Made by a program: the position numbers and the translations under genes
Notes under the pieces: generated by a model
Seen by the model: the letters and a program-made list of their open reading frames with translations, nothing else
Told to the model about the DNA's origin: nothing
Databases searched by the model: none
In this document: positions 1 through 64,000 of the stretch, one piece after another
Layout of the letters: each line of letters opens with the position of its first letter
Position numbering within the stretch: the stretch's first letter is position 1
Source: Bryoerythrophyllum caledonicum
Lineage: Eukaryota > Streptophyta > Bryopsida > Pottiales > Pottiaceae
NCBI GenBank assembly: GCA_963971425.1
Contig: OZ020514.1
Location: 12,901,218-12,965,217 of the forward strand
Direction of reading: 5' to 3'
Length of the DNA: 64,000 nucleotides

Positions 1-710
1 CCCATATGGAGCACTGTTCGTTCTTGTAGTTGCGTTTTTTACTGCCATTAAGTCCTTCCATCCTTCGTCTACAAGAAAACAATAAATTTTACAAAATACC
101 AATTGAAGGATTATGGGCACCTTGGCGCCAAAGTGCCCATATGGAGCACTCTTTGTTCTTGTAGTTGCATTTTTTTTACTGCCAATAAATCCTTCCAAGT
201 TCCAACCTTCGTCTTAAAGAAAACAATGAACTTTACAAAATAACAATCGAGGGATTATGGGCACCTTGGTGCCAAAGTGCACATATGGAGTACTAGAATG
301 TCTTGTAGTTGCGTTATTGTACAGCTAATCAATCCTTCCATTATTCACACAAAAGAAAACAATGAACTTTACAAAATAGCAATCGAGGAATTATGGGCAT
401 CTTGGTGCCAAAGTGCCCATATGGAGTACTAAAATGTCTTGTAGTTGCATTATTGTACTGCTAATAAATCCTTCCATTATTCACACAAAAGAAAACAATG
501 AACTTTACAAAATAGCAATCGAGGAATTATGGGCATCTTGGTGCCAAAGTGCCCATATGGAGTACTAAAATGTCTTGTAGTTGCATTATTGTACAGCTAA
601 TAAATCCTTCTATTCTTTACACAAAACGAAGAAACAATTAACTTTACAAAATTGCAATGGCGGTAATATAGGCACCTTAGTACTGAGGTGCCAAGGTGGC
701 GCTCCAAGTT
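1..710. repeat. Tandem palindrome-bearing array at the left edge
   Basis: About five tandem units of roughly 135-143 bp. Each contains the palindrome GGCACC-TT-GGTGCC (variants GGCGCC, GGCATC) followed by CCCATATGGAG, TCTTGTAGTTGC and a run ending in AACTTTACAAAAT. The CCCATATGG word recurs near 1, 137, 280, 416 and 551. A degenerate copy (GGCACC-TTAGTACT-GAGGTGCC) closes the array near 675-700. The 6-bp arms equal those of the array at 2.4-5.4 kb, so it probably belongs to the same element (A). It occupies the place where the left terminus of A would be expected. It extends beyond the window. Confidence 0.8.
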
Positions 711-784
711 CTTATGTAAAATCCCAAACATATAATATTAGAAACGAGGAAGTAATATGTCCGTACTACAGAAAACCTACAATC

Positions 785-2178
785 TTAGAGATTGCTATTG
801 CGAAGCAGCAATTGTATTTCATTGAAGCTAAGACTTGGAGCATGTATGAACTTGTCGTCTTCACAGTTTGCCTTGAAAAGGTATCAATACACATAATACA
901 AATGCTTGCAGTTTGTCCATGCTTTGCGCTTTCCTAGTGCACCACTACTCATGCTAACAAAATAATCACACGTGCAAGAGGGAAAGTCAGAAAGAGAAAT
1001 CATATATGTCTTCTCATCCGGAACAATACCTGATTGGAGCGCAATGATTCTTCCATACCCGGGATATGGAATTGGCATCACATTCTTCACAGTGGCATTC
1101 ACGTTCCGGGTTGATTCTCACTTGTTACAATGGTCTACGATTGGAGCCCCTTCGTACCGCTTGATAGTCCTGCCATATCGCTTGGTAGGATGGGCAGCAC
1201 CATTGGAGGGACTTGGACTGATATTGTTTGTAACTGCTGCTCTGGGAGAGGCTCGGAAGAGACGTTGAGGAGACATGTCAAAATCCTTCGTCTGTAGTTG
1301 AAAGCCGGATTCTTCTAGAAATAAGATCTCGCCCTTTGTGAGATTAGTGCCCCGGGCAATGGGCCAAACATATGGAAGTGGAGGCCAATCCCAAACCCTG
1401 CTACACTTGCTGCCGTAAATGCATCTCGTAATGTCATCGGCAAAGAACCAGAAGTCGAATTTTATCATGGCCCTTGTCCCATACTTGGTCATGCGGCCGA
1501 TGTAAGTTGGTGCTAGAGTACCCTTCTTCTTATCTTTGATGACAAGAGCCACACACTTCTTCTTGTGCCCTGATTGAATGCCATGGCATTTCTTCTCGAC
1601 CTTCCTACAACGTGCAATGTGCCATTGTTTTGGATTGCATTTGCTCTCCAAGACTAAGGTGGCATGAGGAAAATCGGATGGCCTATCTTCAGTGGGAGTA
1701 CTCTCGACAGTTGATGTCCCAGCTTCAGTGCGGGCTCGTGTTGAACGGGTCTGAACACGGGGGTGGGAGAAGTTGACTTTGTCGTGACGATGGGAGTTCA
1801 CTTCAGAACTAGGTGGAAGATCAAGCTTTCGCTTACTTGAACCAAAAACCTCTTCACCTTTGAGGCGAGGAACTCTGGTGGTGAACATCTCCGCCCCGGG
1901 GAGCTTGTTGATAGCTGTAGCAATTTTGATCGGGTCATTTGACCGTCTCGCAGCTTGTAGCCGAAGCTCATCAAGGTGGGGACCAGTCCCGGAAGCGTGA
2001 CCTTGTAAGAGCGCCCAGTAGTTGGTGGACTGCATCATTGCTCGCATCATGTTGTCGGTCGTGGCAATGTAGAGGCAAGTAAGTGCCTTTGTTGCCGGAC
2101 ATCTGTAGCCACTTGTTGTGCACGGTCTCCGCAAGGGTGCAGGATGGCGTTCCCGCCAACTGCTCCCTGTCCAGTTTC
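785..2178 (-). pseudogene. Element A MULE transposase, C-terminal exon only (SWIM)
   Basis: Remnant of a Mutator-like transposase, read right to left. It aligns over its length with the second exon of the better copy at 9131-10600. It starts after a plausible acceptor (TTGTAG) near 2179 with the conserved LAETVHNKWLQ block and continues through SSKRKLDLPPSSE. It ends with a SWIM zinc finger, CTC followed by NCKH (about 930-985), and the terminal block HAPSLSFNE. Decay: a frameshift near 2090, TGA at 1118-1120 and TGA at 884-886. The first exon (zinc finger and catalytic core) is absent, because the palindrome array follows directly, so A has an internal deletion. SWIM fingers are typical of MULE transposases. 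Assignment to the family is firm; function is lost. Confidence 0.8.
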
Positions 2179-2440
2179 TACAATTCATGAAATAGGATTA
2201 GAGGTTAGAATTGACGGATTCCCAAGCAAAACAGAACGGCACATAAGGCTATAATCTCCAATATCGAGAAGTATAATTTAGGGTTTAAGAATTAGAAGTG
2301 TACCATGTTTATGAAGCCACCCCAATGGCAATAGCAGAAGTGCGAGAAACCGAGCTAGTCATCGAGTTCCCTTATCATTTCTTTGGAAGTTGCACGAGAG
2401 AACAACCACCAACCTTTGATGCCGAGGTACAATTTTTCCG
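2179..2440. other. Spacer between transposase remnant and palindrome array
   Basis: Short AT-rich stretch following the acceptor of the transposase exon. No coding exon, TATA box or motif that I can defend. The central promoter region and both 5' exons of the divergent gene pair seen in elements B and C are missing here. Confidence 0.5.
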
Positions 2441-2444
2441 CTAT

Positions 2445-5400
2445 GGCACCGAGCTGCCTCTTTTTTCTTTTTTTTTCACTTGTAATCTAGGGCCAATTTG
2501 AGATGGTGCTGGAAGTCTTCTTTGTGTCATGCTTGTCTTGTCTTGATGGTCTTTCCCTTGTTGATGATTATGGTTGTCTTCCTCATGTCATGATGGTCAT
2601 GACTTGATGTTCATCCTTATATTGATGGTGCTTGTGTTCTCATCTAAAGTGCTTTTCCATGAGTACTACAAGATGACAATGAGGGGATATTAGGGGCCTT
2701 GGCACCAAGGTGCCTCTTTGCTCCATTTTTCCAACTTGTAATCTCGGGCCTATGTGAGATGGTGTTGGTAGTCTTTTTCGTGTCATGTTTGTCTTGTATT
2801 GATGGTCTTTCTCTTGTTGATGATTATGGTCGTCTTCCTCATGTCATGCTGGTCATGACTTGATGTTCATCCTTGTGTTGATGGTGCTTGTGTTCTCCTC
2901 TAAAGTGCTTTTCCATGAATACTACAAGATGACAATGAGGGGATATTAGGGGCCTTGGCACCGAGGTGCCTCTTTGCTCCATTTTTCCAACTTGTAATCT
3001 CGGGCCTATGTGAGATGGTGTTGGTAGTCTTCTTTGTGTCATGCTTGTCTTGTGTTGATGGTCTTTCTCTTGTAGATGATTATGGTCATCTTCGTCATGT
3101 CATGATGGTCATGACTTGATGTTCATCCTTGTATTGATGGTGCTTGTGTTCTCATCTAAAGTGCTTTTCAATGAGTACTGCAAGATGACAATGAGGGGAT
3201 ACTAGGGGCCTCGGCACAAAGGTGCCTTCTAGGTCATTTTTTTAAACTTGTAATCTCTACCCTTTGTGAAGGTTAAGGTCGTCTTCCTCTTGTTGTGCTC
3301 GTCTAGTCTTGCTCGTTGTCATCCTCTTGATGATGCTAGTCGTCTTCTTCTTCTCATATTGGTCTTGTCTTGGTGCTCATCTTCGTATTCATGGTGCTCA
3401 TGATCTCGTGTTAATTAGATTTCCTTGAGTTCCACAAGTTCACAGTCTAAGAAGAATAGGGGCCTCGGCACCAAGGTGCCTTCTAGGTCATTTTTTTTAA
3501 CTTGTAATCTCCACCCTTTGTGAAGGTGTAAGTTGTCTTCCTCATGTTCTGCTAGTCTGCTCATGGTGTTTATCAACATGTTCATGGTGCTCGTGATGTC
3601 ATGTTAATTGGATTTCCTTGTATACCACAAGTCCATACTTCAAGTAGAATAGGGGCCTCGGCACCGAGGTGCCTTCTAGGTCATTTATTTTAACTTGTAA
3701 TCTCCACCATCTATAATGGTTTAGGTCGTCTTCCTCTTGTCCTGCTGGTCTTGTCATGGTATTCATCCTTGTGTTGATGGTGCTCTTGGTCTCATGTTAA
3801 TTAGAGTTCCATGAGTAGAACAAGTTCACAGTTCAAGTAGAATAGGGGCCTCGGCACCAAGGTGCCGTCAGGGTCATATTTTTTAACTTGTACTCTCTAC
3901 CATCTGTGAAGGTTTAGGTCGTCTTCTTCTTGTCATGCTGGTCTTCTCTTGGTGTCATTCATCATGATGATGATGCTGGTCGTCTTCGCCGTGTCATGCT
4001 GGTCTTGTCATGGTGTTCATCCTTGTGTTCATGGTGCTCCTCATGTCATGATAATTGGATTTCCTTGAGAACATCAAGTTCACAGTCTTAGGAGAAAAGG
4101 GGCCTCGGCACCGAGGTGCCTTCTAGGTGATTTTCTTTAACTTGTAATCTCCACCCTTTGTGAAGGTGGTGGTCGTCTTCCTCATGTTCTGCTAGTCTGC
4201 TCATGGTGTTCATCAGCGTGTTCATGGTGCTCATGATGTCATGTTAATTGGATTTCCTTGTGTACCACAAGTTTACAGTTCAAGTAGAATAGGGGCCTCG
4301 ACACTGAGGTGCCTTCTAGGTCATTTTTTTTAACTTGTACTCTCTACCATCTGTGAAGGTTTAGGTCGTCTTCCTCTTGTCATGCTGGTCTTCTCTTGGT
4401 ATCATTCATCATCATCATGATGCTGGTCGTCTTCACCGTGCATGTTGGTCTTGTCATGGTGTTCATCCTTGTGTTCATGGTGCTCCTCATGTCATGATAA
4501 TTGGATTTCCTTGAGTACATCAAGTTCACAGTCTTAGGAGAAAAGGGGCCTCGGCACCCAGGTGCCTTCTAAGTGATTTTTTTTAACTTGTTATCTCCAC
4601 CCTTTGTGAAGGTACCGGTCGTCTTTCTCTTGTCGTGCCGGTCTTGTCATGGTGTTCATCCCCGTGATCATGGTGTGCGTGATGTCATGTTAATCAAATT
4701 TCCTTGAGTACCACAAGTTGAGAGTCCAAGGACAATGGGGCCTCGGCACCGAGGTGCCTTTAAGGTCATTTTTTAACTTGTAATCTCTAAACTTTGTGAA
4801 GGTGCTGGTCGTCTTTCTCAATTTTTGTTGGTCTTGTCATTGTGTTCATCCTCGTGTTCATGGTGCTCGTGATGTCATGTTAATTGGGTTTCCTTGAGTT
4901 CCACAAGTTCACAATCGAAGGAGAATAGGGGCTTTGGCACCGAGGTGCCTTCTAGGTCATTTTTTAAAACTTGTAATCTCCACCCTTTGTGAAGGTGTAG
5001 GTCGTCTTCCTCTTGTCATGCTGGTCTTGACTTGCTCGTTTTCATGTTGTTGATGATGTTAGTCGTCTTCCTCTTGTCTTGCTGGTCTTCTCATGGTGTT
5101 CATTCTTTTGTTCATGGTGCTCGTGATGTCATGTTTATTGGATTTCCTTGACTACCACAAGTTCAGAGTCCAAGGTGAACAGGGGCCTCGGCACCGAGGT
5201 GCCTTCAAAGTCATTTTTTAAAACTTGTAATCTCCACCCTTTGTGAAGGTGCTGATCGTCTTCCTCATGTTGTCTTGGTCTGGTCATGGTGTTCATCCTT
5301 GTGTTTATGGTGCTCGTGATTTCATGTTAATTAGATTTTCTTGAGTACCACAAGTTCACAATCCAAGGAGAATAGGGGCTTTGGCACCGAGGTGCTTTCC
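2445..5400. repeat. Element A palindrome array (GGCACC-NN-GGTGCC), 14 copies
   Basis: Fourteen copies of GGCACC-GA/AA-GGTGCC, usually embedded in GGGGCCTCGG..., start at about 2445, 2701, 2957, 3213, 3467, 3660, 3853, 4107, 4300, 4553, 4745, 4936, 5190 and 5383. The spacings fall into two classes, 253-256 and 191-193 bp. They differ by one 63-bp block rich in GTCGTCTTCCTCTTGTCATG. Both classes are near-integer multiples of 64 bp (4x and 3x). The array lies just upstream of the ParB-like exon of element A, as the arrays of elements B and C lie in the first intron of their homologous genes. Degenerate CATGCTGGTCTTG repeats continue to about 5930 and produce spurious Cys/Ser/Leu-rich reading frames. 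Confidence 0.9.
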
Positions 5401-5958
5401 AGGTCATTTTTTTGAACTTGTAGTCTCCACTCTTTGTGAAGGTGGTCGTCGTCTTCCGCTTGTCATGCTCGTCTCATCTTGGTGTTCATCCTTGTGATGT
5501 TGATGTTGGTTGTCTTCCGCTTGTCATGTTGGTTTCGTCTTGGTGTTCATCCTTGTGTTGTTGATGGTGGTTGACTTCCTCTTGTCATGTTGGTTTCGTC
5601 TTGGTGTTCATCCTTGTGTTGTTGATGGTGGTGGTCTTCCTCTTGTCATGCTGGTCTTGTCATGGTGTTCATCCTCGTGTTGTTGATGTTGGTCGTCATT
5701 GTCTTGCTCTAAGCTCATGCTGGTCGTCTTCCTCTTGCTCATGCTGGTCTTGTCATGGTTATCATCCTCGTGTTCATGGTGCTCGTGATGTCATGTTATC
5801 TCCATCCAATCTTCACTGTTGTTCGTCTTTCTCTTGTTATGCTGGTCTTCTCTTGCTGGTCTTCCTCTTGTCATGCTGGTCTTCTCTTGTTGTTCATCCT
5901 TGTGTTGATGGTGTTGACATATCATGGGCGTTTTGACTTCTATGCATTGAATCCACAG

Positions 5959-7476
5959 AGAAGCGATCCGGATATAGATGAACCTACAGATGGTGATAAG
6001 CCATCCTTGCCTACTGTCAACGAGTTGGAGGGTGGCGTTATTGATTATAAGCTTTCCATTGATCGCGCTGAAGATGAAGGAGAGGTTATTAAGTTGAAGG
6101 AGAGGTTGGATTCTAATTCCATCATTCAACTTCTTTGTTTCAAGCCCCATTCTATATCTCAGCTGAAGATCCCTCTCTGTTGCATGATACCTTTACCCAA
6201 AGTTCGGCCCCTTCTGTCGTCAGACGTCAAGCATTTGGAGTCAGATTTTGTTCATGGATATCGTGAAGGTGATAGGGTATTTTATGTTTCGATCACTGAT
6301 GACACAGGAACTTCTCGTCATGTTTCTAATGAAGTTAGAAGTACTTGGGACCATCATTGGGTTCTAGCAAATGATGTGTTTGAGGAAGAGCTAAAAAGTA
6401 ACGAGCATTGGGGAGATCTATCCGAGAAAATGTTCTTCATTTGGGATGGGAATCATCGCCACCAAGCTTGGATAGGATATATATCTTGATTGCATCGTGA
6501 GGATTCTGATTGGCATTTCTCGGTTGATTCTATCTTGCTATCTTCTGACGGCAGTAATGGAGCCCTCATCAACGCCATGAATGACATTTACAAGTAAGTT
6601 GTTTTCTGGAATTTTTCAATCTATTGATGAGGTTCTCTTAATTCTTTTTACTTTGTGATGTTTATGTACTTATTTGCAATATTGGCCTTTCTTCATTAGG
6701 TCCACAGAAAACGCCCACGTCAAAACAAACTTAGTCCATAGACTCCACCGAGTGAAGACTTATGGGATGTTCAATCTGACCGAGTTCAAGGACTTGTTAA
6801 TTGAGGAAGAATATAAATTATGTGAGAATAGACCTAGGCCCTACGCTTGGTATCCATTAACCTCTGGTGTTTTTATCAGATTCCTCAATCGAGTAAGTGT
6901 TGTCAATTTCTCATTTCAACCCTCTATCATCAATGAACTTGTATTCTCTCATTTTTCAAATTTTATTCTAACCTCAACCTACTTCAGCAAGAGATTGCAA
7001 CTACTACTGACGAAGCAGGACGTCTGTATTTGGAGCGCACAGAGGAGTCTAATCAAACATCCGCCGGTATCACTAAGGCCATGAATGATGCATCTTCGGC
7101 GAAAGTTAATTCTTTTAGAAGTGAATTTGACAAAATGACTTCAGTGTCCAAACCGGAAAACGGTCCAATGTTTCTTGAAGCTGTAAGTGGACCCATTACT
7201 TTATCCATTTTTGCTTCTAATTTACTTTACATATTGACTTAGTTATTTTGAGGCTCATAGATTAATACTCACTACAGTCAACTGGAGAAGCCCAAAATGT
7301 CTTTTGAGAAGTTGCAGAAGATGTCTGCGTCAGTTGTCCAGCCAAAATACAAGGTTCAGTGGCTCGACTGGTGGAACTCGAGCGAGATGAATAGAGTTGC
7401 ATTGAAATTCCCACCTTCTGGTGTTACTGATGAGAAACTTGACTCATGGTTATACAAAGCGGTATTTTGGGCTGAG
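5959..7476 (+). pseudogene. Element A ParB-methyltransferase gene, 5' part
   Basis: Four exons recognisable by alignment to the copies at 18.6 and 29.5 kb: about 5959-6593, 6700-6892, 6988-7182 and 7280-7476, with GT-AG introns at matching positions. The first encodes the ParB-like domain: an IPLCCMIPLP strand, the GDRVFYVSI block and the signature WDGNHRHQAW near 6445-6475. Later exons encode TNLVHRLHRV and the KVQWLDWWNSSE block. A TGA at 6487-6489 interrupts the ParB exon shortly after the signature. The gene is cut at 7580-7588 by insertion of element C; its 3' end resumes at 33.93 kb. The exons for the middle domain and the first methyltransferase motifs are missing on both sides of the insertion, implying a deletion in A. 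It is the most diverged of the three copies. Confidence 0.75.
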
Positions 7477-7579
7477 GTGATTTACATTCAATTATCCACG
7501 TCAAATTTCAAATTTCTTGTATCCTTTCTTACTTTCTAGTTCTCTTGGAATGTTCAAACAATTGAACAAGGCATATTAT

Positions 7580-7588
7580 TGTTTCTTC
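7580..7588. repeat. Target site duplication of element C, left
   Basis: TGTTTCTTC, repeated exactly at 33911-33919. Nine base pairs is the usual duplication size for Mutator-like elements. It lies in an intron of the element A gene. Confidence 0.75.
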
Positions 7589-7680
7589 GGACGAAGCTAT
7601 CTTGCGTGCGGTGGCATGTGAGCGGTGAGCGTTGACACGTGAGCAGTGAGTAATGAACAGCAATCGGTGAGCACTGAGCA
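7589..7680. repeat. Element C left terminal inverted repeat
   Basis: GCTATCTTGCGTGCGGTG at 7596-7613 is followed by GTGAGCGGTGAGCG-type heptamer repeats. The reverse complement lies at 33844-33905. The outermost 7-8 bases differ between ends (GGACGAA versus GGGGGATT), so the exact terminus is set by the 9-bp duplication rather than by sequence identity. Confidence 0.7.
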
Positions 7681-8249
7681 AAAACTTTGAGTAAAGTTTA
7701 TATTTTTTTCAAAAAGTAGGTCTTTTTTTGATGTTGCAAAATGCGGTTTAGGGTAAAAATAGTGCATAGAAGGGCACCTATGACCGTGGATGCAAATGCT
7801 GAGCAAAGAAAACAAGGTTTGTAATCAAACACCTATACTGTGTAAATAAATAATGGTGGTGAAAATTAGTACTAAGCACGGTGTGAGAGGAACCTAAACT
7901 ATCCGGATCATGGTGTGGCATACCAATATTCAAGAGGGTTACAGTTGGATTAAGTGGTGAAAAAAAATCACCCACGTCCCAGCATGGAGATGTTGCTAGT
8001 ATGACAACTCTTTGGGCCAAAGCTCACAAAAAAAAAACAAAGTACCAAAAACCAAAATTGTACCAGGTATGCAATGTATGATAGTAAGGTTGAAGACAAT
8101 ATGAAATAAACACAAATTGACTGAAAACGATGCGGAGTACAAAATGTTGACTAAAGTGGTCTTTTCAAATCATGATGGTGGCCCTGTAGTCTCACCATCC
8201 TTTTGTACTGATAGAAATGCGTACAATGTCCACCTAGTCCAATGCATCA
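7681..8249. other. Element C left subterminal region
   Basis: Non-coding sequence between the left end and the 3' end of the transposase gene. It contains one subterminal motif CCTATGACCGTGG (7777-7789). That motif occurs in the opposite orientation near the right end (33762-33774) and in related form near the ends of B. This position is where transposase-binding sites usually lie in MULEs. Nothing else is recognised. Confidence 0.55.
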
Positions 8250-8540
8250 CTAAATACTAGCTTGCTTCATGAGCAATAGCTGCAAAACACGTTTGATCTC
8301 ATTGAAGCTAAAACTAGGGGCGTGCATAAATGCATCCAATTCGGGATCCAACCCACATAGTATGGTAAATATAAAGTAAAGATGTTTGCAGTTGGAATAC
8401 CGAGGGCGCTTGCTAAGGGACTTGTTGCACATTTCCTTGAAGAACGGACAGCTACAACTTGGAAATTGGCTGATTGATATCATGTAGACAGATACTTGTG
8501 AAATGCTTTTTGATTGGAAGGAGAGAACGCATCCAAACGC
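8250..8540 (-). pseudogene. Element C transposase, C-terminal SWIM fragment
   Basis: Continuation of the transposase gene at 23.03-26.54 kb, separated from it by element B. It encodes the SWIM zinc finger (CSC followed by NCKH) and the conserved C-terminal block HAPSFSFNE. When the 12-bp duplication of B is collapsed, the reading frame runs straight from A-F-G-C at 23.02 kb into V-L-S-F here. This matches the G-F-G-C-I-V order of the B transposase and is strong evidence that B landed inside this gene. The stop is at 8250-8252. Confidence 0.85.
8529..8540. repeat. Target site duplication of element B, left
   Basis: GCATCCAAACGC, repeated exactly at 23015-23026. Because the ends could also begin with GC, the duplication may instead be 8 bp (ATCCAAAC). 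Both sizes lie within or close to the range seen for Mutator-like elements. Confidence 0.85.
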
Positions 8541-8602
8541 AACGACAAGACCGTGTGAGCGGTTGGAGAGCATTCGCCGTGAGCGGTGAGCGGTGAGCGA
8601 AG
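8541..8602. repeat. Element B left terminal inverted repeat
   Basis: Begins AACGACAAGACC, then TGTGAGCGGT, and ends with the heptamer run GAGCGGTGAGCGGTGAGCG. The inverted partner at 22953-23014 aligns base for base without gaps, with 13 mismatches in 62 by my count. Confidence 0.85.
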
Positions 8603-8714
8603 ATTTGATACCTAAAATAAGGATTTTTCAAAATTTGCAGATTTGTTTACTAAATTTGGATATTGAAATAAGTTTTAGGATTTCTGGTTGTCTAAATTTG
8701 GAATATTATATGGA

Positions 8715-8832
8715 CCTATTACCGTGGAGTATTTTTTAGCCGCCCTCTTATGATGGTTATAGGTGATTCCAACTCATCGTAATCTTAAAGAAAAACAATA
8801 AAATCTTGGAAGTTGGGGTCCTATTACCGTGG
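8715..8832. promoter_or_regulatory. Element B left subterminal motifs
   Basis: Two copies of CCTATTACCGTGG at 8715-8727 and 8820-8832. Reverse-complement relatives lie at the right end (22690-22702, 22774-22786, 22839-22851). The inverted arrangement at both ends suggests transposase-binding sites; this is inference from position. The rest of 8603-9130 is AT-rich with nothing recognised. Confidence 0.55.
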
Positions 8833-9130
8833 AACTAATGCCAAATTTTTGTTTCTGACAATTGTAAATATTAACCTCTGTAGATCCTAAATTACTCTCT
8901 TGGGTTAAAAAACCAGGGATTGGTCTGAAATTTGGAACAAATAAAGGAACAGAGCGATTTGCATCATCACATTTGTGGAGTGGAATGAACACTGATAATG
9001 TAGCTTCATAATCCAGAAAACATACAAACAGTAATAGAAATTAGAATTAGAGAACAACTGAACAGTATTGCCTAGGGTTATAATACGTAGGTCTGTAGAA
9101 ACATAATGAGTAACTTATTATCTACCTTAA

Positions 9131-12100
9131 TTAAACACGCTTGTAGGAAAGAATCGCTCGTACTACAGGCATGAGTTCGTTGAAGCTAAGTGTTGGAGCA
9201 TGGGCAAATAAGTCCTCCATCTCGTCAAGCTTGCACACGACTGCATAAACAAAGTAGAGATGCTTGCAATTCACCCAAGACCGACCAGATCGGTTGGCCT
9301 TTGCCTGCATTGTAACAAAGTCCAAGCATGTGCAAGCCGGAAATGAACTGAGCGTAAGAATGTAGTGCTCCAGGGCATGAGTAGTTGAGGAGTCAACTTC
9401 CAAATTGACAATGCAGCCAAATCCTGGGAAGGGTACCATTGTGCGCTTCTGAATTTTTGCCTTAAGAGTGACGGCAGACCCCCATCGCTGAAGTTGTGCA
9501 GCAACTGGACCGCCGGAACGACGCTTCACCACTTTAGTAAAGCAAGATGTAGGATGTTTGTCAGCGTCCTCTGGGATTGGATACGCAGCAAGGTCAATAC
9601 CATCAATTATGGTTGCGTGAAAGTGACGGCGGGGAGACGCTTCTTGTTTCTGTGGAAGTTGAAAACCTGCGAGCTCGAGGGCAATGATCTCCGACCGCTT
9701 CAGATTGGTGCCCCTTTTAACAGGCCAGATTTGGGGAACACTATCCGGGCGAGTAAGAACCCATTTTTTTGAAGTGCCCAATACACAACGATGAATGTCG
9801 TCTTGGCAAAAATAAAACTCTTGTCTTTGGTTCTTACCTGTGTGGTAATTCGTCCAAATCCCCGTATAAGTGGGACAGGCAGTGGCATTTTTCTTCTGTA
9901 TGATCTTCCTTGTGCACTGCTTCCTCGAGATAGCTTGGAGAGCCCAACAAGCTACACCGGTGCGATGTTTTGGTACTCGGGTGATATGCCATTCTGTTAC
10001 AACGCAATTAGATTCCTCCACCCCGGTAACATGTGTAGGTCGAGTCTCGCGGACACGAAGGTTGTCCAGAAGAGAATCTTCGTGTCTTGTTCCAAGGTCA
10101 ACGCCAACGTCGATGTCTTCATCTTCATCAACCTCTTCAAGGACTTTAGAAGTCTTCTGGGCCTTAGCTGACCTAATCTCTACCCGAGGACGGGAGAAAT
10201 TGATCTTCTCCGGGCGGTGCGAGTCAAACTCCGATCCTGGGGGTAGATTGAGCTTGCGTTTAGTTGATCCAAAAATCTCCTCACCTGAAAAATGTGGAGG
10301 GCGTGTCAAGATGTCCGCTGAATTCTGGAATTTCTCCATTGCTGCCTTGATTTTCCTGGGATCTCTAGTGTCTTGGGCTCTTCTCAATCGCAATTCGTTC
10401 TTACTAGGACCAGTACCTCCACGTTCACCCTTAAGGAATGAAATATAATGAGTAACCTTCATGAACGCCCTGACATAATCATCCAAAGTAGCCTCAAAGA
10501 GGTCGTTCCCCTTGTTTCCAGAAGCTTGAAGCCATTTGTTGTGCATTGTCTCAGCGAGGTTGCACCTTGGCATGCTTGCCCGCTCATCGTCCGTTAAATC
10601 CTGGAAACATGTATCAATTACACGAACGTCCAATATAGAAAAGTTTTAACTGAAAGGGTACATCAAGCGAATTAGACAATGAGAATTAGTGAATTGCTCA
10701 CCAAGGTCATAGCTCCACCCCACTGAAGGTAGCGAAAATGCCAAAACGCTAGCCACTGGTCTAGCTTCATAATGTCTTTATCGCTAGTTACGGCCTTCGC
10801 TGAGATCCACCACTCCCTTATAGCACGATAACGAACTTCTGCATCGGCAAGGGTAGTGCAATCCTTGTACTGCTTGCAGAGTACCCGGTGTTGCTCACGG
10901 AGTTCAGACTTGATATGCCTGTCGGTGTGTTCGGACATTGACTTAGTCCAATGAAATAGACAAGTTCGTTCTTGGCCGACCATCTTGTCTTTCTCGCTTC
11001 CGGACCCGTATATGATGCGGACAGCCTTCCAATTTGCCTGAGCGCTGTCTGCCATAAAGCCTTTAAATATTGGCTTTGGATGTCCGGCCTCAATGACGAC
11101 GCCATTCAGACCGTGCCAAAGGAGAGACTGCGCTTCAGTGTCCTCCGACTGCATGTCACAGATTGCGATAGTCATGACCTTGGAGTATACTGGATCGTAA
11201 ACGTGGCATGCCATGGTCGTCCAATTCTTCACACGCTTGACATGGTCAAACATTATCCAAGCGTCTTGTAAATCGCCACCAGGTTGCATTCGGATTACTA
11301 AATCAAGGCCAGAACCAGGACCAACCTCCGACATCTTGAATACAAAAACTTTTCCTTTGCACTGGCCCGGGAACTTGTTCTTTCGGACGTACGCCCAGTT
11401 ACTTAGACCAGCCAGATTTGTAATTCCCTCGATTGGGCCCAGACGGGGGAGTGCTTTCAAACCCGACACAGTATGTCGTAGTTTGGGCGACGTAAACGAT
11501 TTAAATTTGTCCGCAACTTCGAATAACTCATCCAGAGTAAGCGGCTGCATCGTCTCTCCGTCTTTCCTAAGAAGAAACTCACCTAGGAACTCCTTACTAG
11601 CCTCTAGAACAATCTTAGAATGGGTAGCACTTGGCATCCTAGGCACCTGGTCACTACAAAGAGACTTTACCTTGAGGAGAGATTCACGACATTCACCGAC
11701 CTTCACAGGATGGTTGTGCATTCCGACATGAATGCACGCACGAGTCATATCGCCGGGTCCACTAGCATAGTAAAGAAGAGCCTCGCACGTACCTATGCAT
11801 ATTGGAGGCGTTCGACATATTCCACAGACCAAAGTTGACTTCTTTGGTGGGCTGCCACCCACTCTGAACGGATTCTCCGTGCATCCGTCCCACTCAATCT
11901 CATTAACCTCGTACAACCGGTGCTCCCGGTGAAGATAATCACAATCCCGATTAGTGCAGCGAAGGTGCCCCGCGCATGTCGAGTAGCGTAAGGTGAGACC
12001 CATATCGTTCTGGATATTTGTAGTCTTCGTTCGGCACCATGCATGGCCGTCGAACCGCTTGTCCATACCATTCAACATACCCGCTTGCTTTCTCTCGAGT

Positions 12101-12802
12101 CCCGTTGGCTCAAACTCAAAAATCACATCGCCATTGTAAAGGGGGGGGGAGAAATTTTACCCGATGGACAGGAATTGAATTAAAATCAAGGCGTTTCAGA
12201 ACATTTCGCCCACCTGGTCTTGTGATGAGTCTTCGCAGGGAATCTACAATGCTCCCAGGACGTGATGGAGTTGGAAAGCGAGGTGGTTTCGAAGCGGAAT
12301 TGGGTTGGAAGGTGCCAGAATTGGGTTGGTCGGTGCCAGCAGCTCGTGCTTCGAGGTTGACGGTGGCTTGAGAAGGAGCGCGAGGAGGCGACAAAACAGA
12401 ATGGTCCACTAAAGGAGGCTCCTCGTCGTCGCTCAACAATATGAGAGTCTCTGTTCTAGGTTCAACCTTCGCAGTAACAATCGGATTAACGGTGGATGTT
12501 GTCGACAATCCTGGCGTGACAAGTTCAGTGCTTGTTGCCATCTGCGCTACTATAAGACCATTAACTTTGTAGCTACCAGGCAGTAGCCTCCAGAATCGGT
12601 TGCCACCTTCGACAATATCAGGCATTAAGATGTACTGGACTATAACACCTGCATCATCTAGGACCTCTTACTCGATATGAATTGTCATAACATCTAGGTC
12701 ATAACGAACACGAAGTATTGATGCGAAGATAGTGCATGACCCATCAACTGCTGGAGGGATAACTAGTGGAACACCAACACCATGGAATTGAAGAGATGCC
12801 AT
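9131..12802 (-). pseudogene. Element B MULE transposase (GCM1 finger, DDE core, SWIM)
   Basis: Two coding exons, 12802-10702 and 10600-9131, joined by a GT-AG intron at 10601-10701. From the N terminus: an unassigned region; an acidic LILLSDDEE motif near 12440 that resembles a SUMO-interaction motif; a Cys/His-rich WRKY/GCM1-type finger (AGHLRC, NRDC, CGIC, GTC, then HNHP) at about 11.7-12.0 kb; an RNase H-fold transposase core with FDHV, FMADSAQANW and CLFHW (about 10.95-11.3 kb); the LAETMHNKWLQ block; and a SWIM finger (CTC then NCKH) near 9.27-9.34 kb. The fold and C-terminal SWIM are those of Mutator-like transposases, which cut and paste the element. Damage: TAA at 12668-12670 (codon 45) and a one-base frameshift at a run of nine G at 12141-12149. 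The latter could be an assembly error. Exon 2 is an uninterrupted 490-codon frame. The start is the first ATG aligned with the C copy. Confidence 0.82.
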
Positions 12803-13840
12803 TAGAAAGACTGAAATAAGAAAGAGAAACAATTCCTACCAATGTTCTTGCAACATTCTCAAGTTACAGACATGCTGTCGTGGTGTAAGGATGGATAAAC
12901 ACATGATTGGCTTAAATATCTGATGGCGGCGAAAACAATCAATAAAATTATGGTACAAAATAAAATTTTAGGTAGAATTATTAGATCATGAAGAGGACCG
13001 CCGGTGCCGGCGCCCAGTGGTCAGTTCAAAGTGTTATCAAAAGTAACTTATAATTACAGGCGATTGTCAAATCTGATACAAAATGGAATTCAAAATGGAA
13101 AATGGTATTCATAATAGAAATGATCAATTTAGCATTATTATGATTATGAATTTGTAACTCGAGCATAACATTGGATTGACATGAGCAGCATAAGTAAAAG
13201 ATGATTGGCCATAATTATAGGCTGTAGAATTTTGAATTTGTAGGGATATTATAGCAACAACTCTACAAAGTGGTCAAAATAGTTAGTCCTCATTTCAAGT
13301 TAAAGGTAACGAATCTCGGCATTTGAAAATTGCAATGTTATATATTTCAAACCAAACAAATACCTAAACAAACAAGAATAATAATTATGAATACCCATAT
13401 ATAAGTTTTATAGAAAATGCAAGCAGGATTAGAAACAATCATGTGCATGATGGACATGATGTGCGTATCTTTGGATTTTGAGATTAAGCATAGAAAAGTT
13501 GACAATTCATACCTCCTATGTTTGAATTCCTTCCTCTTATTGGTCATTCAAATCGGCGGTGTATGACAATATCCAATCTACAACAATAATTGCACGGAGA
13601 CTAATATCCCATTATGATTGATGAGGCTTGTTTTGACAATTGTGCTTATATGGGCTTTGAGTTATTGGTTTCTATAAATTTCTTCAGTAGATAGTACATG
13701 TCTTTGGGAGAAAGAGAATAGTACTGAATGGATGCCATTAATGGGTATTCCATTAGTCTTAGTGGAGGGGATAATTGTGCGGTCGTTCAACTATATCAAT
13801 GTACTGCCATGTGATATTCTTACTGAGTAGATAAGATATA
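12803..13840. promoter_or_regulatory. Element B central divergent promoter region
   Basis: AT-rich spacer between the divergent transposase and ParB-methyltransferase genes. It holds one isolated copy of the B palindrome, CGCCGG-TG-CCGGCG-like, starting at 12999, far from the main array at 15.2-18.5 kb. A TATAAAT at about 13673 could serve the plus-strand gene. The isolated palindrome in the shared promoter is suggestive of regulation by whatever binds the array; that is inference. Confidence 0.45.
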
Positions 13841-13852
13841 TTGCAGATGCTT

Positions 13853-14146
13853 GTAAAAGTTGACTCCGCAACACCTCCTCATTTAGTTCAGGGAAAGAAG
13901 AAGAGGAAAAAACGCGGACTCCTCTTCTCAAGTAGCAAGCAGTTGAGGAAGGCAAGGATGGGAAAACGTAAGGCCCACATTGTAGAGGATGACTTAGGAG
14001 ATACTCCACGTGTCTTATGCTTCGAGAGCAATCCAAGTTTAAGTTTGCCAAGTATTGGAGAGGTTGCTGGATTGCCAACAAAACATATGGATGTCAACAT
14101 GCCAGGCAAGGAGAAGGACGAGGGCAATCATCACTCTCGACATTTG
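13853..14146 (+). other. Possible upstream exon with basic cluster
   Basis: Open frame following a TTGCAG acceptor-like site. It encodes a lysine/arginine-rich stretch (GKKKRKKRG, then RKARMGKRKAH) that looks like a bipartite nuclear localisation signal, and is followed by a weak donor (TTG-GTACGT). It could be a 5' exon of the ParB-methyltransferase gene, but I find no clear counterpart in element C, so the link is unproven. Confidence 0.3.
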
Positions 14147-15859
14147 GTACGTGTTCTCATTGATACTTCAAAATTTAATAGGGTAAGTTTAGTTTCTTGG
14201 GAACTAACAATCGTTCCATGAAATTCATCTACTTTGTGCTATCAAACTCATTCATTGAATTTGTCATATAACATTCATTTGGGACCTAAGTGAATGTTGA
14301 TATTCTTGATTGTCCCTCCTCCTCCAAACCTCATTTTTAGTGGAGATTGTCACTTACACCACTGTAGATTTAAATCTAGATTTTTAATTTCTTGATTGTC
14401 CCTCTCTTCCTCCTTCTCCCTCTAATTGATGATTTTTTGTTTTGTTTTAGATTGTCCCTCGTCCCTTTCATTTTTAATTATATTAATTACAAAGAAAAAA
14501 ATAAAACTTTTTGGATACCTTCTAGGAATCCTTCTCCAGATTTATTATTACAGTTGTCGATCCAGCTCCAAATCGAGCTGAATCTGAATCGTGGAACTTC
14601 GTTTTTTTTAACATGTACATTTTTGGACTTGGATGAACGTACATTTTTTAAAGATCAGAATGGATGCAGCATCGGGACTTCCCGGGAGGTCATCCTTCCC
14701 AGAACTATTCCGTTATCAGGTTCACTTTGGAGTTCTGATGGGATCTGGAGTAGTAGCCTCTGTATGACCGCATCACGTTTATCCTTCGGAGAAACCCTCC
14801 CACTTATGTTGGAACTGGAGCTCAGCACACATGAACACAAACCCCTTCGCTACCATTAATTTCTGTAGATTGCGATGCAGGCCGAGCAGCCTTCGATTGA
14901 GTCTTGTGAAGAAGCTATCAACGACGGAGATTTTGACAACATGAACTTAAGCGCGGTGAATGAGGAGGATGGCGGCCATGTTGAACTTGATAACAGCACG
15001 CAAGCTGCCGACTCGGCAGCAGGTAAGTATTCCGATTTCTTCCCGTTTCTCTATTTCTCGAATTTGTGAAGGAGAGCTATTCCTCCCAATCTCGCACGAT
15101 TGGAAAGAGATTTCGACGTCCTTGAGATCCTCTTCGTCGATTTGCGGATACACCGAATCTGGCTGTGAAGGGGTCCGCCGGTGCCGGCGAGGGTCATTTC
15201 GTACTTCGTGGATTAGCTGAAATTTGTGGTGATGGGGTTCGCCGGTGCCGGCGAGGGTCACAACCCACTGTATCTACGAATGAAAGTATCGTCAAGGAGT
15301 TCGCCGAAATTTGAAGTGGTGGGGTCGCCGGCACCGGCGGGGGTTCAGATCCAGGGTTTTATGTCGCCGATGATCACCGTGGAAGTGTCGCCGGTGCCAG
15401 CAGGGGTCGCAACTTACAGTATCAACGAATGAAAGTAACGTCTAGAAGATCGCCAAAATTGGAAGTGGAGGGGGTCGCCGGCACCGGCGGGGGTTCAGAT
15501 CCAGGGTTTTATGTCAAGAGTACTCATCGTGGAGGCGTCGCCGGTGCCGGCGGGGATCACAACTCACTGTAGTTTCTCCTTCAAGTATCGTCAAGGAGAT
15601 TGCCAAAATTGGAAGTGGAGGGGTCGCCGGCACCGGCGGGGGTTCAGATCCAGGTATTTAAGTCGCGGTTCATCATCTTGGAAGTGTCGCTGATGCCGGC
15701 GGGGGTCACAACCCACTGTAGTTTCTCCTTCAAGTATCGTCAAGGAGATTGCCGAAACTGGTAGTAGAGGGGTCGCCGGCACCGGCGGGGGTTCAGATCC
15801 AGGTATTTAAGTCGCCGTTCATCATGTTGGAAGTCTCGCCGGTGCCGGCGGGGGTCGCG

Positions 15860-17390
15860 AAGGGCCCCCCAGGCTTCTCAGATACACTCGCACGGTGGGG
15901 TTGGGTCCAGATGCCTTGACTACCTCGCTTCACGCCGATCTTGTCCAGACATGACAACCTCCCACCGACGCACTCCCACACGAGGTATGAGATTCGATGG
16001 ACTTAAAAGGGCTTGGAATGCCTTGCTTCTTGAAGGACTTTTAGACGGGCTTTCGTTCTTGCAGCGATATCTTAGGAGACATGTCTAGCCGCCATAAAAT
16101 TTTATATGCTCACTTCTATTTGTGTGCTCGCTTCTGATTGTGTTCTCGTTTCTGTGTCTTGAGAGGTTTTTCAGCAGTCTTAGGTTTTGGAGTAATGTTT
16201 TGGAGATGTGGTGGTGCAGTTCCATTGATTCTGTATGGCCTTCAACACCACCTGTCGATTTTTGGCTCGCTGATCCTGATTCCACTCGTCATTGTGCCTG
16301 TGAGTGTGAGAAAATTTCGGCTTCAGTGTGAGAACATTTTCCTTCTCTCTCGGCACCTATCACATTGGTGAGGCATATGTTTGATTGATGCATCTGGTTT
16401 GCGTGTTACAGAAAGATTCAACAAAGGTGATTTCAAGCATGTTCATGGTGTCCGGAAAATCTACATTGCTGGCTTAAGTATGTATTCTACTCTTATGCAC
16501 GCCGAATCATGAAGTTAGGGTATCGCCGGTGCCGGCGGGGGTCGTTGTTGGTCTTAAACGCTTCCACCTGATCACTCGCTTGAGGGGTCGCAAGTGCAGG
16601 CTTGGGTCTATATTCTGCCCTGCAGCTCGCCGAATCTTGATTCTGTGGTATCGCCGGTGCCGGCGGGGTTCGAGGAGGGCCTCCAGCCTTTCTTCTCGAT
16701 CACTGAGACTCGGGTCAACCGTGCCGGCTTAAGTATATATTATACTCTTATGCATGCCGAATCCTCAAGTTTAGGTATCGCCGGTGCCGGCGGGGGTCGT
16801 GGTTGGCCTCGGACGCTTCCACCTGATCACTCGCTCGAGGAGTCGCTCATGCACACTTGGGTTTATATTATGCCCTGAAGCACGCCGATGATGCAGTTGT
16901 ACAGTTGCAGAGGTTCACGACATTTTCCCCCGAGTCCGCCACATAAGACCAGGATCAAATAATGTATCTATCGTTAGGTCTTCTGACTTCTGAGTTGACT
17001 GTGCACTACACCCGAATGCACTTTGTCGCAATATTATCAAACATCTCTGGTGTTTTATCGCCCAACAGAGCGATGTAGGGCTTTTCCAGTAGCATATATT
17101 ACCCCTGTGTCACTCCTTTGTTCAGTGGTAGCAACTGAAGATTCACAAGCCGCAAAAAGACTGGCAAATTTGATTTGCTCTTTGGTTCTAGTAGTTTCAA
17201 GTGTAGGGGCCTCGCACCTTGTTAGTCTCGAATACCATGAGGATCCTTTTGCGACCCAGTTCTCCAAAATTGTTTCGGTGCTACTTCAGCGAATTTCGGT
17301 TTCCGGTGCACGATCTGGTGCAGATATTCACCCAGCACTTTGCGTAACTACCTCCCTCAATCCTAGTTCATGATCTTCATATCACTGTGT
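15860..17390. other. Intron 1 filler sequence, element B
   Basis: Between palindrome blocks there are only short frames with no recognisable domain. The frame near 17055-17267 on the minus strand adjoins the kelch fragment and may be part of the same captured gene, but I cannot identify it. Confidence 0.35.
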
Positions 17391-17391
17391 A

Positions 17392-17760
17392 TCAGCGGGA
17401 AACCAGGGCTGCAGAGGGTCTCGTTGTGAGGACAGCGGTGACTGTGGGACTTTCGAGCTCAGGTGTGGTCAAGCTCAGGACCAACGTTTCAGATATGGCA
17501 CCTGTATTATCTCCACCTCCAATGACAAACCAACTGTCGCCCAATGTGACGCCAGCGTGCCCTGCCCTTGGCGACTGTGGGACTTTCGAGTCCAGCTTCA
17601 ACCAGTTGAGCTTCTTCAGATCAAGCACTTAGTCGTCGTTAAAGTAGCACAGGTCTAGTGTTGGCTTCCACGACATAAAGCATGCCTTCCACCACCGCCG
17701 CTGCATGCTGGTAACGTGCCAGCGGCTTTCGGCCAGTAACTGCTACTGGTACCCTCATGA
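17392..17760 (-). pseudogene. Captured kelch-domain fragment (ACBP4/5-like)
   Basis: Minus-strand coding remnant. A first piece (GRKPLARYQHAAAVVEGMLYVV, about 17.67-17.75 kb) leads, after a frame change, into LDLKKLNWLKLD, then PRAGHAGVTLGDSWFVIGGG and SETLVLSL. These are kelch repeats: paired glycines preceded by hydrophobics, with a W at blade ends. The order and wording closely recall the C-terminal kelch domain of plant acyl-CoA-binding proteins of the ACBP4/ACBP5 type. It lies antisense in intron 1 of the element B methyltransferase gene between palindrome blocks. A host gene fragment carried inside a MULE is the Pack-MULE situation. Assignment to kelch is firm; to ACBP4/5 it is likely. 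Confidence 0.6.
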
Positions 17761-20700
17761 TACGATGTGATTGCTTTGATGCCTACCGGATCCGCCTTCT
17801 GCATCTTCGGTGTCTCAGCCTACATCAAGTTGCTTTCTCCTCATTAAATGGCAAGACCTATTCTCCTGAGTACTTCCGGTTGGTGATCACTATATCAGCC
17901 AAACAGCAGGCACGTCTTTCTCCAGCAGCAGCTTGGTGAGCTGGAAGGGGTCGCCGGCACCGGCGAGGGGTATGAGCGTTCCTTCCCAAGTCAGCTTGGT
18001 AAGCTGGAAGGGGTCGCCGGCACCGGCGAGGGGTATGAGCACTCCTTTCCGGGTCAGCTTGGTGAGCTGGGAGGGGTCGCCGGCACCGGCGAGGGGTATG
18101 AGCATTCCTTCCCGGGTCAGCTTGGTGAGCTGGAAGGGGTCGCTGGCACCGGCGAGGTATGAGCACTCCTTCCCGGGTCTGCGAAACTGGCTAGGAGGGG
18201 CCGCCGGTGCCGGCGTGGCATGGGCAAGCCATTCATTTTGGAGATCATTACCATTTTGCATTATCCACTACGGAACATTCCACTGAAGATTAATGGAACG
18301 CAGCCATGAATGGTTCACATTTAGCCGGACATGAGCACGGATTTTGGGCAGATCATGTGTTGTTTGGAGACAATAATGACGCGATTGAAATGGACGGTTT
18401 AGGTGCAGGTCCCAAACAAGATGTTCAACCAAACCAGCAAGACGGGCACGAAGTAGATCTCCATCCTATAAAAAATGAGGCACTCAGGGACCAAACCAGC
18501 ACACATCTGAACACAAACTCGAAGTAGAGGGGGTCGTCGGTGCCGGCGGGGGTCTCGACATGGATTTCATGAATTAATACTGACTATTTTTGTATTGGTG
18601 GATTGCAGATGACCCTATGGATAGTCATCCTCTTGATGAGGACACTATCTCAATGGACGACTTGAATAAGGAGATGAAGGCTTTGATCTCAAAGGAATCA
18701 GTCAATATTGCATCATGTTTGGACAATTTGAGGTTTCAGCCTAGGACAAAGTCCAAGTTACAAATTCCACTTTGTCGTATGATATCATTACCGATTGTCA
18801 GGCCCTATTTGAAAAACGACGTCATGAATCTGGCCTCCCATTTTCTGAGTAATGGTTATATGGAAGGCAATGGGGTTTTTTATGTTGCCTTGGAGAATCA
18901 TGAAGGGAAGGTTGTTCCTGTGACCACAGATGTGACCGATACTTGGAGCCCTCACTGGGAGGCAGCCAATGCAACTTTTGAGAAATACCTTCTTGAAGAT
19001 GAGGATTTGAAGTGTTTCTCCAACAAAATGTTCCACGTGTGGGATGGGAACCATCGCCTTCAAGCCTGGATTCCTATTATTAATGAAGATCATTCTGAGG
19101 ACCCAGCTTGGCATTATGCCGTGGAATCAATTATCTTGGATATTAATGGAGCAGTTGGTCCTCTTCTGAGTGCACTCCATCAAGTGAATTGGTACGAATC
19201 TCTTACTATTAATTTGTATATTTTGGGGTCATTATCTCATATTCAGTGTTATTAATAGTTACATATCAATGCTAAATTTCAGGAGGAATCAGAAATCTCA
19301 TGTGACCACCAATCTGGTTCACAAGCTCTACAGAATTAATAATATTGGAGCACAACCCATTTCTTTCTTCCAAGGTCAAGTGAGTCAAAATGAAATCGCA
19401 CTTGCTGAATCAAAGCAAAAATCAAAACAGTGAACTTGGTATACTCTTACTTTGGATGGACTTAATAAAGTCCTGAACCACGTATTTACACCCTTTACAA
19501 TTCCCTTGGTATCATGAAGTATATCAATCATAATTGTATATTTGTATATTATATTGTTCTTTAACTTTGGGTTGAGTTATTTAATTTTGCACCAAGAGTT
19601 GGGCGAGGCAGCAGCTAACGCACAGATCAGATTCCATGAAAAGTATCCAGATCCTTCTGACTGGACTTCAGAGAAGGCTGCTGACTTCATATCGACAGCT
19701 GTGAACAAAGTCAAGAAACAATGCTTTATTGAGTTGAAGAAACAAGTGCCAACTGCCGACCCCAAGCACGGCCCTGATTTTCTTCATCAAATAAAGCTAC
19801 ATTACGAGAATAACGAGGTGCCTGAAATGACTCAGGAGAAATTGTGGATGTTTTCAACCTCGGTGATGGAGTCTCATATCAAGACCAAATGGCTTGAAAG
19901 ATGGAACTCACCCGCTTCTCTTCGTATTCAATTAAAATTTCCAAAACCACGTTTTGGAGATTCTGAATTTCCAGAGTGGCTTCGAAGGGCTACTTGGTGG
20001 AGTCAGGTTAGTTCCATTCCATTGTGCTTATTATGATTGCTTGGTCTAGTGTTTTTGTTCTATTTTTTGTAATGACTTCTAATTGTATTTTCATATTTGT
20101 TTTCTCAGTTGGCTGTAGAATCCGAGGGACTTTTTGATACCACCGTTGCGGATTTAGGAGTCACAATTGACTATCACCCAGATGGACAGGACCCCATTCC
20201 ATCCATCTCTGAATATGTCGAGCAAATGCGAATCCAACTATGGGATGCCGCATTCTTCCATGAGTTTAAAGTTGAGAAAGGAATTCACAAAAAGTTTTTG
20301 ATTGACGAGCAGGTGGGATTTATGGCTGCTATGCAGCGTGTACTATAACGTTATTTTAAATATATACTTTATCCTACCAGGGCAATTTCCAAGACTCCAG
20401 CATTTTTTGCCACTTGGCTGGATGTGGACAGCGACGATTGCATGATATCTGAAAGTATCCAGAAGTCCTGGAATTCTTCTCACTGGGAGAGATGTGGCTG
20501 GTATCTAGATTGTCCCATCTCAAAGCCTCCACGCTTTGACATTGCAATCAGAGATAGCATTGAACCATCATTGATTGGGATTCAAAAGGTCCCAGCCGTA
20601 GCAGTAGTTGCACCTATTGTTTCGAAAACAAAGGGGACAAAACGGAATTCGACTCGGACTGCAAAGAATGCCAAAGACACTATAGTCTTGGAGGTTCCTG

Positions 20701-22360
20701 TGCCTGTGGAACAATTGGAAGACATCAATGAGGTTATGCCTTCCTCTTCTAATGTTGTTAGTTATCCTCAACCTTCTCAGGCAACTACTGTTGTTCAAAG
20801 CCAATTACCTCCTTCAGTATTGACCTCGCAACATGTGAGGGCAAAGAAGACATCCCGAATTTTGAAACCTGCATCTTCCACTTTCCATCATCCGTCTTCG
20901 ACTGTTTTGTTGGAGCAGACTTCTATCTCGGAGATTCTAGAGACGGGGCCCTCTCATTCAGTGCTTTCAAAAATGCATGCATTAGTAATTGAGGTATATA
21001 ACAATTATTTCATTGAAAATGTGTTGATATAATTCAAAATTTAAGTTCGTTACAAGTCATTAAGATAACTAACTCTTCTCTATTTTGTAGGGGAAGGGTG
21101 ATGCCGCAGGCCCTCCACGATCAGCAGCTTGTCCCCACAATGGTGTGGATTTTATAATCTTCGATGTTCCAGAAGGCCTACCGATTCCTGGTCTTTCTGT
21201 TCCATCTTTAGACATTCCGTCATGGAATGTTTATAAAAAGTCGGATGTTGAGGCATTTTTTGAGTTTGCCGATGCATTTCTCCACAAAGATGGAGGTCTT
21301 TTGGTTTTCCTCCCAAAATCTCCATCAATTAGGTTGGATGTGAGAACTTATGCTGCATCATACGAGTTCAAGATTCTAAAGGATTGGTGGGGTGTTAATG
21401 AACTTCGGCTAACTTCTCCAGTTAGTTCTGATAATACTGTAAGTGAAGGATATTCTAATTCTTGTCATATATGTTTTGTATTCCATGTTTATTAAATTGT
21501 TGATTAAATTTTGATTGTTTCATTTCAGACCCGCCGGTTTCGGATTTTGCTTTTTATCCGTGAAGAAAAGGCAGCAAGTTCCTTCTCCATTCATGTTGAT
21601 CCTGAACTAGCCAAGGTTGGTATTAATCTAAAAGATGACGATATTTTGTTTAACTACACATCCTGTGAGTCTCAAGCCATGAACGGTCCAGTACCATGGA
21701 GAGGAGCTCGTGAAAAGGATGAAGGGTTTCTGCAGATGTTTGTTGAAGCCTTCACAACTCCGGGCTCAGTTATTTTGGATGCCACTGCTGCTACAGGTGC
21801 AACAGTCATGACTTGATGTGATTGACATTTTTCTAAACTCATTAGAATTTCAATTTTCTAAATCTTGCTATGCTTTTGACCCGGTTCAGGTGCTACTATT
21901 CGAGTAGGAAGCAGGCTACATCGGCATGTGATTGGCTTCGAATCTGATCCACTTATCTTTGAAGCCCTTCTTAGTCCTCTTCGACAAGTGTCACCAAGTT
22001 CATCAATTCCACCTACACCGTTTGATGCCTTTGATGACGATGAGGTTCTGATTCGTCGCGTGGCAAAAAAGAATCGTTTAAGTAAGTAAGTTCATTGTTT
22101 CAGTGTTTTTGCCGTCTGGATATTTCAATCCCTTTACAAAGTATAATTACTTAACTATTTTGTTGTTTGGCAGATTGATGGACTCCGCCTATTCTCCGCC
22201 AAAGTCATTTACGCTTCCATCATATGTAGAGACTATTGCTCAAGCCTATGCTTCATTACATTCTCCGCCGTTAGTTCAAAGACATCGTGGTTTCAACCCC
22301 AACGTTCATCAATTTCTAGATGTTGAGGCACTAGAGGGTAGCGAAAGTTCTTCTACATAG

Positions 22361-22952
22361 ATTTTCTATTGTTGTTGTAGTCATTTATATGGCCTTAGTT
22401 TGTTAGTACTGTTCTACTATCTTATTCATATTTTTCATACTTTGTTCCTTGGCATCATACATGGTATTGTAATTCCCTAGCCACTATTGCTCTATGGCAA
22501 ATGATACAATTCACACGTTTAACTTTCATAATATCTTGTTTAGGGGCAATTTTTTATAATCCTGTATTGCACGTGATACCACATACAGGAGATGGAGTTG
22601 TAAGAAGAAATTAAATGCACCATCTGGTTAAATTAAATATAGGCATTGCTAATAATGAACTTCCTCACCATCTCACAATTTTGATTTTTCCACGGTAATG
22701 GGCATCTCTTATCATTTTCATTGTTGTACTTGATTACCTTCGGCTTTTCAATTGCTTTTGAACGAGATTAATTCCACGGCAATAGGATATATACTTCAAC
22801 TAACAATATCTAATTTTCCTTTATATGTAAATATCTTACCACGGTTATAGGATCACGAGACAAAAATTAGTTATTGTACTTGAGAAAGACACACGACTCT
22901 CAGCCCTCAAAGATAACAAATCCAAAAAAAAACCAAAAAATAAAAGTAACTT
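22361..22952. promoter_or_regulatory. Element B right subterminal region
   Basis: AT-rich 3' flank of the methyltransferase gene. It carries three CCACGG(T/C/T)(A/A/T)ATAGG-like motifs at 22690-22702, 22774-22786 and 22839-22851, the inverted counterparts of the left-end motifs. No gene. Confidence 0.55.
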
Positions 22953-23014
22953 CTCTGCTCACCGCTCACCGCTCAGGCCGACTGCTTACCGACCGCTCAC
23001 ATGGTCAAGTTCTT
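22953..23014. repeat. Element B right terminal inverted repeat
   Basis: CTCACCGCTCACCGCTCAGG followed by a tail ending GGTCAAGTTCTT, the reverse complement of the left end. The duplication GCATCCAAACGC follows directly at 23015-23026. Confidence 0.85.
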
Positions 23015-23026
23015 GCATCCAAACGC
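23015..23026. repeat. Target site duplication of element B, right
   Basis: GCATCCAAACGC, identical to 8529-8540. It lies inside the transposase gene of element C and reads A-F-G-C on the minus strand. Confidence 0.85.
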
Positions 23027-26000
23027 CGGGGCAGAAATCATACAAACCTACAAAACTTTCCCAACAATTGAAAGAGCGGATGCGCACATATTCTGATGTT
23101 TCGTTGTCGGGGCCTTCGGATTGCGACGGATGTTCTTGCCAAATCTGAGCTTCGGATGTTCGTCAGGATTTGCCGGGGTGGGAAATAAAGACAAATCAAA
23201 TGTTGAACCATCCTCAGTAAACAGTTTCCGAGGGGAAAGCATCACTCGCTCTGGAAGTCGGAAACCGGCGTTCTCTAAGGATAGAATCTCTGCCTTTGTT
23301 AGAGAGGTACCAGCTTTTACGGGCCACACATCAGGTACTGTAGGCTTAGAAACCACCCACTCCCTTCTACTTCCCAATACACAACGATGGATGTCATCAG
23401 AACAATAAAAAAACTGCATCTTGACCAACGTTTTCTTCTTATAATTTTTCATCATTCCTGTGTATGTTGGTGCTGCAGTACTTTTATTGTCCTGGACAAT
23501 GCGAGCAACACACTTCTTCCCATTAAGAGACTGAAGAGCAAAACATTTCTTTGCTCATGTTTTTGGAAGCCTTGAAATATGCCATTCCCTTTCGTCACAA
23601 GATGTTTCCATCACTGCTCTAACATGAGGAACTCCAAAAGATGCTCTTGCCATCTTGGAGGAAGACTTACATCCTTCTGGGAACCGCCTGGAAAGTCAAC
23701 ATCCTCATCCACAAGATGGAAAGTACTCTTCTCTGACGCTCAGGTCCTCACCCTAGGGCGGGATACACTAATTCTGTTCGGACGATGGGAGTCAAACTCT
23801 GAACCTGGAGGAATATCTGCCTTTCGTTTCAGAGATAAGAACTCCTCTTTGCCTTCCAAATGCGGGGGCCTCGTGCAGAACTCAACAGCTCCTGGCAAAT
23901 CGGAGAGCGCTTCAAGAAATGCCTTAGAGTTTCCGGAGCGATGAGCTGTGTCTTGAGCAACTCGAAGGCGAAGTTCTTCTTTCCTTGGACCCATTCCTGG
24001 TCGCTCACCCTTCAAGTATTGATAACATGACACGACTTGCAAGAAAGCGCGAACCATGTCATCAACAGTGGCCACATACAAGTCATTTCCACGTTTCCCA
24101 GACTGTTGCAACCACTTGTTGTGCACAGTTTTAGCTAAATTGCAAGAAGGCATTTCTGCTAATTTGGAATCGGACAACGCCTGAAAAAAGAGGAAGGTTC
24201 AAATAGGATAATGATTTTAAAAGATTCACAGAAATAAAACAATGTTTGATGAGTGTGCCACGAACGGCTGAAGCATAACCAAATCAAAAAGCGACAAGGA
24301 GGGCCCAATATCTAGGTATGCCGGCAACGGCAGACTTATTATGGATCACAACTACAAAATCAGGTGTGTTCTAAGGTACGCCAGCCAGAAAAACAAACAA
24401 AATACGGTCTAGAAAAGGTACGTACCGATACCATAAAACCTCCCCACTAACGGTACTGAAAATGCCAGAACGCAAGCCACAAGTCCAGCCGCACCACACC
24501 CTCATTTGTGGATGCCCCAGATGATAGCCACCAAGCTTTGATCGCCAAATACTTTGCCTCGGCCTCTTCCATGGACTTTGCGTTCTTGTACTGTTTGCAA
24601 AGTTGACGATGTTGTTCTTGAAGGTCTGCTCTTATATCCGCCTTTGTATGTTTCTCCAGTGATTGTGTCCAATGGAAAAGGCAGGTTCTTTCGTGATTTT
24701 CCATCGGGATAGCATAATCACCGGAGCCATAAACAATCCGCACCGCATTCCAGTTCGCCTGCGCGCTGTCTGCCATGAATCCCTTGAAGTTTACAGTGGG
24801 AATATCGTGACAATAAGCAACTGCATTCAAATTTTTCCAAAAAACTGTTTGCGCTGCCACATCTTTAGACTGCATATCGCAAACCGCAATGGCCAGCACT
24901 CGACAATACGTAGAATCGTAAATATGACAACCCATAGTTGTCCAACCCTTCACTCCCTTCACATGATCAAACATGATCCAACATTCTTCTAAGTCCCCTC
25001 CTCGTTGCATTTGTTTCACCAAATCAACCTCGCTAGCGGGACCAATCTCGGACATTTAGAATACAAACACCTTGTCAGAGTCCGCCCCCTGACCTGGAAA
25101 CCTATTTTCTTAAACGAAGGCCCATTTGCTTAAACCTCTGAGTTTTGTGATGCTGTCCATGACACCAAACCTACGCAGGTACCTGAATGTAGTGACGTTA
25201 TTTTGAATGCTCGCCGATGAGATCTGTTTGAACTTTTCTAACATCGGAACTAGTTCCTCCATATGAAGGGGCTTCTGCTGAACCCCGTCTGGGCCTAGTA
25301 ACTGTTCACCAAGGAATTCTTTGTTGGCCTCAAGAATGATGGCTGAGTTAGTTGCTGAGGATGTCCTCTCCACTTGTTCCCCGATAAGTTGCTTGAGCTT
25401 TGTGGAGGAAACTCTACAGTTCCCTAATTTAACGGGGTGCAAGTGGTTACCAAGATGCACACATCCCCTAGTCATACTCTCCGGTCCGATAACATAGTAA
25501 ATTTTGGCTACGCAAGTACTATGACAAGACGGAGGAACTCTACATAGTTTGCAAACAACAGTCGAATTAGCTGGAGGGTCCTCACTCACTCGAAACACTG
25601 AGGACGAAGTCCCCTCCCACTCCGTTTCATTTAAAAGAGAAGCCCTATGCTCTCTCTTTAGGAAGTCACAATTTGGATTATCGCACCGAAGATGTCCCAG
25701 ACACAAAGACATCCTAAACGTAAGGTTTGAGTCATTTGCAACATGAGTAGTCACTGTTCTTGTCCACGCATGTCCATTGTGTTTTTAATCCATACCATGC
25801 AACAATCCCGCCTGCGTTGATTGCGTTCCTCTTTCTAGAACTGGAAGTTTGTATATAACGTCTCCATCGAAAGAGACAGGTAAATAGTCAACCTTCTCTA
25901 TTCTAATAGAATTTAAGTCGACTTTGCTTAAGAGCGATTTGGATCGGGTCCTAGTAGTCACACTTCGCAAGCAGTCCACAATGCTAATAGGGGCTGCGGG

Positions 26001-26540
26001 GTTAAGGGGAGGCGGAGAATTACTCGGAACAACAACATTGGACAGGGCAGGTGCAGTATTACAAAGGAATGATGAACCGTCCACGGGCGTCCTGGATGCC
26101 TGAACTTTTGGAGCTTCACAATCAGAGTCATCACTAAGCAAGTGCACTACGCTCTCAGGAGGCTCCAGTATAACATTCTGAAGCAATGGTGTAACTTGGG
26201 TTGCGGTCGTTGATTGCTTTGGGGTCAAGGAACTACAAGGGACTCCCTCAAGACTGTCCTTCACACCGTACACTCGATACCTTCCAGACTTCAGCGACCA
26301 TACACCCCCGTGATCAAGGGAAATAGTTGCATGAGCGACAGTGTGCGTGAGCTCTCCTGTTTCTGGATCAAACTCTTCCTTGTCAATATGATGTGACCCC
26401 TCGTGAATTCGAAAGCGCTGACTTAATCTAACTCCACTAATCATGGCCAATCCGTCATCTGCAACAGCAAAATATATAGGGACTCGAGTGGAGTCTCCAT
26501 GAACAACTACAGTATCGGGGAACTGATCCAAAGAAACCAT
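23027..26540 (-). pseudogene. Element C MULE transposase, main part
   Basis: Same architecture as the element B transposase. Exon 1 runs from the ATG at 26540 to about 24426, and exon 2 from 24180 to the B insertion at 23026; the SWIM end lies at 8250-8540. Visible parts: an N-terminal region with a VVHLLSDDSDCE acidic motif; a GCM1-type finger (LGHLRC, NPNC, CKLC, STC, then GNHLHP); the catalytic core with FDHV, FMADSAQANW and CLFHW; the LAKTVHNKWLQ block; and KRKADIPPGSE. Damage: TAA at 25785-25787, 25110-25112 and 25056-25058, TAG at 24447-24449, TGA at 23740-23742, and frame loss in 23.45-23.74 kb. A minus-strand TATA-like CTATAAAT near 26646-26653 lies about 105 bp upstream of the ATG. 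Confidence 0.82.
24314..24332. promoter_or_regulatory. Isolated C-type palindrome half in transposase intron
   Basis: TGCCGGCAACGGCAG inside the intron (24181-24425) of the element C transposase gene. It is an exact 15-bp match to the core of the palindromes arrayed at 28.1-29.2 kb, about 4 kb away. It may be a regulatory site shared by both genes of the element, or a stray copy. Confidence 0.5.
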
Positions 26541-27951
26541 TGCAGAGCATTCAGAAATCAATAAACGGAGAGGGGAGGCAAAACTCAACAACATGCGCCA
26601 AGTAATTGTGATTTGAGAGGAAAACGTAAAGAACAAATTTAGCACATTTATAGATGAAATTTAATTTATCCGGGAAATCATTAAATGAGGGCATTAAAGA
26701 TTTCTTAACTTTATGACAGAGAAAAGCAAGTTGACAGTATAATTTATTAGTTGACGTTAATGTGCAGCCATGGGCGGAAAAATAAGTGTTAACTAGGACA
26801 GAATGTCCAAATTTCTCAAGATTTAGGGTGGTTTAGATTTCATTCAATCAAAGTCTTCAACAAGAAAGATATTCTGTTGGCAGTGAATCTGCTCAAAGAT
26901 ATATATATGGCGGCTCACTTTCAGGAATCTACCTATTATATGTCAGTAAATCGACGGCCTAGATCAGTTGGTCTGATTCGATAAATTGAACATGCTTGGA
27001 CCACGGCTGGCCATTCAATATTGCAGCAGCCACAGAACTAAATGCCACTCTAGGGCAGGTGATGAAGAAGAAAAATTAATTGGAGGGTGCATATATACTG
27101 AAAACCAAGAGGTCGGGATGACACCGGGTGAATGTGGTGAAGAATGAAAAAAAAAAAAAAGTCACAACTCTACTTCAGTTCCTATAGGACTTTGAGAAGA
27201 ACTAGAGAGATGAGGAAGAAGGTATATAAACTGATTGAGGGGGATTGTGGAATGACTCAAAAAACACTGCAGTTTCAAGAGGATTGTGCTTAAGAAGCAG
27301 AAGAAACTCTGGCCAGTAAAGAGTGTTTGATATCAATTCCTGAAAGCCGTCTATGTGCAGAGATTAAACATCTGGAAACCAATGGAATTGATTTGGATGG
27401 AATTGCAGCGCAAAACCCCGTTTCAGGTATTTCTTAGAAGTCGTTATCTAATTCTTTGTTGGGTGAATCATTACTTCTAATCTCAAGGTCTATTGAAAAT
27501 TAGTATCATTCGTGTCGAAAAGCAATGTCGATGGAGTGATAAGTAGAAGTGTCAATTTCACTCTTTCTTGCACTCAATTTGCACCTAGGTTTAGGTTAGC
27601 TATGAAAGGCTGAGCCTTGTGAGGATCGTAGAGGTAGTGATCAGTTCTCCCGTCGCGGAGGACCTGAGACATAGCTTTGCAAGGGTTTGCGCACTAAACC
27701 CAAGAGCGGCCACTTCTCGGTTAGCACACAATACTCGTATTTCTTGCAGCTTTTTTGCGTTGAGGGTCCAATGTGCTGTGTGAGTGTATTATGTTCGTTG
27801 TTGACAGCGTAGAATCCTACGAAGTCAGGGTTAGATTGCGATTGAGACTGAAATTACATTGCAGAGAAGACAAGCTAAGAATCCGATACTAAACAGTTGT
27901 GGAGGTTTGTGTGCAGGGGAAGACAAGTGCGAAGAAAGAGACATTGAGGAT
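26541..27951. promoter_or_regulatory. Element C central divergent promoter region
   Basis: Spacer between the divergent genes. A good TATA box (TATATAAA, 27223-27230) faces the plus-strand ParB-methyltransferase gene. Splice-like signals follow (CAG-GTATTT near 27430, TTGCAG-AGAAG near 27862), suggesting one or more non-coding or short coding leader exons. A run of A at 27148-27160 is present. No other gene is supported. Confidence 0.45.
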
Positions 27952-30900
27952 ATGGCGATATCGATGAGCAACGCTACAACAGATTGCAGCGCGGAAGGTA
28001 AGTTCTGTATACATTGGATATTATGTAAAGTAGGTCTAGGTTAGGGTTTTTCATTCACGTATAATCTAAGCAGTAGGATCGTGTCGGTGGTGACACCGGC
28101 GTCCATGCCGCACTGCCGTTGGCGGCACTGGTCTGACGAGCTCCGTGTCCACACAAACAACGGTCGCCTGGAGCACTGCCGCCAACGGCAGTGCTACCCA
28201 AGAAAGCCGGTGTCTATGTTGAGTCTGAGCTCATCACCGCATTTCTAAAGACTAGCCCTCTTCGAAGCACTTCCGGCAACGGCAGTGCTCGTGGAGTAGT
28301 TTGTTTTTTTTTATACTTTGCTTCTTCGAAGCACTGCCGTTGCCGGCAGTGCCCATGAAGTGCCCGGTGTTGTAATTATCACCGAGCACTTCATAGGCAC
28401 TACCGGCAACGGCAGTGCTCGTAATATGGTTTGCATTTTTAAAAACTGGCCTCTTTGAAGCACTGTCGTTGCCGGCAATGCTCGTGGACTAGTCTGTTTC
28501 TTTTTTTAACTTTCCTTCTTCAATGTTGTGCCGTTGCCGGCAGTGCCCATGAAGTGCCCGGTGTCTGAATTCTCACCGAGCACTTCATGAGCACTGCCGG
28601 CAACGGCAATGCTCGCAATATGGTTTGCTTTTTATTAAAACTTGCCGTGTTCAAAGCACTGCCGTTGCCGGCAGTGCTCGTGGTGTGGTCTGTTTCTTTT
28701 TTCAACTTTGCTTCTTCGATGCACTGCCGTTGCCGGCAGTGCCCATGAAGTGCCCGGTGTCTGAATTCTCACCGAGCACTTCATGAGCACTGCCGGCAAC
28801 GGCAGTGCTTGTGATATGGTTTGTTTTTTATTAAAACTTGTTGTGTTTAAAGCACTGCCGTTGCCGGCAGTGCTTGTGATATGGTTTGCTTTTTATTAAA
28901 ACTTGCCCTATTCAAAGCACTGCCTTTTCCGGCAGTGCTCGTGGAATGGTCTGTTTTTTTTTTTAACTTTCCTTCTTCGAAGCACTGTCGTTGCCGGCAG
29001 TGCCCATGAAGTGCCCGGTGTTGCAATTCTCACCGAGTTCTTCTTGAGCACTGCCGACAAGGGCAGTGCTCGTGATATGGTTTGCATTTTTTTAAACTGG
29101 CCTCTTCGAAGCACTGCCGGCAACGGCAGTGCCCATGAAGTGACCGGTGTCGCAATTCTCACCGAGCACTTCATGGGCATTGCCGCCGACGGCAGTCCTC
29201 CAGGATAGGTTTCTCTCTCATTACAAATGTCGTTGCCGTCATTGCTCCAAAGCCGGTGTTCGTGTAGACAAAAGCCTCGCAGTTAGACAAACGCCAAGGC
29301 ATTGTTGTCTTGATGAGGTCGATGTCTGTACTATATGTGTAATCTCCATATTCGTTGAAATTCATTATTGTTGAATGACTTTACAGACGCAGATATGGAG
29401 AATAGTGAACGCAACAGTGGTCATCTTGAAGACGCATCGGATGAAGAGGATTGCTTGACTCAACCTGAAGGTTAGTTTCATCTTTTTATTATTCTAATTT
29501 CATGGGTTTGTGAGTTGCTTGTATTGAGTTTGTGATCTTCACTACAGATATAGATCAGCAAGAAGATGAGGACGAAGCAGATAAGACTTCCTCAGAATCT
29601 GTGGTTGACCTTGGGAAGCAAATGAATGACCTCGTTGTCAGTGAATCGGTCAATACCAATGCTCTCCTTGACAAGCTTCGCTTTCAGCCACGGGCGAAAT
29701 CTAGGCTCCAAATCCCCCTTTGTAGGATGGTTGCCCTTCCGATTGTCAGGCCATTTCTTAGAAACGATATCATGTCGTTGGCCTTGCACTTTGTGAAGAA
29801 TGGGTACATGGAGGGAGCTGGAGTATTTTACGTTGCGCTTTAGAATGATGAAGGAAAAACTGTTGATGTCACTGAGGAGATTACCGCAAGTTGGAATAGT
29901 GGTTGGGCCGAGGCGAATGCTGCATTTGAGAATGTCCTTCAAGCTGATGAAGACCTTTGCTTTCTTTCCGGAAGAATGTTTCATGTTTGGGACGGCAACC
30001 ACCGGCTGCAGGCATGGCGACCCATAATCGACCGAGATCATTCCAATGACCCACTATGGCATGTAGCTGTTGAGTCAGTACTTCTCGACGTTCAAGGAAA
30101 TGTAGCGACCCTACTAACTGCACTTCATCAGGTCAATTGGTAAGCCCATTTTTAATAAACTGCTTTTCAAGCATATGTTTAATGTAGTGTTTCCATTATT
30201 GACATCATATTTTATTTCAAGCATATGTTTAATGTAGTGATTCCACAAGAGGAATCAGAAATCGCAAGTGACTACAAACCTTGTCCATAAACTCTATTGT
30301 GTTCAGGGTATTGGTGCTCAACCGTTAAAGTTTTTCGAGAACCTTGTAGCCCAGAAGGAACTTGACGCAGCTGATAGTAAACAAAAGTCTGCGAAGCGTA
30401 CTTGGTATACTCTCTCTGAGCCATTGTTGTGCTCCATTCTTTACCAGGTACTGCCTTTTCTCAAATGATTCTGTTCCAAATTTTTGTTAAGTGCAGTGCA
30501 TACTCTTTAATGATCTCGTACCATCGAGTTATTTTGAGAATATTTCTTATCAATGCACCTGCGCTGTGGTTGCAGCAAGAGATTGGAGATGCTGCAGCAT
30601 AGGCTCAAGTAAAGGTTTCGGAGCGTTTTCCAAATCCTGTTGATTGGACCTCATCAAATGCCCTTGATTTCGTTTCAAAGGCTGTGAAGAAAACAAAACT
30701 GCATTGCAGTTCTGAGCTGCGGAAGCAGCTTCCCACGACGGATCCGAAGCACACTCCCCGCTTTCTGGAAGAGGTGAAGAAACATTACGAGTCTCACGAC
30801 GAAGATTCGGAGATGACCCAGGAGAAGCTCCACATGATTGCAACGTCATCTATGGAGGCTGAAATGAAGGTTAAGTGGCTGGAGCGCTGGAATCGAGATG

Positions 30901-33459
30901 GCCCTCTCCGTGAGGCACTGCGATTTCTAAAGATTCGTTTTCCAGACAGTGAATTTCCTGACTGGCTTCACCGTGCTACATGGTGGGCGCAGATATTGGA
31001 ACTGGAGTAATTACATGTTGCCAAAAGATTGTTTATTTGTTCATTAGATATTGATACGATGAATTATTATATCTTTGCAGCTATCTTGTGAAGCAAGTCA
31101 ACTGTTTGGCGAAGCAATATCGGATTTGTCGGTGGAAGTTAACTACGAGCCTGTGTACGGTCCAGCAATTCCTAGGATCGCAGATTATATTGAAGAGATT
31201 CGAATTCAACTCTGGGACACTGCATTCTACAGGGAGTTCAAAGAGCCCAAAGGAGTTCACAAGAACTATGCACCTAAACGGCAGTTCGATTTGGCTGAAG
31301 CTGTTCGCCGTACAGTCTATAGGTACATTAAGAATGTTCTAATTCCTTGCAGGGCGGTGGCCCGTCCTCCTCCTATTCTTGCAGGTTACTTGGACAAGGA
31401 CAATCAAAACTGTATGATGTCGAAGGGGATCAAGGCTATGTGGGGGCAAGTGCACTTGGAGCGATGCGGGTGGTATCTGGACTGCCCAATCAAGAGACCT
31501 CCCTCTTTTGATGTTGATTTGCGTAATTCAATTGAGCATGAGTTGAAGGATATTGAGAGTGGAGGTAGCTGGCCCCCAACGCCTGCTGTAATGATGAGAG
31601 TGAGGAGCAAGGCGAGCAAGGGGAAGCAGGCCGTTGAATCTCCCTTGGACGATGCTGACATTATTGAGGTCCAAGCGCCTGCACCGATGGTACCCTTTGA
31701 AGAGGAGTCTCCTTCGTCCTCGTCTTCAGTTCATGAACCAGCTCTGGATGTCACGATGCAGCCTTCTCTCCATTTCGAGCCGTCTGTCCCTTTGCTGAAG
31801 AGAAAGGCTTTTCCAGAATTGATTTCACCGACTTCTGCCACAAGTCCGGTTGGAATCCGGATTGAGAATCTCTCAATCCACGATGTCATGAATGGCGGAA
31901 AGAATCACCCCGCCTTTGCTCGCTTGAACCAATTCATGCAAAAGGTATTTACTCCGCTCCATTTTGGTAGTATATTTGTTTTCACTCCTTTTTTTCTGCA
32001 CTCCCCAGAGCCCACTACAATCACCGGCATTGCTGTACCGAGCAGTATATTGAGAGCGTCTTTCAAATCTAGAGTCAAAATCTATAAGTACTTCCTTGTT
32101 GTTGTACCAACTGTTTCCGCTGAATTTGTTTACATTGTTCTAACTTCTTTCCAATGCGTGTATAGGTTTTGAGTGGGTCTGCAAACGAGGCACGAAGCAC
32201 TACATGCGCCCATCGTGGCTTTAACTTAATGTTTGCTGACTTTCCAGACGGGCTCTACGTGCCTTCAATTTCTCGCGATACAAATGACATTCCTCCTTAG
32301 AATGTCTATAGTGAGAAGTCGGTTGAATCTTTCTTTGAGTTATGTGATGCCTTTCTTCATGACACTGGATCCGTGCTTGTGGTTTCTCTTGAGAACATCA
32401 CTATACGCTCCGATGTTCGATCATATGCTGCATGCTACGACTTCAAACTTCTTCGAGAGTGGTGGGGTGTGAATGAGATGCCGCTGGCCTCACCTATCAG
32501 TTCTTCCATGAAGGTTTGTCTCTATCTTCCAATTCATGTCATTTGTGCAGTCCTTTAATTCTTTCATCCAGTATGTTAATTTTATCTTTCACGTTGTATT
32601 TGTTTTTGTTCTCTCAGACCCGGCATTTCAGAGTTTTTCTCTTCGTGCGGGTCTCGAATCCAGTGGACACGTTTCAATTTAATTCGACTCTCGAGCTTCC
32701 TCCAACGGGATGGAGCCTTGAAGAGACGGACGTAATAGTCAATCATATTGACAAGGATTCACAATCCATGAGAGGGTCTATTCCTTGGCGTGGAGGGCGA
32801 GAAAGAAGTGTGCTCTTCTTCTTGATTCTTTTTCAAGGATTAACCAAGCCGCAAGATGTCATCGTTGATGCGTTTGCTTCCACTGGTATGGTTCTGCTTT
32901 CAATACTTTGGAGTTCAATTTTAGTTTCCTCTTTTACTCTGACCAGCTGTTTTATTCCAGGAAATTCTATTCGCGCTTGTCGTTCCATCGGACGACATGT
33001 GGTGGCCTTTGAAGCAGATAAAGCCATCTTTGACGCATTGTTGAGGCCCTTGTTCACACCTAAGACTCTACGACTGACCGTTGGTCCCAATGCCAATGTT
33101 CAGCACTCTCTAGATGACAAAGCCCCCATCCAAAAGGTTGCAAAGAGGAACAGATTAAGTAAGTAAGTCAATTCGGTGTTATTCATCATTGATTTTAACA
33201 TCTTCTTCATTCTCTGATGTGCCTTTGCTTCTATGTTTGTAGCTTGATTGCAGTGGCCACCTCTCCAAATAGAAGTTTTCTACTGCCATCTTATGCGGAG
33301 GATGCGGCTGTAATTCTTGCTACTATTTTGTCCCCCTCAACCGCTTCTAGTTCCTCCTCTTCTGATATCCGTGCTCAAGGTTTCCTAGACTTAGAGGCAG
33401 TCGAGGAACGCGTAGTATTATTGTCTTCTCCGGATAGTTCATGCAGTTCTTGTGCATAG
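27952..33459 (+). pseudogene. Element C ParB-like/DNA methyltransferase fusion gene
   Basis: Exons: (27862?) 27952-27997, 29387-29470, 29548-30139, about 30249-30447, 30576-30992, 31081-31944, 32166-32513, 32618-32885, 32961-33162 and 33243-33459, in register with the element B gene. The ParB-like domain ends with FHVWDGNHRLQAW (about 29.98-30.02 kb). The middle domain has RIQLWDTAFYREF and ERCGWYLDCP. The methyltransferase part has a motif IV-like MFADFPDGL, then RHFRVFLFVR, then motif I-like VIVDAFASTG with VAFEADKAIFDALL. D-F-P-D replaces the usual D-P-P-Y. Nonsense: TAG at 29841-29843, 30600-30602 and 32298-32300, each where element B has a sense codon. The acceptor before 30249 is AA instead of AG, and the donor after 30992 is AT. 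The gene is dead, but its structure is fully readable. Confidence 0.78.
28110..29240. repeat. Element C intronic palindrome array (GCACTGCCG-CGGCAGTGC)
   Basis: Seventeen copies of a near-perfect palindrome with 9-bp arms GCACTGCCG and CGGCAGTGC around TTGC/GCAA, in intron 1 (27998-29386). Starts: about 28110, 28173, 28267, 28331, 28397, 28460, 28525, 28591, 28656, 28721, 28787, 28852, 28917, 28982, 29047, 29111 and 29177. From 28267 onward every step is 63-66 bp, mostly 65. A further degenerate copy lies near 29224. Conserved spacer words include AAGTGCCCGGTG, TCTCACCGAGCACTTCATG and TATGGTTTGC. Confidence 0.92.
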
Positions 33460-33843
33460 GACCGTGCAATTTTGAGACTCATGCATGGTGTATTGTCTCT
33501 ATTGTACCTTTCTCCTTCCTTTTTTAATGCAACAATTGTTTTTTCTTTTACTTCCACTCTCCATCTTAATTCATTTTTCACTACAAATATCACAATTACT
33601 GAACTACAATTAAGCTCATGTGCTAGGCAATTAGATATAGTAGTGTCTTTTACATACCCGTTTATACCTAATTGCAGTTGATACCCGTTGATACCCTGAA
33701 AGTCTTCCACTATTATCCTCGGCCATGGGTCCTCAATTTTCATAAGAAAAACTGTATTTTCTCACGGATATAGGTCCACTTTGTAATTTTATTTACTTTT
33801 TTTTTACTTTTTGAATTTCTTATTCCGTATTTACTTTTTTTTT
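33460..33843. other. Element C right subterminal region
   Basis: 3' flank of the methyltransferase gene, T-rich. It includes a subterminal motif TCACGGATATAGG (33762-33774), inverted relative to the left-end copy at 7777-7789, and a small direct repeat TTGATACCCGTTGATACC near 33677-33695. No gene. Confidence 0.5.
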
Positions 33844-33910
33844 ACCGCTCACCGCTCACAGCTCACCACTCACAGCTCACCGCTCACCGCACGCAAGATA
33901 GCAATCCCCC
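33844..33910. repeat. Element C right terminal inverted repeat
   Basis: CGCTCACCGCTCAC-type heptamers followed by CACCGCACGCAAGATAGC, the reverse complement of the left end; then the duplication TGTTTCTTC at 33911-33919. Confidence 0.75.
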
Positions 33911-33919
33911 TGTTTCTTC
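33911..33919. repeat. Target site duplication of element C, right
   Basis: TGTTTCTTC, identical to 7580-7588. Confidence 0.75.
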
Positions 33920-33921
33920 TA

Positions 33922-34283
33922 GGTTTTAACTCCAGCCGTTGGTCATTGTAGTTGGATTTTGCTGCAAGTGAAGCACTCAACAATACAATTGCTGGTCTTT
34001 CTGGCGTTGATGATACTTCTGTGGCAGGTTACTGAATTTGTTCCCGTCTCATCCAAGCTCGGTATTTTCCCTACTTTGTTACATAGAGCCTGTTGCTAGG
34101 GAACTAGCATGCCTTGAAACACCTGTGCGTAAACCTAAATCTCCAAGGTTTAACAAGAATGTCAAGATGTACTTGGACTTGGAGGTAGAGGAGGCAAGTA
34201 CAAGCGATAGCGGTAACAGTGCCCGTGAGAGTTCAACCTCAACCGATTGTATTACAAGTAGGAATACCTTTATAGAGTCTTGA
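33922..34283 (+). pseudogene. Element A ParB-methyltransferase gene, 3' end
   Basis: Continuation of the gene cut at 7.58 kb. The first piece (to about 34027, with an in-frame TAG near 33950) encodes DFAASEALNNTIAG. This aligns with the region after SAM motif I (compare FESDPLIFEALL in B). After a GT-AG intron, the last exon (about 34087-34283) encodes KSPRFNKNVKMYLDLEVEEAS and a Ser/Thr tail. That corresponds to FNPNVHQFLDVEALE in B and FLDLEAVEE in C, with a TGA at 34281-34283. Motif IV and the middle domain of this copy are missing. Confidence 0.6.
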
Positions 34284-34900
34284 CATAATATCGTCTATGT
34301 TTCTTGATTCATGTCATTCAATGCAATTGAACGGAGTTCCTGCAATTATGAATTCAAGGTGTTTCCTTTGTCTATTTGGTTTTACCATTTCTCGTGAACT
34401 TGAAAGGTGTGAGTAGCAGCGAGCCTTTTCACAGTGTATCGCAAGATCTTTAGTCTCCCTCGAAGGGCACCTTGGCACTAAGGTCCCTAATTTCTCCTTC
34501 CAAGTTTTATGTTTTCCACTCCCATTTTGAATGATACAAGAGCTTCCTTCAAATTCAAATCCATTTTGACTTGTAATTATTCTAGTCTAGCCTGATTGTT
34601 TGGATAGAATCATTCATCCACTCTCATCTACATTCATTTACATTCATTCATCTTGCAAAACCATCCATATGTAGTCACCAAAGTTTCGCAAAAAAATAAT
34701 GTATATGTCAAAAAAACTTTCCATTATTCCAATTAAAAACATTATTTTCTACACGGCCATAGGTTTATCAATCACTTTCAAAAATACATATTTACAAAAT
34801 TACGTGGTAATAGGCACCTGAACTAATGATTCCTCACAACTCACTGCTCACGGCTCACTGCTCACTGCTCACTGCTCACTGCTCACATTCTAGCATTCCT
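34284..34900. repeat. Element A right end
   Basis: 3' flank with one degenerate A-type palindrome (GGCACCTTGGCACTAAGG, near 34468). Subterminal-type motifs ACACGGCCATAGG (34751-34763) and ACGTGGTAATAGG (near 34802) follow, then a heptamer run of GCTCACTGCTCACTGCTCAC type at about 34843-34888. The run matches the ends of B and C in kind and orientation. The matching left end and the target duplication are not visible in the window. Confidence 0.6.
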
Positions 34901-35043
34901 ACTTCAAACCCAAGCCCACGGTTAAAGCTATTGCGAAGAATGTCCACAAAGAGAGAGTTGGCGGAAGTGCCCTTAAAAGACTCATTTTTTATTTTTGTGG
35001 AAAGATTAGAGTTCTTTGCAATGGCATGATAACTTTTACATAC

Positions 35044-35760
35044 TTATCCTATCACATATTGTTTGTCTAACTTGAGGATGAAAGGTCTAAGACCTTTGAG
35101 GAGGCCTATGCCATCAACCTCGGATTTGAGAAGATCCAATTTAAATGCACCCGCCCAAACCCCCTTCTTCTCGGCATTTTTCACACTCATGCAAAGGATG
35201 GAAATAGGGTCAATAATCTCATTACCTACTTCGATTTCCATAAATTTTAGCCTATCAATCACCAAGGCTTTGATATCATTATTCATGAGGATAAGATTGC
35301 CTACCTCAAAGTGGATGGACACGTGAAAATCAAGGTCAAGTCCGGTAGTTTCACTTACCGGGATGTCGAACGGTATGTGGATTATGTTGTAGTGTTGCCA
35401 AACCGCCTCCTTCCTTGCGCAAGGGTAGAGGGTTTGAAGAATTCGTGGGAATGATGAAGTTGCTAGGGTGATTTCTTTGGCCTCTATTTCTTTGACTCCT
35501 CTTGTTATAATGTCGGGTATAGACTCATCATTGATTAGTGGCTCAAGTCCCACCTTGGCCATATCCTCCATTACTTGATATCTCAACCAAAATTTGAAGG
35601 TGGGGACATCGGGTTCGAGAGTGAGCACCATACCTTCTTCATTGGAGCTCTTCTTTTTTTTTGCTGGAGGGGGATATTCTATCCTGGCTCGTTGTGGAGG
35701 CAATGCTTGGGTGTCTCTTAAGTTTTTCACCGGATGCTTCAATCTCCATGTCGTCTCCAT
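35044..35760 (-). CDS. Hypothetical protein, 238 residues
   Basis: Uninterrupted reading frame with a plausible ATG and ordinary amino-acid composition. It begins METTWRLKHPVKNL and has a basic PPPAKKKKSS stretch near residue 30. It then contains mixed alpha/beta-like sequence (TFKFWLRYQVMEDMAKVGLEPL, NIIHIPFDIPVSETTG, LDLDFHVSIHFEVGN). I do not recognise a family. No membrane segment or signal peptide is evident. It lies just outside the right end of element A. It could be a host gene, a terminal exon, or part of a capsid-like repeat protein of an unknown element. Confidence 0.4.
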   Translation of the reverse strand: METTWRLKHPVKNLRDTQALPPQRARIEYPPPAKKKKSSNEEGMVLTLEPDVPTFKFWLRYQVMEDMAKVGLEPLINDESIPDIITRGVKEIEAKEITLATSSFPRILQTLYPCARKEAVWQHYNIIHIPFDIPVSETTGLDLDFHVSIHFEVGNLILMNNDIKALVIDRLKFMEIEVGNEIIDPISILCMSVKNAEKKGVWAGAFKLDLLKSEVDGIGLLKGLRPFILKLDKQYVIG

Positions 35761-36039
35761 ACATAAGAATGCGTACGCTGCCCCACTGGTCCATATCTAC
35801 ACCGTGCTCATATACTTTTTTAGTCGAGTTTTATATTTAAAACTATATTTTTTGTATTTTGATTTTAGTTTTAGTTTGGAGCGTTGGATTTTATAATCAC
35901 TAGTGAGTTTAGATACAATTTTTGTTGTTTTTAACAATTGTAGGTAACATATATGCAAAATACAAGTAGTGAGGGTAGGGTGACTTACCTGGCTTGCCTG
36001 GTCAGTGCGGTAGGGAGTTGTCACAGGTTGTGGGAGGGT

Positions 36040-36880
36040 CGTTTTTTGGGGTATGGAGGTCGTTAATGGGGTAGGGAGGTCACTAATGGAGAATGGAGGG
36101 TCGTTGTTGGAGGTAAGGAGGTCGTAAGTTGGGTTTTGAGGGTCGCAGCTAAGGTTGGGGGGGTCGCAGTTTGAATAAGAGAGGTTGCTATAAGAAGGGC
36201 GTTGTGTCGTTGGAACATGGGAGAAACTAGAGTGGGAGATCAGACTTAGAGAGTGGGGGCGAAGGAGTTGAGAAGGGCAGGGAGGACAAGAGGGGCTGCG
36301 AGGGAGATAGAACTGGGGAGGACGATCAAGGGGGGTGTGAGGTTTGAGAGGGGGTGGGGTTCAGGTGGGGGAGGGAGATCGGGTGAGGGAGTGGGGCGGA
36401 GAGGGCGAGGGAGGCTGAAGCTATTTTTGGGGAGGAGAAGCAAGGAGGGAGGCAGGGAGTGAGTACAGACGGGGTGGTGGTCGCGAAGGGGAGAGAGGGG
36501 GACTGAGTTTTTGTTTGAGGAGGGGCGGGGAGGGAGAGTGCGGTGTTGTATTCGGGGAGTGGAAGGAGGGCAGGCGGGGAGGGGGAGTGTGTAGTGGTGT
36601 ATTCGGGGAGGAGAAGGAGGGCAAGTGGGGAGGGAGAGTGAAGAGGGTTGTGTCCGGGGAGGGGAGGGAGGTGGGCTGGGGTCGTAGAGGGAGAGTGCAT
36701 GGATAAAGATGAAGGTGGGAGGGGGGAGGGATTTGAGAGAGGGGTGGGAGACTAGTCAGGAAAGGGGAGGGCGCAGGGAAGAAGAAGAAGGTGGTGAAGG
36801 AGGGTAAGGTTGGGAGGGGGATTTGAGAAGAGGTGAGAATTAGGGAGGGACGGGGGGATGTGTGAGAGATGATAGAGAGA
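36040..36880. repeat. Long polypurine (G/A-rich) tract
   Basis: Over about 800 bp the plus strand is nearly all G and A, with words such as GGGAGGG, GGGGAGGAG and GTGGGGAGGG. The start (36.04-36.2 kb) is a looser repeat of GGGTAGGGAGGTCG type. The reverse strand gives spurious Pro/Ser-rich frames. The TCTCCCTA-rich stretch at 36.9-37.0 kb flanks it. No gene is supported. Confidence 0.7.
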
Positions 36881-38220
36881 GAAGAGGTGAAAGTTGAGTT
36901 TCTCCCTATGGTGGTGTGGGTTGCTCCTTGTTGCTGCGTTGATGTGCGTTTCTCCCTAGTGTAGTGTTGTTGTGGTCGACGGATCTCCTCGATCTTCTTT
37001 AGCCTGTAAGTGCTTCCCTCTTTTTATTGCTCACTTTTGTTGTCACCTTGCGTTGTTGTGTCCTTGCTGTGAGGTCTTGCTAAAATCTTGATGTGGATAG
37101 AATCGTTGCGGATTTGTTGGCTGATACGTTGTACTCTTATGCACTCTTGGTCTGGTGTTGTTTGCTTCGATGCTGATGATGTGTTTTCTTGTTGATTCTG
37201 CGTAGGTAGCTCCAGATCTGAAAAAATTTGCAAGCACTTTTGCTTGTGATCTAGAACCACAAGTTTAATGTAGTTTTCTATTAGGGTTTTAGTGTAGATC
37301 TATATGTGTGTAGTGTGATGGTGAGTTTTTGGTGTACTACAACTAGTGTGTGTGGATGTGGTGAGGTGTAAGGTGTTACTAGAGATTAAAGTGTCTACTG
37401 CAGAAAAGAAATGGCGATGGCTAGAAATGGCATGATTTGATGTGTTGTTGCTGCCTTGGAGCAGATCTATGAATTGTGTTGTGTCGATCTTCACTCTAGA
37501 GCTTGTTCTGCGATGTTGTCCTCCAGATCTAGTGCGCAAATTTCTTGAGCAAATGATGTTAGCTTTATTGCATAAAATGTGTAAGTTTCTATGAGAGCAT
37601 GGTGGTAATGTGAAAATGACGATAATGAAGTAAAGAAAAAGAAAAATGTGTGGGAAGGGTAAGAGGTAGCCTATAAGTGGTGAAGGGCATTGATGTGATG
37701 GCAGCAGTGTTGTTGTCTTGGCTTCGTGTCGCTCTCAATGGTGGTGTTGAAGTTTGGGTTGGAGAGGGGCGGTGGAACTCACGGTAGAGGCATTCAGATT
37801 CGGTATCCCCTCATTAGATCTACCTCATATCTGCCGTGGAAGTGTGTAAAGAGTGCAGATCTGCGTGCCAACACATGTGTTCCTTTGCTCTAGATTAAAC
37901 ACCCCACAGAAATGGCTTCAACAACTCTCACACGGTTCACCTTTTGCAGATCTAGTGTTTCTAACGTCCCTTTTCAACACATACAACTAAACAGCCTCCC
38001 CTACCCCTCAAATCTGAAGCACACTTCGGACGTGCAACAGGGCCAACAACCTCATGTTGTCAATGCCTTCACTCACTAAGACTAAGTCCCTTACCCCCTC
38101 CTCACTAGAAATTACGAAGCTCTATTCAACCATCTTCAGCCGTATGAAATACCCATTGTTTCTCAGTGTAAATCAACTCCATTCCTGCATCCGAGGGAGC
38201 CCGTCTTAATCCTCAACCCT
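36880..38220. other. Unassigned intergenic region
   Basis: Mixed-composition DNA with only short frames. The stretch around 36.96-37.02 kb (CTCGATCTTCTTTAGCCTGTAAG) resembles a 5' leader with a donor site, but no downstream coding exon can be supported. Confidence 0.35.
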
Positions 38221-38224
38221 TTAC

Positions 38225-38800
38225 CGCCCAGCTATGTTTCTGGAAAAACCAAGATTTCTCCTTATTTTTTTCCTTAAACTAGATTTGATGGAAATAAAAT
38301 GTCTTATTTTAGTATCTAACCTTACATAATTGAACTCAAACCATGACCTGAACTTTGGAAAGAATTTGCACAACATCCAACAGTTGATGGGATAGATTAT
38401 AGTGTTTAAAGCTATCGTATTTTGGTAGTAAAAATTGTGGATTTTGGAGGGTGAACTACTTCATCCATCAATAAATTCTTGCAAGAACTTTTGTAATTTG
38501 AATAAAATTAGTTCCCATCTGCACTAGGTTGATAGCTTTGCATTGACATATATTATGTGAAGAAAATATTTATAAATGATTATTAATGATTTTTTTGCTT
38601 TTGTCCACTCAATTGTATACCAAAAAAATTCAAACTTATATGGATCAATATGGAAGTTTTGTATGTGAGGAAAGGGATGGACAATCACAAAACAATGAAG
38701 AATGTCTTAAAGACAAAGTTCAATCAACATTTAAGACCAAAATCAATGTATGTGTGTGTGAAATACAACATAGCATGTGGCATGGTATTTACTATATTCA
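38225..38800. repeat. Dispersed repeat, copy 1 (partner at 54.66-55.25 kb)
   Basis: AT-rich sequence whose landmarks recur diverged but in the same order at 54.66-55.25 kb: CTTTGCATTGACATAT, GTGAAGAAAA, GATTATTAATGATTTTTT, and ACAATCACAAAACAATGAAG. Family unknown; non-coding. Confidence 0.65.
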
Positions 38801-38811
38801 TTGTAGTTTAG

Positions 38812-39637
38812 TGTGTCGTCCACAACCGCATCGTGCCAAGATAACATCGTGCTAATCAGGTGAGAGCGCACAGTCAGAGACAACTTGAGAGTAACGGTGG
38901 CATAACCACCACTATTACCTCTATTAAACAATACAACAATACACACTTACACATCATCAACAATCGAGACTTAGGAAAAATAAATAAATGACTCATAACC
39001 TCGTACACCAATAAGTAGTAAGCGGTCTACAAGAACCCCTTTACTAATAAACAAGTAAAACATACTTATAAACTACACATAGTCAAGTCAATGCCATTCT
39101 TAAAGAATGATCGCATAATAACAATGAAGCTAAAGAAGTGCACGCACGCACGCACTCTCTCACTCCATCACGTGGGAGACTCAACTTGAGAAAGATGAGT
39201 CTCCATCAACTACACGTGGAGGTCATTTGGACTCCAAGTCCCAAATGAGGTGTCAAAAGACACCACCAATGCCCTAAAAGTCAAAAGACTCTAATACTAA
39301 CTTTGATTAATAAGTAGAGCTAGAACCTAGGTCTTCCTTGGCCCGTTTAATCTCCTAGTTGGTTTATATCGCATAAACCAACCTCCACAAATCCTCCGAC
39401 GCGCCGAATTTGATAGCTGTCGTGCACAACCGCATCGTGCCAAGATAATATCATGCTAACCAAGTGAGAGCGCACAGTGAGAGACAACTCAAGAGTAACG
39501 GTGACATAACCACCACCGTTACCTCTATCAAACAATACAACAATACACACTTAAACACTATCATCAATCCAGACTTAGGGAAAAGAAATAAATGGCTCAT
39601 TACCTCGTACACCAAGAAGTAGTTAGCGGTCTACCAC
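38812..39637. repeat. Direct-repeat-flanked unit (possible TRIM-like element)
   Basis: Two direct repeats of about 220 bp, 38812-39033 and 39416-39637, begin TGTCGTCCACAACCGC / TGTCGTGCACAACCGC and end AGCGGTCTACA / AGCGGTCTACC. They differ at scattered positions. The 380-bp middle part is found again, nearly unchanged, at about 54080-54440. Terminal direct repeats around a short non-coding middle suggest a miniature retrotransposon, but no primer-binding site or duplication was found, so tandem duplication is an alternative. Confidence 0.5.
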
Positions 39638-39719
39638 TTGTACCCGGCCTACCACTTGCACCCGGCCTACCACACAGTTTATACATAAACTGAATGATAA
39701 CCGTGAACAGGGATACCAA

Positions 39720-40170
39720 TCCGACGTCCTTGGCGGTCAGAGAGCGTCCTAGGACGTCCCAGGACGAGGACGTCCTGACGTCACGTCGGACGCAGCGTCC
39801 GGGGGGGGGTAAAATGCATTTATGGAAGGCCCCGGTAAGTTTTCTGGACCGTCAGATTCGACGAAGTGCCACGCGGCGAGATCTCAACCGTCGAAATGCG
39901 ACAGGTCGTCCAATCGGTCCCTGCCAACGGAGAGATCGGACGGCACCTCGGCCGTCCGCCTGATTGGACGGCCGAAGGACCGATCGTACGGCTCCAATTT
40001 GATCGCGGGGGCGCACGACGGCCGTCCGATTAGGCCGACGGCTCTAGGGCCGTCCGATCGGGCGGCCGACCGAACGGGCGGACGGCCGTCCGATCCGCGG
40101 ACGGCCGTGGTGGCAGTCGGCCTCATGGCCGTCCGCCACCCTATAAAAGGCGGTCCGCCAACCAAAGCCT
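39720..40170 (+). promoter_or_regulatory. GC-rich promoter with ACGGCCGT palindromes and TATA box
   Basis: A block of AGGACGTCC palindromes (39.74-39.80 kb) is followed by many copies of GGACGGCCGTCCGAT-type palindromes (39.93-40.13 kb). A strong TATA box CCTATAAAAGG comes at about 40140-40150. A leader rich in T runs and then the ATG at 40539 follow. The order fits an RNA polymerase II promoter facing the partial gene that runs into the gap. Confidence 0.55.
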
Positions 40171-40299
40171 CTCACTTTTTCCTTCCCCTCTCGAAATATA
40201 TTTTCGAGTGGATGCGGAGTGGCTTTGGCTGGCATTTTTCCATCCATTGGCTCCTCATCTTTGGGAGGGAAAAAAATATTCACATTGGGGGGGAGTTTT

Positions 40300-40520
40300 T
40301 GTGGTTTTTTTTAAGTTTTTTTAAAAACTTCTTCGAAACATAATTTTTCTCGTAGTTTTTTTTAAAAACTTGTTCCAAACTAGTTTTTTCTTCAAGTTTT
40401 TTTTAAAACTTGTTCTAAGAAGTTTTTTCTCATAGTTTTTTAGAACTTGTTCCAAACTAGTTTTTTACGTTAAGTTTTTTTTAAAACTTGTTCCAAAAAG
40501 TTTTTTTTAAAACTTCGAAC
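40300..40520. repeat. Tandem AT-rich palindromes in leader
   Basis: Five or so copies of AAGTTTTTTTTAAAACTT-like inverted repeats, joined by CTTGTTCCAAACTAGTTTTTT. Each could form a hairpin in the transcript upstream of the ATG at 40539. Confidence 0.65.
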
Positions 40521-40538
40521 AGCGGCGGGTTTAAGAAG

Positions 40539-40714
40539 ATGCCGAAGGACAAGAAGAAGCAGAAGGTTGCGGACTTCGGAGTGAAGCTTCATCCAATCCA
40601 CGACGTTCCATCTGAGGCTTGCAAGAATTTCCTCATAGAACTGACCGTCAGATTCTATGAGGAAAATTCTATTCGATCATTGGAGAGCAAGTACGTCAGA
40701 TATAGAGATGAAGG
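40539..40714 (+). CDS. Partial unknown gene running into assembly gap
   Basis: A frame starting MPKDKKKQKVADFG and continuing for 58 codons to the start of the Ns. A lysine-rich start is followed by HPIHDVPSEACKNFLIEL. The promoter-like region with a TATA box upstream supports it. I do not recognise the family. The 3' part is lost in the gap. Confidence 0.45.
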
Positions 40715-40914
40715 NNNNNNNNNNNNNNNNNNNNNNNNNNNNNNNNNNNNNNNNNNNNNNNNNNNNNNNNNNNNNNNNNNNNNNNNNNNNNNNNNNNNNN
40801 NNNNNNNNNNNNNNNNNNNNNNNNNNNNNNNNNNNNNNNNNNNNNNNNNNNNNNNNNNNNNNNNNNNNNNNNNNNNNNNNNNNNNNNNNNNNNNNNNNNN
40901 NNNNNNNNNNNNNN
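40715..40914. other. Assembly gap (200 N)
   Basis: Exactly 200 undetermined bases, likely a fixed-size placeholder. The true distance and content between the partial gene and the gypsy element end are unknown. The missing 3' LTR of the gypsy element may lie here. Confidence 0.95.
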
Positions 40915-41125
40915 CGTCCTGACAACCCTGACCGTGAATGAAAACCTCTCAAACCATAGAATCAATGTGGTCCACATGAAAGGACACTAAACGACTCAAC
41001 AAACAAAGGGTAGGTTGGGTGCAAGTGGAGCCCCATCATTAATCGCCTCTAACACATTTTTAATGCTAGACTTTGTCTATCAGATCCTCAACATGCTAAA
41101 CACTCAGGACAAGACCATTGACCCA

Positions 41126-41439
41126 CTAGTACCTCCAAAAGTAGTGAGTTAAGCATTCTAAATGCCACCCCATAGAACATAAGTCACAAATAACCATTGT
41201 GGCTGCCCGTTTGGCACTACCGCACAACCGACAACGTAATCCAGCAGAGATGTGAGAGACCAGAGTGTATTGTTCCATCAATGTGTGGCAAGTGGCAAGG
41301 GGCACAATTACGTGTGTGATCCTTCCACATCTTGCCATCACGACCCTCCAGCACTAACACCCCTGAGTCCATCTCACGAACTATCAAAATTACCCTTCCG
41401 GCTGTCACATCTAAGGTGGTAGGCGCTTTTTGCTTCAAG
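41126..41439 (-). pseudogene. Gypsy integrase C-terminal region and PHD-like tail
   Basis: Follows directly on the integrase part at 43.82 kb once the CACTA element is removed (TAC duplication at 41440-41442 and 43820-43822). The first part has GVLVLEGRDG and NCAPCHLP, usual near the end of this type of pol polyprotein. The second has CRLCGS then CDLCSMGWHLECL, a PHD/zinc-finger-like tail. A frame change separates them near 41.3 kb. Confidence 0.7.
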
Positions 41440-41442
41440 TAC

Positions 41443-43819
41443 CACTATAAGAAACCCGTGTTTTTTGTTATGTCCTTAATCATGTCAGCGTGTTTTTTTG
41501 ATGTCTCGGAGCTAGCCAGTAATGTCCCCGTGAACGTCAGGATGTCCACGCATCAATAATGAACAGTGGAGGTGGGAGGGTCCCGAAACGCGCGTGCGAA
41601 ATAGGAGACGCGACGATGCCTCCAACAACGCGCCCGTCTCCGAGGACGTCATCGAGGACATCTTGGGTGACCCAAAACTGCCACACTGGCAGCGGACAAG
41701 CGTTTCACCTGGGGTAAGAATGTCGAAGTTATTGCTGTGCAAGGTAGAAAGCAGCCCAACGTTAAAAAAAACAACGAAACGAGCAGTGGTCTGCAAGAGG
41801 AGAAAAAAAAGGGCACGAGCCTTTTAAAACAAGATTGTTTTTTTTTTAAATAAAAAAAATAAAGTATATAAAATTGAAGAATATTCTGATTATATTTATT
41901 AACTTTGATCCTCTGAAATTTTTGATTTGTCCACTTCATATCAAAATGGTTTCCAAAATAAAATTTAATTTTAAATATTAAAAATACAAAATATTAATTA
42001 ATATTATAATAATATTTTATAAAAATTGATTATTGTGTAATTAAAGCGGACATATTAAATTCAGTACTGTATATTTAAATATTAAATAATATTTATGAAT
42101 TAATATAATATTAAAATACCACTTTTCTACCAAAACCAAAATTATAAGGAATTTAGGGTGATTTTGTAAAGTCCTTGGTGGCTTACCCATGTGGACATAT
42201 TATATATTTTGTAGTTTACAGCACTTCATCTACATGGCAAACACAATTCCATGTCGGATAAGGTGACACGTCATTCTGTGTATAGGTCCACATCACTTGA
42301 GACATCCAATTGAAGATGTCTCGAGTAACGTCTACATATCTTTGAGGACATCCCATAGAGACGTCTCTGAAAACATCAGCAGTGTTTGGCAAAACATTGA
42401 CATGTCCTGGAAAACATCATCGTGTCTTGCAAAACATAACCATCAAGTAGGATGAATTTCGTCAAGTTCATTGGATGAATAGAGGCGGCGAGGGTTAGCT
42501 GCTCCAGCCATAGTTAGGTCATGAGGCGGCTAGGGTTAGCTGCTGCAGCCATAGTTAGGTCATGAGACCTTTAAGTAGAATTTGAGGTTGCACAAAGCTC
42601 ACTTTGGCCTTCATTTCTCCAAGTAGTTAGAGTTTAGAATGTAGAGGTTGGAGTTTTAGAGTGTAGACTGAGTTTACAAGTTAGAATGTTCGAGTGTAGA
42701 GGTTAGAGGTGTAGTGTTGGGTATGCAATGTGCTGTGAGCGACATATAGACATGACCATGTTGTAGAAGACGTATGCCGCAGCACTTAGGAAACGCAGGG
42801 ACGTCTTTTGAAACATCCCCGTGTCTATGGAGACATTCCTGGACATGTTCACAAACACGGCAATGTTTTAGGCTACGATGTTGTGACACTTTAGCGATGT
42901 TCAATTTTGAGTACAGTGTAGGCTGTATTCGCCTATGTAATGACTATAAAGTGGAAGGCATTCATATTTTAAATTGCGTGTATATCATATTACCACATTT
43001 GCAAGTAGGAAAGTAAGCATGAATTTGGATGAATGTACATGTTACATGTATGATGAGGTATTCATGTCTTGTACTCATGTCTTGTACAACATACTCATGT
43101 CTTGTACAACGTATTCATGTCTTGTACAACATCTCTCGATGTCCCCCAAAACACCATCACATACACAGTGTCAGCAATACCATGCATCAGGGGATGTCAC
43201 GTCAGACACGCATAAGTTCTTTGAGACGTCTACGATGACACCCTCATTGCCGACGACCATGGATCGGCAACGTATTGGAGGACGCGATCATGTCCATCTC
43301 CACGTCCTCTAGGGCATGGCGATGTTCAACGAAATCAGCATCAAAATCCAAGTAGCGTTGGCGTAGACGTCGAATAGGACATCTCCACGTCAACCCGGGA
43401 CGTCTTAAAAAACACAGCCATGTTACCAATGACGTCCCCGCAAACACGAATCTGAAAAAAAACCACGCAAATATCTGCTGACGTGGCCTGCCACGTCACT
43501 CTTTCTCGGGTCGAGGTCAGACGCCACGTTAGATTCCACGTCACCATTGGATCGGATGAAATTCCCGGCCATGTGGCACTGCCCGTATTCCTGCCGCTTA
43601 GGTGTCGTCTACGTGGCGCCTAGTTGGCACCATTTCCAGCCTCCCAAAATCTCCGAAAATCGTCCCTGTCGCAGGGATGTCCTCGCGTTTTTGGTGATGT
43701 CCCCACGCGTTATAGCGTGTTACACGCGTTGGTACGTCAGAGGGATGTAAATTTGGATGTCTACATGTCTCCTGGGACATGATTCAGGACGTGACAAAAA
43801 ACACGGGTTTCTTATAGTG
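41443..43819. mobile_element. Non-autonomous CACTA element 1
   Basis: Begins CACTATAAGAAACCCGTG and ends with the inverse, CACGGGTTTCTTATAGTG, flanked by a 3-bp duplication TAC (41440-41442, 43820-43822). CACTA-type ends and a 3-bp duplication define the superfamily. The interior contains many GACGT/ACATC-type words, a tandem CATGTCTTGTACAAC stretch (about 43065-43130) and a very AT-rich part (41.82-42.13 kb), but no transposase. It sits in the gypsy integrase region and is therefore younger. Confidence 0.88.
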
Positions 43820-43822
43820 TAC

Positions 43823-44511
43823 ACATAGTCTCCAGGTGTGAAACGCCGCACCTGCGATCGATAACCACCTCCCCGTATTATAGCATATCGCAACATATTC
43901 CAATGTTGAGCAATGGAGACGTTCTCTAATGCCATAGGCATCACCCTTTTGAACAAATCTGCACATTGCTCACACACTTGAGCCCACCTCTCTAGATTGT
44001 CCATGTTAGCCAACACGGTGTTAGCATCTGCTTGAATGGCCTTTGGTAAAATCGGGTGCCTTCCAAACAATAGATAGTAAGGTGAAAAAGACGCTAAGAA
44101 CGTTTGTTTGCTGAACCGATAGCCCATTGCTATCCATGGTAACTGCAAATCCCAATCCTAGTGATGTCCTCTCTTCAAGCTGTATTTCCAGAGCCCCCTC
44201 TTGATGGTTTGCACCATGCGCTCCGCCAATCCATCTGCTTAGGGGTGATCCCTCGAAGTAGTGCGATGATCAATCATCGCTTGCTCACACAACGTCTGAA
44301 ACTCACCCAAGAATTCTCTACCTTGGTCTGTAAGTACCTCTGCTGGAGCTCCAAAGCAACTCAGAACACAGCCAAGAAATGAATAAGCGGCCCTCTCACT
44401 AAATTTATCAAGCAATGCCACTAACTCTATCCATTTCGAGAAGTACTCGATGATTACCAACACATACTTGTTGTGTCGAGGTATCACTGGCAATGGACCT
44501 GCAAAATCCAA
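43823..44511 (-). pseudogene. Gypsy integrase core
   Basis: Catalytic core with LDFAGPLP, IIEYFSKWIELVAL, LTDQGREF and the DHRTTSRDHP block (44239-44511). Then, after stops, comes the PWIAMGYRFSKQ...PYYLLFGRHP block (43823-44148) leading to FTPGDYVY. The aspartates of the D-D-E triad are visible at FAGP/TDQG positions. The zinc-binding N-terminal part appears to be missing, since only about 16 bases separate this from the RNase H frame. Confidence 0.78.
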
Positions 44512-44526
44512 GCTCCATCTATATCC

Positions 44527-46035
44527 TTAGCCCATAATTGGCAAAGGTTGTAACTGAGGCATTGGAGTGTTAAAAGACGCTCGTACCCGACCTGCCCTAT
44601 GAATCACCTTGAAGTCATACTTCATCAACATCAAGGCCCACCATGCTAGTTTTTCTATCAATTTGTCAGACTCCATTAACCATTTCAAAGGCTGATGATC
44701 TATAACTAACAGAAATTCATTATTATATAGATAACACCAAAAATGAGCAATTGCCCATATGGCAGCCAAACATTCCCCTTTGTACGAGCTATACTGAGTC
44801 TTAGCGTTGTTGTTGGATCGGCTGGCATACGCAATCACAAATTCCTTGCCATCATCATCCATTTGCATCAATACTGCACCAATCTCCAACGAGCTCGAAT
44901 CTGTGTGTAGCTGGTACGTCCTTCCTACTACAGGCCTCCTAAGTATTGGTGCTCATGCCTAACAATCTTTCAATTGTTGAAAGGCCGCCTCTTGCTCATC
45001 TCCCCAGATCCAAGGTTGATCATTCTTTGTCATCATCGTTAGTAGCTTGGCAATAGCACTAAAAGTTTTGACAAACTTTCTGTAATATTTACACAACCCC
45101 AGAAATGCTCTCAACCTACTAACATCTCGTGGTCTAGGAATAGACATTACTACTTCCACTTTGCTAGCTGCCACACCTAATCCACTAAGATAAATCATGT
45201 GGCCTAAATACTCAATGCGATCAAAGTAGAATTTGCACTTACCAGGGTGCAACTTTAATCCATGAAGCCTCAATCTAGCAAAAACCACCATCAAGTGTAG
45301 TCTATGGTGCTTTCGATTCCTACTAAAGACAATAATGTCATCAATATAGCATATCACAAAATCCAACCCCGAGAATACTCTGTCCATAACCCTTTGAAAT
45401 TCTGCTGGAGCATTCTACAATCGAAACGGTAAAAACTTCCATTGAAACAACCGATCATTGACATCTCTGTCAATGCCCCAGAACACGGTTTTCTCCTTGT
45501 CTTCATCTTTCAACCCAATCTAGTGGTACCGAGAGCGTAAATTCAACGTACTAAATACTTTGGCATGGCCAATGGTTTCAAAGTTCTCCTCCATAGTTGG
45601 CATGGCATAACGGTCTGACTTAGTGAATTTATTAATTCTCCAATAGTCACCACACATCTTTTTTTCTGTCCAATTACCATAAATGCCCTTCTTGGATGGC
45701 ATAATCGTTGCTAATGCATATTCACAATCTGGTGGAGCCAACTCCACCAACCCCGCAGCCATCAATTCTTATGTGCGAGCACGAATCATCTTTCGCTCCA
45801 TGTCGCTATACTTGTATGGCTTTTGGAAAATTGGTGCTTTGTCGGTTAAGTTGATACGCAATTCTTGTCCATTTAACACTCCCAAATCATGTAAACTGAA
45901 ATCAAAACAATCTAAATATTCCTTCAGGAAGTCATGTTCCTCCACCTCCACTGCTCCATCCGCCAAGCCTACTCTTGGTTTCCAAGTGTCCTTAGTCACC
46001 ACCTCCTTTGGTTCTTTTAGAGAAGGGTTTTCCAT
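44527..46035 (-). pseudogene. Gypsy reverse transcriptase and RNase H
   Basis: RT blocks: NPxxx leader FQKPYKYSDMERK (about 45.78 kb), AGLVELAPPDCEYA, MCGDYWRINK, VFSTLNLRSRYH, then the catalytic YIDD box (FVICYIDDIIVFS, about 45.3 kb), YLGH and LRAFLGLCKYYRKF. RNase H follows with AYASR, ECLAAIWAI and DHQPLKWLM (44527-44889). Stops interrupt at about 45520, 45420 and 44955. Confidence 0.88.
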
Positions 46036-46482
46036 CCTTGATTGCTATCGAATCCCCTGTGAAGGAGACCCCTCTCTTTCCTCCTCAATAACGCTCCCAA
46101 GTCCTTCCAATTGATCAAGTTTGTCAATTTCTTCCATGTGAAGAGCTGTGTGTTCTTCCAAGAAGATCTTGTCCACAACATCCTCCAAATCTATTCTCTG
46201 GTGAGCCAATCTGCTCCTTTTACTCCAATTCTCCCCTCCATAGTGAAGATCTCTTGCTATGGTGGTCAATAAAATATTTGCGGTATCTCACATGTTCTAT
46301 GAATGAGGTGCAAAGGCCCTCTCGCCCCCAACCACTTTGCTTGTCACCCTGACAGAGGCAAGTGGTTCTCCTGCTGCCCGCAACTCATAATAACCCGTGT
46401 GACTCGTCAGGCTAGAAGCTAAATGTTTATGTTCAGTAACCACTATCAAAACAATCCAAGTCAGACAATTTAAATCCATTCT

Positions 46483-47485
46483 CTAATCAAGTAATAATCG
46501 TCCCTGTGTTTCTAAAATCCCAGGCACATCGGTGGTGCCAGTGGGAAAGCCCATGGCTTTTGCTTGCTCATCTGCATTAGGCTCTACCATCTCCTGGGAT
46601 AATGAATTCCATACAAGCCCAAGTCTATTATCCTTGAACGCATAAGACTGTGCAAAGCTAACCAACGTAGGCAAGGCCCTACGTGGTTCCCCTTTGCGCT
46701 TAACCACCGCTAATGGTGTTTGGTCATCATGATACACATCGCCGTGGTGTCCTCTGAGGATCCAATATATCACTCACATACACATCTGGGCGTTTAATGC
46801 AACCCACCGTGTGCTGTAACAACTCTGTTGGTGTCAGATTTGTCCACCACAAGCGTGGTCGATGTGCTCTTGACCCTATTGCAGCCGCATCAATTAACAC
46901 TAGCAAATCCAGAGTCTGATGGATTCTATGCATATTCTCGAGTGTCCTGGACCTCGAACTACTCACCACAAGCACGTTCCCTACGAAATAACCAAGCGGT
47001 TGCCTTTGAGAAGTCTGAAGCAACCGAAACACTCGAATCATGTCAAACAACCTGGAAGAACGGGAGTCCTTTAACCCATTCTGATTCTCTGCCATAGATA
47101 TGCCTTGGCAAGGCTATCCTATAATGACAAGGTCCACATAATCCACACGGTGAATGTCATCCTCTGATAGCAAGGAAATATCGCCCACAAGTGTAGAAAA
47201 AAAAGTTTTGATTGTACTAGTGGCCAATAATTCTGGAAATTGTGTCCTCACTCTCCGTGTGTGACGTTTGGCCACATGCCTTGCTGCTTCATCCACATCC
47301 ACGTAAATATATTGCTTAACTTTGATCCCAACTTGTAAAACAACTGCCAATCCTGTGCCAAATCCTCCAAATAGCTCCAACAACACGAAGCCATGTGTTG
47401 GTGGCTTCCAATGGATGGTGGCAGTGTCTAATGGAGGCCCTAGGTCTTGGTCAACTCCAGGCTCCTGTTGCATCTGTGGTAGCAT
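46483..47485 (-). pseudogene. C5-cytosine DNA methyltransferase domain in gypsy pol
   Basis: Motif I LELFGGFGTGLA (about 47.37 kb) and the motif II region IYVDVDEAARHVAKR lead to VDYVDLVIIG and, after an in-frame TAG at 47114-47116, P-C-Q-G, the catalytic Cys motif IV. Then come GYFVGNVLV at the usual ENV position (Glu replaced by Gly), AHRPRLWWTNL (motif VIII-like) and PNADEQAKAMGFPTGTT near the end. The family transfers methyl groups to cytosine C5. Its position between protease and RT shows it is part of the polyprotein. Capture of such enzymes by gypsy elements has been reported in charophyte algae. This copy is inactive: stop in front of PCQ, altered motif VI and a frame change near 46.75 kb. 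Confidence 0.82.
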
Positions 47486-47758
47486 AGAATGTTGTCATGC
47501 TTCTTCCACTGCTAACTCCGGGGCGTCCCTCAACTGGATGGAGTTGCTCTACGCTGCCTCAATCCCAAGTTGATATCCTTCTTCCTCTCCACCACTAGTG
47601 TTGCCTATGTAGACATCCATCTTCTCTGAAGTGTGGTCAGCAATAGAAGGATCCTCAAAACCTGCCTGAAACCATGAAGGTTTCATATTCATACCTCCAG
47701 AGAAGGCAAACACGTCAGCAAAGTTACTAGTAAGAACTCGAACAAATCAAACTGGTAG

Positions 47759-48130
47759 CTAAACCTTCCGCACATCTCCTACTTGCCATCCTGGTCTATA
47801 GCTTATTGACTCCTCCCAGAAATCCAAGGTGAATTTCATTGGATATAGCACCGCCGAGCCCACCAAGACATCATATGACTTGACCTCCGTGACTATTGCC
47901 TTCACCTTCATAAAATTGGCATCTGCCACATCACTTTGATTGAGTTGTAACACCAACTCAACCCTTGTGATCCTTAGAGCGTGCTCTATACCCCCCATGG
48001 ATGTAGTAATTGTCCAGGGACACTTTTCCAAAGTATCCTCAGTTAAATCCAACCCTTCAATAGCGGACGCTTCCAGCATCAAAGGTTGAGCTCATGAATC
48101 CAGAAGCACACGTCGAGGTACAAAAACCTT
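47759..48130 (-). pseudogene. Gypsy aspartic protease-like domain
   Basis: LLDS-stop-AQPLML marks the active-site region, with the expected Gly codon of D-S-G replaced by TGA near 48092-48094. CPWTITTSMGG, SYDVLVGSAVLYPM and FTLDFWEESISYRPGW follow, a conserved block of retroelement proteases in this gypsy lineage. Confidence 0.7.
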
Positions 48131-48496
48131 CCCCTTAGGCCCAACAAGTTAGAAAATGCCTTGGGAATTATCAACCACTACCACACCAGGGGTAATGGAT
48201 GATCTCTCAATCGTAGGTCTGGCGGCCATTGTCTTCACACGCATGGCTGCTGAAAGCAGCCCCTCCACGTTGTCACTCTGGCTCTCCTCTGCATTGATTA
48301 TCTCCATCTTCCACACATTTACACCCGTGGAGTTGTCCAACTCTCACATTAGGGCTATTGTCTTTAAAACCTCTACCACGCTGAAGCCATCTTCTGACAA
48401 CATCTTAGCAGAAAATAAAAAGGCTTCACATACAAAAGTTGTTGCCTCCATAAGTGCTCCAGAACCTCTTGTGAGTCCTCCAGCTCGTGGTGAGGC

Positions 48497-50789
48497 TCAA
48501 GTGGATGTCGCCACTAGTCGAGGTGGAGACACCATGGACGACGTGGGCACCATCTCTTCTAACGTGAAGGTTTGGGGCAACCGTGCTTGTCGGGTATCCT
48601 TTCCATGATGGGGATCTAGAGTAGGAGTAGTTCCACGTGGAACATCCTTGGAAATTGGAGTATGGCTCCGTGTGAGAGCATGGGCCTCCTGTGTGTCATC
48701 TCCGATGGCGAGCGCCATGCGATTCAATATGAAAATTCCAAACTCATCATCCACAGAAGTATAACCGCCCCCAGCATGAAAACTAGGGGTTACCTGAGGA
48801 TTGTCACCTACCACAGTAGTCTTGGCTCTCATTGCTTCCATTTTGGCCTCTAACTCTGCAAACTTGGCTTTCCAGCTTTTCTTCTCCCCTCTTGCAGCCT
48901 TGGACTCCTTCTCCTTGCCTCCTTCTTTGGCTCCCTTACTCCCGGTGGGCTTCAACTCTGGATGAAGCTTCGAGCAGCTGGCCTCCGCATGCCCATTGGC
49001 ACCACAACCAGAGCAGAAACCTCCAACCTGAGGTGTGGAAGTCTTACCTTCCTTGCAATCCTTCCTCTGATGTCCTGGCTTCCCACATTTAAAGCACAAG
49101 GCACCAGTGTCTGTAGTGTACAAAGGGATAGCCACCTTGGCCACTTTAACCTACTCCGGGACCTTCTCTTCACGTTTGAAAAATCCCATGGGTGCCTTCT
49201 CTTCTAGTAAATTTATCTCAATCTACTTCGAGGTCTCAAAAACAAACCGTAGTGTCGTTGGTACTCCCAATCGCAACGCTTCATTGCGAACCAAGGTTTT
49301 CAACTCCTTGTCTAAGATACTGTACAAGTGTTGCACTGTCTGTTGTTCTATAACTCCGTGAGTGGCTGAGATTAGTCTCTTTAATCTCGCATAAGCCTCT
49401 CTCAGAGACTCGTCACCTCCACGAGTGAAGGAACGAAGGGCCTTCATCTTATTCCCCCTCTATCTTTGATAGTCTCTATGGAGTTGCACAAAGAACCCCA
49501 CAGTGGGATTGAATGGAGGTGGATGATTTACCAGTCCCTTTGGCTGCATCATATCCTCCATAGTGCTTGTACCTTCCTCCATCTTCCCCTTGGACAAGCA
49601 GGGTGATGTCACCTCCGGTGCTCCACCAAATACGTCCACGTAGTTCAGTGCATAGAAATCTCTCTAGGCCATAATTTTTGGGAAATGAACCTCCTCGAAG
49701 TTTTGAACTCTTCGTGGTATGCCAGTGGAGCTCCCTTCAAACACTCAAAGAATGCCCTCCACACCATATTCAGATTGAAGTTGAGATTACGGGACTTCTG
49801 GAGTTCACACTACATTGTGAAGTCCCTCTTGAAGTCGTCGACTTCGATGGTGCCAGTGGCACCCAAAAATCTTTGTACCCCTCATTCTCCACCTCCATAT
49901 GGTGAAGCCATTTCCTCTCGATCCAAGTATGATTGGTAAGGCTTTGTGGATAAAACTGGTACGTGAATACTCACCTGTGGGGTTTCAAGAAATTCCTCAT
50001 CTTCTACCAGTGGCAATGCACAGCCCTCTACCTCTTCTAGTTGACCACAAATTTCTGTCAACGCTCTCTCCTAGCATCTACTAAGAAAGGGGTGTTTCTA
50101 CGTGTAAAACGAGGACCTTTCCAATTATCCAGATTGCTAGATGTGTGATTTACTCAAACATCCGCCAAGCTTCATGGGTTCCTCTCATCTCTGGAGCATA
50201 GATTGAAAGTGACGCTTCCCAATCCAAAAACTCTAAAGTAAGAGTATCCCACACATTAGTGGCACGCTCTTGCCACAAGTTACCCTCCCACTGCCACGTA
50301 GTGTGGAATAAGAACCCATCGCTCTCAAACTCGGTGAAAATAAGGGAGAAGGTGGGTAGTTGGATGCCTGAAGAGAAGTCCTCTACCTCTATACGATACC
50401 TTGATCCAAAATTTTGCAGAACCACCGCCTTACCTTCAGTCACCAAGTCCTGGACCCTTACTTGCCCACGAGCGCGGCACAATGTGCTGGAATTCCCTCC
50501 TTCACCCGAAGTGAGCGAATCTTCTGCCCTCCACCAAGTAAATTTCAATACTTCACCGATTCCGTGCTTAACACTTTCGTGCCTCGTTTACGCAAGTTCT
50601 GGGACCCCGTGTAAGATCTAGCTCTGGGAGAGAGCTCAAAGTCCCCGTGGCTACCACTTCTATGGAGAGAGAGCCCTTCACTTATAGCCTCTGCGAACAA
50701 GTGATCAAGGTGTCCAACACCTCCCCATCAATTTCTACCTTTCGCCCACTAGCCTTCTCGAGTTTCTTAGCCTTACCTCTTCCCTCCAT
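48497..50789 (-). pseudogene. Gypsy gag with two zinc knuckles
   Basis: Starts MEGRGKAKKLEKASG at 50789, interrupted by stops. The capsid-like block GGDESLREAYARLKRLISATHG lies at 49223-49447. The nucleocapsid region has CFKCGKPGHQRKDC (a canonical CX2CX4HX4C knuckle) and a second CSGCGANGHAEASC (about 49.0-49.1 kb), followed by a lysine-rich linker. Confidence 0.8.
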
Positions 50790-50833
50790 GGCCCATAATT
50801 TTAGTCCCAAATATTAATGCAACACCTCTACCC

Positions 50834-51421
50834 ATGTTAATAGTGTCTCAACAATCTTCAAGCTTCCACCGTAACCTCCCTAAGCTCCAATTTTTCGTAA
50901 CACTAGTAGTGTGGAATACAACTGTGATACGATACAATACGATCGTTCCTGAATACAATATGGGTATAATACAGGCTAAGTACAATACGGTTTTTGCATG
51001 GTATAAAGCACTGCCCGGGTACGAACCACTTGCCCGGATATCAAAATCAGAACTGGGTATCATCAGTCAACCCGGGTACCAGCGGCGGACAGTGTATCTC
51101 GGCCGACAGGGTATCAAACCCACACCATGTATCATCACTCAATCCGGGTATTGTTACACACAATCCAGGTATCCGCTCAATAGGAGGGTATCATGCTCTA
51201 AACCGGGTATAAGCTTTTGACTGGGTATCTTGAATGGGTCTGGTATCAAACACGGGCAGGGTTTCAGAAACGGGCAGGGTCTCAGTAGCACGCAGGGTGT
51301 CAGTAGCATGTTGGGTATCATTAACAGACCGGGTATAAGTGCCATGCGGGTATCAGTGCCATTCCTGTCAATGCTGTGCACACTCCCGCGTTCTGTCTGT
51401 GCACCCTCCGCGTCTATCAGT
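50834..51421. repeat. 18-bp-period GGGTATC array
   Basis: From about 51020 to 51355 the word GGGTATC (variants GGTATC, GGGTCTC, GGGTGTC, GGGTTTC) recurs about 19 times. Steps are 17-21 bp, most often exactly 18 (for example T positions 51208, 51226, 51244, 51262, 51280, 51298, 51316, 51334). It lies upstream of gag, probably within the gypsy 5' LTR or leader, and is cut by CACTA element 2 at 51422. Confidence 0.75.
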
Positions 51422-53195
51422 CACTATAAGAAACCCGCGTTTTTTGTAACACGGTGAAAAACATGCCTGAACGTCGAAAGTAACATGTTGTTGCGTGAAT
51501 GTTGATGTCACCTAAAATCCGTCAAGATGAACAGGCCAAAAACGTCAAAAAATTTGTCGTAACATGCTTGTCAGCCTCTTGACATCCAAGTAAACGTGGC
51601 CTGAAATGTGTCGGAAAGGGCTCCACTTGGAGGGGGGCCCATGTCCACATCAGCTATGTTTTCCTTTGGGTAGCGCCACGCGGGATTTTTTTCATCCAAC
51701 TCCATTTTGAGCGGGCAGTGACGTGGAATTTTAAAAATTGCTGACTTGGAGCCGAAGAATTATGACATGGACAACCCACGTCAGCTGACGTCATGCTTTT
51801 AGAGCATTTTTTGTCCACACAAGGCTGTTAGTTTTGACGTTTCTTTTTACATGCTCATGTTGCTCATGACATCAATCCTGACGTTGGCGCGTTCTCCCTA
51901 CATGTTGTCATTGACCTTTTTCATGCTAAAGATCATGTTCACTTGAACATCTAGCATGTTCTTTTGGACGTTTTTCTAAACATGTTTCTAAAAATGATCA
52001 AAACCCTAATGTGTGTGATTTGGCGCTTGCTGGGGCAATTGATGAACGAGCATGGGCATTCGGGAAGGATTTAGGGTGCCTAAAAATTCTTCTTTAGACT
52101 ACGTCATGGATGTGCGACGACCTAGGTCACAGCTTCGGCGCTCAAGAGGATCTACAGAGCTGGAGGTCGGCGCTGTGTGGATGGGAGAGCTGCGGTTTGC
52201 AGCTTGGCGCGACTTGCACCACGAGGAGGAATTCGGCGCGAAGATGATTGCGAGGTGGAGCTCCGCACAAGTCTGTGTTAGCACCACGTACCTGCAGTTC
52301 GATGCGAAGACTTCACGACGTGCTTCACGAGTTCTAAGTAAGCGGAGGACGTATCGGCCTTGCTGCTGCAGCGCCTCTCCGCGGTGGCGAATATTGAACT
52401 TGGCTATGGCTAGGTTTTCCTGGCCATGGCTGAGGTCAGCTATGGCTGGGGTTAGCCGGCTATGGCCAAAGCTCCCCTTGCCATCGTTCTTCTTCTCTTT
52501 GAGCTCTTCCCTTGCCGTCTTGATCTGCAGTAGATCACCTTCCTTGCTCCCAGCTAGCTCCATCGTCACCGCTCCATGGCTCCCGCCATAGCTGCCGCCA
52601 TAGCCATCGCCATAGCCACCGCCATAGCCGCCATTGTTTTGCTCCATCACCTTCAAGTTGCCTCTTTCTACTCCTTGTTGTTCTCCTAATCTCCCTCTTC
52701 TTAGCGTTGAAGTGAGCTTCGCCGCTCCCCACCTCATACTTCTATCTCCTAACTTCAATTTGCTCTCACCCACACTCCCAAAAGTTAAGTATAGAAGCTG
52801 TGGAGGTTGCTTTTGTGTGAGTGGCCCTTCGCCTCTACCTTCCTTGCGACATATTTCATCCACTACGGATGAAAGCTGTCCCTTTCCTCAATTTTTGGCT
52901 TTTGGACAGCGGATTGCAGTCATTCCACAGAAAAATTAAATGCAACTGTGGCTGACGTGGACATCCCGTGTTTTCTATGATGTCAGAGTCTGACGTGGTC
53001 ACGTTTCTTTTGACATCACCAAAAACGTGCATGTCTACGGTGACATCAACGCGTTTGTCTTTAACAGGAACACGTTTGATGCAACGTCAAACTAAATTCG
53101 AGATACTGTAGCAATTTTTCGACTAACGTGTGACATCACTGAAAACACAAACGTAACAGCCTTGACGACACCAAAAACATGGTTTTCTTATAGTG
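51422..53195. mobile_element. Non-autonomous CACTA element 2
   Basis: Begins CACTATAAGAAACCCGCG and ends CATGGTTTTCTTATAGTG, flanked by the duplication AGT (51419-51421, 53196-53198). The ends are rich in ACGTC/ACATG words. The interior (52.05-52.9 kb) is more GC-rich and contains a minus-strand frame (52099-52863) with a Gly/Tyr-rich run GGYGGGYGDGYGGSYGG. It is possibly a captured host fragment; no transposase is present. Confidence 0.87.
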
Positions 53196-53529
53196 AGTGT
53201 GCACAGTGCCGTGTCTGTACTCACAGGAATCACGAACCCCGGCGCTCTCACATCACTCGGTGCCCACACCTCGTCCCAACTCCCCGCGTTTGTGCATAAT
53301 GCGCAACCACGCTACACTCAAAAATTGCGCAACGGTCCAGATCTAATTGCAATGTATCCAAAACCCTAATATCTCGCGATTCACTCAACCCAACCAATGT
53401 CACGACAATTCTTTAGCTCTCACTTTCTCTTGCAGTTGCCTCCCAACGTCCACTCAACCGTCCTCACTCCAAACACGCACACACTACCGCTCGCTCTTGA
53501 CGCGCACACAGTGCCTCTTGCCTCGAACG

Positions 53530-53860
53530 CGCTCACACTTTTAAAACTAGTCCTTGATGCCTGCGGCTTCGCCGGGTTTGAATACGTCAGGCTCGTAAAC
53601 GAGCCAGTCTCCGCGGCACTCGCGTACACGCTCCATAGCACCAATCCCTTGCTCGGGGAGCGCAAGGTCGTGATCTTTGACCATCACTTCTTCCTCAAGC
53701 ACTCCCGAAAGTCTTCCTTCCACGATGCAACCTCCAGCTCCCGCCCTCGCGACCTGCAACCACGACCGCTGCACTCGAAAACCAGCAGGACGCCTCACGT
53801 TCACCTAGAAAAAGTGGATCTAGATACTGTGGATGAACTTGTAGAGTCAACGCGCTTTCA
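53530..53860 (+). pseudogene. HSP70-like gene remnant
   Basis: GFAGFEYVRLVNEPVSAALA, then ERKVVIFD, recalls the HSP70 ATPase domain region with RLINEPTAAALAYG and the following Asp-rich strand. Further on, LEKVDLDTVDELV and STRF resemble the next conserved HSP70 block. Intervening parts are missing and the GGGTFD element is absent, so it is a degenerate fragment. Conserved residues are few; confidence is moderate. Confidence 0.5.
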
Positions 53861-54074
53861 TCTATGTTGGTTGGCATATGGCCACCTTCTACCACTCCTT
53901 TCCAACCTTATCTACAACATTCATCCCTTTCACTTCTAAGTATGCTTGAGCTTTTGCAACAACAATTTCAGCACTAAAATATTGCTCAAAAACACCTCAA
54001 ACACAAGATTTTGAAGGTTTTAAGTATTAAAAATCCAGTAAGACTACAATCATATCAAAGTGGTGATCTTTCTC

Positions 54075-54445
54075 AAGTAATAAACAAATAAAACATACTC
54101 ATAAACTACACATAGTCAAGTCAATGTCATTCTTAAAGAATGATCGCATAATAAGAATGAAGCTAAAGAAGTGCATGCACGCACACACTCTCACTCCATC
54201 ACGTGGGAGACTCAACTTGAGAAAGATGAGTCTCCATCAACTACACGTGGAGGTCATTTAGACTCCAAGTCCCAAATGAGGTGTCAAAAGACACCACCAA
54301 TGCCCTAAAAGTCAAAAGACTCTAATACTAACTCTGATTAATAAGTAGAGCTAGAACCTAGGTCTTCCTTGGGCTGTTTAATCTCCTAGTTGGTTTATAA
54401 CGCATAAACCAACCTCCACAAATCCTCCAACACGCCGAACATGAC
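54075..54445. repeat. Second copy of the 39.04-39.41 kb repeat
   Basis: Nearly identical to 39040-39410, with shared words such as GATCGCATAATAA, TCACTCCATCACGTGGGAG, GTCAAAAGACACCACC and GGTTTATA(A/T)CGCATAAACC. The flanking 220-bp direct repeats seen at 38.8 and 39.4 kb are absent here. Confidence 0.8.
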
Positions 54446-54469
54446 AAGTGTTCAAAGTATTTTGTGTTG

Positions 54470-55460
54470 TATTCCTCGGTTTTCTGTGAGTTGTGTAACT
54501 CCAAATCATGATCTCATTGTTGGAGAGTGTTCAATGTGTAATGAGTGCGGAAATTTGAATCTTGTATCTCAAAGTCTAATTTCTCATAGATTTCATGCAA
54601 ATTGAGTTTTAGCACCTCCGGAGGCCCATTTTGGGCTTCTTGAGTGGTAAAGATGCAAATTTGCCCCTTTACAGCCCAGGTCATGTTTCTCCAAAACAAA
54701 GATATGTGCGGATTTTTTCTTTGAACTAAATTTGATAGAAAAATTATGCCTAATTTTAATATCCAAACTTGCAAAATTGAACTCAATGTATGACCTCAAC
54801 TTTGGGGCAAATTTGCACCACATTCAACGGTTAATGGAATAGATTATAGTATGTAAAGATACAATATAATGGTAATAGAAACTGTGGACTTTGGAGAGTA
54901 TACTTCTTTATCAATGTGTAGATTCTCGGAAGAATTTTTGTGTTTTGAATAAAAAAATGTTCACAATTGATAGCTTTGCATTGACATATCATACGTGAAG
55001 AAAACATTTCTACATGATTATTAATGATTTTTTTTTACTTTTGTGCACTTTATTGTATACAAAAATGTTCCAAACTTATACAAATTAAAATTGAAATTTT
55101 GTATGCAATGAAAGAGATCAACAATCACAAAACAATGAAGAATCTCTAAAAGACAAATTTCAATCAAAATTCAAGACCAAAATTATTTTGCATGTGTATG
55201 AAATACAACATAGTATGCAGCATGGTATTCATTGAATTTCAGTGTATTTGATGTATTTGATGTATTTGATGAATTTGTGTTGTATTCCTAGCTTTTCCAA
55301 AAGTTTTATTACTCCAATCATGATCTGATTCTTGCAGAGTTTCATGAAATGTGTGCGCAAATCTGAACTTCATATTTCACAACTTATTTCCTCACGGATT
55401 TCATAAAAATTGGGTCTTCACACCTCTAGAGTCCCATTTTAGGTCTCGTGGGCACTAAAG
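54470..55460. repeat. Dispersed and tandem AT-rich repeat
   Basis: 54.66-55.25 kb is the diverged partner of 38.2-38.8 kb. In addition 54470-54660 and 55290-55460 resemble each other (ATCATGATCT, TTTCATG/TTTCATAAAAATTG, CACCTC..GAG.CCCATTTT), so the unit is partly duplicated in tandem. A short ATTTGATGT triplication lies near 55245-55270. No gene. Confidence 0.55.
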
Positions 55461-55900
55461 GGTTAAGGACAACAAGCCAATAGATGGTCATTTTTAAAGT
55501 AATTTAGAAATAGAAAATCCATCATTTCATCATCATCTCGTCCGCAAACTGAGATAACTTGCGTGGACCTATGCGCTTCCAACAAATGTGGCGAGAATGT
55601 TTGCCAAACTGTGAGGGACAAATAATATTGATTTTTGTGAAATGGAGTCGCAATGAAATGTACCCTTTGTGTAGATGATATTCTACATGATCTATTACAC
55701 TCATAGATTCTCTCAAGCCTTGTGAGCTCGTAGGCCTTGAAGGGATAAAGGTCTGAGAAGCCAAATTTGGATTGCAATATGATGACTCTCAATATTTGAG
55801 ATAGAAGGTGTAAGAATTAATGTACACAATAGTCACAAATTTTTTATTTTTGTGTTGAGCATAATCCAATGAAACATTATTGCACCTCCTACATGTTTAA

Positions 55901-56708
55901 CCCCTAAAGGACCAATGTCACCTCGAGGGACATTTTGAGTTTGGGTAAGGTACCACGTTCTCAATTCTAGGCATTATTTTCTAAGATTTTTTATTGGATG
56001 GACAACTTTTGATTAGCTTTGCGTAGACACAAATTTCGTAGAATTCCGACTTACGGTTCAAAAGTTACAATTTATTTTCACTTACATATACAAATAGTGC
56101 AGCAGTTTAGTATGACATATCACAAATACAGTCACCAAACTTTAATAACTTCTAAATTCAATAGAAATTCGAGTTTTTGTCCATTTAAAAGAAAGAAAAT
56201 GTCCTCTTGGAAAGGAGATTGAGATCTTTGCATCTACCATACGGATTTGTGAATTTCAAATATTTGAAAAGGATATGATATATGCAAAATATAAAGTGTA
56301 TTGTTGATTCTCGGCACATAGTTGCATTGCAGGATTTCATAGGACATCTTCTACACCTCTTCTACTTCTAAAATTTGGTGCACATGTGCCTAACATGATC
56401 CTTTTCAAGTTAACACAATAAATTCACGATCTGCAGTGCAAAAAGTTGCCATAGAAGGTGGTCGAAGTTTGTTGAAGGTGTATAGTATGACCTGAAAAAG
56501 AGATTATGTCGCACTTCAAAGGCTAATATCTTTCAATCCGTGCGGTCAAACTTACCAAAAATTTTACCACACACTCTCATACAAGTCTAGTACAAAATCC
56601 TACGGTTAAATTTTCAAAAAAATGATTTTATATCATTTTGTGTTGAATGTGCTGAAAATGGCAGTTTTGGAGTGTTTTTGAGGAAAAATTGCCTTGGTCC
56701 TTTAGGGG
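55901..56708. mobile_element. TTAA-flanked piggyBac-like miniature element
   Basis: Starts CCCCTAAAGGACCAA and ends with the inverse, TTGGTCCTTTAGGGG. Each end is bordered by TTAA (55897-55900, 56709-56712). A TTAA duplication with CCC-starting inverted ends is the piggyBac pattern. About 808 bp, AT-rich and non-coding, so it would be a miniature non-autonomous element. Confidence 0.6.
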
Positions 56709-56712
56709 TTAA

Positions 56713-57896
56713 GAAGTTGCAAAATGGTCATGTATTCTACATACATGGTGTATTATTCTAAAAGTAAAATACGCGATCGTATATGTGGTCCCCATTTGAC
56801 CTTAATCCTTCAATGTTAGAAGGTATCATTATTGGCCTCAATATTCTATATGTATGGTGTCGTACTTGATCATGATAAGGTTCAAATATTGAAACAACCT
56901 CTAAAGAAAAGATGTCAATTGAAGAATCTTCAATCTCCAAGAATGTAAGTCTTGCTAAACTTTAATATACATTTTGTACTCTACAGAATAAAATACGTGT
57001 CTGTTTATATGGTTCCCAAGTGACGTGTAATAGTTCACACAAAGGTAAACTCTATAAGCAAGAGGCCAAGTTTATTTTCTCCACATGATATGCCCAAAGT
57101 ATACCAACAACATACACACATCCCTTCTATAAGTTAAGATGCCGCTAACTTAAAACCATTGTTGATGGTCATACCTTATGAAGCTTTGGCCTTCGTAACA
57201 ACTTCATAGCGCCTCTAAAGTAGGATGAAAGGTGCGCCTCTAAAATATGCTGATGGGTGCGCCTCTAAAATATGCTGATGGGTGCGCCTCTAAACAATGC
57301 GAGTAGAAGTCACCAAACCCCGTACTATACCCACTAAGGTAAGTCCCCCAATAATCAGTAGGTTAAACAATGTGCATATATGAAGAGCCCAAATAATAAT
57401 ACATTTATTTTGTAATAAAAGTCAGTAGAATTACAAATTCAACCCAAGTGATTTCATATTCTTCTTGATGAAATGTGAATTAGTGTGTTGTCATGATTAG
57501 GTGGTGGCCATCAATAGATACCTCTAAAAGAGCCGACCAAAAGTAAGGAGTCTTGACTAATAGCAAACCTCCATTTAGAGTTGAATGAGACCGTGGTAAT
57601 GGGATGCAAGTGGGTTGGATATACCCCAATTTTATAGGAATCGGTTACGAGATTTGATTGGTTACCAGGGTGCTTACCGTACTAACTTTTGACCTCTAGT
57701 AAGATCTTACGACCTCCATCCACCTAGGTGCGCCACCATATTTGGCTGTAACTCATGTGAGGGATGAGTGCGCCACATATACCCAGAGTATCCTCATGCT
57801 ATATCCATTTTATTGAGCCTAGACAATCATCAACAAACACCCAGAACAAAATACCTGTCAAATACCCAGGACAACATACCCGTTACATATCCGCTA
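56713..57896. other. Unassigned AT-rich region with short tandem repeat
   Basis: Four copies of a 25-27 bp unit containing GGTGCGCCTCTAAA at about 57230-57295. Sequence similar to GTGCGCC..ATATACCCAG recurs near 57760-57790. ATACCCAGGACA-type words at 57.86-57.88 kb resume after the Tigger element at 61.72-61.76 kb. No gene is supported. Confidence 0.5.
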
Positions 57897-60800
57897 CAGT
57901 CTAACCTTGATAATATCACACTTGTTAATAGAACACCTTGATATTGTCACCCTAAACCTTGAAACGGATTTTCGTACTGTAAAACTCCCTTGTTAATATC
58001 ACTATCACCCTTGATAATATCACATTTTTTTTTTCAAAATCTGTAGTGTAAGTGTGACAATATAAAAAATGGATGGATGAATAAGCATAGATGATGTCCT
58101 ATCTCGTCGGAATGTTGTATTGTATGTACAAGTGAGGGTGATTTGTGGATGAAGAATGTGGGCAAATCATAGATATTGGTGAGGACGAGGGTTTTGAGCT
58201 CGAACCAGCATGACTCTGGAGAATATGAGGATTTCCTTTCGGCGGCCGTTTTCCTGAGAGTTTCCTAGCAGTGGCATTGTCCCGAGGGTATCTGTAAGCT
58301 ATGCCGGATTGTAAAGGTGGGGTCGTGATAAGTCTGCAAGTTGGGTCGCAGGTCGTTGGAGTGTGGAGGATGCGATCAAGTCGTTGGGTCGCATGTTGCA
58401 AGACGTTGGGTTGAATCATTATCTCAATCATGGATCCTGGCAACGCGTAGCAATCAGAGTAAATCTCAATGTCGTTCTAGGACCTGCAAATGTCTTTCTT
58501 CAGAGAATCCAGAACCTTCTTTTGTCTGGTTTCCGAGGTGCCTTTGTTGTAAAGCCCCTGGATCACTGCGAACCGATTGTTGATTTTCCGAAACAAAGCA
58601 GCGACCCATTTGCTACAGCGACCTGCTGCACATCCCAACGACTTGAGTTACAATTCAGCTCATGTGGAAGTAGCGATTTTTTGCTGGTACTACAACGGCC
58701 CCTGAATTTGTAAATTGCTAACAAATTGTTACTAGGTGTAGGAATCATGTGTGATCTTTAGGGTGGTACAGTACTGCAGTGGTGGATTGATTAGCTCGGG
58801 TTGTGATTGTAGATTGCTATGAAGGCCTTTGAGGTAGAAATGGGCTTGAGCGGTGGGTCACCATGAAGAATTATATGCGTTGTTGGCTTAGGCTCTGATC
58901 CGGAATTTCCTATAGAGTTTTAACAAACAAAAATTCAGATGAAGAAGAAGTCGCTCCTTCCAGAGTGTACCATATTTTATAATTGAGATTTACTGGAGGA
59001 ACAAGTGCTAAACTTGAGGCAAGAAATCATCCTTCTCATTCTGCATGTAAATTCCTTAGCTAAGTACGAATTAAATCTTGGTACAAGCAATGCTTTGAGG
59101 TGTGGCCTTTGTTGAAGTGTGTGCTCTATGCTGAGGTGTGCTCTTTGCTGGAGTACCAGGAAGGTGTCCAATGATATTTGATTTGCCATTATTTTTTTCT
59201 TACCAAATGAATGCGAAAGCAGATCTCCAGTTTGTTCCTATCTGCTTTGAAGGACTTTCCGGCAGTAGTAGCAGGTCGCGACGATAGGTCGCAGGGCTTT
59301 CAACGAGGTCGCAGAAGTTCTACACGTTGCAGGATGTTGTCAGTATTCGCGAGGAATATCAATTGCAGTTGGTATCGTAGTGCGGCCACTCTCATCCAGG
59401 TAGGACGCTTGTGAATGTTCTCTAGTGAATTGTATCTTGTTCAAAATTACCCTTCAATTTTGTGAGAATTGTTGAGTTTAGGGTTTAAGATTTTGCTGAA
59501 TGGTTAAACAGAAGGAGGTGCTTCCAATGGCAAGTAAACGACAACGGGTGGATTTATCAGTTGCTGACAAAAAGAAGATTTGTGAAGTTCACAAAGCTCA
59601 ACCGGCTTTGAAACATGAAGAACTTGCTCAATACATGGTGAATTAGCATGGATTCAAGCTTGTGGATCGTACAACAATCACAAAGATTTTATGTGCCGAA
59701 GAGGAGTGGCTGAATTTAGGTGCGGGTGTGCGTGAAGGCAATGTACGGCGGGCTCGAGATGGAAAATGGCCACAGCTTGAGAAGGCTTTGGTGTAATGGT
59801 TTGGCCAGGTACGAGCGCGGAGGGGATTGGTTACAGATGATGTGGTTGTTCGTAAGGCTGATGAGTTGAGAGAATCATTTGGGATTTCTGACGACTTTAA
59901 GATTTCTCATGGATGGTTGCAAAACTTTAAAGCTCGGCATGGAATTGCTTGTCATTATTTACATGGCGAGTCTGGAGATGCGGATGCAGTTGGAGTGACA
60001 CTAGCTATGGCAAAGATGCTCTCTATTTTGAAGGAATATGATCCCGAGGATGTCTTCAACTTTGATGAGACAGGTTTGTATTGTAGAGCCCCTCCTTGCA
60101 AGACATTGAACATTGGAAAAATTAAAGGAAATAAGAAGAAAAAAGATCGTGTCACTCTAGGTCTTTGCACTAATATCTCAGGCAAAGAGCAGTTGAAGAT
60201 TGTCTTTATTCACAAGTCAGCGTGCCCAAGGTATTTTCCTCGTCAATTTGATCCAAACAATGTTGTGCACTATTACTCTAATAGTACAGCATGGATGAAC
60301 GGTGATATCTTCATCCATTGGGTGAAAGGTGAAAACCGGCGGATGGCATTGAATGGGAGGAAGATTTGCATTATCATGGACAATGCGGGAAGCCACGACA
60401 TTCATGGGGAGATAAAAAGAGTGATTGATGGTTTTAATGCATTTATACTTTCGCACATCACTATTTTATTCCTTCCTCCCAATGTCACTTCCATTGTTCA
60501 GCCTTTAGATCAGGGAGTGATTGCTGCTTTTAAGATGTGCTACAAGCGGAAGCTTGTTAGTTGGACTTTACAGCAATTTGATAGCAACTCAGTTCAGGAT
60601 TTGGGGAAGTTAAATGTTAATCTCTTTGAAGCTATGTTATGGTGTGTGGCGGCATGGCATGAGTTAGATGATCAGACTATTAGAAATTGTTGGAGAAAAT
60701 CCTCTATTCTACCTGCAGATTGGAATGCAGATATTCAAAATCTTGATGAACGTGTGAAGTCAAGGATGGAGGAGGCGGTTTCAGAGTTGGGAACTTTAAT

Positions 60801-61717
60801 TGGAGCTTTGAACTTGGGCTCCGACGTTCATGGCCAACCGTTGGAGAAACTTTCTCCAACGGAATATGTCAACATGGAGGGGGAGGATGAATTTGAGGTG
60901 GAATACTCCACTGAAGATCTTGTTCAATTGGTACAAAATGAACAAGAAATATTAAGTGATGTCATAGAGGAAGAGATTGTTCTTGACATTGATGATGTTG
61001 AGCCTAAAGTTATAAAATTAGGTGATGCACAAATGTGTGCAAAAGATGTCTTCAATTTCATGGCTAGTCAAGGTTCTAAATTCTTTAGTACCGAAGAGTT
61101 GTTAGCGATGGAAAGAATTCACGACAAACTCATTAAAATAGGTGTTGCATATCTAACATCAACATCAACAAAGCAATGCGACATTAGAAATTTTTTAGTG
61201 TCTAGTGAGAGGTTTTTGTTTGATCTCAATGAAACATTATAATGTTTCTTATTATTATTTTAGTATTTGATTTATTTATTTATTTTGAATCATTCAAGTC
61301 TATTCTTTGCTATTGAAGATTTTTTATTCATAATTTATATACGTTACACCTTGTCACCTGCTATGTCTCAATGATTATTTCACATGAGGTGAGATAAATC
61401 ATTTATGTTAGGTCTCAATGAATTTACTAGCTTGTTATGTCCTAGTATGGATGTCACTAACTAAAAGTGATTCATTTCTTTGGTTTTTGTGAGTTATGGC
61501 ATCTATTGGTGATTGATTCAAGTTGGAAAACCAAGTGTATGATAGTTTGTTGTTTTATTTAATTTTCTGACCTTTTTTTGGATTTTTTTTGGGATTTTTT
61601 TTATAATATCACATTTTGCCTAAAATTGCCAAATGTGATATTATCAAAATTGTCACACCTTGATAATATCACACTTTTGGGTGAAACGAAGGGTGTGATA
61701 TTAACAAGGTTAGACTG
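57897..61717. mobile_element. Tigger/pogo-like DNA transposon
   Basis: Inverted ends starting CAGTCTAACCTTG match for about 25 bp with one mismatch. They are flanked by the TA dinucleotide (57895-57896, 61718-61719). Internal copies of TTGATAATATCACA lie at both ends. Host sequence interrupted by it (ATACCC words) matches on either side. It carries one transposase gene with two in-frame stops. The 58.1-59.4 kb part is a long leader with no recognised domain. Confidence 0.9.
59527..61242 (+). pseudogene. Tigger-like DDE_1 transposase (CENP-B type)
   Basis: ATG at 59527 (MASKRQRVDLSV). An N-terminal helix-turn-helix of CENP-B/pogo type (59.54-59.7 kb) is followed by a second DNA-binding domain ending in GWLQNFKARHG (about 59.93 kb). 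The catalytic domain has three acidic positions: NFDETGLY (about 60.06 kb), IIMDNAGSHD (about 60.37 kb) and QPLDQGVIAAFK (about 60.5 kb). That is the D-D-D arrangement of Tigger-like enzymes. TAG at 59644-59646 and TAA at 59794-59796 interrupt the N-terminal part. From 59827 the frame is open for 471 codons to 61242. The transposase bound the inverted ends and moved the element; this copy is inactive unless the stops are errors. Confidence 0.85.
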
Positions 61718-61889
61718 TATATACCTAGGACGGTATACCCGTCATATACCCAGGATGGTACATTGAAAGCATGAGTTAGACGCACATAGTGAGGATGAGC
61801 CTCCGCTTGAGAGCCCCAACGACTGGTGGTGGGCCCCAAAAAACAAAAGGTAAATTTGGATAAATTTTAAAAATGTAAATTGGTTCCCA

Positions 61890-62060
61890 GGTGAAAACTC
61901 ATTGGGAACTCTTTGGGAACATGGAGAACGCGTTGGAAACATTGGGAATGCATGGAACGCATTAGGGAACACAGTGGGAACTTTAAGGAACAACGTGGGA
62001 ATGCATTGGGAACGCATTGGGAACGCATTGGGAACACATTGGGAACATTGTGGTAATAAT
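61890..62060. repeat. 12-bp tandem repeat (GGGAACGCATTG)
   Basis: Several consecutive 12-bp units GGGAACGCATTG, GGGAACACATTG, preceded by looser copies (GGAACTCTTTGG, GGAACGCATTAG). Located about 640 bp upstream of the carrier ATG; non-coding. Confidence 0.7.
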
Positions 62061-62696
62061 ATGGTTAAAAAGGTAAATGAGAAGAGGGTAACCATATGGT
62101 TTGGTTTGGAACCACATCGGATTAAACCCTAAACTGATGTGGGCATGAGGAGCCAAACCCAAACATTTAGGGACCATATGTGGGAGATGAAGCCCCATAT
62201 GGTCGTCATGTGCGTCGGCCTATGGAGGAGAAACCAACGTGGTCACGCAAGAAGATTTCCCACAGCAAACGCGGCGCGAGTGGCGCGACGCTGGGACGCG
62301 AGCGAAGCCGAGGCGAGGCGGGGCTAGGCGGGTGGCCCTTCAAAGCGGCAACTCGCATCCCGGTCCCATCGCCACGCCTCCGTCAAGTCATTTCCTGCAC
62401 GCAAACAGATTCCTCTCCCTGCTTGCCTCGGATTCCTTGTGTTTCGTCACCTCACCAATCTCACATTCCAGCTCTCTTCAGTCTTTTCCTTGATTGCCAA
62501 TTTTTGCTTTCGCTGGTGCGTTTTACTTACAATCGGTTGGACGCAATTTTGAGGTTCGGATTGGATTTTGACATAAAAGCCCTAATCTGGGAGAGCTCTG
62601 TGAGGAATCTGAGGACTGGGGTTGTGTGTGTGGGAGAGGAGAAATGGGGGATTGCGGTTTCGGAGGATTAGGGGAGAGGCGAATTGAGTGAGTGAG
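62060..62696 (+). promoter_or_regulatory. Upstream region of carrier gene
   Basis: Composition rises in GC from about 62.2 kb. A CT-rich stretch (CCTCTCCCTGCTTGCCTCG, about 62.41 kb) and the leader follow. The sequence before the ATG, GTGAGTGAG-ATG-GCC, is a good plant start context. No clear TATA box seen. Confidence 0.4.
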
Positions 62697-63656
62697 ATGG
62701 CCAAGAAGGGCAACGGTGCAGTGGTTTTGGTTGCCGCGCGCGATGACAGGCGGAGCAAGTTGATCACGGCGGCAGCGGGCGCGGGCGCGGGGATGCTAGC
62801 GGCGACGTTCGTGTGCCCGCTGGACGTGGTGAAGACGCGGCTGCAGGTGAACCGGATGGGGTACCAGAACATCAACGGCACCATGGTCCTGGGCCACCTG
62901 GGCAAGATCTTCCGCGAGGAGGGCATCCGGGGGCTCTATTGCGGCTTCTCGTCCACCATGGTGGCGCTTCTCGTCAACTGGGCGGTCTACTTCACGGTCT
63001 ACGAGCAGCTCAAAACCGTGCTGCAGAAGCGCGGCGGGAACGGCGCGCATCTGTCGGTGGGAGCCAACATGCTCGCCTCGGCCGGCGCGGGCGCCACCAC
63101 CATCCTTGTCACGAACCCCCTCTGGGTCGTGAAGACTCGCATCCAGACGCAGTCGCTGCGGACGGACATCGTCCCCTACCAGGGCGTGATGTCCGCTCTG
63201 CGGCGGATCTTCCGTGAGGAGGGCGCGCGTGGGCTCTACAGCGGCGTGGTGCCCGCGCTCGCGGGAATCTCCCACGTTGCCATCCAGTTCCCCTTGTTCG
63301 AGTTCCTCAAGCAGCAGCTCGCGGCGCGCGAGCGCACCAGCGTCGAGAAGCTCCCCGTGGGGCAGGTGGCCATGGCCACGTCGGCCGCGAAAGTGATCGC
63401 GTCCACCATCACGTACCCGCACGAGGTGGTGCGCTCGCGTCTGCAAGAGCAGGGCCTGGCCAAGCTGGAGCAGCTGCGATACTCCGGCGTCGTGGATTGT
63501 GTCAAGAAGATCTCCGTTCACGAGGGCTTGGGCGGATTCTACCGCGGCTACGCTACCAATCTCATGCGCACCACGCCCGCGGCCGTCATCACTTTTACCA
63601 GCTTCGAAATGATCCTCAGGCAGCTCAAAATTCTCTTCCCTCCCAAGGGGAATTAG
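62697..63656 (+). CDS. NDT: Mitochondrial carrier family NAD+ transporter
   Basis: Single open frame of 319 codons, start [11 protein letters not shown] in good plant context. It has three tandem repeats of about 100 residues, each with the carrier signature: [20 protein letters not shown] and [10 protein letters not shown]. Each is followed by the EEG/HEG..G.Y.G element ([30 protein letters not shown]). Six membrane helices are expected. The Trp in the second signature (PLWVVKTR) is typical of the nucleotide/NAD/FAD/folate subgroup. The overall sequence recalls plant NDT1/NDT2, which import NAD+ in exchange for ADP or AMP across the chloroplast or mitochondrial inner membrane. Length fits the family. 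It is intronless and much more GC-rich than its surroundings, unlike flowering-plant NDT genes, which have introns; a retrocopy or a lineage with few introns could explain this. Confidence 0.9.
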
Positions 63657-64000
63657 GTGTTTCTGCTCACTTCCAATCAGCTGCCAATGATTTGACCCTG
63701 CTGTTTATTTTTTGAATTAATTGGAATGATCCAGGTTTCAGAGATAGAGAAAGAGGAGTGGAAACTGGATTAGGAAACATTTGAAGTTTAAAAGAGCAGA
63801 ATTTAGTTTATGGCAAGGTAATGGTAGGGCTGCTCACTAAGAACAGGTTTCTGTAGGCAAGGTAAACCGCCTTCTTGACCACTGCAGGTGTGAGATTACA
63901 TTTTTGTCAGTGTAGAGCTCGGATTCGTGCGCATCATCTGCAATTACTTTGGCGACACTCTATTGTAGAGATGTCAATTGGACTTTCCAGGTATTGTCTT
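63657..64000 (+). other. 3' flank of carrier gene
   Basis: AT-richer sequence after the stop. TTTATTTTTTGAATTAATTGG near 63702 could hold a polyadenylation signal. Nothing else recognised. Confidence 0.4.

Follow-up and report, generated by a model that had tools for sequence, protein, structure and literature searches.

The 64,000-nucleotide stretch of moss DNA analysed here (the window) contains an element, B, in which a MULE-like transposase gene lies head to head with a second, multi-exon gene whose product ends in a domain resembling a DNA methylase. The question raised by this locus is what such a gene does for the element that carries it. The accessible text of a 2025 paper on Ectocarpus describes a 1,104-amino-acid ParB-like/methyltransferase gene on the strand opposite a Sola1 transposase, mentions green and red algal transposon counterparts (its sources are Iyer 2011 and Petroll 2025) and proposes that the protein binds and marks its own transposon. 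Compared by description, the moss gene likewise lies on the opposite strand, has an N6/N4 methyltransferase domain and is of similar length (1,099 or 1,060 versus 1,104 amino acids), as expected of an opposite-strand amino-methyltransferase gene of about 1.1 kaa inside a DNA transposon, whereas the transposase and host differ (Sola1 in a brown alga; MULE-like in a moss). The accessory-gene class is already in print, and the present case is its MULE-like version in a moss. The author of an earlier sequence-only reading of this DNA knew of no described MULE with such a cargo; this is uncontradicted in the literature searched, with the qualification that a similar gene is reported in the Ectocarpus Sola1 element and in algal transposons. 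In the text accessible to us, the class is so far treated briefly for a brown alga, with pointers to green and red algae. Dinoflagellate and charophyte retrotransposons (PMC5890265, as far as its accessible text goes) also bear DNA-methyltransferase (DNMT) genes, but these encode C5-cytosine enzymes, shown to be active, and reside in retrotransposons.

In this study, the elements in the window, their intact relatives across the genome, the domains of the second protein and the repeats between the two genes were analysed.

Elements in the window

Element B occupies positions 8541-23014. An exact 12-bp target duplication, GCATCCAAACGC, flanks its tips (8529-8540 and 23015-23026), and its inverted ends (8539-8603 and 22952-23016) are 80% complementary; together with the MULE-like transposase and the divergent multi-exon gene, this is the anatomy that the sequence-only reading had described. 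The range of 8-11 bp stated for MULE target site duplications in the accessible text of PMC6446971 is exceeded by one base pair. B is nested inside element C (7589..33909), which it splits into 7589-8540 and 23015-33909 by insertion into the transposase gene of C. When the halves are joined, the empty site shows a gap-free match of 97% to an intact element across 132 bp. C belongs to the 12.6-kb c14 family and has the gene layout of B, intact tips (GGACGAAGCTATCTTGCGTGC and GGGGATTGCTATCTTGCGTGC) and a target duplication, TGTTTCTTC, matching at nine of ten base pairs. The insertion of C at 7589 broke a truncated element, A (803..7588), of which there remain transposase pieces (about 803-2441, minus strand), repeat-rich inter-gene DNA and the initial second-gene exons (5971-7479, plus strand, cut by C); its methylase half and right remainder were not found in the 11 kb to the right of C. 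The claim that A and C share the layout of B therefore holds for C and is only partly checkable for A, because only half of A (transposase and first second-gene exons) remains.

The transposase frames of B (9131..12667, minus strand) contain motifs that we take to be zinc-finger-like, DDE-like and SWIM-like; those of C lie at 23048..26660 (minus strand), with the SWIM-like end left of B at 8250-8540. In the second gene of B (about 18.6-22.36 kb, plus strand), exon 2 (18611..19192) holds the 'ParB-like' region with WDGNHRLQAW. Exons 3-5 (19284..20996) encode a conserved middle and a variable linker with premature stops, and exon 6 (21090..21441) reads FDVPEG, not DPPY, at the position of motif IV. 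Exons 7-8 (21529..22083) encode the C-terminal methylase half, with DATAATG-ATIRVG...GFESD at the position of motif I, the SAM-binding motif, and exon 9 with the stop codon follows at 22175..22360. Exons 2-9 of the second gene of C lie at 29523..33420 on the plus strand, also with premature stops. Tandem arrays containing palindromes lie between the genes of B (15239..18179; CGCCGGTGCCGGCG) and C (28251..29212; ACTGCCG-N4-CGGCAGT), and A has tandem arrays containing GGCACCTNGGTGCC followed by GAGGCCCC (2444..5900).

Intact copies, mobility and selection

Copies were sought across the 437-Mb genome, and ten full-length copies of 12.3 or 12.6 kb were retrieved. All ten have matching ends and are flanked by perfect target duplications (10 bp, or 11 bp in two), and they are 98.5-99.9% alike; the elements are recently mobile. 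Each is a single mobile unit with the MULE-like transposase head to head with the nine-exon gene, so that the second gene does travel with the transposase inside common ends, and the intact, paired copies for which the sequence-only reading had advised a genome-wide search exist. The ends bear a heptamer repeat that differs from the internal palindromes. The pairing extends further: a divergent family keeps the head-to-head layout with a transposase 45% and a second gene 24-43% identical, and the transposase lies upstream on the opposite strand at five of six sampled loci.

MULEs are characterized by a D-D-CxxH-E transposase core with zinc fingers and by terminal inverted repeats that are commonly hundreds of base pairs long. 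Inverted repeats are present here, though short (57-69 bp aligned in the retrieved copies), and the transposases of both intact families (c4 and c14) contain FDHVKR, MADSAQANWNA, CLFHW, NLAETVHN and CSC...CKH. None of the Pfam superfamily models matched the transposase, with SWIM reaching only E 0.48. Direct translation of c4, the one copy of its family so translated, gave a transposase without stops, and the tblastn rows of this family, which showed two stops for c4 itself, were taken as artefacts; in copy c9, a single stop interrupts the second transposase frame.

The second gene has nine exons and 1,099 or 1,060 codons, every intron is GT-AG, and the gene is intact in nine of the ten copies (5/6 and 4/4 in the two families). 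The dN/dS ratio is 0.13-0.15 for the methylase-like exons and 0.08 for exon 2 (the c4 versus c14 comparison is saturated), and these exons are under purifying selection. The broken copies in the window could suggest a captured, functionless passenger of the Pack-MULE type. This reading was rejected, as the recent copies are largely intact, dN/dS is far below 1 and the gene is retained across very divergent families; we regard it as extremely improbable.

A search of the full-length second protein against 5.8 billion proteins gave no match at E 0.001. With the exon-2 alignment and E values up to 10, there were 207 matches (120 of them listed), and no relative was confirmed among 63 pattern matches in viral contigs or 12 in prokaryote contigs. 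A bacterial or phage origin of the gene is plausible.

Domains of the second protein

The protein ends, as the sequence-only reading had proposed, in a permuted (beta-type) amino-methyltransferase-like domain, and profile comparisons indicate that the homology is real. In the divergent family, the Pfam N6_N4_Mtase model (PF01555) scores 30.7 bits, above its cut-off of 26.7, so the suggested profile search succeeded; the cut-off is passed at eight genomic places, only in this family, and c4 reaches 22.4 bits, below the cut-off, with the best E value of three being 5.2e-6. These matches are confined to the C-terminal portion of the profile. PDB profile matches include DpnA, CcrM and RsrI, and hhalign gave 91-94%, which none of 100 shuffles reached. 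With all rows, the hhalign alignment spans 62 columns in the C-terminal half; a 190-column alignment obtained without one A1 row and one A2 row was not reproduced with all rows, and the alignment of motif IV therefore rests on position and pattern.

In beta-type methylases, catalytic motif IV is (D/N/S)PP(Y/F/W). The main families have D-x-P-[D/E] instead, in 17 of 17 exon-6 rows (seven of which are B-family copies) as well as in the two intact genes, and in most families FASTG or FASIG replaces FxGxG at motif I. The main-family domain probably no longer methylates DNA bases. The divergent family has DQPF at motif IV, near DPPY/F, and its domain may still be an enzyme. These observations bear on the reading that a working N6-adenine or N4-cytosine methylase marks its own element, as the sequence-only reading had also suggested. 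The homology to N6_N4_Mtase, the purifying selection and the retained DQPF speak for active marking, but motif IV, altered in the main families, and motif I, altered in most families, speak against it, and we consider it unlikely overall; for the main families the motif evidence counts against the suggestion, which may survive in the DQPF family. The change in the catalytic motif suggests that the published proposal of self-methylation may not apply to every member of the class.

The sequence-only reading had also assigned a ParB-type domain to the region around DGNHR. The motif itself stands: it is exact in 110 of 122 rows, it is of the GxHR type that follows a beta strand in the ParB/Srx superfamily, and the top-scoring local alignment with each of the two ParB profiles in hhalign falls on it. 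The domain, however, found no support. The second protein had no Pfam match to the ParB N-terminal model (PF02195), and the profile search proposed for ParB N-terminal models was negative; weak matches were obtained to the ParB C-terminal model (E 0.2) and DUF1015 (E 0.14), each in one of 35. With alignments of 10 and 122 rows, hhalign against ParB profiles gave probabilities of 0.2-0.3%, and 11, 37, 31 and 16 of 60 shuffles reached the local scores. The ParB assignment by sequence was set aside, since Pfam, PHROGs, PDB and hhalign gave nothing beyond the motif, and exon 2 showed no recognised fold in sequence and profile searches. Phage and bacterial ParB-methylase fusions (L042, L043, L045, L046, L047, L049 and L051; BCE_0392 is a bacterial example in the accessible text of PMC5512222) have the same order of a ParB domain followed by a beta-type methylase, and the C-terminal methylase half matches by profile. 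They differ in being about 400 amino acids long and encoded in one frame, with GH-R and DPPY intact, and their ParB half is unmatched here.

Family-specific palindromes and self-recognition

Five families each have their own palindrome in non-coding DNA, built on a common TGCCG core. The reverse complement of the core, CGGCA, is the top shared 5-mer across the five, which none of 2,000 randomisations equalled. The 5.9 kb that separate the genes of B contain 18 occurrences of CGCCGGTGCC. The core also recurs in two held-out families: in one, CGGCA ranks second of 512 between the genes, and in the other (the L064 family) it ranks third within intron 3 of the second gene, which contains the array. 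In the L064 family, the DNA between the genes showed no clear enrichment, with five occurrences versus 2.5 expected (rank 34, matched by 15 of 200 shuffles), and the transposase-side parts alone of the held-out families showed no enrichment.

That the palindromes are family-specific suggests that an element recognizes its own DNA. The closest functional counterpart is VANC of the VANDAL/Hiun elements, MULEs that also have an extra gene, in which a short motif is repeated, often in tandem, in the non-coding DNA of its own family, including introns, and differs among related families (accessible parts of PMC5735166 and PMC10398659); a repeated family-specific motif in the non-coding DNA of its own element is likewise found here. 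VANC bears DUF1985, and the accessible text of PMC5735166 neither calls its motif, YAGTATTAY, a palindrome nor mentions a methylase-like domain. DUF1985 was not among the Pfam matches of the second protein at E up to 10, and any likeness to VANC is therefore functional only.

By analogy with VANC of Arabidopsis VANDAL, the preferred reading is that the second protein is a self-recognition factor that binds the palindromes of its own family, a proposal that we judge to have an even chance of being correct. The conserved protein of about 1,100 residues, whose last domain derives from a beta-type N6/N4 DNA methylase, would bind its palindromes through the region surrounding DGNHR or the variable linker, although the transposase could be the binder instead. 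Binding would keep the DNA of the element open or unsilenced, and transposase would then be made from matching copies only, a role like that of VANC in VANDAL elements. The methylase-like domain of the main families would serve as a SAM- or DNA-binding module. A broader and more tentative version, to which we give appreciably less credence, is a self/non-self system in which a methylase-derived protein reads fast-changing palindromic addresses built around an invariant TGCCG core and comparable in function to parS sites or VANC targets, each family switching on only its own copies, and in which one branch remains an amino-methyltransferase writing a bacterial-type mark there.

The position of the palindromes bears on two alternatives. 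The second protein might help the transposase to excise or reinsert the element, much as in maize MuDR with its mudrB, which is apparently needed for integration (accessible text of PMC6446971), with the palindromes as assembly sites of the complex. The pairing of transposase and second gene across families is compatible with such a helper, but the palindromes lie inside the element, mostly between the two genes and away from the ends, which bear the different heptamer repeat, and this role is doubtful. Alternatively, one or the other protein might repress or balance the divergent genes by using the palindromes as operators, with no link to silencing. Their location between the genes in most families fits this arrangement, and palindromic half-sites suggest a dimer; however, their number exceeds what operators need (75 TGCCG in 3.6 kb of c14), one family has its array inside an intron, and their change between families resembles that of VANC targets. 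Autoregulation appears quite improbable.

If self-recognition is correct, MULEs may have another way, in addition to VANC, of marking out their own copies. The family-specific palindromes with their common core are a concrete candidate binding code, and near-identical intact copies in a moss would make the accessory class testable, possibly in a model moss, should one harbour relatives.

One palindrome occurs at 193 sites in the genome, versus one for the reversed pattern. In a comparison based on the best 150 of 1,791 and the best 150 of 1,549 candidates, eight of the 19 listed clusters were not near a listed second-gene copy, and 11 lay within 10 kb of one, versus 0.25 for random placement.

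Mobile unit and nested elements

The window corresponds to C1:12901218–12965217 of a 437-Mb assembly (894 contigs). This assembly was searched for further copies of the MULE-like elements, and ten were fetched from two related families, six from c4 and four from c14, to which element C of the window belongs, identity being measured against one reference per family. Repeat-length changes apart, the c4-family copies were 99.7–99.9% alike across 12.3 kb and the c14-family copies 98.5–99.7% alike across 12.6 kb, and in both families the likeness ended past the element limits. Perfect flanking duplications, of 10 bp or, in two copies, 11 bp, were found in all ten, immediately outside the tips GGGGATTGCTATYTTGCGTGC and GGACGAAGCTATYTTGCGTGC. 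The elements are a real, recently mobile unit.

Element B in the window was found to have inverted ends and a target duplication, as the sequence-only reading had described, the duplication being the 12-bp sequence GCATCCAAACGC. Its insertion point is the transposase of element C; when the flanks of B were joined by script, the resulting 132 bp aligned without gaps to the intact element, with a 97% match. The duplication of C agrees at 9 of 10 bp. Since C interrupts the second gene of element A and B lies inside the transposase of C, the nesting is A around C around B. Both A and C had been regarded as copies of the same layout; this holds for C, the tips of which are intact at 7589 and 33909, but for A a search of the 11 kb beyond the right end of C did not recover the methylase half. 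The triple nesting at window 7589–33909, with duplications for B and C, gives the order of insertion.

The two tips of one element are unlike in their first seven bases (GGGGATT versus GGACGAA; loci L010 and L022, window 7589 and 33909), and the tip order relative to the genes is reversed in the c4 family compared with the c14 family. A heptamer repeat, GAGCGGT/ACCGCTC, occurs within the inverted ends, for example at 3800–3845 in locus L009 and at 33844–33890 in the window; these heptamers are possibly binding sites of the transposase.

The two genes and their pairing

The transposase lies on the minus strand, in frames of 757+491 and 736+487 codons in the two reference copies. It carries FDHVKR, MADSAQANWNA, CxxH and NLAE..HN, with a SWIM-like CxC...CxH close to the C-terminus, which we take to be the residues expected of a MULE transposase. 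No Pfam transposase model matched it, and its assignment to the MULEs is therefore based on the target duplication, the element ends and the motifs just named. The second gene, on the plus strand, has nine exons with every intron GT–AG, and comprises 1,099 codons in c4 and 1,060 in c14.

The genome-wide search for intact, paired copies that the sequence-only reading had proposed did find such copies: the second gene is intact in nine of the ten fetched copies (five of six in c4, four of four in c14), and five of six sampled second-gene places have transposase sequence 4–7 kb upstream, on the other strand. These six were hand-picked at about every 25th row of the exon-4 match list, one step being swapped because it fell on an already fetched c4-family copy; at the sixth place (L063) no transposase was seen in the 3 kb looked at. 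Searches with the second gene gave at least 150 genomic places for exon 4 (150 of 150 scored; 1,791 candidates) and at least 150 for exon 2 of another family (150 of 150 scored; 1,549 candidates).

The pair of genes is old. In a divergent family, for which eight places are listed and a single one was read throughout, a transposase frame of 781 codons, 45% identical to that of c4, stands head-to-head with the second gene; the latter shows 43% identity in exon 2 and in the C-terminal methylase portion, and about 24% in the stretch that separates them. In another data set, a second-gene match (P0094) and a transposase match (P0125) are both on a 275,659-base contig, presumably the same one. Among the 120 matches listed for the exon-2 alignment, a single one carries an organism name: P0065, at 53% identity, from the moss Ceratodon purpureus.

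Methylase-like and ParB-like regions of the second protein

The methyltransferase-like domain proposed earlier was upheld by profile searches. PF01555 was matched by all three members of the second-gene protein alignment (best E 5.2e-6), the divergent family passes the curated Pfam cut-off (30.7 versus 26.7 bits), and the best PDB profile matches were DpnA, CcrM and RsrI (E 8e-4 to 0.011). Profile–profile comparison with seven phage ParB–methylase fusions gave 91%, or 94% once the divergent family was included; none of 100 column shuffles reached the score, and the reversed profile also fell short. The profile matches span only the C-terminal half, with motif I and GRH..A.E.D; the motif IV position is N-terminal to it, in the order of beta-type enzymes. 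At that position both intact genes and 17 of 17 exon-6 rows, seven of which are B-family copies, read D-x-P-[D/E], in the variants ADIPDG, ADFPDG, FDVPEG, ADLPEG and GDIPEG, the G following in all except one decayed copy; DPPY was absent from these main-family sequences.

Despite the absence of DPPY, the exons of the second gene are under purifying selection, with dN/dS of 0.13–0.15 in the methylase-like exons (dS 0.7–1.4) and about 0.08 in exon 2 at dS 1.7–1.9, the c4 versus c14 comparison being saturated. The main families thus probably have a conserved function other than amino-methylation, and the suggestion that the element marks its own DNA probably does not apply to them in that form. 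The divergent family reads DLVIIDQPF at motif IV and, with its eight places above the Pfam cut-off, offers the strongest candidate in this set for an enzyme that has stayed active. Its loci are L053–L060, L061 and L062.

The ParB-type domain fared less clearly. Of 122 aligned proteins, 110 have the exact DGNHR motif, which falls within the most conserved stretch, MF.VWDGNHRlqAW, but Pfam searches gave no match to ParB N-terminal profiles, one of 35 members matched a model of the ParB C-terminus at E 0.2, and a PDB profile search of the region gave nothing relevant. Alignment by hhalign with ParB domains taken from 12 phage proteins, or from the seven fusions alone, was no better than shuffles, 11/60 and 37/60 of which reached the score with a smaller profile and 31/60 and 16/60 with a larger one; the top local match of the latter places DGNHR opposite GHGR. 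A ParB domain is a lead, strengthened because the authors of an Ectocarpus study assign a ParB-like domain to a protein of equal size and layout. According to that study, the element Sola1-1_Ec32 has a single gene of this kind, encoding 1,104 aa, opposite its transposase; transposons of green and red algae are also known to carry proteins like it, and these possibly form a new accessory-protein class able to bind and mark its own transposon (PMC12477816).

Family-specific palindromes

In A, B, C and c14 a large part of the region separating the two genes consists of tandem repeats; none were reported in the stretches scanned in c4 (minus its last 330 bp) and the divergent family. Each family has its own palindrome: ACTGCCG-N4-CGGCAGT in c14 and C, GGTGCCG-N4-CGGCACC in c4, CGCCGGTGCCGGCG in B, GGCACCTNGGTGCC in A and TGTTCTGTGCCGAACA in the divergent family. 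CGGCA/TGCCG was the best shared of 512 canonical 5-mers, ranking 7, 13, 1, 8 and 10 in A, B, c4, c14 and the divergent family (0 of 2,000 random rankings equal); its ranks were 129–366 in four stretches of the window used as controls.

Since these five regions had suggested the word in the first place, two further hand-picked families were tested. In neither was the word enriched in the portions closest to the transposase, and 2.5 kb more was examined for each. In L065/L070 the word occurs 24 times between the genes versus 6.2 expected (rank 2, 0/200 shuffles). In L064/L069 the excess there is weak (5 versus 2.5, rank 34, 15/200 shuffles), and 14 occurrences versus 2.4 expected lie in the 812 bp directly behind exon 3 (rank 3, 0/200 shuffles); here the array sits in the second gene's large intron 3 instead of between the genes. 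These families add the palindromes ACCACTGCCGATATCGGCAGTGGT and GGTGTGCCGCTGGCGGCACACC; because the palindrome families are related, the seven occurrences are not independent events.

Genome-wide, ACTGCCGNNNNCGGCAGT has 193 sites and the reversed pattern one. The 50 sites listed form 19 clusters, 11 of which (31 sites) lie within 10 kb of a listed second-gene place, two of them in already fetched copies (the window and a C6 copy); random placement gave 0.25 on average and a maximum of four in 10,000. The other eight clusters are not explained by the second-gene places listed. A GTTAAC core marks a recurring kind of palindrome (ACTGCCGTTAACGGCAGT), with clusters at C3:31787324, C4:2430796, C4:11917047 and C2:35063426; three of the four lie a long way from any second-gene copy listed, and they are perhaps another family or non-autonomous derivatives.

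VANC, the anti-silencing protein of Arabidopsis VANDAL MULEs, binds a nine-base motif that is arrayed, often in tandem, in the non-coding DNA of its own family (PMC5735166), upstream of genes and in introns, with loss of methylation there (PMC5735166; PMC10398659). The elements here similarly combine an extra MULE gene with a repeated self-motif in non-coding DNA, although the second protein shows no VANC domain. By this analogy, the best reading is that the palindromes would serve recognition of the own element by the second protein or the transposase, with anti-silencing or activation as the outcome. The palindromes might instead be operators, a reading that the intron-borne array of L064/L069 weakens a little; the same array agrees with the likeness to VANC.

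Relation to published elements

The accessory-gene class is already known. The claim that no MULE with this cargo had been described stands within the literature matches listed, none of which reports a MULE with a ParB-like/methyltransferase gene, but the class itself is published for Ectocarpus Sola1. The extra genes named in a 2019 MULE survey are mudrB, mutB, vanB and vanC (PMC6446971). Within the literature searched, the occurrence of the class in MULE-like elements of a moss, the selected altered motif IV and the family-specific palindromes appear to be new.

Other features of the window

Three further features were recognized by eye: LTR-retrotransposon-like polyprotein pieces at 43720–49150 on the minus strand, an open frame of 481 codons at 59797–61242 that looks like a DDE transposase of the pogo/Tigger type, and a single 322-codon open frame resembling a mitochondrial carrier protein at 62688–63656, which is probably a host gene.
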